Below, piece by piece: positions 1 to 35,863 of a stretch of DNA of 35,863 bases. Made by a program: the position numbers and the translations under genes. The notes under the pieces were generated by a model. The model worked only from the letters and a program-made list of their open reading frames with translations. It was not told the DNA's origin and ran no database searches. How positions within the stretch are numbered: the stretch's first letter is position 1; every line of letters begins with the position of its first letter. The DNA lies in contig JAKSMW010000022.1 of NCBI GenBank assembly GCA_024400395.1, forward strand, positions 1-35,863, written 5' to 3'. The DNA is from Bacteroidales bacterium. GTDB taxonomy: Bacteria > Bacteroidota > Bacteroidia > Bacteroidales > F082.

Positions 1-1
1 C

Positions 2-1390
2 GCATTGGTGATGGGACTGTCACAGTGCAAGAAGCCTAACCTGCCGGTGCTGAACATCGGCGAGACACAGCATGTGGTGCTCAACGCGTCGTGGGACAAC
101 GGCGGCGCGAAAATCGACCAGAACGGAACACTTTTCAAGTGGACCATAGGTGACAAACTCACAGTGAGTGGTGGTGCGACAGGCGAACTGACATGCACGG
201 ATGCGGACAACGGCATCTTTGAAGGCACAATCACCAAAACTACTGGAGCTGAAATCACATTCACATTCGGCTCAAAAACCTACGATGAAACATTCTTCCT
301 GAACCAAACAGGCGCATTGAACGATGCGGTGTTGCTTAAATCACAAGAATTAGCCTACAGTGCTGATGGAAATTATGGGAATGTTTCAATGAAAATGCCG
401 CACGCGGTGCTTAAGCTCAACCTGAGCGAACTTGGCACGGCGGAGGGCACTGATGTTACCATTAAAGCAAACGGCACTGAAGTTGCGAGCGTTTCAAATG
501 TGAATAAAGATCCAAAGAATGTGTATGTCGCCGTCCCTACTGAAGGAAGCCAGGAGGCTAAGAGGTATGAATTTGTGAGCATCGTTGGTGGCGCCAGTTG
601 CAACGGATGGAAACTCGAGGAAAACACGTTTTACACACTTAAAAACGGAGATGGCGCGGCGATAATGATTGAGCAGACACTCCTCCCCGGCAAGTTCAGC
701 GTCAGCGAGGCCGAGTACGTGCAGTTCTCAATAGGGAACCTATACTGCACAAGGGACACAGAGTCAGGCCCTTTCCATTTCGCATTCGAGAAGAATCAGT
801 ATGATTTCCGTTGCCGTAACGGGGTGACCAATGACAACGCAGTCATCGACGGCGTAACTACGAAGACCCCTTCCTCAACAGCAGGCCTTTTCCTCTGGGA
901 TATACATCACGCAGGTGATTTCGGCGCGTTCGAGACCTCCCTTCAATCGGGAACACGTACTCCAACTGATGTGTTCAACTGGGGAGATGCCTTCGGCTCC
1001 GGCAGCGGGTGGAAGACTCTGACCGGCGACGAGTGGGATTATCTCCGTCAGCATAGCATGAAGCCTGCTACTGTAAATGGCTTTGACGGCCTCATTCTTC
1101 GCCCTGACGGCTATCCCGCCGCCGATGTTCTGTCTTCTTACGGTCCCTCAACCAATCCGACCTGGGATGAGGCCGAGGCCGCCGGACTTGTGTTCCTGCC
1201 AGCCGCAGGTTATGTGAATAGCGCACAAGTGAGTAGCGATAATATATGCGCATATTGGACTGCCAATGCGTCCAGCAATGACGAGGCAAGATACTATATT
1301 TATTGGAGTACCATGGATTGGAATCTAGTAGGAAGCATGTCGCGCGCGCAAGGTGCAGCCGTCCGTTTAGTGCAGAAGTTCAACAAATAA
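2..1390 (+). CDS. Lipoprotein with C-terminal lectin-like domain, copy 1 (5' end outside window)
   Basis: The true start lies before the window: the visible frame begins inside a lipoprotein signal peptide (ALVMGLSQC), which lines up with FALVAVLSQC of the complete paralogue at 1787. The mature protein would start at the Cys and be anchored in a membrane, probably the outer one. The N-terminal half is a beta-rich region (ASWDNGGAKID, FKWTIGDKL) that looks loosely like Bacteroidetes fimbrillin-type proteins. The C-terminal half (VQFSIGNLYC, WKTLTGDEWDYL, AGLVFLPAAGY, AVRLVQ) follows a pattern common in Bacteroidales surface proteins with a C-type-lectin or FISUMP-like fold. The function is unknown; ligand binding at the surface is an inference. 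The frame ends TAA and is followed by a strong terminator. Confidence 0.8.
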   Translation, partial: ALVMGLSQCKKPNLPVLNIGETQHVVLNASWDNGGAKIDQNGTLFKWTIGDKLTVSGGATGELTCTDADNGIFEGTITKTTGAEITFTFGSKTYDETFFLNQTGALNDAVLLKSQELAYSADGNYGNVSMKMPHAVLKLNLSELGTAEGTDVTIKANGTEVASVSNVNKDPKNVYVAVPTEGSQEAKRYEFVSIVGGASCNGWKLEENTFYTLKNGDGAAIMIEQTLLPGKFSVSEAEYVQFSIGNLYCTRDTESGPFHFAFEKNQYDFRCRNGVTNDNAVIDGVTTKTPSSTAGLFLWDIHHAGDFGAFETSLQSGTRTPTDVFNWGDAFGSGSGWKTLTGDEWDYLRQHSMKPATVNGFDGLILRPDGYPAADVLSSYGPSTNPTWDEAEAAGLVFLPAAGYVNSAQVSSDNICAYWTANASSNDEARYYIYWSTMDWNLVGSMSRAQGAAVRLVQKFNK

Positions 1391-1478
1391 TGTCTGAAAA
1401 TCACCTGAAAGAGGACAGTAAGGAGAATTTAACCTGCCTTGTCAAGGAAGAGAGAGACAGGGCGTTCTGAAGAAAAGG

Positions 1479-1515
1479 GAAAGCCTCACGAAAAAGTGAG
1501 GCTTTCTCTTTTAGT
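1479..1515 (+). terminator. Rho-independent terminator after lipoprotein copy 1
   Basis: An 11-bp perfect stem (GAAAGCCTCAC with GTGAGGCTTTC) closes a 6-base loop and is followed by a T-rich stretch (TCTTTTAGTTTTT). It lies about 90 bases after the stop codon of copy 1, so the two lipoprotein genes are probably separate transcripts. Confidence 0.85.
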
Positions 1516-1543
1516 TTTTAGTCTTTAGTTTTTAGTCTTTAGT
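1509..1543 (+). repeat. Heptamer array (T/C)TTTAGT, five units
   Basis: Five consecutive 7-bp units reading TTTTAGT, TTTTAGT, CTTTAGT, TTTTAGT, CTTTAGT directly follow the terminator stem. The array lies in the 396-base gap between the lipoprotein genes. Other intergenic gaps in this window carry short arrays of different sequence. Confidence 0.8.
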
Positions 1544-1563
1544 TTTGAGAGTGGAGTTGGCTG

Positions 1564-1591
1564 GCGCACAAGGGTTTTCTTCCTTGTGCGC
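1564..1591. other. Second intergenic hairpin
   Basis: A 10-bp perfect stem (GCGCACAAGG with CCTTGTGCGC) closes an 8-base loop. No T-run follows on the + strand, so it is not a classic terminator in that direction. It lies between the first lipoprotein's terminator and the second lipoprotein gene. Its role is unknown. Confidence 0.6.
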
Positions 1592-1786
1592 TAATTTCAT
1601 TGTACGTTGCCCATCAAAAACCAGCGAAATCCGAGAGACCGATTTCCTAAAAAAAACTCCACATATTGAAAAACAATGCGTGTTTCGTAAACATTTACGT
1701 GTGAAATGTGTTTACAACAGCAGAGTACTCTGATCTGAAAAACAACAGTAATTTGATTTAAAAAAATTAAAAAATTAAAGATTAAG

Positions 1787-3232
1787 ATGAAAAAGTTATC
1801 AATTTTATCAGTGGCGTTTGCATTGGTGGCTGTACTGTCACAATGCAGAAAGCCGAGCTTGCCGGTTGTAAACATCGGCGAAAAACAGCATGTGGTGCTC
1901 AACGCATCGTGGGACAACGGCGGATCGAAAATCGACCAGGACGGGACACTTTTCAAGTGGACCACAGGTGACATACTCGATGTCAGACAAAACGGGACGT
2001 CAATCGGCACATTGACTTGCACAGACGTTACCAACGGCACATTTGATGGTTACATCACAAGAACCACAGGGAAAATCACATTCACATTCCAGGGCGCGAA
2101 CTACAAAGAAGACTTCATGGAACAGACTGGCGCATTGAACGATGCGGTGTACCTTGAATCAGGAGAATTAGACTACAAGGCTGATGGAAATTACGGAATC
2201 GTTTCAATGACAATGCCGCACGTTGTGCTTCTGCTCGACTTGAACGAGCTCGGCACAGGCACTACAGTGACAATTACGGCGGACGGCAATAAAGTTGCGA
2301 GCGTTGCTGGTGTGAATAAAACTTCAACGAAAGTTTATGTCGCCATCCCTGCAAACGATGCTGTCAAGACGTATTGTTTTTACTGCGATGTCGTCACTGC
2401 CGGTGTCAAATGGAGTCTCGAGAAAAACAAGTTTTACACGCAAGGCGTCACCGGTGCGCCGACGGGCGACGCCATAAAGATTGTGCCGGCTAAATTCTCC
2501 GTTTCAGGAAGCAAGACGGTTAATTTCTCGAATGGCAACCTGTACTACGACGGCAGTTCATGGAACTTCGAGGCGAACCAGTGGGATTTCCGCACGTACC
2601 CCGGCAAGGGTTCCCGCATCAACGGCGGTTACAGTGACACCGGCACGCCGTCAAAAAACTGGGGGCTGTTCGGTTGGTCAGGCGACACCAACGGCAACTA
2701 TGGCAGAAGCAGTTCAACAGACAACGCCCAATATGCAGGTTCCTTCAAAAACTGGGGTGCCGCCCCAGGTCTGCCGAGTGCCGTCACGGCATGGAGCACT
2801 TTGAGCAACGCCGAGTGGAAATACCTGCTCAACATAAGCAGTGCCACATCGTACCGTGCCAATGCGTCGAACCTCAGGAAAGCTCTCACCCTCAACGTCG
2901 GGAGCAGCACATCGAAAGCGTATGGCTTGGTCATACTCCCTGACGGCACGAAGAACCCTTCCACTGTTTTCAGTAACATAAAATCGACATCGGATCTGGC
3001 CACCTACGGTGCGGTATTTCTCCCCGGCACCGGCTACCGCACAGGTACTACCATCCACTACGCAGGTAAATTCGGCAATTTCTGGTCGAGGACTAACGAT
3101 GGGACGACCAAGGCGTACAGCATGGACTTCAACAATGGCACCGACGGCACCGCGGCCACGACAGGCATGGCCACGAACACCCGCGACCGTTATTACGGTT
3201 ACGCCGTACGTCTCGTGCGTACTGCACAATAG
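1787..3232 (+). CDS. Lipoprotein with C-terminal lectin-like domain, copy 2
   Basis: The 481-residue protein starts with an SPII signal peptide: KK, a hydrophobic stretch, then VLSQC with lipid-carrying Cys20. Residues 21-220 are close to copy 1 (NIGEKQHVVLNASWDNGG is almost shared). Residues from about 225 on follow the same general pattern (VNFSNGNLYY, WGLFGWSGD, WSTLSNAEWKYLL, GAVFLPGTGY, YAVRLVR) but differ strongly in sequence. The C-terminal part fits the C-type-lectin or FISUMP-like domains common in Bacteroidales surface proteins. The leader is AT-rich; a near-match to the -7 box (TAATTTG, one base short) sits at about 1748. Function unknown; surface binding is an inference. Confidence 0.85.
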   Translation: MKKLSILSVAFALVAVLSQCRKPSLPVVNIGEKQHVVLNASWDNGGSKIDQDGTLFKWTTGDILDVRQNGTSIGTLTCTDVTNGTFDGYITRTTGKITFTFQGANYKEDFMEQTGALNDAVYLESGELDYKADGNYGIVSMTMPHVVLLLDLNELGTGTTVTITADGNKVASVAGVNKTSTKVYVAIPANDAVKTYCFYCDVVTAGVKWSLEKNKFYTQGVTGAPTGDAIKIVPAKFSVSGSKTVNFSNGNLYYDGSSWNFEANQWDFRTYPGKGSRINGGYSDTGTPSKNWGLFGWSGDTNGNYGRSSSTDNAQYAGSFKNWGAAPGLPSAVTAWSTLSNAEWKYLLNISSATSYRANASNLRKALTLNVGSSTSKAYGLVILPDGTKNPSTVFSNIKSTSDLATYGAVFLPGTGYRTGTTIHYAGKFGNFWSRTNDGTTKAYSMDFNNGTDGTAATTGMATNTRDRYYGYAVRLVRTAQ

Positions 3233-3239
3233 TACTCAC

Positions 3240-3482
3240 TCATCGCTCTGAAAACTTCATCAGCAACCTCACGTGTATTCCCGTCGCGCCGGCTGGCTTG
3301 TAATATTCCGCCTTGTCTAAAAACGCCGTTCCTGCGATGTCGAAATGCAGCCACGGGTAGCTGGTGAAGTGTTCGAGGAACTTGCCCGCAGTGATTGCGC
3401 CGCCGAACTTTCCCCCGACATTCTTCAGGTCGTCAAGGATGAAAACCTTATCGTCGTTACGGAATTTTAAAACTGTATTCAT
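3240..3482 (-). pseudogene. Remnant of leucyl aminopeptidase (M17), C-terminal end only
   Basis: This 80-codon frame matches the last 65 or so residues of M17 leucyl aminopeptidases: [19 protein letters not shown], then [14 protein letters not shown], then [10 protein letters not shown]. The metal-binding and catalytic Lys/Asp/Glu residues of the family lie further upstream and are absent; full-length enzymes have about 450-500 residues. The first 15 residues ([15 protein letters not shown]) do not look like M17 sequence. The fragment begins right beside a 23-bp tandem repeat array, which may mark the deletion point. It lies downstream of waaA on the same strand. A functional product is unlikely. 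Confidence 0.75.
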
Positions 3483-3484
3483 AA

Positions 3485-3623
3485 TTTTTTAACACGAGTT
3501 GCACGGGGTTTTTAACACAAGTTACACGAGTTTTTTAACACAAGTTACACGAGTTTTTTAACACGAGTTGCACGGTTTTTTTTAACACAAGTTACACGAG
3601 TTTTTTAACACGAGTTGCACGGG
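3485..3623. repeat. Tandem 23-bp repeat, six units of two alternating types
   Basis: Six units of 22-25 bp each start with a T-run and AACAC. Type A continues GAGTTGCACGG, type B continues AAGTTACACGAG. The order is A, B, B, A, B, A; length changes are in the T-run. The array fills the gap between the 3' end of waaA and the M17 remnant. Confidence 0.9.
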
Positions 3624-3640
3624 TTTTTTATTTTTCTTCC

Positions 3641-4888
3641 TTATTTTTCTTCCTTATTCCTCTTCCTTATTTCTTCCAAGACATTCATTATCATGTCGGT
3701 GGCGCCGATTTTCTTTGCCACGTAGTCGTCGCAGACTTTTGACGCATCCTTATAAAAACCTTCGTCGGCGATGAATCTGTCGAATACGTTGTCAAGCTCG
3801 TTTTGGTTGTTGATGACGAAGGCGCCTTTGAGTCTCACGAGGTCAACGGCCTCCTCGAAATCGTGGTATTTGGGGCCGAAGACGACGGGCACGCCGAAGA
3901 CGATCGCTTCCTGAATGTTATGGATTCCGTCGTAGAAACCGGCTCCGATGTAGGCGAACCGTGCATAACGGTAGATCTTGGAAAGCATCCCTATCGTATT
4001 GATGAGCAACACTTTCGATTTCACATCGGGATTCAGTTTGGTGTAAAGCTGATAGTCATTGAGTTGTGATTCGATCTGTCGGACATGCGAATCGGAGATG
4101 TCGTGCGGCACCATGATGAAGCAATAGTCGTCGGGCATTTTTTCGATGAAAGGACAGAGAAGACGTTCGTCTGACGGCCAGCTGCTTCCCGCGATGATGC
4201 ATTTCCTGCTTCCGATGAACCTCTCCACGTCAGGATAACGCTGCGCTTTCTGCGCGATGGAATATACGCGGTCGAAACGCGTGTCGCCGGTCACCATGAC
4301 ATTCTCGATGCCGATGGAGTTAAGCAGATTTGCGGTCTCCTCGTTTTGGGCGAAATAATATTTCACGTCACGGAGCCGGTTTCTGAACCATCTGCCCCAA
4401 GGTTTGAAGAAATACTGGCTCGGACGCAGTATCACCGAGATGTAGAACAGCGGGATGTTGTTGTCTTTCAACGTCTTAATGTAATTGAACCAGAACTCAT
4501 ATTTCACGAAGAAAGCGGCTTTCAGGTTGAAATTCGCCACGAGCCGTCGTGCATTGTCGATAGTGTCGGTCGGCATGTAGGCGATTTTGTCGGCCAAAGG
4601 GAAGTTTTTCTTCACCTCATAGCCTGATGGCGAGAAAAAAGTGAGCAGGATTTTGTATTGCGGATAGTTTTCCTTCAGCCGTTCGATTACTGGCAGGCCT
4701 TGTTCAAATTCGCCGAGTGACGACACGTGCATCCAGACCCATTGGTCGTCGGGATTGTCTTGTTTCAACGTATCCCACTGGTTCTTACGGCCGTCGCGCC
4801 AGAGCTTGGCCTTCTTGTTTCCAAAAGCGGCCGCAACATGAATCAAGCCGCTGTATGTCTTTACGATTAATGAATAAAAAACTCTCAT
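3641..4888 (-). CDS. waaA: 3-deoxy-D-manno-octulosonic acid (Kdo) transferase
   Basis: WaaA (KdtA) transfers Kdo from CMP-Kdo onto lipid A precursor at the inner face of the inner membrane. The 415 residues match the usual length of about 420. A hydrophobic N-terminal segment is followed by the GT30 motif HVSSLGEFEQG, with the catalytic-position Glu at residue 60 as in the E. coli enzyme, then KYEFWFNY and ISVILRPSQYFFK in the N-terminal Rossmann domain. The C-terminal domain has VTGDTRFDRV, AGSSWPSDE, YIGAGFYDGIHNIQEA and VFGPKYHDFEEA, which form the nucleotide-sugar site in this family. The gene follows the outer-membrane protein gene by 15 bases on the same strand, suggesting one transcript. 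Its last codons run into short TTATTTTTCTTCC repeats. Confidence 0.96.
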   Translation of the reverse strand: MRVFYSLIVKTYSGLIHVAAAFGNKKAKLWRDGRKNQWDTLKQDNPDDQWVWMHVSSLGEFEQGLPVIERLKENYPQYKILLTFFSPSGYEVKKNFPLADKIAYMPTDTIDNARRLVANFNLKAAFFVKYEFWFNYIKTLKDNNIPLFYISVILRPSQYFFKPWGRWFRNRLRDVKYYFAQNEETANLLNSIGIENVMVTGDTRFDRVYSIAQKAQRYPDVERFIGSRKCIIAGSSWPSDERLLCPFIEKMPDDYCFIMVPHDISDSHVRQIESQLNDYQLYTKLNPDVKSKVLLINTIGMLSKIYRYARFAYIGAGFYDGIHNIQEAIVFGVPVVFGPKYHDFEEAVDLVRLKGAFVINNQNELDNVFDRFIADEGFYKDASKVCDDYVAKKIGATDMIMNVLEEIRKRNKEEK

Positions 4889-4903
4889 TTCAAAACTAAA
4901 CTC

Positions 4904-5719
4904 CTAATAGTAGTAGTAGTCGGCGGGTGCGCGTTTGTAGGTAGGGATATATATTGCGAATCTGATTCCGTAATATCTGTCGAGATGGTGTTCTGTGTCG
5001 CCCTGCATGAGGTGAAAGTCCCATTCGCGCTGCGGTACGGTGTGAGCCTGTGTGAACTCGAACGACACCGAGAAGTTGAGCATGCGAGTGCTGCTGAGGA
5101 AGAAATAACCTATCTCGCCCGAATAGGCGAATCCGCCGCGTTTGCGGTCGTAGCCGTAGAGGTAGTCGCCGTTTAGTGCCGGCGGTGGCGAGGCGTAGGA
5201 GCCGAACTCTGTCCTGAGCCGGTTGAAGAGGTATCCGAGTCCGCCTTTGACGAAGATGCCGCTGTTGGGGTTGGGTTTTTTGAATGCGAAGACTTTCCCT
5301 GCGCAGAGCTGGAAATGAGCTCCTCGCTCGAACAAGGCGTAGCTGCCGTAAATGCCGTCGCCGGTGATAATCTCACCGTTCACGTCGAGAATCTCCCCGA
5401 AAAGGTCCTCACGGCTGATGTTGACTTTATTTCCCGAAATGAAATTGCCGTTGAACCCGAAGAGCCAGTTCTTATCCGTCTTGTAATAGACACCGCCGCC
5501 GATGGAATTGTTATGGTTGTAAAGCTCCTTCGTGTCGGCGCCCGGCCAATGGTGAGCATACGTCACCTGAAACATCCACGTGGAGATGCACTCGTTCTTG
5601 ATGTCCCTGTATTTGTTGTCCCTCGATGCGCCGTATGTGTTGAGCCTGCTCAAATCCTCCTGAGCGGAAACACCTGTCGCCGTTAAAAGCATGATAAGTA
5701 AAAGTATTCTGGACTTCAT
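4904..5719 (-). CDS. Predicted outer-membrane beta-barrel protein
   Basis: I chose the ATG at 5717-5719 because it opens a clean SPI signal peptide (MKSRILLLIMLLTATGVSAQ). The longer frame begins with TTG upstream of the predicted promoter's start site, so it is unlikely. The mature part of about 250 residues has repeated Gly/aromatic beta-strand pairs (SIGGGVYYKTDKNWLFGFNGNF, GIFVKGGLGYLF, FAYSGEIGYFF, MLNFSVSFEFTQ, RYYGIRFAIYIP), as in small outer-membrane barrels. It ends in YYYY, encoded by a TAC/TAT run next to the TAG stop. The gene heads a likely operon with waaA. No specific family name is recognised. Confidence 0.75.
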   Translation of the reverse strand: MKSRILLLIMLLTATGVSAQEDLSRLNTYGASRDNKYRDIKNECISTWMFQVTYAHHWPGADTKELYNHNNSIGGGVYYKTDKNWLFGFNGNFISGNKVNISREDLFGEILDVNGEIITGDGIYGSYALFERGAHFQLCAGKVFAFKKPNPNSGIFVKGGLGYLFNRLRTEFGSYASPPPALNGDYLYGYDRKRGGFAYSGEIGYFFLSSTRMLNFSVSFEFTQAHTVPQREWDFHLMQGDTEHHLDRYYGIRFAIYIPTYKRAPADYYYY

Positions 5720-5737
5720 CCCTTTTAAAAATTTGTG

Positions 5738-5745
5738 CAAAGATA
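5738..5745 (-). promoter_or_regulatory. Bacteroidetes -7 box, outer-membrane protein/waaA operon
   Basis: On the - strand it reads TATCTTTG, a full match to TAnnTTTG, 18 bases before the ATG at 5719. No clear -33 TTTG is seen. It supports the shorter start. Confidence 0.65.
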
Positions 5746-5806
5746 GTAAGAATTTCAAAAAGCGTCTTATTTTTTTTAAAAATTAACGTGTTTTAAAAAT
5801 AATTAG

Positions 5807-5814
5807 TATTTTTG
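5807..5814 (+). promoter_or_regulatory. Bacteroidetes -7 box, lipoprotein/M16 operon
   Basis: TATTTTTG matches TAnnTTTG 19 bases before the ATG at 5834. It is divergent from the box at 5738-5745; the two share a short AT-rich region. Confidence 0.65.
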
Positions 5815-5833
5815 CACGCTAAAATACATCACA

Positions 5834-6556
5834 ATGAGAAAAGACACATCGAAGAAAATCAGGACAGCTGCTTTGGTGGCAGTGTTAGTGGCAGTTACAA
5901 CATTTGTTTCATGCAAGAAAGACAAAGACAAAGTCGTGATCATCACGCCTGACGTCCCGGAGGAAGTGTTTCCTGTCGAGGTTCAGGATTCAATCACAAG
6001 ATACATGGACATTTACGAAGGCACGACGCCGCCGCATCTCAACGGGCAGTTCGTCTCTGCGCCACACATGCTCATCCACGCTTCATACGACAACTCGGAG
6101 GACTCGACACTCTACAACGACCGATACGTCGCCTTCGTCTATTCGGAGGATAACGGACTGGATTTCTACGGGAAGCAGTGGGACGACAGCATCGTCAACC
6201 CGCAGGGCGGCCACGGGGCATATTATGAGGAGCATATCAGCAATATGAAGATCACCGGCACCGGCGAAAACTTCAGCTGCTACTACAACACCGAAGGCTA
6301 CCCTGATGGAATGTACGCGAAGCAGTCAACGATCTTCAGCGGCAGTTGGGATGAGAAAGTTGGCATCAGAGACTTCAAGGTGGCCGTCATCCTTGTCGAG
6401 ACGAGCGGCAACCCCAACCTTGAGCCGAAAGGGGCATTCAGGGTGCTTGGCGACAGCGACGGAGTGGCCGAGATCAACAACTGGATGGGAAAGTCGTCTG
6501 AATCAAGAAGTTGCGACAGCAGCAACGCCTTCAATATGTTCAGAAAGAAGAGATAA
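5834..6556 (+). CDS. Hypothetical lipoprotein
   Basis: The 240-residue protein has a long n-region (MRKDTSKKIR), a hydrophobic stretch and the lipobox FVSC with Cys27, followed by KKDKDK. The remainder is acidic and aromatic-rich (MDIYEGTTPPHLNGQFVSAPHMLIHASYDNS, YVAFVYSEDNGLDFYG, GTGENFSCYYNTEGYPDG, VAVILVETSG), probably beta-rich. It ends in a Ser/Asn-rich segment and FRKKR. No family is recognised. It lies 6 bases before the M16 peptidase gene in the same direction, so the two are probably cotranscribed. Confidence 0.8.
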   Translation: MRKDTSKKIRTAALVAVLVAVTTFVSCKKDKDKVVIITPDVPEEVFPVEVQDSITRYMDIYEGTTPPHLNGQFVSAPHMLIHASYDNSEDSTLYNDRYVAFVYSEDNGLDFYGKQWDDSIVNPQGGHGAYYEEHISNMKITGTGENFSCYYNTEGYPDGMYAKQSTIFSGSWDEKVGIRDFKVAVILVETSGNPNLEPKGAFRVLGDSDGVAEINNWMGKSSESRSCDSSNAFNMFRKKR

Positions 6557-6562
6557 GCTGAA

Positions 6563-7807
6563 ATGTCTGACGAGACTTTGATTTCGCAATCGATTTTACG
6601 AAACGGAATAAAGCTGCTTCACCAGCGTCGCGTCGGTGAAGTGGCGCATTTAGCCCTCATGGTCAACGCCGGGATGCGCGACGAACGCCCTGACGAGAAC
6701 GGACTGGCGCATTTCATCGAGCATCTCGTGTTCAAAGGCACCAAGCGGCGCAAGGCGTATCACATACTGAGCTGCCTCGAAAACGTGGGCGGCGACCTCA
6801 ACGCCTACACCACCAAGGAGGAGACATGCATCCACGCCTCCTTCCTGAAAGAACATCTCGGCAAGGCGATGGACCTCTTCGCCGACGTCATCTTCAACAG
6901 CATCTTCCCGGAAAACGAGATGGAGAAAGAGAAAGAGGTCATCCTCGACGAGATAAACTCCTACCGTGACACACCCGCCGACGAGATCTTCGATGAGTTC
7001 GAGAACCTCCTCTACAGAGGTCATCAGCTCGGACGTAACATCCTCGGCACCATCGACTTGGTGAGCGGCTACTCGCGCGGCGACATCGTGCGTTTCCACA
7101 GGTCGCACTACGCCCCCGACCGCATGATACTCGCCTGCATCGGCGACATCTCCTTCGGGGATTTCAGACACATGGCGGAGAAATATTTCGCCGACTGCGA
7201 GGGCGACGCCGTGCCGTTCGAGAGAGTGCCGTTCACGCCGCTGCCGGCGACGACACGGATAGAGGAACGCACCAGTCACCTCACACACGTCGTCATAGGC
7301 GGACTCGCCTACCCTTACAACGACGACCGCAAACTGAAACTCATCCTCCTGAACAACATCCTCGGCGGACCCGGCATGAACACACGCCTCAACCTCAACA
7401 TACGCGAGAAATACGGCTTCGCCTACACCATCGAATCGCAATACAACGCATACTCCGACACCGGCAACTACACCATCTACATGGGCGTTGACCCGCATTC
7501 GCAAGATAAATCTATAGAATTAGCATTCAAGGAATTAAACAAGCTGATGACGCAGAAACTCGGAACCTTGCAACTTTCAAACGCCAAGAAACAACTCATC
7601 GGACAAGTCGCGTTGAGCAACGAGTCGGGCATGAACGACCTCCTCGGCATGATACGCGCCGGATTCTTCGAGGAACACATCGAGACGCTGCCGGAAACGA
7701 TAGCGAGACTCGAAAAAATCACCGCTGAAGAGCTGCTCGAAGTGGCCAACGAGACATTCCGGAGAGACGACGCGAGCCTGTTGGTTTTCCAAGGGCAGGA
7801 AGAATGA
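6563..7807 (+). CDS. M16 family zinc metallopeptidase (insulinase/processing-peptidase type)
   Basis: The 414 residues match single-unit M16 peptidases, which form clam-shell dimers. The inverted zinc motif HxxEH is H50-F-I-E53-H54 (HFIEHLVFKGT), and the third ligand is E130 in EVILDEI, 76 residues after H54 as expected for M16. NVGGDLNAYTTKEETCIHASFL is also typical. The second M16 fold covers about 220-414 and includes GGPGMNTRLNLNIREKYGFAYTIES, the family's R/Y substrate-binding segment. There is no signal peptide, so it is probably cytoplasmic. The substrate is unknown. It converges on the ATPase gene, with 13 bases between the two stops. Confidence 0.93.
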   Translation: MSDETLISQSILRNGIKLLHQRRVGEVAHLALMVNAGMRDERPDENGLAHFIEHLVFKGTKRRKAYHILSCLENVGGDLNAYTTKEETCIHASFLKEHLGKAMDLFADVIFNSIFPENEMEKEKEVILDEINSYRDTPADEIFDEFENLLYRGHQLGRNILGTIDLVSGYSRGDIVRFHRSHYAPDRMILACIGDISFGDFRHMAEKYFADCEGDAVPFERVPFTPLPATTRIEERTSHLTHVVIGGLAYPYNDDRKLKLILLNNILGGPGMNTRLNLNIREKYGFAYTIESQYNAYSDTGNYTIYMGVDPHSQDKSIELAFKELNKLMTQKLGTLQLSNAKKQLIGQVALSNESGMNDLLGMIRAGFFEEHIETLPETIARLEKITAEELLEVANETFRRDDASLLVFQGQEE

Positions 7808-7820
7808 GGAAGGCGGCAGG

Positions 7821-9380
7821 TCACACCACCGCCTCGTACAACGTCCTGCCGCCGACATCGACAGTCTTGAACTCCGGTTTTTTGTTCTTGTTGAAGCAGA
7901 AGCTCACGAGATAGCCGGTGTCCAAGTGGAAATAGTCGAGGTACTCCGCTAATTGCTGTTCGCCGCGTTCGTTGTAGCTGTCGCCGCGCCAGATCTTCAG
8001 TTCGATGACGTATTGGTGTCCGAGGTAGTCAACGACGATGTCGGTGCGGGTCTCGTCGCGTGTCTCGGCCTCGACGTAATAGTTGCCGACGCCGTTTATC
8101 ACCGGGCGCAGGTAGAGCAGGAACAGCCTCCGACCCTCCTTCTCCTTGAACGCGTCGCCCTGCGAGCCGTAGATGTCGTTGTAATGAACCACGAAACGCT
8201 CTATCAGACGGCGCATGTTCAGCATCCCGTTCACGATGAACTGATTCTTGTCGAGGCTGCCATGCTGCCCTATCTCCTCCATCCTCGCCTCCGCCGTGAA
8301 CAGATTGTAGAGGCGCGTCTCAAAGATGCGGTTCGACATCCTGATGCAGCCCTGCACCTTCTTTATGAAACCGAAACGCTCGGCCAGCTGGATGTACTTC
8401 TCGTCAGGGTTGAAACTTGTCTTCTGGCCTGAAAACAGCGTCGCTTTGAGTACGTTCTTCAATTCCGGGAACTGGTCGAGCTTCTTTACCATGTCGTCGA
8501 AAAGGGTGTTGTGCTCGTCCAATATCTCATGCACCGCACCGACCACGCCCGCGCGGTCCCAGCCGAAGCCCTTGCCGTCGATTATCTGGCACAGCCGCGA
8601 CACGAGGAACGGATAGCCGCCGGAATAGGCGTAAATCTCGTTCGCGACCAAGTCTTCATCAAATGAAACGCCGCGCTCGCTCTGGTATTCGCGCAGCATA
8701 CCCGCGATGCCGTCGGCGTGGAGCGACATGTCAACGTCGAACGGGACGGCGATGTTCCACGGACTGTTGTACTGATGCTCATTCTCGTCACGTATCTTGA
8801 GCTTCAGGTTCTTGATGTCATAGACACCCGCCAATATCACCGACTGAAATGTCGGAAACTCTTTCCGCGACAGATACATGTTACGCAGCAACGCAAGAAA
8901 CTTGATGAACGAGTCGTAGTTGCCAGCCTGGTCAACCTCGTCGATGAGAAGGACCACCGGCTTCTCCGACTTGATGCACATTCTTGATATGACAAGTGAA
9001 AATTCATCCGTGGGGATCCCCCTCGCGGCTGCATACGTCTTCTGAACTTCATCCAAATACTGGTAAAGTCCCTCATCCCTGTTCTTGTCCCAAGTCATCT
9101 TGAATACTATCGCACTGACAAACGAATATGCCAACGCCATCTGAGAAGAAAACGAGCTGTCGCCGATTCCCTCGAAACTGGTCAGTATCACTTGATATTC
9201 GTCAGACAATTTGCGTCTCAATGCCTGAAGGGTCGTGGTCTTTCCGTACTGGCGGCCCCTGTTGATGCAGAAATAAAGGCCCTGCCCAACCATCTTCCTG
9301 ATGATGTTGACGCGTTCAGAAATGTCAACCATGTAATGGTCTTCGGGAAAACACGTCCCGGCGGTATTGAATTCTTTCAT
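7821..9380 (-). CDS. AAA-type ATPase with C-terminal PD-(D/E)XK nuclease-like domain
   Basis: The 519 residues have Walker A at GRQYGKTT (K47), Walker B at VVLLIDEVDQ (about 137-147), a winged-helix-like middle, and a C-terminal PD-(D/E)XK core: D447 in RTDIVVDYLG, then E460-L-K462 in VIELKIWRGD. This layout is the common Bacteroidetes AAA-like ATPase fused to a PDDEXK_9-like domain. Many such proteins are multi-copy and of unknown role; nucleic-acid binding or defence is only a possibility. The ATG at 9378-9380 follows a good -7 box. It lies downstream of the C25 array on the same strand, but has its own promoter, so it need not belong to that operon. Confidence 0.88.
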   Translation of the reverse strand: MKEFNTAGTCFPEDHYMVDISERVNIIRKMVGQGLYFCINRGRQYGKTTTLQALRRKLSDEYQVILTSFEGIGDSSFSSQMALAYSFVSAIVFKMTWDKNRDEGLYQYLDEVQKTYAAARGIPTDEFSLVISRMCIKSEKPVVLLIDEVDQAGNYDSFIKFLALLRNMYLSRKEFPTFQSVILAGVYDIKNLKLKIRDENEHQYNSPWNIAVPFDVDMSLHADGIAGMLREYQSERGVSFDEDLVANEIYAYSGGYPFLVSRLCQIIDGKGFGWDRAGVVGAVHEILDEHNTLFDDMVKKLDQFPELKNVLKATLFSGQKTSFNPDEKYIQLAERFGFIKKVQGCIRMSNRIFETRLYNLFTAEARMEEIGQHGSLDKNQFIVNGMLNMRRLIERFVVHYNDIYGSQGDAFKEKEGRRLFLLYLRPVINGVGNYYVEAETRDETRTDIVVDYLGHQYVIELKIWRGDSYNERGEQQLAEYLDYFHLDTGYLVSFCFNKNKKPEFKTVDVGGRTLYEAVV

Positions 9381-9405
9381 GTTGATGATATGTTTTTTCA
9401 GGCTG

Positions 9406-9413
9406 CAAAAATA
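9406..9413 (-). promoter_or_regulatory. Bacteroidetes -7 box, ATPase gene
   Basis: On the - strand it reads TATTTTTG, 25 bases before the ATPase ATG. The region where the -33 box should sit is made of AAAGTTTGTAAAG repeats, which offer TTTG at 13 and 30 bases spacing but not at the usual 19-21. Confidence 0.55.
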
Positions 9414-9450
9414 GTAAAAAACTTTACAAACTTTTAAACTTTACAAACTT
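9414..9450. repeat. ACTTT(A) repeat array between C25 copy 1 and ATPase gene
   Basis: About four units of 8-9 bp (AACTTTACA, AACTTTTAA, ACTTTACA, AACTTTCG). On the transcribed strand they read AAAGTTTGTAAAG, beginning 9 bases after the C25 copy 1 stop and running up to the -7 box of the ATPase gene. Confidence 0.75.
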
Positions 9451-9459
9451 TCGACTCTG

Positions 9460-12400
9460 CTATCTCTTAACGATTTTCTCCACCTTATTATTAATGGTGA
9501 CGAAATACATTCCTGCGTTAAGGTCAGAAACGTTCACTTGTACCGTCCCCGACATTCCGGCAAGGTTTCTCACCATCTGGCCGATGTTGTTGTAAATCAC
9601 GATGTCTGACATGTTTTCGCCGAGTTCGATGTTGATGACATCTGCTGCGGGATTCGGATAGACGTTCACGTTCTGCTCTGTTACGGTTTCGACATCGGTG
9701 ATGACCGTTGTCGGCGGGAACACCACGTTGTCAATCCAGGCGCAGTCGCTGCCGCTTGTAGAATACACGTCTTTGGTGTATTCCCACTTGAGTGTGTGGG
9801 TTCCGGCGGGAATGGTGTATGAAGCCTGTGTCCATGCCACCTCGCCCGACCAGTTGCCTTTCTCGCTGTCATCGATGTAGAAATGCAGTTTGTCGTAGTT
9901 TGCCTCTGAAGAGACTTTGTAATAGAAACTCACCGGGGCTTCTTGGGCCACCGTCACGGAGATGTAAAGCGATGTTGTGCCGTAATCGTCTATCATTGAA
10001 GACTTTGCGCAATACATTCCTTCGTAAGGATTTTCCGTCACCACTTCCCATGCTGTCACTACGGTGCCATGATGCCACTCGAACGAGCTGAAGTCGCCGG
10101 TCTCGAAGCCTTCCATCGAAGTGCCTACGGAGAGATAATACGATTCCTCCACTACGTATTTCCCGTAGTATGAAGCGAAGAACAGTTCATACTGAACGCC
10201 GGTCTGAGCGTCTCCACTCAAGGTGAATGCGTAGTCGATTGTATATTCCTCGCCAGCCGCGATCTCGTCAAGATGCCATTCGCCCTGTTCGGCGACGATT
10301 TCAGGATGTGAGTTGAACACGGCGAAGACCGCCGACGGGACAGCTGCGCCGCCGTTGTTTTTCATTGTGAAATGCAATGTCGCACTCTCGCCAGGGTTGA
10401 CGGCGTTGCCGTTTTCGCCTTCAAGCTCGATGCTTACGACCTGAAAATCAGGGGCATAAATCCTCGTGTTGAAATGGCTCTCCCATGTCTCGCTGCCGTT
10501 GGTGCAGACAAGGTTGAATCGGACCGGAGTGTTGTCAGGGACATCGTCGCTGACGGTGAATCCGAATGCGTTTTCGAGTGTGACGCTCTGGTTTCCTGCG
10601 ATGTTTCCGAGTGTCGCCGTCGCCTCGTTTATCGTGACATATTCGCTTTCGCACGAGAGCGTTGCCGTGATGCCGTCGGCGCCGACGCTGCCGACGTTTT
10701 TGACGACCATGTTGAAAGCGTTTGTCGTCGCGAAGTCAATCTGGCTCGCGCCGTTGGCGAGTTCATAGCTGTCATATATTATATAAGGTGTGTCGCTCGG
10801 CACCGCCATCAGTTCGACACTCTGCGGCCATGCGTTCATTCCCATGACCTTCATCGTCATCTCACCGACAGTGGCGAGGCCACCTTCAAAAGCTATCTCG
10901 GCGACGCCGTTTTCATCTGTCGTTCCCATCGCGATGACCTCGCCGTCCATATAAACGAGGCAGCGGAAGTTCTTTGCGGGATTGCCGTTGGCGTCGGCGA
11001 TTTCGACTTCAAACGACTGAGTTCCGAGCACAATCTGTGCGGGACATGACACTTCGGCTTCCATCGGTTCGTCGGTCCACACGCTGACGGCGCCGTCACC
11101 GAGGACGTTCATGTCGTAGAAGTTCCATCTCAACGCGCCTTCCTCCCACTGTCCCGGAGCCGTGACCCAAGGGGCGGTCTCACATTTGCCGTCGGCCTGT
11201 GCGCAGCTGAGGAAATGGATGCGGTCGTTGAACTGTGCGTCGGTCATCTCTCTCTCGAGGTGCGCGCCTGGGCCTTCGGTCTGCCCTTCGTTGAACCATC
11301 CGTAACGCGAGTTGCCGATGACGGCGACAGCGAAGTTGCTGATTGTCACCATCTTTTCGAGGATGCACGACTCGTCGAAAGCACCGCAGTCGCAGCCTTG
11401 CGAATGGAAAAACGTGTAGTTATGGTCAACGCCGTTGGCACCGGAGAAGTCGCTGTTCGACACGCTGTACCAGCCCGCCACGTAGCTCGAGTTGGCGTGG
11501 CCGTCGTGATGCACGTAGCTCGTGCCGGCATTGATGGCCTGCCTCAAACCAGAAGCGCTCCATGTGCCTTCTTCCTCATACATCTTTGTAAAATCGTAAT
11601 CTTCTGGATAACAAGTCGTTGTGTAGCCATTGTCATCGTGTGTGCCGATAAGGAGTTCAAGGTAATCCGAGCCGTTCGATTCAGGGTTATCATAAAGATG
11701 CTCGCCTGCCAAGATAACTTTGTGGAACTCGCCGAGAACTGGTTCCTGCTGATACTTCAAAGTCTTGTTGACCATGTTGGCAAGCTCCGTTGCGTTCTTG
11801 AACGACATACGGCTGATGCCGACTTCAGGGAGGAGGTCGTCCTCGCCTTCCTCGCCCCAGCGGTTGTTGCCGTTGTCGTTCCATGTCCCGTCAAGGCCTG
11901 AATAATAAAGGTCGGCGGGGATACCGTTGTCGGTCATGTGTTCGCCGCCCGAAAGCACATCGCAGTAGAAGCCGCGGAACGGCACGATGTTGACATCACC
12001 ACCGAGGACGACCATCATGATGCCGTTGTTCTGGTATTCCTGAATGATGTAGTTACGGATTTTCTCCTGGTTGTCGGCACCCGTCATCGAGGCGTAAATA
12101 TCTGATACCAAAGCGATTTGGTTACGGACACCTATGCTGTTGTAATAATTCTGATATTCAGCATAACCATCGACATATTCACTCGACGTGATGATAAGGA
12201 GGTCGTAGCCGGTAACTTCGCGTCCGCGTGTCTGATAACTCTCAATCATTTCAGGATTCTGTGCCAACTTACTGATTCTGTTCGAGATGGCATTGGTTTT
12301 CCAAAGCATTACGCTGTGGTCGGTCTTTGATGAAGCGAGGTTCACACGCACCGTGGCGGTCTTTGCAAACATCACCTTTCCTGTTGCCGGAATATATTGC

Positions 12401-12843
12401 ACCGGCGTGAACGACGAGAATGCGAAGCCGAAGCCGTTGAGATATTGTGTTATCACAACGCCGTGATTTTCAACTGGATAGATGCCTTTTGACGCATAAA
12501 TCGCCTCGTCTTTGACCAACTCTTTCGGAGCGATGTCGTTCATCGTCCTTGAAGGCTGATATGGAAACAAATTAATGTTTTCTCCAACTTCCTGAAAATC
12601 AGAGAGTTCAACCTCGATTGATTCAGCTTCCGCACCTTGTGGCAGCAAAAGGCTGACTGCGTAATACGGCAACGAAGGCTGACCCTGAAGAGCCGACTGC
12701 ATCGTCCCGTCAAACATAACTTGCTGATAACCGCGGAGTTCCGTGACCTGCGGGTTGTCAAAATGATAGGTCTTTTCAACTGTCTGAGCCTTGATGACAA
12801 AGCTGAAAACCGACAGAAGGACTAAAAGCGTGAGTTTTTTCAT
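9460..12843 (-). CDS. Gingipain-like C25 cysteine peptidase, T9SS-exported (copy 1)
   Basis: The 1127-residue protein starts with an SPI signal peptide (MKKLTLLVLLSVFSFVIKAQ). Residues about 20-200 resemble the C25 propeptide. The caspase-like catalytic domain starts near YDLLIITSSEYVDGY and contains GGDVNIVPFRG, IPADLYYSGLDGTWND, HHDGHAN with catalytic-type H449, and SQGCDCGAFDE with C484. The 35-residue His-Cys spacing is close to that of gingipain RgpB. Ig-like domains (about 600-870) and a jelly-roll domain ending in DCAWIDNVVFPP precede a type-A T9SS sorting domain (from about 1060: NVYPNPAADVINIEL, IGQMVRN, AGMYFVTI). It overlaps the copy 2 stop by ATGA, so translation is probably coupled. 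Cleavage specificity cannot be read from sequence. Confidence 0.92.
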   Translation of the reverse strand: MKKLTLLVLLSVFSFVIKAQTVEKTYHFDNPQVTELRGYQQVMFDGTMQSALQGQPSLPYYAVSLLLPQGAEAESIEVELSDFQEVGENINLFPYQPSRTMNDIAPKELVKDEAIYASKGIYPVENHGVVITQYLNGFGFAFSSFTPVQYIPATGKVMFAKTATVRVNLASSKTDHSVMLWKTNAISNRISKLAQNPEMIESYQTRGREVTGYDLLIITSSEYVDGYAEYQNYYNSIGVRNQIALVSDIYASMTGADNQEKIRNYIIQEYQNNGIMMVVLGGDVNIVPFRGFYCDVLSGGEHMTDNGIPADLYYSGLDGTWNDNGNNRWGEEGEDDLLPEVGISRMSFKNATELANMVNKTLKYQQEPVLGEFHKVILAGEHLYDNPESNGSDYLELLIGTHDDNGYTTTCYPEDYDFTKMYEEEGTWSASGLRQAINAGTSYVHHDGHANSSYVAGWYSVSNSDFSGANGVDHNYTFFHSQGCDCGAFDESCILEKMVTISNFAVAVIGNSRYGWFNEGQTEGPGAHLEREMTDAQFNDRIHFLSCAQADGKCETAPWVTAPGQWEEGALRWNFYDMNVLGDGAVSVWTDEPMEAEVSCPAQIVLGTQSFEVEIADANGNPAKNFRCLVYMDGEVIAMGTTDENGVAEIAFEGGLATVGEMTMKVMGMNAWPQSVELMAVPSDTPYIIYDSYELANGASQIDFATTNAFNMVVKNVGSVGADGITATLSCESEYVTINEATATLGNIAGNQSVTLENAFGFTVSDDVPDNTPVRFNLVCTNGSETWESHFNTRIYAPDFQVVSIELEGENGNAVNPGESATLHFTMKNNGGAAVPSAVFAVFNSHPEIVAEQGEWHLDEIAAGEEYTIDYAFTLSGDAQTGVQYELFFASYYGKYVVEESYYLSVGTSMEGFETGDFSSFEWHHGTVVTAWEVVTENPYEGMYCAKSSMIDDYGTTSLYISVTVAQEAPVSFYYKVSSEANYDKLHFYIDDSEKGNWSGEVAWTQASYTIPAGTHTLKWEYTKDVYSTSGSDCAWIDNVVFPPTTVITDVETVTEQNVNVYPNPAADVINIELGENMSDIVIYNNIGQMVRNLAGMSGTVQVNVSDLNAGMYFVTINNKVEKIVKR

Positions 12844-15800
12844 TTTATTATTAATTTCTGTGTTTTGCCGTTAATATTAATAAGGTATATGCCCGTTTCT
12901 TTTTCAGAAAGGTCGATGTTCAAATCATGCGAAGCGTTTTCATTTTCATAAACCATCTGACCGAGAGAATTAAAAATCTTCACAACATTCTGATTATCAT
13001 CAAGATTCACGACAAATCTTCCGTTATTCGGATTCGGATAAATCCCGAAATCATCTTCCAAATAAGAATATATGTCAGTGATTGTGGCGGTCGGTGGCAG
13101 CGTGATGTCATCGAGCCATGCGCAGTCCTGGCCGGAAGTCGTGGCACCGTCTTTGGCGTAGAACCATCTCAACTGATGATGACCGAATGTAATATCGTAG
13201 GCGGAACGACTCCAGTTCAAATTTCCCGACCACTCGCCCATCATCTCATCGTCGATGTAGAAGAAGAACTTGTCCCAGCCTTGCTCTGACGACACCTTTT
13301 TGAAAAATATAATCTGGTCATTTCCATAGACATCCATTTCAATCACGAGAACTGATTTCAGATTATCGGCAATCGGCGCGGACTTGGCGCAATAGGTGCC
13401 ACCGTGTGGATTTTCAGTCACGACAGTCCAAGGATGCTCTTCGTCATTCTGCCAGTCGAAAGCCGAAAAGTCACCTGTCTCGAAGTCTTCGACAGAATGC
13501 CCGACCGCAATTGCATAATTTCCATAAAAATTCAAATCGGAAGAATATGTACACGTAATCAATTCATAATTAACACCTTCTTCAATATCGGGGGAAAGCG
13601 AAACCTCATAGTCAGCGGTGAACTCTCCGCCGACAGCCACTGATTCGTAACCGAACACATTGTTTCCGTTTTCTATTTCAGGATGAGAGTTGTAAATCGC
13701 AAAACTCACATTTTCCATGCCGCTGTGTCCGATGTTTTTCACTGTGAAATGCAACACCGCCGACTCACCAGGCTGGAGTTGTCCGTCGCCGCCATCCTCA
13801 ATGTCAACATTCACCAAATCAAACATCGGGGCGTTCGCGACAATCTCGAAGGAGCTTGTCCACACATCAGTTCCGTTGGTGCATTCGAGGGTGAACCTAA
13901 CGACATGCTGGTCAGGAATGTTTTTGGAAACAGAGACTTCAAAAACGTTTTCCATCTCAAAGTTGCCGAGGCTGCTGATATTTGCAATCGTTGCCGTTGG
14001 ATTCAGAATCTCAACAAATTCATCGTCAGTCGTCAAAGTCGCCGTAACATTTTGAGCGTCAACAGCTCCGTAATTTTTCACAGTGACATTGAAGGTGAAA
14101 TCATCGCCGTAGTCAACTGTGCCGTCATCGACATTTGCGACGTGGTTCTCATATATAATATAAGGTGTATTCATCATCTGCGAGCTGATTGTCTTGGTTT
14201 GCGGCCAGGCGTTCTGTCCTGTTACGATGAGGTGAAGCTCTCCTTCATAGTCTAACGGATTGCCGAACACGACATTTGCGACATTGTTTTCATCGGTCTC
14301 GCCAAATCCAACAAGTTGATTGTCAGCGAACAAGCTGCAACGGAAGCCTTCAAGGATGTCGCCGGAAGCGTTGTCCAGCTGCACTTCCATGGAAGCTGTT
14401 CCGAGAGTCAGTTCATCGGCGCAGTCGATATTGACGTTCATCGGTTCATCGAGCCACGGGGCTACTGCTCCGTCGCCAAGTACGTTGATGTCGTAGAAGT
14501 TCCAGCGCAGCGCGGCGTTTTCGCCGTTGAGGGCGTTGACCCACGGTGCCGTCTGAACCTTCGCTTCCGTCAAGGCGAGAGCGAGGTTAGGCATCTTCTC
14601 AGTGTATTGAGCGTCAGTCATTTCTCGGTGCAGATGAGCCGAAGGCCCGTCGGTAGTGCCGGGCGAGAACCAGCCGTAGCGCGAGTTACCTATTGCCGCC
14701 ACGCAGAAATTCTGAATCGTGACCATGCGCTCCATGATGCAGTCTTCGTCGAAAGCACCGGCGATGCAGCCGTGAGAGAAGAAAAACGTGTAGTTGTGCG
14801 TGACGCCGTTGACCTGCGAGAAGTTGCTGTCGGTGATGTCCCAGTTATACCAACCTGCGACATAGTTGGAATTTGCGTGTCCTGCGTGATGAGTGTATTG
14901 TCCGCCGAGGTTGATGGCGGCCATCAAGTCGGAACCGATATTCGCGCCGGTCAACTCGTCAACGACGTTGAAATCATAATGTTCTGGTATGCCGATAGTG
15001 GTGTAGCCGTGCTCGTCATGATAACCGACCGCCATATTCAGATACTGGCTGCCGTAAGTCGGGCCGGTGTCGCTCATCCATTCGCTGCCGAACGTAATAT
15101 GCTGAAATTCACCGAGAACAGGATTCTGCTGATACGTCAAAGTCTTGTGAATCATGTTGTTCTGCTGCTGTGCGTTGTTAAAAGGCAGACGCGCCACGCC
15201 GATTTCCGGAAGGAGGTCGTCTTCCCCGATTTCGCCCCATTTGTTGTTATTGTTGTCGTTCCATGTCCCGTCGAGGCCTGCGAAATACAGGTCGGCCGGA
15301 ATCTCCCAGTCTTCGTATTCATCTGAAACATAACAATATAAGCCGCGATAAGGAACGATGTCGATGTCGCCGCCGAGAATCAAAGTGGAAATGCCGTTGT
15401 TCTGATATTCCTGAATGACATAATTCCGGACTTTCTCTGCGTTGTCGCGGCCTTCCATAGCCAGACAAATCTCCTCGACGGTGGTGATACGCGTTCTCCA
15501 GCCGATTCCGTTATAATATTCGACATATTCATCAAAACCTTCAACGTATTGATTTCCAGTGATGACCAAGATATCATAGCCGTCATAAATCAGCTCGCGT
15601 GTTTCGTAAGTTTCCATCATTTCAGGATTTTGTGCGAGTCTTCTCACACTTTCCTTGACGGAAGATGTATTCCTCAACATAGCGGAATGGTCTGATTTTG
15701 AATCACTTGCGTTGACGGTAACTTTCGCCGTCGTTGCGAATGAGACTTTTCCCGTTGCCGGAACGTATCTCACAGGAGTGAACGCCGAGAACGCAAAACC

Positions 15801-16214
15801 ATAGCCGTTTTTGAAATTTGTCGAAAGATTCCCTTCATTATTCGAAGGATAAATTTCTTTAGAGGAATAAACGGCATCGTTCTTTGCAAAAACGAACTTC
15901 TCTGCCTGCGAATAAGGCAAGTCAGCCTGTTTCGGCAAAAGGTTATAAACGCCATCAAGTTCTTGAAAATCTGACAGTTCCACCTTTATTGAAGCGGCTT
16001 CCATCCCATTCGGAAGAAGTAGGCTCACCGACTGCCACGGAAGGCTCGGACAACCGACCTCCGCATTTTGCATCGTGCCTTCAAAACTGATTACATCATA
16101 ACCCATCAATTTATTAACTGACGGATTATCAAAATGATACGTCTTTTCTATCGTCTGAGCTTTAATGAAAAAGCTGAAAAATGAGAAGAAAATTAAAAAT
16201 GATAACTTTTTCAT
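12840..16214 (-). CDS. Gingipain-like C25 cysteine peptidase, T9SS-exported (copy 2)
   Basis: The 1124 residues have the same architecture as copy 1: signal peptide (MKKLSFLIFFSFFSFFIKAQ), propeptide-like region, catalytic domain with HHAGHAN (H446) and SHGCIAGAFDE (C483), Ig-like domains with a DGGDGQLQPGES loop that may bind calcium, a jelly-roll ending DCAWLDDITLPP, and a T9SS sorting domain (GIYPNPNNGRFVVNL, LGQMVYEN, GIYLINI). The second Cys of the GCDC motif in copies 1 and 3 is Ala here. Its last 61 residues differ from copy 3 at only about six positions, although the bodies have diverged much more. The gene is preceded by a hairpin element that recurs at 25318, and its stop overlaps the copy 1 start. 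Confidence 0.92.
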   Translation of the reverse strand: MKKLSFLIFFSFFSFFIKAQTIEKTYHFDNPSVNKLMGYDVISFEGTMQNAEVGCPSLPWQSVSLLLPNGMEAASIKVELSDFQELDGVYNLLPKQADLPYSQAEKFVFAKNDAVYSSKEIYPSNNEGNLSTNFKNGYGFAFSAFTPVRYVPATGKVSFATTAKVTVNASDSKSDHSAMLRNTSSVKESVRRLAQNPEMMETYETRELIYDGYDILVITGNQYVEGFDEYVEYYNGIGWRTRITTVEEICLAMEGRDNAEKVRNYVIQEYQNNGISTLILGGDIDIVPYRGLYCYVSDEYEDWEIPADLYFAGLDGTWNDNNNNKWGEIGEDDLLPEIGVARLPFNNAQQQNNMIHKTLTYQQNPVLGEFQHITFGSEWMSDTGPTYGSQYLNMAVGYHDEHGYTTIGIPEHYDFNVVDELTGANIGSDLMAAINLGGQYTHHAGHANSNYVAGWYNWDITDSNFSQVNGVTHNYTFFFSHGCIAGAFDEDCIMERMVTIQNFCVAAIGNSRYGWFSPGTTDGPSAHLHREMTDAQYTEKMPNLALALTEAKVQTAPWVNALNGENAALRWNFYDINVLGDGAVAPWLDEPMNVNIDCADELTLGTASMEVQLDNASGDILEGFRCSLFADNQLVGFGETDENNVANVVFGNPLDYEGELHLIVTGQNAWPQTKTISSQMMNTPYIIYENHVANVDDGTVDYGDDFTFNVTVKNYGAVDAQNVTATLTTDDEFVEILNPTATIANISSLGNFEMENVFEVSVSKNIPDQHVVRFTLECTNGTDVWTSSFEIVANAPMFDLVNVDIEDGGDGQLQPGESAVLHFTVKNIGHSGMENVSFAIYNSHPEIENGNNVFGYESVAVGGEFTADYEVSLSPDIEEGVNYELITCTYSSDLNFYGNYAIAVGHSVEDFETGDFSAFDWQNDEEHPWTVVTENPHGGTYCAKSAPIADNLKSVLVIEMDVYGNDQIIFFKKVSSEQGWDKFFFYIDDEMMGEWSGNLNWSRSAYDITFGHHQLRWFYAKDGATTSGQDCAWLDDITLPPTATITDIYSYLEDDFGIYPNPNNGRFVVNLDDNQNVVKIFNSLGQMVYENENASHDLNIDLSEKETGIYLININGKTQKLIIK

Positions 16215-16265
16215 GTTACGACTTTTTTACTGATATGGAACCGCTTGCGGTTCTTTTACAAGGTA
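16215..16265 (-). promoter_or_regulatory. Intercistronic hairpin element, site A (CATATCAGTAAAAAAG type)
   Basis: On the - strand, a 7-bp stem GAACCGC/GCGGTTC (16238-16253) with a 2-base loop, which can equally be drawn as 6 bp with a CAAG loop, is followed by CATATCAGTAAAAAAG, then 7 bases, then the ATG of C25 copy 2. The same arrangement occurs on the + strand at 25318-25350. No T-run follows the stem, so it is not a standard terminator. It may control translation or RNA stability between copies 3 and 2. Confidence 0.6.
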
Positions 16266-19200
16266 TTACTTTTTTATTAGTTTCTGTGTTTTACCGTTGA
16301 TATTAATAAGGTATATGCCCGTTTCTTTTTCAGAAATGTCAACATTCAAACTCTGCGAGGCGTTTTCATTTTCATAAACCATCTGACCAAGAGAATTGAA
16401 GATTTTAACAACATTCTGATTATCATCAAGATTCAAGACAAATCTTCCATTGCTCGGATTCGGATGAATCATTACATCGCATTGATTATCAACATCTTCC
16501 TCAATATCCATGATAATTGTTGAGTTTATCGGGAAAGTCACGTTGTCGATGAAAACGGCATCAAGGCCTGCCTGACCTGAAATCGACTTGTCGTAACGCC
16601 ATTCAAGTTCATGTTTGCCCGAATTCAAGTTGTAACTCTTTAATTGCCAATCCATTTCGCCCGACCAGCGGTCTTTCATATCACCGTCAATATAGAAAAC
16701 CAAGTAATCGTGCCTTTCTTCGGTTGAAGTCTTAAAATAGAATGACAAGTTCCCTAATTCAATCACTTCCACATTGATAATCAACGACGTAATCTCGTCA
16801 TCATCAATAATCCCAGAGCGAGCCGAGAACGTTCCCTCGTAAGCGTCAGAATCGGTCACGAGCCATTCCTTGTCGCCGGCAGATTCCCATTCGAGTTTTG
16901 AGAAGTCGCCGGTTTCAAAGTCATCCATAAGATAACCCACTGTCATTGTGTAAGTTAACGACGAGACATATTTTCCGCACTGCGCCGTCGCGTTAAATTT
17001 AACGATGGTGCTGTTCGGGACGTTTTCATCAACATGGAAAACAAATTCCGCCGTAACCTCTTCATTCTCTTGTATTTGCGGATACGACACCGTTGACGTT
17101 TCAATTGTCACCAATTCATTGTCCGCTTCGACATTCAATTCGGTATTTTCGGCGATGACGGAGCCGAAGTTTTTGAAATACACCGACAAAAGTCCGCTTT
17201 CGCCAGGTTCAACGACTCCGTTCCCATTGCCGTCAAGTTCTTCCGCCGACATCGCAAGTATCTGAATATCAGGTGCTGATGCCTTGAATCCGAATGAATT
17301 ATACCAATATCCTGTTGCGTCGTTTGACGTGATGTTAAGAGTTATCGGCCAGCCATTCGGCACATCTTGGTCCATGCAGATTCCGAAAGCGTCGTAAATC
17401 GTATCAACAGACAGAGCGTCAATGCTTTGCAAGTCGGCTTCGGTATTCGTGAACCTGAAATATTCGGGTGCGCAGCACTGTGCGGAAGCGTGAATGTCGT
17501 TTGCCGGAGCACCACCCCAGTTTTTCAAGACGAGGTCGAATGAGACGTTTTCACCCGGTTCAATTTTCCCGTCGCCGTCTTCGTCGTTGGCAATCAATTT
17601 GTAAGGTTTCACGAAAGTGGTGTTGTCGTCAATGCATTCAATGACACGGCTTTGCGGGAACGAGTTCATACCTGTCACCGCCAGTGAAAGCTGGTCAACG
17701 AAATCAACGGGGCGTGAAAGCGTCACTATGGCGTTTCCGGTTTCGTCAGTCACCGCCTCGCCGAGTTTTTCCTCGTAATAAAATATGCTGCAACGGAAAT
17801 TCTTGAGCGGTTGTCCGTTATGTGAGACGTAAATCTCATTCACCGTCTCGCCCTGAAGCATCGCCGGCCGGAACCTCACCGCCGCCTCGAAAGGCTCGTC
17901 GTGCCAAGGACATACGGCGACATCGCCGAGAATGTTGAGGTCATAGAAATTCCATCTCAACGCACCTTCCTCATACTGTCCGGGTGCGGTGACCCACGGT
18001 GCGGTCTGGCATTTCCCTTCGCTGAACGCAATTCCGAGATAAGGAATCCTTTCATTCCAAAATGCGTCCGTCATTTCTCTCTGAAGATGGCACGAAGGGC
18101 CTTCAGTCTGACCTTCATTGAACCAGCCGTAACGCGAGTTTCCGATTACCGAAACAGCGAAATTCTCAATGGTTACAAGTCTTTCCATGATGCTGCCCTG
18201 GTCGAAGGCGGCGCAGTCGCAGCCATGCGAATGGAAGAAAGTGAAGTTGTGGTCAACGCCGTTGGCGCCGGCGAAAAAGCTCGCAGACACACTTGAACCG
18301 TACCATCCCGCGACGTAATCGCTGTTGGCGTGACCGGCATGATGCACATAGCCGCATCCAGCGTTTATGGCGTTGCGCAGTTTAGTGCCGCTCCAGTTGC
18401 CGTCCTCATCGTAAAGACGCACGAAATCGTAATTTTCATCAATGCCGACTGTCGTGTAGCCGTTGTCGTCATGTTCGCCAATCAAAAGTTCAAGATACTG
18501 ACTGCCTTGAGTGTAAGGATAGTCGTAAAGTTTTTCGCCGCCCAAGACAATAGTGCGGAACTCTCCAAGCACCGGAATCTGTTGATACTTAACGATTTTA
18601 TTCAAAATATTGGCGAGTTGCGTTTCATTGTTGAAAGGCATTCTCGCAATTCCGATTTCCGGATAGAGGTCGTCTTCGCCAGGCTCGCCCCAGCGGTCGT
18701 TGCCGTTGTCGTTCCACGTCCCGTCAAGGCCTGAATAATAAAGGTCGGCTGGAATGCCATTGTCAGTGTTATGACTTCCGCCGGTAAGCACGTCGCAGTA
18801 GAAACCGCGGAACGGCACCAATGCGACATCGCCGCCCAAAAGCACCATCAAAATGTCATTATCCTGATATTCCTGAATGATGAAATTACGGATCTTTTCT
18901 TGATTGTCAACGCCTTGCATTGAAGAATAAATTGACTCAACCGAAACCACATCTGTCCTGATGTCATGATAACAATAAAACTGAACATAGTTGTCAAAGT
19001 TTGAAACATATTGTTCCGGCGTAATCACAAGAAGCTCATAGCCTTGCAATGATTTTTCATCGGTTTTCACGTATGAATCAAGCATTTCCGGATTCTGCAC
19101 AAGCGACTTGACTTTGCTGATGATTTGCGGGCGTGACGAAAGCATTTTTGGATCCGACTTTTCGTCTTTACAAGTATTGATTTTTATATTTACAGTCTTG

Positions 19201-19679
19201 GCAATCAATACTTTACCTTCAGATGGAACATATTTCACAGGAGTGAAAGACGACACCGCAACAGAATAACCATTAACATATTGCGTAGTCAGAACTCCAT
19301 GATTTTCAGCAGGATAAACGCTCTTTGAAGAATAAACCGCCTCATCTTTATAAAATTTCGTGCGTTCCAAATCATTATAGGTTCTTGAAGGCTGATAAGG
19401 AAACAATTGAAAATCGCCATTAAGTTCTTGAAAATCAGACATTTCAACTTCCATCGACTCGGCTTTTGTTCCCTGTGGAAGCAGCAGCGTCACCGAATGC
19501 CACGGCAACGTCGGTTGACCTGCGAGTGCCGACTGCATACAGTCTTTCAGCTCAATCTGGACATAGCCTTCTATTGATTTAACATCGTGATTATCAACAT
19601 AATAAGTCTTTTCAATTGTCTGCGCATTAAGCAAAATGACAGTTAAAAACAGTACTAATGACAGCGTTATCTTTTTCAT
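16266..19679 (-). CDS. Gingipain-like C25 cysteine peptidase, T9SS-exported (copy 3, first in operon)
   Basis: I chose the ATG at 19677-19679, giving 1137 residues, because it opens the signal peptide (MKKITLSLVLFLTVILLNAQ) and because upstream codons fall inside the -7 box. Propeptide-like region, then the catalytic domain (YELLVITPEQYVSNF, GGDVALVPFRG, HHAGHAN with H450, SHGCDCAAFDQ with C487). Two Ig-like units begin with acidic loops DEDGDGKIEPGE and DGNGNGVVEPGE, which look like calcium sites. A jelly-roll domain and a T9SS sorting domain (MIHPNPSNGRFVLNL, LGQMVYEN, GIYLINI) end the protein. It is first in the three-gene array and diverges from the GH3 gene. It is probably secreted and attached to the surface. 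Confidence 0.92.
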   Translation of the reverse strand: MKKITLSLVLFLTVILLNAQTIEKTYYVDNHDVKSIEGYVQIELKDCMQSALAGQPTLPWHSVTLLLPQGTKAESMEVEMSDFQELNGDFQLFPYQPSRTYNDLERTKFYKDEAVYSSKSVYPAENHGVLTTQYVNGYSVAVSSFTPVKYVPSEGKVLIAKTVNIKINTCKDEKSDPKMLSSRPQIISKVKSLVQNPEMLDSYVKTDEKSLQGYELLVITPEQYVSNFDNYVQFYCYHDIRTDVVSVESIYSSMQGVDNQEKIRNFIIQEYQDNDILMVLLGGDVALVPFRGFYCDVLTGGSHNTDNGIPADLYYSGLDGTWNDNGNDRWGEPGEDDLYPEIGIARMPFNNETQLANILNKIVKYQQIPVLGEFRTIVLGGEKLYDYPYTQGSQYLELLIGEHDDNGYTTVGIDENYDFVRLYDEDGNWSGTKLRNAINAGCGYVHHAGHANSDYVAGWYGSSVSASFFAGANGVDHNFTFFHSHGCDCAAFDQGSIMERLVTIENFAVSVIGNSRYGWFNEGQTEGPSCHLQREMTDAFWNERIPYLGIAFSEGKCQTAPWVTAPGQYEEGALRWNFYDLNILGDVAVCPWHDEPFEAAVRFRPAMLQGETVNEIYVSHNGQPLKNFRCSIFYYEEKLGEAVTDETGNAIVTLSRPVDFVDQLSLAVTGMNSFPQSRVIECIDDNTTFVKPYKLIANDEDGDGKIEPGENVSFDLVLKNWGGAPANDIHASAQCCAPEYFRFTNTEADLQSIDALSVDTIYDAFGICMDQDVPNGWPITLNITSNDATGYWYNSFGFKASAPDIQILAMSAEELDGNGNGVVEPGESGLLSVYFKNFGSVIAENTELNVEADNELVTIETSTVSYPQIQENEEVTAEFVFHVDENVPNSTIVKFNATAQCGKYVSSLTYTMTVGYLMDDFETGDFSKLEWESAGDKEWLVTDSDAYEGTFSARSGIIDDDEITSLIINVEVIELGNLSFYFKTSTEERHDYLVFYIDGDMKDRWSGEMDWQLKSYNLNSGKHELEWRYDKSISGQAGLDAVFIDNVTFPINSTIIMDIEEDVDNQCDVMIHPNPSNGRFVLNLDDNQNVVKIFNSLGQMVYENENASQSLNVDISEKETGIYLININGKTQKLIKK

Positions 19680-19700
19680 TATTGACGTATAAAAAACAAG

Positions 19701-19708
19701 CAAAAATA
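19701..19708 (-). promoter_or_regulatory. Bacteroidetes -7 box, C25 peptidase array
   Basis: On the - strand it reads TATTTTTG, 21 bases before the chosen ATG at 19679. No clear -33 TTTG is seen. It is the only good promoter found for the three-gene array. Confidence 0.6.
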
Positions 19709-20000
19709 CAAAAAATATGAATTGACCCGCTAATTAATAAATAAAACTGAAAACACGCGCGAACATTTGTATATTGCAGGAAAATCATTTTGTTTTTTCG
19801 GGCACGTTTTTGGCGTGAAAATCAGCAGATCATAAAACATGATTTTTCGTCTTTTTCACAAAACGAGCACAAAAATTGTATATATTTTTTTACAAAATAA
19901 TCGAAACCAATTGATTATCATCAGAAATGAAAATCATCTCTTTTTCGAAAAAAATTTCAAATGTAAAAATAAATTAACCTAAACGTATTACATAATTTGG
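19709..20000. other. AT-rich divergent intergenic region
   Basis: The gap of about 350 bases between C25 copy 3 and the GH3 gene holds the two outward promoters at its ends. The middle is AT-rich, with runs such as CATGATTTTTCG and TATATATTTTTTT. I see no gene, tRNA or clear strong hairpin in it. It is long for this window, so it may hold operators for either side. Confidence 0.5.
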
Positions 20001-20008
20001 TAATTTTG
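20001..20008 (+). promoter_or_regulatory. Bacteroidetes -7 box, GH3 gene
   Basis: TAATTTTG matches TAnnTTTG, 23 bases before the ATG at 20032. Its last base overlaps an inverted repeat GTTGAAA-A-TTTCAAC (20008-20022) at the expected transcription start. Confidence 0.6.
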
Positions 20009-20022
20009 TTGAAAATTTCAAC
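20008..20022. promoter_or_regulatory. Inverted repeat at transcription start of GH3 gene
   Basis: GTTGAAA and TTTCAAC are perfect inverted arms around one central A. The position, right at the expected +1, would suit a repressor operator, but 7-bp AT-rich arms can occur by chance in this base composition. Confidence 0.35.
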
Positions 20023-20031
20023 TCGAGAAAA

Positions 20032-22317
20032 ATGAAAAAGTATATAATCTTATCATTTGCGATAATATTTTTGGTTGGTTGTTCATCACCAAAGGCAGAC
20101 GGTATTGACACAAAAGTGGAATCTCTGCTTAGTCAGATGACTGTAAATGAGAAAGTTGGGCAGTTATGTTGTCCGATTGGTTTTAATTTTTACGAAAAAG
20201 TCAACGACAGCACTGTGATTCTCAACGAAGCGTTTATGAAAATGTGGGACACTTTGCAGTGCGGCGGGTTTTACGGCGTTCTCCGTGCCGACCCGTGGTC
20301 GCAGAAGACAATAGAATCAGGTCTTGACGAGCGGCAGTCAGTATTGATTTTCAATGAGATGCAGCGTAATGCGATAGAAAATTCACGGTTTGGAATCCCT
20401 ATTTATTTCGCTGAAGAATGCGTTCACGGTTTCATGGCGGTCAACGCCACTGTTTTCCCCATCGGCATCTGTCAGGCGGCCACGTGGGACGAGGATCTGC
20501 TGTATAAAGTCGGTGACGCAGTCGGAGCCGAGGCTGCCGCACGCGGCGCAAAGTTTGCATACGGCCCAGTCATTGACATCACCCGCGACCCACGCTGGTC
20601 ACGCGTGGAAGAAAGCCTCGGAGAAGACCCTTATCTTTCCGGAACACTAGGCACTGCCATAATGAAAGGCATGCAGAATCACCTTGCAAGCACCTTGAAA
20701 CATTTCTCCTCATTCGGTGTCTCGGAAGGCGGACATCACGGCTCGGGGACTTCGGCCGGAAACCATGAGATATTGGCAGAATTGAACTCAAATTTTGAGA
20801 CAGCAGTAAGAAACGATGCCAAAAGCATCATGACGTCATACAATTGCATTGACGGAATCCCTTGTACATCAAACAGATGGCTGCTAAAAGACATACTTCG
20901 TGAACGATGGGGATTCGACGGAGTGGTTTTTTCGGACCTCGGCAGCATCTGGGCTTTGCACAGCACCCACCGCACCGCTGAAGACCAACTTGAAGGGACG
21001 GCCCAAGCCATCAACGCAGGTGTAGATATTGACCTCGGCGCATCCAACTACGGCGCATTCCTCGAAGACGCCGTGAACAAAGGACTTGTATCAATGGAGA
21101 CTCTCGACAACGCCGTCCGTAATGTATTGAAATTCAAATACGAATCCGGACTGTTCGACAACCCGTATCTTCCAGTCCCTGACGAGCCGACAGATTGTCA
21201 CGCAGCCATCAAGGAATTAGCACTTCAGACAGCCCGCGAAGGCATCGTGCTTCTGAAAAACGACGGTATCTTGCCTCTTTCAAAAGACATTGAAAACATC
21301 GCCGTCATAGGGCCGAACGCCGACAACACCTACAACCAACTCGGCGACTACACCGCACCGCAGAATCCCGACGACATCATCACAGTGTTGGAGGGAATAC
21401 GCAATCATGTATCTTCAACAGCAACAGTCACTTACGCAAAAGGATGCTCGGTGCGCGACACCGATGACGCCGATTTTGACGCGGCACTGAAAGCGACAAA
21501 AAACGCCGACGCCACAGTCCTTGTCGTAGGCGGCTCATCGGCACGCAATTTCAAGACATCGTACAGGTCAACAGACACCGTGATTCTTGACGGTCACGTC
21601 GCCGACATGGACTGCGGAGAAGGCTATGACCGCGCAACGATCTCATTATCAGGACTTCAAGACAGACTTATCGAAGCCGTCGCCGCCACCGGCAAGCCGC
21701 TTGTCATCGTCTTCATCGAAGGAAGACCTCTTCTGAAAAACACCGCCGTCGAGAACGGCAACGCCGTCATGACAGCTTTCTATCCCGGACAAGAAGGCGG
21801 GAACGCCATCGCTGACGTTATCTTCGGTAATTACAATCCGGCAGGAAGACTTCCGATGTCACAACCACGCTCGGTCGGGCAGATCCCGGTGTATTATTCG
21901 CAACCGAAGCAACGCGACTATATCGACTGCCAAAGCTCGCCGCTGTTCCCATTCGGCCACGGATTAAGTTATACGAAATTTGATTATAACAACTTGAATA
22001 TCAACATTGATTCCGCACAAAACGTCATTGTAACCGTCGAGGTGACAAACGCAGGTGACTACGACGGCGACGAGGTGGTACAGCTTTATGTGCGCGACGA
22101 AATCGCATCTGTCGCGCCACCCGAAAAACTGCTTAAGGGCTTCAAGCGCATTTTCATACAACGCAATGAAACAAAGACAGTTACATTCACATTAAAACCG
22201 CATGATTTCTCCATTCTAAACGAGAAACTCGAATGGAAAGCGGAGCCAGGCGACTTCACAATCATGGTCGGAACTTCGTCAGACGACATAAGGCAAAGAC
22301 AAATTATAAATTTGTAA
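20032..22317 (+). CDS. Glycoside hydrolase family 3 beta-glycosidase, lipoprotein (BglX-like)
   Basis: The 761 residues open with an SPII signal (MKKYIILSFAIIFLVGC, lipid Cys17), so the enzyme is membrane-anchored and faces the periplasm or outside. GH3 barrel at about 30-360: RDPRWSRVEESLGEDPYLSG, KHFSSFGVSEGG, and the nucleophile motif GFDGVVFSDLG with D302. The alpha/beta sandwich covers about 390-620 (REGIVLLKNDGILPL, GEGYDRATISL). A fibronectin-III-like C-terminal domain follows FPFGHGLSYTKF. GH3 enzymes remove terminal beta-linked glucose, xylose or related sugars; the sugar cannot be read with certainty. It is divergent from the C25 array. There is no SusC/SusD pair nearby, so this is not a standard polysaccharide utilisation locus. 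Confidence 0.93.
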   Translation: MKKYIILSFAIIFLVGCSSPKADGIDTKVESLLSQMTVNEKVGQLCCPIGFNFYEKVNDSTVILNEAFMKMWDTLQCGGFYGVLRADPWSQKTIESGLDERQSVLIFNEMQRNAIENSRFGIPIYFAEECVHGFMAVNATVFPIGICQAATWDEDLLYKVGDAVGAEAAARGAKFAYGPVIDITRDPRWSRVEESLGEDPYLSGTLGTAIMKGMQNHLASTLKHFSSFGVSEGGHHGSGTSAGNHEILAELNSNFETAVRNDAKSIMTSYNCIDGIPCTSNRWLLKDILRERWGFDGVVFSDLGSIWALHSTHRTAEDQLEGTAQAINAGVDIDLGASNYGAFLEDAVNKGLVSMETLDNAVRNVLKFKYESGLFDNPYLPVPDEPTDCHAAIKELALQTAREGIVLLKNDGILPLSKDIENIAVIGPNADNTYNQLGDYTAPQNPDDIITVLEGIRNHVSSTATVTYAKGCSVRDTDDADFDAALKATKNADATVLVVGGSSARNFKTSYRSTDTVILDGHVADMDCGEGYDRATISLSGLQDRLIEAVAATGKPLVIVFIEGRPLLKNTAVENGNAVMTAFYPGQEGGNAIADVIFGNYNPAGRLPMSQPRSVGQIPVYYSQPKQRDYIDCQSSPLFPFGHGLSYTKFDYNNLNINIDSAQNVIVTVEVTNAGDYDGDEVVQLYVRDEIASVAPPEKLLKGFKRIFIQRNETKTVTFTLKPHDFSILNEKLEWKAEPGDFTIMVGTSSDDIRQRQIINL

Positions 22318-22342
22318 TGCTTTAATTTTTTTAATATCTTTG
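22311..22342 (+). promoter_or_regulatory. Full Bacteroidetes promoter (-33 and -7) before the deacetylase-like gene
   Basis: TTTG at 22311-22314 and TATCTTTG at 22335-22342 are separated by 20 bases, the best full match in the window. The -33 box overlaps the last codon of the GH3 gene. The ATG at 22347 is only 4 bases after the -7 box, so the message may begin at, or a few bases from, the start codon. Confidence 0.75.
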
Positions 22343-22346
22343 CGCC

Positions 22347-23672
22347 ATGGAAATGCTCATTCTCGTAAATAAAAGAACAAACAGGTTATATTATATCTTT
22401 GAATTGATTTTCAAAGACTTGCTTGGGATAAACTTCAAAATCACGACAGATAACGAGGTTTTCACTTCATACGACGGCCCGAAATTCCATTACGGCACCA
22501 ACCAGTTTTGGAACGAGCCTTTTCAGAAAGCCTCAAGCCTGCTTTATGAACGAAACATTCACAGCATCCCCGACAGCGATTTGAAAATCATCGACCACAA
22601 CGACACGAAAACGATTTTCCCTGTTTACAACGACAAGTCGATGTTCCCGTTCGACCCTTTCGCCGCGTCGTTTTACTTGGTCTCACGTTACGAAGAATAT
22701 CTTCCGCATGTCCGTGACAAATACAGCAGATTTCAAGCCAAAGATTCTATTTTATTCAAAATGAATATGTTAGAAAAACCTTTGGTAAATATCTGGGCTA
22801 ATGAAATTGGTGACAAACTAAAGGAGTTCTACCCCGAGCTTCAATTCAAGAAGAAATCTTTCACTTTCATTCCGACCTACGACGTTGACGCGGCATGGGC
22901 ATATAAAAACAAAGGTGTGGTCAGGACTGTGGTTGCAACAATACGCGACCTCTCAAATTTTGATTTCAAAGAAATCGGGACAAGAATACGTGTCCTCACA
23001 AAAAAAACAAAGGATCCATTCTACACATTTGACAAGCAAATCAAATGGCAGAAAGAATTCAAATTGCGTCCGATTTATTTCATCCTTTGCGGTGAATATG
23101 ACTTGTATGACAAAAACACGCCGTTAAGAAACGTTGATTTTCAGAATCTTATAAAAAAACTCGGTGACTATGCCGATGTCGGAATCCATCCTTCATTCTC
23201 ATCTTTTCTCAATGTTGAAAAGATAAAGACCGAGATTCAGAATCTTTCAAAAGTCCTCAAACGGGAGATCACGAAAAGCAGACAGCATTACCTGAGGCTG
23301 AATCTTCCGGAAAGCTACAAAAAACTCATACAGCTCGACATAACTGACGATTACACAATGGGTTACGCCTCGCAGGTCGGATTCCGCGCGGGCATCGCCG
23401 ACACCTTCCGCTTCTTCGACCTCGCACAGGACAGCAGCACCAACCTTTACATCCACCCGTTTGCGGTGATGGACGGCACCTTGCGCGACTACCTCGATTT
23501 AGACTGCGAGAAATCATTTGAAAAAGTCAAGGAACTTGTCACGGAAGTGAAGAAAGTCAACGGGACATTCATCCTCCTTTGGCACAACGAAACGCTCAGC
23601 GGAGAGAAACGCTGGGTCGGCTGGGAAACTTTGTACGAAAACATCTTGAACTTTGCACTTGAAACGAAATGA
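22347..23672 (+). CDS. Polysaccharide deacetylase-like protein (DUF7033 type)
   Basis: The 441 residues have an N-terminal domain starting at once (ILVNKRTNRLYYIFELIFKDLLG), typical of the Bacteroidetes proteins annotated as polysaccharide deacetylase with a DUF7033 domain. The NodB-like barrel follows: FIPTYDVDAAWAY (metal-site Asp pair), LRPIYFILCGEYDLYDK, DVGIHPSFSS (His), SRQHYLRLNLPESY, TDDYTMGYASQVGFRAG, YIHPFAVMDGTL and ILLWHNETLSG. There is no signal peptide. The substrate is unknown; action on an envelope or exported glycan is inferred. A second in-frame ATG is at 22353. It overlaps the next gene by ATGA. Confidence 0.85.
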   Translation: MEMLILVNKRTNRLYYIFELIFKDLLGINFKITTDNEVFTSYDGPKFHYGTNQFWNEPFQKASSLLYERNIHSIPDSDLKIIDHNDTKTIFPVYNDKSMFPFDPFAASFYLVSRYEEYLPHVRDKYSRFQAKDSILFKMNMLEKPLVNIWANEIGDKLKEFYPELQFKKKSFTFIPTYDVDAAWAYKNKGVVRTVVATIRDLSNFDFKEIGTRIRVLTKKTKDPFYTFDKQIKWQKEFKLRPIYFILCGEYDLYDKNTPLRNVDFQNLIKKLGDYADVGIHPSFSSFLNVEKIKTEIQNLSKVLKREITKSRQHYLRLNLPESYKKLIQLDITDDYTMGYASQVGFRAGIADTFRFFDLAQDSSTNLYIHPFAVMDGTLRDYLDLDCEKSFEKVKELVTEVKKVNGTFILLWHNETLSGEKRWVGWETLYENILNFALETK

Positions 23673-24598
23673 TAACTTATCTAACTCATAATCAAATAGA
23701 TACACAACGTTGGGACGAATGCATTTCAAATTCGCCAAACGGGAACGTCTATGCCTGGTCGTGGTATCTCGACGTCGTTCACCCGAATTGGGACGCCTTG
23801 ATTGAAGACGATTATGAGAGTGTCATGCCGTTGACAGGAAACCGTAAATTTGGCATTTCATATCTGTTTCAGCCGTTTTTCACGCAACAACTCGGAATTT
23901 TTTCAAAAAACAAAACAGACAAAAACAAAGTCCGAAAATTCATCGATGCGATTCCAGACAGATTCAAGTTTGCCGAAATACGTCTCAATTCAGATAACAG
24001 TTTTTTTGACAATTGTCAAAATATTGAATATCATAGAAATACAGAATTAAACCTATCATCGGATTATGATTCTTTGAGAAAAAATTACAACAGCAACACC
24101 AAACGTGATTTAGCGAAAGCTGAAACCGCTAATCTGAAAAATTCAGACGATGTTGAAACGGCAGAAATCGTGAACCTTTTCAGGGAAAACAGGGGAAAAT
24201 GCATAAGACACTGGGGAGACGCTGAATATGAAAGATTTATGAATTTGACCGATGTTGCAAGAAGCAAAGGTCATTGTTTTGTGAAAGGCGTTAAAAACAC
24301 TGACAATGAATTAGTTGCGGGTGCCATTTTCATGACAAGTCACGGCAGGATTGTGTTTCTGTTTTCAGGGGCTGACGAATCGAACAAAGAGCTTCATGCG
24401 CTTTCGTTCCTCATCGACAATGTGATAAAGGAGAACAGCGGCACACCGAAAATTTTCGATTTCGAAGGCTCGGATAATGACGGATTAGCGAGATATTACA
24501 AGGGTTTCGGAGGACAAGAGGTTAAATATCCAAGTCTGCGTTTCAACAAAACGCGAGGTGCGGTCAGATTTCTGTTAAAGATTTTTAAGGAAAAGTAA
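23669..24598 (+). CDS. GNAT/FemAB-like acyltransferase
   Basis: The 309 residues resemble Bacteroidetes GNAT-fold proteins with two acyltransferase lobes (FemAB type): YAWSWYLDVVHPNWDALI, MPLTGNRKFGISYLFQPFFTQQLGIF, NYNSNTKRDLAKAE, then VAGAIFMTSHGRIVFLFSGAD, LHALSFLIDNVI and FDFEGSDNDGLARYYKGFGGQEVKYPSLRF. The last part is typical of the second lobe in this family. The start overlaps the deacetylase-like stop by ATGA, so the two are translated together and may modify the same envelope glycan or peptide; that is inference. No signal peptide; cytoplasmic. The exact acceptor is not known. Confidence 0.82.
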   Translation: MITYLTHNQIDTQRWDECISNSPNGNVYAWSWYLDVVHPNWDALIEDDYESVMPLTGNRKFGISYLFQPFFTQQLGIFSKNKTDKNKVRKFIDAIPDRFKFAEIRLNSDNSFFDNCQNIEYHRNTELNLSSDYDSLRKNYNSNTKRDLAKAETANLKNSDDVETAEIVNLFRENRGKCIRHWGDAEYERFMNLTDVARSKGHCFVKGVKNTDNELVAGAIFMTSHGRIVFLFSGADESNKELHALSFLIDNVIKENSGTPKIFDFEGSDNDGLARYYKGFGGQEVKYPSLRFNKTRGAVRFLLKIFKEK

Positions 24599-24618
24599 AA
24601 CCACTAAAATTTTAAGAT

Positions 24619-25281
24619 ATGGTAAAAATAATTGAATTAGGTGCGACCAACAGCATCATCAACGATTTCATCGCCGAACTAAGAAACGTTGAGATTCAGA
24701 ATGACAGGATGCGTTTCCGCAAAAACCTCGAACGCATCGGAGAACTGACGGCGTATGAGATAAGCAAAACGCTTGATTATAAAGACATTAACATCACCAC
24801 GCCACTTGGTGTCAAGGAGACGAAGACATTGGCGAACCAGATTGTCTTGGGGACGATTTTCCGTGCCGGCATTCCATTCCATCAAGGTTTCCTGAATATT
24901 TTCGACAAGGCCGACAACGCTTTCATCGCGGCGTACAGGAAATACCAGAAAGGTGACGATTTCGACATCATGGTTGAATATTGCGCCTCGGCAAATATCG
25001 AGGATAACATCTTGATACTCACCGACCCGATGCTCGCAACCGGTTCATCGTTGATTCATTGCATCAACAGGTTGCTCGAAAACGGCGACATTCACCCGAA
25101 ACACCTGCATCTGTCCGCAATCATTGCAAGCAAGGAAGGCGTTGATTATGTCAAGAATAACATCAGCACCGATGCGACACTCTGGGTCGGGAACATTGAC
25201 GACGAGCTTACAGCGAAATCATATATCGTTCCGGGGTTGGGCGACGCCGGAGACCTGGCATACGGCCCGAAAGGGGAATAG
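24619..25281 (+). CDS. upp: Uracil phosphoribosyltransferase
   Basis: The enzyme makes UMP from uracil and PRPP (pyrimidine salvage, cytosol). The 220-residue length is as expected. RMRFRKNLERIGELTAYEISKTLDY near the N-terminus is the UPRT helix with the conserved Arg/Glu; VLGTIFRAGIPFHQGFLNIF follows; ILTDPMLATGSSLIHCINRLL is the PRPP-binding loop; IVPGLGDAGDLAYG is the uracil-binding hood. The gene follows the GNAT gene by 20 bases. Its stop codon TAG is the first TAG of a TAGAGAT array. Confidence 0.96.
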   Translation: MVKIIELGATNSIINDFIAELRNVEIQNDRMRFRKNLERIGELTAYEISKTLDYKDINITTPLGVKETKTLANQIVLGTIFRAGIPFHQGFLNIFDKADNAFIAAYRKYQKGDDFDIMVEYCASANIEDNILILTDPMLATGSSLIHCINRLLENGDIHPKHLHLSAIIASKEGVDYVKNNISTDATLWVGNIDDELTAKSYIVPGLGDAGDLAYGPKGE

Positions 25282-25313
25282 AGATTAGAGATTAGAGATT
25301 AGAGATTAGAGAT
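25279..25313 (+). repeat. Heptamer array TAGAGAT, five units, starting at the upp stop codon
   Basis: Five exact TAGAGAT units begin with the TAG stop codon of upp and lead into the hairpin element at 25318. Confidence 0.85.
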
Positions 25314-25317
25314 TAAA

Positions 25318-25350
25318 GAGCTGCGTAGCAGTTCCATATCCGTAAAAAAG
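25318..25350 (+). promoter_or_regulatory. Hairpin element, site B, before the sodium-dependent transporter
   Basis: A 7-bp stem GAGCTGC/GCAGTTC (one G:T pair) with loop GTA is followed by CATATCCGTAAAAAAG, then 5 bases, then the ATG at 25356. Site A upstream of C25 copy 2 has the same layout. The C:G pair of site A is T:A here, so pairing is kept while sequence changes. See the finding on this element. Confidence 0.6.
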
Positions 25351-25355
25351 AAAAT

Positions 25356-26708
25356 ATGGCAGAAAAAAAGAAAAGGGATCATTTTGGTTCAAAGATTGGT
25401 ATCATTGCGGCGGCGGTCGGGTCGGCTGTCGGCTTGGGTAACATTTACAGGTTTCCGTGCATGGCTGGCGAGAACGGCGGCGGGGCGTTCCTAATTGTGT
25501 ATATCGGGATAGTGTTGGCGCTCGGCCTCCCGATGATGGTCAGCGAGTTCGTTATCGGAAGACGGTCGCAGAGAAACCCTGTAGGCGCGTTCAAAACCTT
25601 GGCTTCAGGTGCGAAAGGCTGGCCGTTGATAGGTTACATGGGCGTGCTGTGCGGATTCCTCATCCTTACATTCTACACCACGGTGGCCGGCTGGACAATC
25701 GAGTCCGTTTATAAATCAATCATCAACTATTATCAGGGAAAAAATCTCGCAGAAATTGAACAAGGATTTAACGATTCCATTAACATGACTTTCAGGCCAT
25801 TGCTATGGCAGGCAGTGTTCATCTTCATCTCAGCTTTTGTCATCGTAAAAGGAATCGAGAAAGGCATCGAGAAATACTCAAAAATCCTGATGCCGACACT
25901 CACAGTGATACTTATTATATTGTGTGTCAAATCGTTGATGTTGCCGGGGGCTTTTGAAGGCATGAAGTTTCTCTTCAAACCCGACTTCTCTAAAATCGAC
26001 GGGCACGTGCTGATAAGCGCACTCGGACAAGTGTTCTTCTCGATGAGCCTCGGCATGGGAGCACTTATAACCTACGGCTCATACATCTCCAAGAAAGACA
26101 ACCTCGTCACCACCTCGCTGATGGTCGGACTGTCAGACACCTTCGTCGCAATCCTCGCCGGCATCATCATCTTCCCGGCGGCGTTCTCGTTCGGCATACG
26201 ACCAGAAGCCGGACCGTCGCTGGCGTTCAACACCCTGCCGTTGATTTTCAACCAAATGAAAGGCGGTTATTTCTTCTGCCTCATTTTCTTCATACTTCTC
26301 GTCATCGCTGCATGGACATCAGCGCTGTCGCTGTTCGAAGTCATAGTCTCTTACCTGACCGAAGAACTCAAGTTGTCACGACGGAAAGCCACAATATACA
26401 GTTCTGTAGGGGCATTCATTATCAGTATTTTAGCCGCCATGAGCCTGCACAATGACAGCAGTCTAACCATCTTCGGATTCACCGTTTTCGACGGCTTGGA
26501 CAAAATAACCTCAATGGTGCTTATGACACTCGGCGGACTTTTCACCGTGATATTCTTAGGGTGGAAAGTGAAAAAACAAGATTTCGAAGACGAGTTCACC
26601 AACGGCGGAATCGTCAATATGCGATTGAAGAAAATTTTTTATTTCATAATCAAATACTTGGCTCCAGTGGCGATCGCCGTCATCATGGTCAGCCAGTTCA
26701 TAATTTAA
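25356..26708 (+). CDS. Sodium-dependent transporter, neurotransmitter:sodium symporter (SNF/NSS) family
   Basis: The 450 residues have about 11 membrane segments in the LeuT fold. SKIGIIAAAVGSAVGLGNIYRFPCMAGENGGGAFLIVY is the conserved TM1 and start of TM2, with the unwound VGLGNIYRFP segment carrying Na+ and substrate contacts. ITYGSYI in TM6 and the later AFSFGIRPEAGPSLAFNTLP are also typical. Bacterial members take up amino acids such as Leu, Trp or Tyr with Na+; the substrate here is not known. It lies 18 bases before the HhH gene. Its leader carries the site B hairpin element. Confidence 0.94.
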   Translation: MAEKKKRDHFGSKIGIIAAAVGSAVGLGNIYRFPCMAGENGGGAFLIVYIGIVLALGLPMMVSEFVIGRRSQRNPVGAFKTLASGAKGWPLIGYMGVLCGFLILTFYTTVAGWTIESVYKSIINYYQGKNLAEIEQGFNDSINMTFRPLLWQAVFIFISAFVIVKGIEKGIEKYSKILMPTLTVILIILCVKSLMLPGAFEGMKFLFKPDFSKIDGHVLISALGQVFFSMSLGMGALITYGSYISKKDNLVTTSLMVGLSDTFVAILAGIIIFPAAFSFGIRPEAGPSLAFNTLPLIFNQMKGGYFFCLIFFILLVIAAWTSALSLFEVIVSYLTEELKLSRRKATIYSSVGAFIISILAAMSLHNDSSLTIFGFTVFDGLDKITSMVLMTLGGLFTVIFLGWKVKKQDFEDEFTNGGIVNMRLKKIFYFIIKYLAPVAIAVIMVSQFII

Positions 26709-26726
26709 AAAGTTGAAAAACTTTTT
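26707..26726 (+). other. Hairpin abutting the HhH gene start
   Basis: AAAAAGTT and AACTTTTT form an 8-bp AT-rich stem with GAAA loop, filling the gap between the transporter stop and the ATG at 26727. The GNRA-type loop and T-run could make a weak terminator, or a structure over the start. It may be chance in AT-rich DNA. Confidence 0.35.
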
Positions 26727-27485
26727 ATGAGCGACAATTTCAAGAGATACTTGACTTTCACTAAAAGTGAACGTATTGCAATAATATCAATTGTTGCGAT
26801 AATTGTCATTATATTGATTTGCAAATATTTACTGATAAAAAATCCACCAAAAAGGACAACATATCTTCACAACCTCGATTCAATAATCGAGACACAGCAA
26901 CGAGAAATAGATTCTCTGATGACCCTCGACTCGATAAAAAAAGCGGAACGAAGAGCCTCATACAAAAAACAAAATTTCGAATCTTCAAATAAGAAAACAA
27001 CTAACAAAAAAGATTGGGAAAAAAGTTTCAAGAGAGAACCTAAACGAAAAGACACCACACATTATCAATCATTTACAACAAAAACGATTCCGATTGTTGA
27101 CATCAACACCGCCGACACTACATTGTTGAAAGAACTGCCAGACATCGGTTCCTCTTTCGCAAAACGAATCGTCGAATACCGCGGGAAACTCGGCGGCTTC
27201 GTTGAAAGCCGACAGCTTCTTGAAGTCTATGGCATGGATTCGACACGTTACAAGAACATTGAAAATTACATAACCGTTGACAGCTTATTCAATGCCAACA
27301 AATTGAGAATCAATCACGATTCGTTCAAGGTGCTGAACAGGCATCCGTATTTGGAATACGACGACGTGAAGAAAATCGTGAATTATCGTGAGCAGAAAGG
27401 GCTGATAACATCGTGGGGGCAGCTTGAAAAAATCGTCGGAAAAGAACTTAAGCCGGATCTTGAATATTATTTGGATTTTGAATAA
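26727..27485 (+). CDS. Membrane-anchored helix-hairpin-helix protein (ComEA-like)
   Basis: The 252 residues have one N-terminal membrane helix (IAIISIVAIIVIILICKYLL), a Lys/Ser/Thr-rich linker (about 50-115) and helix-hairpin-helix repeats. VDINTADTTLLKELPDIGSSFAKRIVEYRGKLGGFVESRQLLEVYGM is the classic ComEA-type DNA-binding HhH pair; a second, weaker copy is DSFKVLNRHPYLEYDDVKKIVNYREQKGLITSWGQLEKI. ComEA binds incoming DNA outside the inner membrane during competence, but in Bacteroidetes this family's role is mostly untested. The gene ends 3 bases from the convergent rhomboid stop. Confidence 0.9.
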   Translation: MSDNFKRYLTFTKSERIAIISIVAIIVIILICKYLLIKNPPKRTTYLHNLDSIIETQQREIDSLMTLDSIKKAERRASYKKQNFESSNKKTTNKKDWEKSFKREPKRKDTTHYQSFTTKTIPIVDINTADTTLLKELPDIGSSFAKRIVEYRGKLGGFVESRQLLEVYGMDSTRYKNIENYITVDSLFNANKLRINHDSFKVLNRHPYLEYDDVKKIVNYREQKGLITSWGQLEKIVGKELKPDLEYYLDFE

Positions 27486-27488
27486 AAG

Positions 27489-28211
27489 CTATCCTCGTCT
27501 CCAACCTCTCGGATAACGCGGCACCGTGAGTTCCTCCTTCGGCGGCTCTGGAACATCCCAATATGGTTTTTCGCCATCGGCGGTCTCATCGTCATCGGAG
27601 TCGCCTTCGTCGCTATCGTCTTCATTATCATTTGACGGGCCTTCTTTCCGGTAGAAAAACGCCAAGATGATTCCGAACAGGAATCCGGCGAAATGACCCT
27701 CCCACGAGATGTTGTTTTCGACGGCGTATTTCGGGAAAAGCCCCCAGACGAGGCTTCCGTAAAGCAGAATCACGAGGAACGAGACCACGACAAGACCTTT
27801 GTTTTTCCTGATAAACCCGCTGACCATCAGGAAGAAAGCCATGCCGTAGATGAGTGCCGACGCACCCACATGACAGCCGCCGCCCGCACCGCACCACGTG
27901 AAAAGTCCGGTCGAAAACATCAAGACCAACCACACTTTTGTTGCGATGGTTCTGTAAAAATAATATAACATCGCACCCAACACTATGATTGGCAACGTAT
28001 TGGCAAGAAGATGCTCCCAACTTCCGTGGATGAAATGAAAAAGGAAAATCCCCGGAATCCCTTCTTTTTTCAAAGGCTGAATCCCGAGAAAAGAGAAATC
28101 CAAGCCGAACATCTCCTCGACAGCCTTCACCGCCCACATCACCACGACAAACGCCACGGGGATGATGAAACTGTTGAAAAAACGGTTCCTTTCCTCCTTG
28201 ATACCATTCAT
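27489..28211 (-). CDS. Rhomboid family intramembrane protease
   Basis: I chose the ATG at 28209-28211 (MNGIKEERNRFF), because longer frames use a TTG inside purE. The 240 residues have about six membrane helices. HGSWEHLLANTLPIIVLG holds the rhomboid His/Asn region, GGCHVGASALIYGMAFF the catalytic Ser (S118), and SWEGHFAGFLFGIILAF the catalytic His (H173). Instead of the usual GxSG, the motif reads GASA. The C-terminal tail (from about 185) is highly acidic (DNEDDSDEGDSDDDE) followed by a Pro-rich segment. It lies 41 bases after purE on the same strand. Substrates of bacterial rhomboids are mostly unknown; it may be slow or inactive given the motif change. Confidence 0.88.
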   Translation of the reverse strand: MNGIKEERNRFFNSFIIPVAFVVVMWAVKAVEEMFGLDFSFLGIQPLKKEGIPGIFLFHFIHGSWEHLLANTLPIIVLGAMLYYFYRTIATKVWLVLMFSTGLFTWCGAGGGCHVGASALIYGMAFFLMVSGFIRKNKGLVVVSFLVILLYGSLVWGLFPKYAVENNISWEGHFAGFLFGIILAFFYRKEGPSNDNEDDSDEGDSDDDETADGEKPYWDVPEPPKEELTVPRYPRGWRRG

Positions 28212-28252
28212 GTCATTAAAGTGTGATGAGCCAAGTCTCTCAACACTGAATA

Positions 28253-28756
28253 TCAATTTGTCTTGAATTTGTAATGAATGTCTTTAAGTTCGGCGTTGGC
28301 TTTGGCGATCTTGCCTTTCAGACCTTCCTTATAATCAACGACTTTCCTCATCATTTCCGGATTGCCGACGGCGAGGATTTGTGCTGCGAGTATCGCGGCG
28401 TTCAGCGAGGCGTTGATGCCGACTGTCGCGACGGGTATTCCCGGAGGCATCTGCACTATCGATAACAGCGCGTCCATCTCCATTCCGGATTTCACGGGTA
28501 TTCCGATGACCGGCAGCGGAGTCATCGCCGCTATCACACCTGGAAGATGCGCCGCCATCCCTGCCGCGGCGATGATGACCTTGATGCCGCGAGCCTGTGC
28601 GTTGCGGGCGAATTCTTCAACAAGTTCAGGAGTGCGATGCGCACTTAACGCATTCATTTCAAACGGGATTTCCATCTCGTCGAGGAAAGCCAGACCTTTC
28701 TCCAAAACCGGAAGGTCCGACGTGCTCCCCATTATTACACTTACAATCGGGTTCAT
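28253..28756 (-). CDS. purE: N5-carboxyaminoimidazole ribonucleotide mutase
   Basis: PurE converts N5-CAIR to CAIR in purine synthesis (cytosol, octamer). The 167-residue length is normal. VSVIMGSTSDLPVLEKGLAFLDEMEI is the phosphate-binding start, ALSAHRTPE the catalytic SAHR motif, IIAAAGMAAHLPGVIAAMTPLPVIGIPV the second glycine-rich region, and PPGIPVATVGINASLNAAILAAQIL the typical end. It has its own -7 box and diverges from hpt-adk, so three purine genes share one promoter region. Confidence 0.97.
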   Translation of the reverse strand: MNPIVSVIMGSTSDLPVLEKGLAFLDEMEIPFEMNALSAHRTPELVEEFARNAQARGIKVIIAAAGMAAHLPGVIAAMTPLPVIGIPVKSGMEMDALLSIVQMPPGIPVATVGINASLNAAILAAQILAVGNPEMMRKVVDYKEGLKGKIAKANAELKDIHYKFKTN

Positions 28757-28776
28757 GTTTTTCTGATAAATTTTTG

Positions 28777-28784
28777 CAAAAATA
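28777..28784 (-). promoter_or_regulatory. Bacteroidetes -7 box, purE
   Basis: On the - strand it reads TATTTTTG, 20 bases before the purE ATG. A weaker ATTG lies 21 bases upstream of it. Confidence 0.65.
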
Positions 28785-28847
28785 CATAAATTGATGCAAT
28801 CACCGCAATTTTATCAAGTTTATTTTCAAAACACTTAAAAAAAAGAT

Positions 28848-28855
28848 TATTTTTG
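28848..28855 (+). promoter_or_regulatory. Bacteroidetes -7 box, hpt-adk
   Basis: TATTTTTG matches TAnnTTTG, 44 bases before the ATG at 28900. It is divergent from the purE box, 63 bases away. I see no PurR-like operator, but none is well defined in this phylum. Confidence 0.65.
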
Positions 28856-28899
28856 CATCTGTTTTAATTATCCTTAACAAAAATTATAACCAATTGATT

Positions 28900-29439
28900 A
28901 TGAATGCTGTAAAAGTTCTTGACAAAGAATTTACGCCTTACATCCCGCAAGAGGAAATTGAACGCGAGATTCGCAGGGTGGCAAGAGAAATAGACCGTGA
29001 CATGGCAGAAAAAGATCCGTTGTTCCTTGTGATGCTCAACGGAGCGTTCATGTTCGCCTGCGAACTGTTCAAGACCATAGAAAATCCACACGAAATTCTG
29101 TTTGTCAAATACAAAACTTACGCGGGGACACAAAGCACCTACAACGCAAATGTGATAATCGGTGTTGAAGCCGAAGACATCAAAGGCCGCGACATCGTGG
29201 TGATTGAAGACATCATCGACTCGGGTTTCACGATGAGCCAGCTCTGCAAGGACCTGGAAAACGCAGGTGCGGCGAGCATTCACATCGCAACGATGCTTTT
29301 CAAGCCTAACGCTTTCAAATACAACTACAAAATCGATTACGTCGGCATGAACATCGACAACGAATTCATTGTCGGATACGGACTCGACTACAATGAATAC
29401 GGGCGCAATTTAAAGGAAATCTATAAAATTGTTGAATAA
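28900..29439 (+). CDS. hpt: Hypoxanthine phosphoribosyltransferase
   Basis: Salvages hypoxanthine (and perhaps guanine) to IMP (GMP) with PRPP. The start is the ATG at 28900 (MNAVKVLDKEF); an in-frame TTG 6 bases upstream is less likely. The 179 residues fit the family. IVVIEDIIDSGFTMSQL is the PRPP-binding loop, LFVMLNGAFMFACELFKTI-like residues (FLVMLNGAFMFACELF) form the first loop, FVKYKTYAGTQ is the flexible-loop region, and FKYNYKIDYVGMNIDNEFIVGYGLDYNE is the base-binding end. It lies 15 bases before adk. Confidence 0.95.
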   Translation: MNAVKVLDKEFTPYIPQEEIEREIRRVAREIDRDMAEKDPLFLVMLNGAFMFACELFKTIENPHEILFVKYKTYAGTQSTYNANVIIGVEAEDIKGRDIVVIEDIIDSGFTMSQLCKDLENAGAASIHIATMLFKPNAFKYNYKIDYVGMNIDNEFIVGYGLDYNEYGRNLKEIYKIVE

Positions 29440-29454
29440 AAAAATCGTAATATC

Positions 29455-30030
29455 ATGTTGAACATAATTCTTTTCGGGCCTCCAGGTGCGGGCAAAGGCA
29501 CTCAGTCACAACAACTTAAAGAAAAATACAATCTCACTTACCTTTCGACGGGCGACATCCTCCGCGAGGAGATGGCAGCCGAGACGGAGATCGGCAAGAA
29601 GGTGAAAGACATCATCAGCAAAGGCGGATTAGTCAGCGACGAGATCGTGGTCTCCATCATCAGAGGCAGGGTCGAAGCCAACCAGAAGTCGGCAGGTTTC
29701 CTCTTCGACGGATTCCCGCGCACCGTGCGTCAGGCAGAGATGTTAGACGGCATCATGAACGAGTTCTCGTTGAAAATCAACGCCGTCCTCAGCCTTGAAG
29801 TCCCCGAAGAAATCCTCATCAACCGCATGATCGAACGCGGCAAGACAAGCGGACGCGCCGATGACAACATCGACTCGATCAAGCACCGCTTCGTGGAATA
29901 CGACGAGAAGACAAAACCCGTCCTCGCCTATTACGAAAAACAAGGCAACCTCAAGGGAATCAACGGAGTAGGCCAAATTGAAGACATCTTCGCGACACTC
30001 TGCGGGGAGATTGACAAGATAAAAAAGTAG
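29455..30030 (+). CDS. adk: Adenylate kinase
   Basis: Interconverts ATP + AMP with 2 ADP. The 191 residues are the short-lid form. P-loop GPPGAGKGTQ (residues 8-17), AMP site YLSTGDILREEM and KGGLVSDEIVVSII, then GFLFDGFPRTVRQAEML, and RMIERGKTSGRADDNIDSIKHRF in place of the long zinc-type lid. The gene is probably cotranscribed with hpt. Its TAG stop is directly followed by AAAGTT repeats. Confidence 0.97.
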   Translation: MLNIILFGPPGAGKGTQSQQLKEKYNLTYLSTGDILREEMAAETEIGKKVKDIISKGGLVSDEIVVSIIRGRVEANQKSAGFLFDGFPRTVRQAEMLDGIMNEFSLKINAVLSLEVPEEILINRMIERGKTSGRADDNIDSIKHRFVEYDEKTKPVLAYYEKQGNLKGINGVGQIEDIFATLCGEIDKIKK

Positions 30031-30077
30031 AAAGTTGAAAGTTGAAAGTTGAAAGTTGAAAGTTATAAAGTTGAAAG
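30029..30077 (+). repeat. GAAAGTT array at the adk stop codon
   Basis: Five or so GAAAGTT units, then a variant ATAAAGTTGAAAGT, begin at the adk TAG stop. The 190-base gap to malQ also holds complementary ACTTT repeats (30119-30210), so the transcript could fold on itself. Confidence 0.8.
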
Positions 30078-30088
30078 TGCGCAAAGCG

Positions 30089-30096
30089 TAATTTTG
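30089..30096 (+). promoter_or_regulatory. Possible -7 box before malQ
   Basis: TAATTTTG matches TAnnTTTG, but is 124 bases before the malQ ATG and lacks a well-spaced -33 box (a GTTG ends 15 bases upstream). Confidence 0.3.
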
Positions 30097-30118
30097 ATTA
30101 TACAACATCGAAATCCTT

Positions 30119-30210
30119 AAAACTTTATAAACTTTACAAACTTTATATCTTTATAACTTTACAAACTTTATAACTTTATAACTTTATAACTTTATAAACT
30201 TTATAAACTC
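30119..30210 (+). repeat. ACTTTATA array before malQ
   Basis: About eleven 8-9 bp units built on ACTTT (ACTTTATAA, ACTTTACAA, ATAACTTT) run almost to the malQ ATG at 30221, ending in CGCAAACTCGC. They are complementary in sense to the AAAGTT array at 30029. Confidence 0.8.
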
Positions 30211-30220
30211 GCAAACTCGC

Positions 30221-31600
30221 ATGAATTACTTCGCGGGCGTTTCGGTTCCGATTTTTTCGTTGAGAAGCGACGACAGCTTCGGCATCGGTGAGTTCAACGA
30301 CCTCAAGAAACTCGCCGACTGGTGCGTCTTGGCCGGCCTGAAACTCATACAGATACTACCCGTCAACGACACGACGACCGACGGCGGATGGGGCGATTCT
30401 TATCCTTATAAATCGATGTCAACCAAGACGTTACATCCCATCTACCTCAATCTCGAAAAAGTCGGTATCTTGAAAGATGAGAATGAGCGGCTTTGTTTCA
30501 ACGAGAAGAAAAAAGAACTCAACGCCAAGGAGTTCGTCGATTACCCTGCGGTCTTCAAGGCGAAGATGGGATATCTGAGGAAAATCTTTGAACGTCAGGA
30601 TGATTTCAAGGATTTCTACGGCTTCCTGCAATATCATTGCGACAAGCAATTCACAGAAGCCGTTGATTATCTGCATAGTAAAGGCATCATGCTGAAAGGC
30701 GACCTGCCCATCGGGGTGAACCGAGACAGCGACGACGTGAAACAGAACCCACAGCTTTTCAACCTCGACATGGAGACCGGCGCACCGCCCGACGCCTTCG
30801 CCGCCGAAGGGCAGAACTGGGGTTTCCCGACGTACAACTGGGAAGAGATGGCGAAAGACGGCTTCGCTTGGTGGCGCGGCCGCGTCAAGTGGTTCGAGAA
30901 GTATTTCGATGCTTTGAGGATTGACCACATCCTCGGATTCTTCCGTATCTGGGAGATTCCGAAAGGCAGCCCCAACGCCTCGTTCGGGCACTACTCCCCC
31001 GCCGACCCGGTCCGCTGGGAGATTGAAGGAAGGGACAGGCTGTCGAGGATTTTCGGAAGTTCCAAGTTGTTGATTTGCGGCGAGGACCTCGGCATGGTGG
31101 CGCCGTGCGTCCCGGGCGTGATGCGCGAGCTCGGGATCTTGAGTCTCGAGGTGCAACGGATGCCGAAAAACAGCGGACGTCCGTTCAGCGACCCGCGCGA
31201 GAACCCGTACCTCAGCGTCGATACCACAGGCACACACGACATGCCTACTATCCGCGGATGGTGGGAGGAAAACCGCGAGCTGTCGGCGCGTTTCTATCAC
31301 GAAATGCTGCACCACACCGACAACCCGCCGTATTTCTGCGAACCGTACATCTGCAAGGAAATCATCGAACAACATCTGAAGTCAGCATCGCAGTGGGTCA
31401 TCATCCCGATTCAAGACTACATCGCGATGGACGGCGACTTCCGCTGGGAATGCACATGGGAGGAACAAATCAACAAACCCGCCGACCCGAACCACAAATG
31501 GAAATACAGGATGCACCAAAGCCTTGAACAACTCCTTGGCAATGAACAACTTAACAAGACCATATCCTCCCTTACGCAGAAACGGCAGGCAGAACCTTAA
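30221..31600 (+). CDS. malQ: Compact 4-alpha-glucanotransferase (GH77), DPE2-like without starch-binding domains
   Basis: GH77 disproportionates maltodextrins, moving glucan chains. The 459 residues start directly at the barrel (AGVSVPIFSLRSDDSFGIGEFNDL). The three catalytic residues are present: nucleophile D235 (RIDHILGFFRIWEIP), acid/base E288 (CGEDLGMV) and D340 (GTHDMP). RIDHILGFFRIWEIP and VMRELGILSLEVQRMPK resemble the DPE2-like type found in Bacteroidetes, but those enzymes usually have about 900 residues, with two N-terminal CBM20 domains and an insert between nucleophile and acid/base. Both are missing here: only 53 residues separate D235 and E288. It follows the repeat-filled gap after adk. 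Confidence 0.92.
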   Translation: MNYFAGVSVPIFSLRSDDSFGIGEFNDLKKLADWCVLAGLKLIQILPVNDTTTDGGWGDSYPYKSMSTKTLHPIYLNLEKVGILKDENERLCFNEKKKELNAKEFVDYPAVFKAKMGYLRKIFERQDDFKDFYGFLQYHCDKQFTEAVDYLHSKGIMLKGDLPIGVNRDSDDVKQNPQLFNLDMETGAPPDAFAAEGQNWGFPTYNWEEMAKDGFAWWRGRVKWFEKYFDALRIDHILGFFRIWEIPKGSPNASFGHYSPADPVRWEIEGRDRLSRIFGSSKLLICGEDLGMVAPCVPGVMRELGILSLEVQRMPKNSGRPFSDPRENPYLSVDTTGTHDMPTIRGWWEENRELSARFYHEMLHHTDNPPYFCEPYICKEIIEQHLKSASQWVIIPIQDYIAMDGDFRWECTWEEQINKPADPNHKWKYRMHQSLEQLLGNEQLNKTISSLTQKRQAEP

Positions 31601-31668
31601 CCTGTTGCCGATTTCTGGCGGAAAAACATCCGTTGACAATTAAATCTGCATGGCAAAAATCCCAAAGA

Positions 31669-33309
31669 TTATTTCAGGATTTCCTTGTATTCCTCGTTGA
31701 GAATCACCTCGAATGCGCATTCAAGGTCTTTGTCGTTCTGCAAAGCACTGATAATGCGACCTTTCTGATAGTAATAACGTCCTACAATCTCGTCTTTCAT
31801 CACCTCTTCAATCTCCGCACGGTTGTCGATGAGGTCTTTTTCCTTCTCCGCCTCAATGCGTGTCTTCACCTCGTTGACGTAAGGTTCAACCTCGGTCAGG
31901 TAGCCTTCGAGTTTCATGATTTTTTTGAGCTCGTCAATCTCCTTCTCGCTCTCTGACGTGAAAGTGAAGCCTTCGTCCTTCACGAACTGCATGAAGTCCT
32001 GATACGTCTCATCGCTGATTTTGAAGTCTTTAGGTCCCTTTATCGACTTATGTTCTCTGTAGAATTTGTTGGCGTATTTGAAGAAAAGGTTCTTGGTGTA
32101 CAGATGTGCTGTTATTGTTGACATCATCTCCGGCTCGATTTTCACGTCGGGTGTGATGCCGTGGCCTTCATATACTATTCTGCCGTTGGCTGTGCGGAAC
32201 TGCGGGCCGAGGGTGTCGTTTTTGGCCGTTGAGTCTACGGCGGCGCCTTTGCGTCGTTTCGCGTAGTCGATTTCCTGGATGCAGCGTTTGCTCGGCAGGT
32301 AGTAATGTGCCACGGTGACTTTCATCTGCGTGTTGTAGCTCAAAGGCATGATGTTCTGCACCAATCCCTTGCCGAATGTGCGTTGCCCGATGACGACGCC
32401 TCTGTCGAAGTCCTGGATGGAGCCGGAGACGATCTCCGAGGCTGACGCGCTGCTCTCGTTCACGAGGATCACGAGCGGGATGTCGAGATCGACAGGCTCG
32501 TTCCTTGTGAAGTGATTGTAGTTCTGGTCGGAGAGCTTGCCCTTTTGATAGACGACGAGTTTGTTCTTCGGGACGAACATGTTCACGATGTCAACGGCTT
32601 CGTTGAGCAGTCCGCCTCCGTTGCCTCTCAGGTCGATGATGAAACCTTTGAGGTCGTTGTTCTTCTTCATCTCAATGAAAATGTCCTTCAGTTCCTTGGC
32701 GCAGTCTTTGGTGAACTGCGAGAGCGTGGCGTAGCCGATGCCGTTGTCAAATACCGTCGAATAAGGGATGTTGTCGATTTTTATTTTCTCGCGTTTTATC
32801 TCTTTTATGATTGGTTCTTTGACTCCGTAACGTTGCATTTTCAGCGTGACCGTGGTGCCTGGCGTGCCTTTCAGGAGCTCGCTGATCTCGTCGGATTTCT
32901 TTTTGGTGACATCGATGCCGTTCACTTCAAGGAAAACGTCGCCGGCGATGAGCCCGGCCTTCTGTGCAGGGAAGCCCTCGTAAGGGTCGGCGATCTGCGT
33001 CTTGCCCTCAAAATATTGGATCGTCGAGCCGATGCCGCCGTATTCGCCCGTCGTCATCAGCTTGATGTCCTCGATATGTTCCTCGGCGATGAACACGGTG
33101 TAAGGGTCGAGGTTTTCGAGCATGGCGTTGATGGCGTCTTCGTTGAGTTCCGACGGGTTTATCTCGTCAACGTAATACATGTTCAAGACTCTCAACACGT
33201 TATTGTATATGTCAAGGCTCTTTGAGATTTCAAAGTTGTTCTGCTTGGTCTGTCCGCTGACCGATACGGCGATGAACGCCATGATGATAAGTGTCGCTAT
33301 TTTTTTCAT
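31669..33309 (-). CDS. C-terminal processing protease (S41, CtpA/Prc family)
   Basis: I chose the ATG at 33307-33309, which opens a signal peptide (MKKIATLIIMAFIAVSVSGQ); the longer frame starts in the repeat. The 546 residues have an N-terminal helix region, a PDZ domain (about 75-175: GIGSTIQYFEGKTQI, GLIAGDVFLEVNGIDV), and the S41 domain (GYATLSQF, FIIDLRGNGGGLLNEAVDIVNMF). Catalytic residues are S289 in SSASASEIVSG and K314 in QRTFGKG, 25 apart as in CtpA. The C-terminal region is helical and charged. It acts in the periplasm on protein C-termini. It is the last gene of the DUF4271-hemD-rnpA-yidD-ctpA set. Confidence 0.94.
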   Translation of the reverse strand: MKKIATLIIMAFIAVSVSGQTKQNNFEISKSLDIYNNVLRVLNMYYVDEINPSELNEDAINAMLENLDPYTVFIAEEHIEDIKLMTTGEYGGIGSTIQYFEGKTQIADPYEGFPAQKAGLIAGDVFLEVNGIDVTKKKSDEISELLKGTPGTTVTLKMQRYGVKEPIIKEIKREKIKIDNIPYSTVFDNGIGYATLSQFTKDCAKELKDIFIEMKKNNDLKGFIIDLRGNGGGLLNEAVDIVNMFVPKNKLVVYQKGKLSDQNYNHFTRNEPVDLDIPLVILVNESSASASEIVSGSIQDFDRGVVIGQRTFGKGLVQNIMPLSYNTQMKVTVAHYYLPSKRCIQEIDYAKRRKGAAVDSTAKNDTLGPQFRTANGRIVYEGHGITPDVKIEPEMMSTITAHLYTKNLFFKYANKFYREHKSIKGPKDFKISDETYQDFMQFVKDEGFTFTSESEKEIDELKKIMKLEGYLTEVEPYVNEVKTRIEAEKEKDLIDNRAEIEEVMKDEIVGRYYYQKGRIISALQNDKDLECAFEVILNEEYKEILK

Positions 33310-33310
33310 A

Positions 33311-33350
33311 TTATAACTTTCCAACTTTATAACTTTATAAACTTTCCAAC
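33311..33350 (-). repeat. AAAGTT array between yidD and ctpA
   Basis: On the transcribed strand, GTTGGAAAGTTTATAAAG and similar units (8-9 bp) follow the yidD TGA stop by 2 bases and run to the ctpA ATG. The same unit recurs after adk and after C25 copy 1. Confidence 0.75.
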
Positions 33351-33352
33351 TC

Positions 33353-33586
33353 TCACGGGACGGGGTCGTATCCGCTTCCGCCCCACGGGTTGCATGACGC
33401 TATCCTCTTGATTGTCAACCATCCGCCTTTTATCGCTCCGTATTTTCTGATGGCCTGGATGCCGTAGGTCGAGCATGTCGGGGTGTAGCGGCAGTTGCGT
33501 CCGAGGATTGGCGACAGCGTGAATTTATATACATAAATGAGAAATATCATTATGTTGGCCGGGATGTTGACGATGAACTTCAGCAT
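33353..33586 (-). CDS. yidD: Membrane protein insertion efficiency factor
   Basis: Small inner-membrane-associated protein that helps YidC-dependent insertion. The 77 residues hold an amphipathic/hydrophobic N-terminus, [57 protein letters not shown]: the Cys positions ([15 protein letters not shown]) and GGSGYDPVP are the family hallmark. It overlaps rnpA by 7 bases, as in many bacteria. Confidence 0.97.
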
Positions 33587-33972
33587 ATCTTACCCTCCAG
33601 ACGTTTGGTGATTCCGCACATTTTCGATGCGATTTCTTCGTATGTCAGGATGCACGTCGCCGTGTAAACAAACGCAATGTCGAGTATAATGTTGTTTTTG
33701 CGGCAAAGACACATCAGATTTTGTTTGTTTCTGCGCCAGCTCTCGCGGACGAGGCGTTTCACTTTGTTACGTTTAACGGCGTGGTGGAAGCGTTTTTTTG
33801 AAACGGAGACGAGGATGCGCGGCATGGCGTCGTCTTGATTTCCAGCTTTGTGTGAATACACAATCACCCTGAAAGGATAAGCGTTGAACCCTTTCCCCGC
33901 CTCGAAGAGAGAGCCGATCTCCTTTTTCCTGTAGAGGCGTTGTGTCTTCGGTAATCCTTCTGCTGGTTCCAA
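33580..33972 (-). CDS. rnpA: Ribonuclease P protein component
   Basis: Binds the RNase P RNA (not in this window) and helps tRNA 5' maturation. The 130 residues contain [28 protein letters not shown] near the N-terminus and the RNR-type motif in [25 protein letters not shown]. It is basic and slightly longer than average at the C-terminus (Cys/Thr-rich). It lies between hemD and yidD, the phylum's usual place, rather than next to rpmH. Confidence 0.95.
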
Positions 33973-33973
33973 T

Positions 33974-34741
33974 TTATTTCTTCTTGGATTTCTTTGTCCC
34001 GGCTCCGAGGTATTCCTCGATTGCCATTGTTATTGACGGCGTCGTTTCTGTCGGCGCGGCGAAGCTCAGGTTGAAGCCGGCGTCGGTGATGGCCTTGCAT
34101 GTCGATTGTCCGAGTCCGCCGATGGCGACCTCGCCCTGCTCGAAGTCGGGGAAGTTGGTCTTCAGCGACTCGATTCCGGCCGGACTGAAAAACACGAGCA
34201 TGTCGTACTTCTTGATGTCAATGATGTTTTTGAGGTCTGCCGGCACTGTGCGGAAAATCATGGCTTTCTTGAATGTCAGCTCGGCCTCCCTCATCATCTC
34301 GCCGTAGTCCTCCGTCGTCGTGATGTTTGATGTCGGAAGGAAGAACTTCTCCTCCTTGTGTTTCTTCATCACCTCGACAAGCTCCGCAAAGGTCTGGTTG
34401 CCGAAGAAAATCTTCCTCTTGCGGAACTGGATGTAATGCTGCAGATACAGGGCCGTTGACTCGTTGAGACAGAAATATTTCAGCTCGTCGGGCACCGCAT
34501 AACGCATCTCCTTCGCTATGCGGAAGAAATGGTCAACGGTGTTGCGGCTCGTCAGGATGACAGCTGTGTATTCGGGGAGTTTCACGTGGTCCTGCCTCAG
34601 TTCGAGCGAGTCAACGCCTTCAAGCTTGATGAATTTCTCAAATTCAATGTTGACATTGTACTTCTTGATGATGTTTTCGTATGGAGTCTTCGTGATATCC
34701 GCCGGCTTGGGCTGTGAAACCAATATGTTTTTTACTCTCAT
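33974..34741 (-). CDS. hemD: Uroporphyrinogen-III synthase
   Basis: Closes and inverts ring D of hydroxymethylbilane in heme synthesis. I chose the ATG at 34739-34741 (MRVKNILVSQPKP), because longer frames run into the DUF4271 gene. The 255 residues fit: two alpha/beta lobes with VILTSRNTVDHFF, CLNESTALYL, KFFLPTSNITTTEDYGEMMREA, YDMLVFFSPAGIESLKTNFPDF and VAIGGLGQSTCKAITDAGF. HemD proteins have little sequence conservation, but these features and the operon position are typical. The C-terminus ends in a Lys-rich tail (GTKKSKKK). Confidence 0.88.
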   Translation of the reverse strand: MRVKNILVSQPKPADITKTPYENIIKKYNVNIEFEKFIKLEGVDSLELRQDHVKLPEYTAVILTSRNTVDHFFRIAKEMRYAVPDELKYFCLNESTALYLQHYIQFRKRKIFFGNQTFAELVEVMKKHKEEKFFLPTSNITTTEDYGEMMREAELTFKKAMIFRTVPADLKNIIDIKKYDMLVFFSPAGIESLKTNFPDFEQGEVAIGGLGQSTCKAITDAGFNLSFAAPTETTPSITMAIEEYLGAGTKKSKKK

Positions 34742-34767
34742 TTTTCTTATAAATTTAGACATTAACC

Positions 34768-35508
34768 CTATAATACAGAACCAGTTGCAATCATCCTGAT
34801 TACCATCGTCAATGCAACTGCAAACGGTATAATTTCGAGCGTGCAAAGATACAAAAAAATATTTAATGTTTCACCTTTTATTAAAAATTGAAATTCGGCG
34901 AATGTTTTTGTCAGTCTGATGCTCGTGAAAATCATGATGATGACAAGCCCGGCGATGGCGCAGAGCTTTATCGGATAGAACGCCATTATCAGCAGCAGCA
35001 TGGAGAAAATAAGACTCAGCGTCGTCGCCATCGAGAGGTGTGTGATCGCTTGGTGCTGCGAGGCGACTTGCGTGTTGAACAGCCATCCGATGACATTAAT
35101 AATAAGGTATTGGACCAAGATATATGCGCTTGTGAAGATGCACGTCTCGACATAGAAGTCGCTGCCTCCGTACAAAATCGAGTTTCCGCTGCATATCAGG
35201 ATGGATTTCTGGATGAAGAGTGAGACGAGGGCGATGTACGAGACGGCGATGATGAATCCGCTGACGCTGGTGAGCGGGTTCCACTCGCGCGTCATCTTCT
35301 CGATGTCGGAGCTTTGGTAGAGCATCGACGTGATGACCTTGAGACGTTTCGGAGCAAATTGTTTTATCAATACCAATCCAAGGATGGCCGAAAATATCAC
35401 GACGAAGTTCCACGACGGCGCGACGTTTTCCAAAATCCGCACCTTCTCGTCCAAAATGTCCGTTGTGTTTTCAGTAATGATTTGAAAACCAATATCGAGG
35501 ATTGTCAT
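34768..35508 (-). CDS. DUF4271 membrane protein
   Basis: The 246 residues hold about six membrane helices (NFVVIFSAILGLVLI, SGFIIAVSYIALVSLFI, IFTSAYILVQYLIINVIGWLF, THLSMATTLSLIFSMLLLIMAFY, LCAIAGLVIIMIFTSIRL, IIPFAVALTMVIRMIA). This matches the Bacteroidetes DUF4271 family, usually located just upstream of hemD. The biochemical function is unknown. It is the first gene in the operon, with its own -7 box. Confidence 0.85.
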   Translation of the reverse strand: MTILDIGFQIITENTTDILDEKVRILENVAPSWNFVVIFSAILGLVLIKQFAPKRLKVITSMLYQSSDIEKMTREWNPLTSVSGFIIAVSYIALVSLFIQKSILICSGNSILYGGSDFYVETCIFTSAYILVQYLIINVIGWLFNTQVASQHQAITHLSMATTLSLIFSMLLLIMAFYPIKLCAIAGLVIIMIFTSIRLTKTFAEFQFLIKGETLNIFLYLCTLEIIPFAVALTMVIRMIATGSVL

Positions 35509-35530
35509 GCTTCTTCTAAATTTCAGTTTG

Positions 35531-35538
35531 CAAAATTA
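35531..35538 (-). promoter_or_regulatory. Bacteroidetes -7 box, DUF4271-hemD-rnpA-yidD-ctpA
   Basis: On the - strand it reads TAATTTTG, 22 bases before the DUF4271 ATG. No well-spaced TTTG upstream. Confidence 0.55.
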
Positions 35539-35571
35539 TTGAAAAAAGTTTTATATTTCAGATAAGATTTG

Positions 35572-35579
35572 TATTTTTG
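35572..35579 (+). promoter_or_regulatory. Bacteroidetes -7 box, pta
   Basis: TATTTTTG matches TAnnTTTG, 35 bases before the pta ATG, divergent from the DUF4271 promoter. Confidence 0.65.
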
Positions 35580-35614
35580 CAAAATTAAAAAATCGAACGT
35601 ATAAATTTTATAAT

Positions 35615-35863
35615 AATGGGACTCATTGAACAGATCATAGCCAACGCGCAGGCTAAAAAACAGCGCATCGTGCTCCCTGAAGGAGACGAACCGAGAACAT
35701 TGAAAGCGGCTGACCGCATCATCGCCGACGGCATCGCCGATGTCATCCTGATCGGACCGGCGCAGAAGATCGCCGACATGACAGCGGAGTTCGGGCTGAA
35801 GAACATCAGCAAGGCACGCATCATCGACCCGAAGAACAACCCCGACAGACAGAAATACGCGGA
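35615..35863 (+). CDS. pta: Phosphate acetyltransferase (3' end outside window)
   Basis: The visible 83 residues (MGLIEQIIANAQAKKQRIVLPEGDEPRTLKAADRIIADGIADVILIGP, split here by family features) match the N-terminus of phosphate acetyltransferase: the RIVLPEGDEPRTLKAA motif and the start of the first lobe. The enzyme exchanges acetyl-CoA and acetyl-phosphate. An ackA gene may follow outside the window; in this phylum the two are usually adjacent, which I cannot see. Confidence 0.9.

Follow-up and report, generated by a model that had tools for sequence, protein, structure and literature searches.

A REP-like hairpin element before start codons in a gut Bacteroidales clade, with a probable origin from a Y1 transposase

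Why are two unrelated genes of one Bacteroidales genome preceded, a few bases before their start codons, by what looks like the same hairpin and tail? The two sites lie in the window, the whole stretch of 35,863 nucleotides analysed here, which belongs to a genome (G000) that is 83% complete. The features concerned are listed in Table 1. With a probability of roughly three in four, we regard sites A and B as copies of a REP-like element that was most likely spread by a Y1 transposase, whose recognition and movement of the element we infer.

Table 1. Features at and around the two sites in the window.
Feature	Position	Strand	Basis
Site A, REP-like element	16222..16258	-	sequence; R1 match 49.3 bits, E 1.8e-10; R2 match
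Site B, REP-like element	25313..25350	+	sequence; R1 match 49.7 bits, E 1.4e-10; R2 match
C25 (gingipain-type) peptidase with T9SS sorting tail, downstream of site A	12840..16214	-	ORF; Pfam Peptidase_C25 + Por_Secre_tail
Second C25 peptidase, upstream of site A, same strand	16266..19703	-	ORF; Pfam
Uracil phosphoribosyltransferase, upstream of site B, same strand	24619..25281	+	ORF; Pfam UPRTase
SNF-type sodium:solute symporter, downstream of site B	25356..26708	+	ORF; Pfam SNF
Tandem 7-mer array TAGAGAT x5.9, immediately before site B	25279..25319	+	TRF

Architecture of the element and its copies in the genome

In the element, a 7-bp hairpin precedes CATATCNGTAG, or a sequence close to it, on the same strand, and an A-rich stretch often comes next. 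At site A the hairpin GAACCGC-AA-GCGGTTC (minus strand, 16253-16238), which as RNA is predicted to fold into 6 pairs around a 4-nt loop, is followed by the tail CATATCAGTAAAAAAG (16237-16222), 7 bases (16221-16215) and an ATG at 16214. At site B the hairpin GAGCTGC-GTA-GCAGTTC (plus strand, 25318-25334) is followed by the tail CATATCCGTAAAAAAG (25335-25350), 5 bases and an ATG at 25356. This agrees with the preliminary description, whose two hairpin, tail and ATG sites were reproduced with their coordinates and with the stem differences between them (A:T to G:T and C:G to T:A); Pfam likewise bore out its statement that the downstream genes, a C25 peptidase and an SNF-type symporter, are unrelated. 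The 7-mer array beside site B is taken as a separate feature of the spacer because, by eye, some congeners carry arrays without the hairpin at the symporter spacer. The counts also lent no support to such arrays being part of the element: a strong 7-mer period, by a measure that misses imperfect arrays, was seen in 2 of 11 element spacers and in 2 of 19 other spacers at the G000 loci.

We then looked at the number of copies. An 18-base pattern of the tail, allowing for 3 mismatches at most, matched the window twice (0.07 expected), and at least two matches were obtained in 1 of 100 shuffled windows. With up to 2 mismatches, it gave 7 matches in G000 (compare with 0 for the reversed control), and a shorter 13-base pattern with 1 mismatch gave 21 (5 for the control); the pattern CCGNNNNCGGTTC alone was not enriched in this comparison (17 versus 19). 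At E<=0.01, model R1 detected 27 copies in G000, 15 of which had been used to build it. Further stem-bearing copies before start codons thus occur in G000 and in relatives, so that the refutation named in the preliminary description (no more copies, or copies lacking a conserved stem or place relative to starts) does not apply. No ATG-led frame of at least 60 codons spans the whole copy in 25 of the 27 cases; L177 and L187 are spanned by antisense frames of 120 and 214 codons, respectively.

Both window copies end in GTAA. Among 157 type-A copies, the tag that follows CATATCN or a similar sequence on the 3' side is GTAG in 53, GTAA in 44 and ATAG in 31, and GTAG is found in 7 of the 27 G000 copies; 6 of the 157 carry GT[AG]G on the 5' side of the stem, at most 2 nt away. 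Since the tag stands 3' of the hairpin, unlike that of canonical REPs, we treat the element as a REP variant. Between element types A and B (the latter GCACCCC-type) the stem is exchanged and the tail is kept. In an alignment of both types (27 sequences chosen from 40), pairing held in 96.8% of cells and the covariation score was 0.459, compared with 0.181 after shuffling. One fold also paired bases before the stem with the tail, a pairing that by eye was inconsistent between the types.

Transposase genes flanked by tagged hairpins

In the congener G041, a Y1 gene present as a single copy is flanked by the element, with two copies upstream (plus strand) and four downstream (minus strand), all with their tails inward. 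Its product matches Pfam Y1_Tnp (PF01797, 98 bits) and NCBIfam transpos_IS200 (73.2 bits, cut-off 55), and the solved chains that match it are the transposases 2xm3, 2xma, 2xo6, 2fyx and 2f4f. Against NCBIfam REP_Tyr_transpos it reached 33.4 bits, below the cut-off of 80, and its motif is YIENQEEHH, not the Y...NP of class 2. Y1 matches listed in 60 genomes numbered 131, and of the 29 loci read, 28 showed the Y...Q..HH signature together with HUH, the exception (L247) being a case in which the wrong frame was taken. By this signature motif, the enzymes would belong to TnpAY1 subclass 1.2.

Transposase genes flanked by their cognate repeats were found with type A in G041 and with other stems, ending in -TCGGTAG, at related transposases in G053, G008 and G081; none was found in G000. 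The transposases G053 C162 and G008 C26, sister rows in the tree (100/100), have GCACCCC stems with -TCGGTAG tails or close variants on both flanks, and a third transposase with a GCACCCC stem (L481) falls outside the group of these two at a fork that is undecided. Three related transposases carry GCATCCGCC-type hairpins.

The first test of the link, presence of a transposase per genome, spoke against it, as G000 and G006 have no Y1 gene. G000, G006 and G077 each lack a Y1 gene scoring above the cut-off, a hairpin scan placed no type-A element next to the Y1 genes of G091 and G094, and the one Y1 gene above the cut-off in G023 is flanked by a hairpin unlike the repeats of that genome. A matching transposase was not found in five of the six type-A genomes, and the six other genomes searched held no close match to the G041 enzyme (best 50-51%, in G053). 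We nevertheless retained the link because of the element copies on both flanks of the Y1 gene in G041. An IS200-like Y1 (HUH/tyrosine) transposase, of subclass 1.2 by signature, most likely recognised the element's hairpin and tail in single-stranded DNA form and so spread copies in an ancestor of a gut Bacteroidales clade, the copies then being inherited vertically at orthologous sites. On sequence grounds, such a spread by a transposase is well supported.

Orientation, retention and stem variation

Model R2 matched 22 of 99 genus genomes at E<=0.001, and at least 12 matches were found in only 10 of them, with 54 in G041 and 62, mainly with another stem, in G023. Like a REP, the element is a palindrome of 20-40 bp with many intergenic copies, although these number tens, not hundreds. 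Similar downstream genes carry it in 2-6 species in 29 groups, and the many copies at shared orthologous sites indicate that they are old and vertically inherited. The symporter gene was found in five type-A genomes, and the element precedes it in every one of them, although G091 has lost the 5' half-stem there. No clean empty site that would mark the exact insertion ends was obtained within the clade.

Of the 26 G000 copies that could be tested, 25 point in sense towards a start codon and none does so in reverse only, and the median gap to the start in this genome is 8 nt; an upstream gene lies on the same strand for 24 of the 27 copies and often ends within a few tens of bases. The six type-A genomes gave a similar picture: of 155 elements, transposase flanks left out, 110 were sense only, 8 reverse only, 22 both and 4 neither, and 11 lay near a contig edge. 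This count tests both directions under a 100-residue rule and was preferred to a permissive 50-residue rule (131 to 3). Leaving out the two G041 transposase flanks, none of 79 type-A clusters was of mixed orientation, and pairing of the REPIN/BIME kind was therefore not seen. In a partial sample of type B, 20 copies were in the same and 12 in the opposite orientation, with no significant sense bias, and 5 of 38 clusters were mixed. Some tandem copies look like a duplication of the element and its flank (e.g. L450).

Could these copies be a selfish repeat devoid of function, whose orientation bias arose at insertion, for example from the exposed non-template strand during transcription or from an A-rich target on the coding strand before start codons? 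The flanked G041 transposase gene, the patchy distribution in the genus and the A-rich sequence after GTA (at least 5 A among 10 bases in 101 of the 157 type-A copies) all favour this reading, which is a serious contender that stays somewhat short of even odds. The type-B relatives, with the orientations given above, speak against it, and so does stem variation at orthologous sites, where pairing was kept in 34 of 53 variants.

In the other 19 variants pairing was broken, and this weighs in turn against a cis-regulatory RNA, that is, a 5' leader under direct selection that sets translation or stability of the downstream message, the transposase accounting for its origin only. The sense placement shortly before starts in G000 agrees with such a leader, as do the excess of G-U over A-C variants on the sense strand (25 versus 5), two compensated stem positions at the FKBP-type isomerase site and the retention at the symporter site. 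These variant counts took in all ortholog groups, and the reading by eye covered part of them. Against a function, stem pairs differed in 181 of 1204 comparisons versus 152 of 1720 for tail positions. The half-stem of G091 and the diversity of the downstream genes (C25 peptidase, symporter, FKBP isomerase, L-PSP endoribonuclease family, rubrerythrin, Phe-tRNA synthetase, EngA-type GTPase, CstA and epimerase) count against such a leader, which we hold to be plausible but less probable than not. With nine such families, a regulon was rejected, and little about the element suggests a switch of the regulon type. The preliminary description had left the choice between an RNA structure and a mobile-type repeat, with a possible effect on translation or RNA stability: its mobile half is supported by the flanked G041 gene and the patchy distribution, whereas for its RNA half the sense orientation, the orthologous retention and the G-U excess are circumstantial, and the unpaired variants, the G091 half-stem and the diverse downstream genes go against it. 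It recognised no named RNA family, and the Rfam search, which covered the window, gave no match at gathering scores.

Two further readings were rejected. Intrinsic terminators of the upstream genes would suit the close same-strand genes upstream, but only 5 of 157 copies have four T in succession in the 20 nt that follow the stem, and a terminator scan gave nothing in 15900-16600 and a single hit in 25000-25700, off-site at 25181-25165; the rarity of the U run and the lack of a terminator-like site at A or B make this very improbable. A chance likeness of two hairpins, which fits only with there being two copies in the window, is refuted by the low expectation there, the 27 G000 copies and the recurrence of the element ahead of similar genes in five sibling species. 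A phage or viral link was also set aside: a pattern with 14 specified bases occurs in viral contigs among the matches listed, as chance alone would by estimate produce in a collection of that size.

To return to transposase-spread copies, most lie in co-directional spacers, in sense and just before a start codon, and are therefore probably transcribed as a hairpin and leader. The hairpin might shield or separate adjacent messages while the tail might keep the start region unstructured; among cellular effects this local one is our first choice, though a doubtful one. The element may plausibly act on mRNA stability or on translation.

Comparison with known repeat systems

A hairpin bearing a tetranucleotide 3' of it, like that of the element, resembles the right end of an insertion sequence. 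With IS200/IS605 the element shares an IS200-like Y1 transposase; here, however, the flanks are oppositely oriented, dispersed copies lack the gene, and a transposing unit is only hypothetical.

GTAG REPs with their RAYT/TnpAREP transposases (REPtrons) are likewise short, palindromic, intergenic and multi-copy, lie between co-directional genes, and share the GTAG tag (which some of the copies have here), a Y1 gene with inverted flanking copies, a repeat family proper to each transposase and G-T pairs in the stem (PMC3733652, PMC8266576). They differ in that the canonical tag (GTAG or GTGG) sits at the 5' foot, whereas here it is 3' of the hairpin, about 7 nt away, in that the canonical transposase has Y...NP instead of Y...Q..HH, and in that type-A clusters away from the transposase gene are never mixed in orientation (PMC3733652, PMC8266576). 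In the 2013 survey, unidirectional REPs were near the 3' end of the upstream gene and at varying distance from the next gene (PMC3733652, PMC8266576), unlike the present element, which stands in sense shortly before starts.

REPs are not new to Bacteroidetes, since TnpAY1 subclass 2.4 there has canonical and double-foot REPs (motif YIxNNP) and subclass 2.6 (motif YIH[QN]NP) is bordered by atypical secondary structures that recur at other places in the genome; the Y motifs of both differ from the Y...Q..HH found here (PMC6006769). Subclass 1.2 shares with our enzymes this signature and its occurrence in Bacteroidetes, and is described as generally without typical terminal IS200 structures (PMC6006769), whereas several of ours have tagged hairpins on their flanks and further copies of these dispersed in the genome. 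The element would thus supply a likely substrate for transposases said to generally lack IS-type ends. A literature search covering few subscription papers, and including PMC12306157, returned, in the text accessible, no description of the element or of a Bacteroidales REP system of subclass 1.2.

We tentatively suggest, at less than even odds, that subclass 1.2 in Bacteroidales comprises repeat-spreading enzymes with 3'-tagged (-NGTAG) palindromes, a type of REPtron that the papers found do not describe, and that one clade, having lost the enzyme in most species, turned the copies into sense leader hairpins before many start codons; that no more than a third of the type-A copies have the exact GTAG weakens this proposal. 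One repeat at orthologous gene starts, in relatives with and without the enzyme and with stems intact, changed or half-lost, offers a natural experiment on domestication. Lastly, the 7-mer arrays beside site B, separate from the hairpin element, resemble the TAACTGA heptamer repeats of Beggiatoaceae and some Bacteroidetes, which are tandem, mostly forward and just upstream of starts (PMC4679880).

Hairpin-and-tail copies in the window and its genome

The two window elements, sites A and B, lie where the preliminary description had placed them, and the base changes that it had read between their stems proved right when the sequence was re-read. The tail pattern, with up to three mismatches, matched the window twice (compare with 0.07 matches expected), and both copies end in GTAA rather than GTAG. 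Predicted RNA folds gave −9.7 kcal/mol for site A (z −2.6 against shuffles) and −10.4 kcal/mol for site B (z −3.1). A terminator scan found no terminator-like site at either. Promoter-like matches of the sigma-70 type near the sites were equally frequent in shuffles, and Bacteroidetes promoters fall outside the scope of that consensus. The 7-mer arrays of the window resemble the TAACTGA heptamers of PMC4679880, which lie in forward orientation ahead of start codons.

Features of the window and of the G041 transposase locus
Feature	Position	Strand	Description	Basis
Site A	16222..16258	-	flanked on both sides by same-strand C25 peptidase genes	ORFs, Pfam
Site B	25313..25350	+	flanked by uracil phosphoribosyltransferase and SNF-type symporter genes	ORFs, Pfam
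C25 (gingipain-type) peptidase genes	9460-19703	-	three in succession, type IX secretion sorting tails
TTTTAGT array	1509-1546		tandem 7-mer
TAGAGAT array	25279-25319		tandem 7-mer
AAAGTTG array	30024-30078		tandem 7-mer
Longer tandem array	3485-3630		23/47/70-bp units
Longer tandem array	30117-30209		8/25/33-bp units
Y1 transposase gene of genome G041	L246:1489-1956		155 residues

The element forms a repeat family in the source genome, G000 (2.12 Mb, 61 contigs, 83% complete), whose contig C15 is identical in extent with the window. The genome-wide model search that had been proposed did find further stem-bearing copies: model R1, built from an alignment of 15 pattern-found copies with a 7-bp stem, recovered 27 matches at E≤0.01, namely these 15 and 12 more. 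At E≤1e-5 there were 23, and at E≤10 there were 36, of which 30 were inspected and the last three were not credible by eye. The consensus is GAACCGC-GTA-GCGGTTC-CATATCCGTAG-AAAA, and the tag reads GTAA in 8 of the 27 copies, GTAG in 7, ATAG in 4 and otherwise in 8. A second subtype reads AACCGCATAGCGGTTACATATCA(G/A)TA, and in some copies (L185, L187, L190 and L191) the end of the tail is overlapped by the start codon. In the 15 aligned type A rows alone, 95.2% of stem cells pair, and both sides are changed in 4 cells as compared with 1.3 in shuffles, a value reached by 7 of 500 shuffles.

Types A and B across the genus

At E≤0.1, R1 matched 7 of the 40 genomes searched, G000 counted; besides G000 (27), only G006 (20) and G023 (17, weak) had more than three matches. 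Most G023 copies carry another stem, GCACCCC-ATC-GGGGTGC, before a similar tail, CATATCGGTAGAAA; we named the GAACCGC stem type A and the GCACCCC stem type B. A second model, R2, made from 27 sequences of both types picked from 40, matched 22 of the 99 genus genomes at E≤0.001. Ten had at least 12 matches (G023 62, G041 54, G053 38, G094 29, G091 26, G000 24, G006 18, G008 17, G081 16 and G077 12), all others having 0 to 5. Of the cells in the R2 alignment, 96.8% pair; both sides are changed in 32 of them (13.9 in shuffles), an excess that comes mostly from one exchange, that between types A and B. Head-to-tail arrays of 4-6 repeats precede genes in G023 (L326), G041 (L318) and G008 (L376).

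Direction and inheritance of the copies

We examined 161 matches in the six type-A genomes. R1 matches at E≤0.01 were taken whole from G000 (27), G006 (20), G077 (16), G091 (28) and G094 (30), and the 40 of G041 came from the places fetched, R1 having been run there on these places rather than on the whole genome. With six copies in the G041 transposase flanks excluded, an ATG-led frame of 100 residues was sought within 130 nt in both directions. Among the 155 elements, 110 had one in the sense direction only, 8 in the reverse only, 22 in both and 4 in neither, 11 being near contig edges; in these counts, copies that share an orthologous site are not independent of one another. The G000 sites are separate places, and there the figures were 19 sense only, 6 both, none reverse only, 1 neither and 1 edge. 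Under another gene-calling rule the downstream gene in G000 was on the same strand in 25 cases, opposite in 1 and missing in 1, and for 24 of the 27 copies the upstream gene shared the strand; for the six genomes, G041 flanks included, the downstream gene was on the same strand 135 times, opposite 20 times and missing 6 times. In a partial sample of 38 type B clusters outside transposase flanks, the direction was that of the gene in 20, the opposite in 12 and mixed in 5, and one cluster had no gene.

Many sites are common to several species. The symporter downstream of site B is matched at 99% identity in G094, 88% in G077, 87% in G091 and 85% in G006, the next genome standing at 70%; G041 gave no match. 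The gene was obtained from 28 of 30 genomes and the preceding 170 nt were read by eye. The element was present in G000, G094, G077 and G006 (there as one full and one half copy), and G091 has it without the 5' half of the stem. The remaining 23 genomes lack it, and in several of them the spacer holds 7-mer arrays. Elsewhere, L202 (G006) and L311 (G041) have two copies before one gene and the G000 locus L169 has a single copy. Its 3' flank corresponds to that of their second copy, and its 5' flank is similar to that of the first copy in G006, the pattern expected if a deletion had fused the two.

We then compared 29 groups of similar downstream genes (2 to 6 species, >55% identity, possibly including paralogues). 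Stem pairs showed 53 non-majority states, of which 34 still pair (25 G-U, 9 Watson-Crick) and 19 do not (5 A-C, 14 other). Double changes that keep pairing occurred at only two positions, both at one locus (FKBP-type isomerase), and double changes that break it in four pairwise comparisons. The 141 distinct copies hold 54 G-U pairs, 15 A-C and 36 other mismatches. Such an excess of G-U suggests that it is the sense strand that pairs, whether as RNA or as single-stranded DNA. Over species pairs, 181 of 1204 stem-pair comparisons and 152 of 1720 tail-position comparisons differed. The element is probably transcribed, and selection may maintain its sense orientation. As its function we tentatively propose, with about one chance in three, that of a small hairpin, joined to a leader, that insulates or stabilises.

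Hairpins beside Y1 transposase genes

In the sibling genome G041, the element is tied to a Y1 transposase gene, at locus L246. Two type-A copies lie upstream in the gene's own direction and four lie downstream in the opposite direction, ending in ATAG, so that all tails point toward the gene; a further, different hairpin also lies upstream. The protein scored above the cut-off for Pfam Y1_Tnp and NCBIfam transpos_IS200, and below that for NCBIfam REP_Tyr_transpos; every solved chain that it matched is a transposase. Type-B repeats likewise lie on both sides of related transposases in G053 (C162) and G008 (C26), and the transposase genes of G081 and a second one of G008 have hairpins that differ in stem or tail and share the -TCGGTAG end.

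A set of 29 Y1 loci was drawn from a further Y1 search and from part of an earlier one, which listed 131 matches across 60 genomes. A hairpin with GTAG within 14 nt was found on at least one expected side in 15 of the 29 and on both in 5, as counted by a permissive script run without shuffled control, which took a wrong frame at L247 and missed the downstream copies of L487. The motif Y...Q..HH, present in 28 of the 29, is given in PMC6006769 as the signature of TnpAY1 subclass 1.2, a subclass described there as lacking, as a rule, the typical IS200 structures at its ends. A tree was made of 28 proteins from these loci: the type-B pair L487 and L489 are sisters, a starred group unites L244, L249 and L251, whose hairpins are GCATCCGCC or TCATCCGCC, L256 and L258 (TCGGGAC) group together, and L246 is a long branch. 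The tie between stem and protein is only partial, since L481, L486, L248 and L255 sit in an open fork.

Such a transposase probably spread the copies. No Y1 gene exceeded the cut-off in G000, in G006 or in G077, whose assembly is rated 100% complete, and the G041 protein found nothing at E≤1 in G000, G006, G052 or G067. G091 and G094 each contain a single Y1 gene above the cut-off, adjoined by other hairpins, and that of G023 is flanked by CCAGGGC hairpins, not by the abundant type-B repeat of that genome. We take these results to mean that the enzyme was lost after the spread, a loss that incomplete assemblies cannot prove. The element works like a canonical REP (repetitive extragenic palindrome), yet lacks three features that define these, namely GTAG at the 5' foot, pairing in opposite orientation and a Y...NP class 2 transposase; we have thus filed it as a REP variant, not a member. 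Two Y1 transposase genes of G094 and G041 (L480 and L485) are close relatives; their flanking hairpins, 25 nt long on one side and 17 nt on the other, give them the look of an ordinary IS200-type element.
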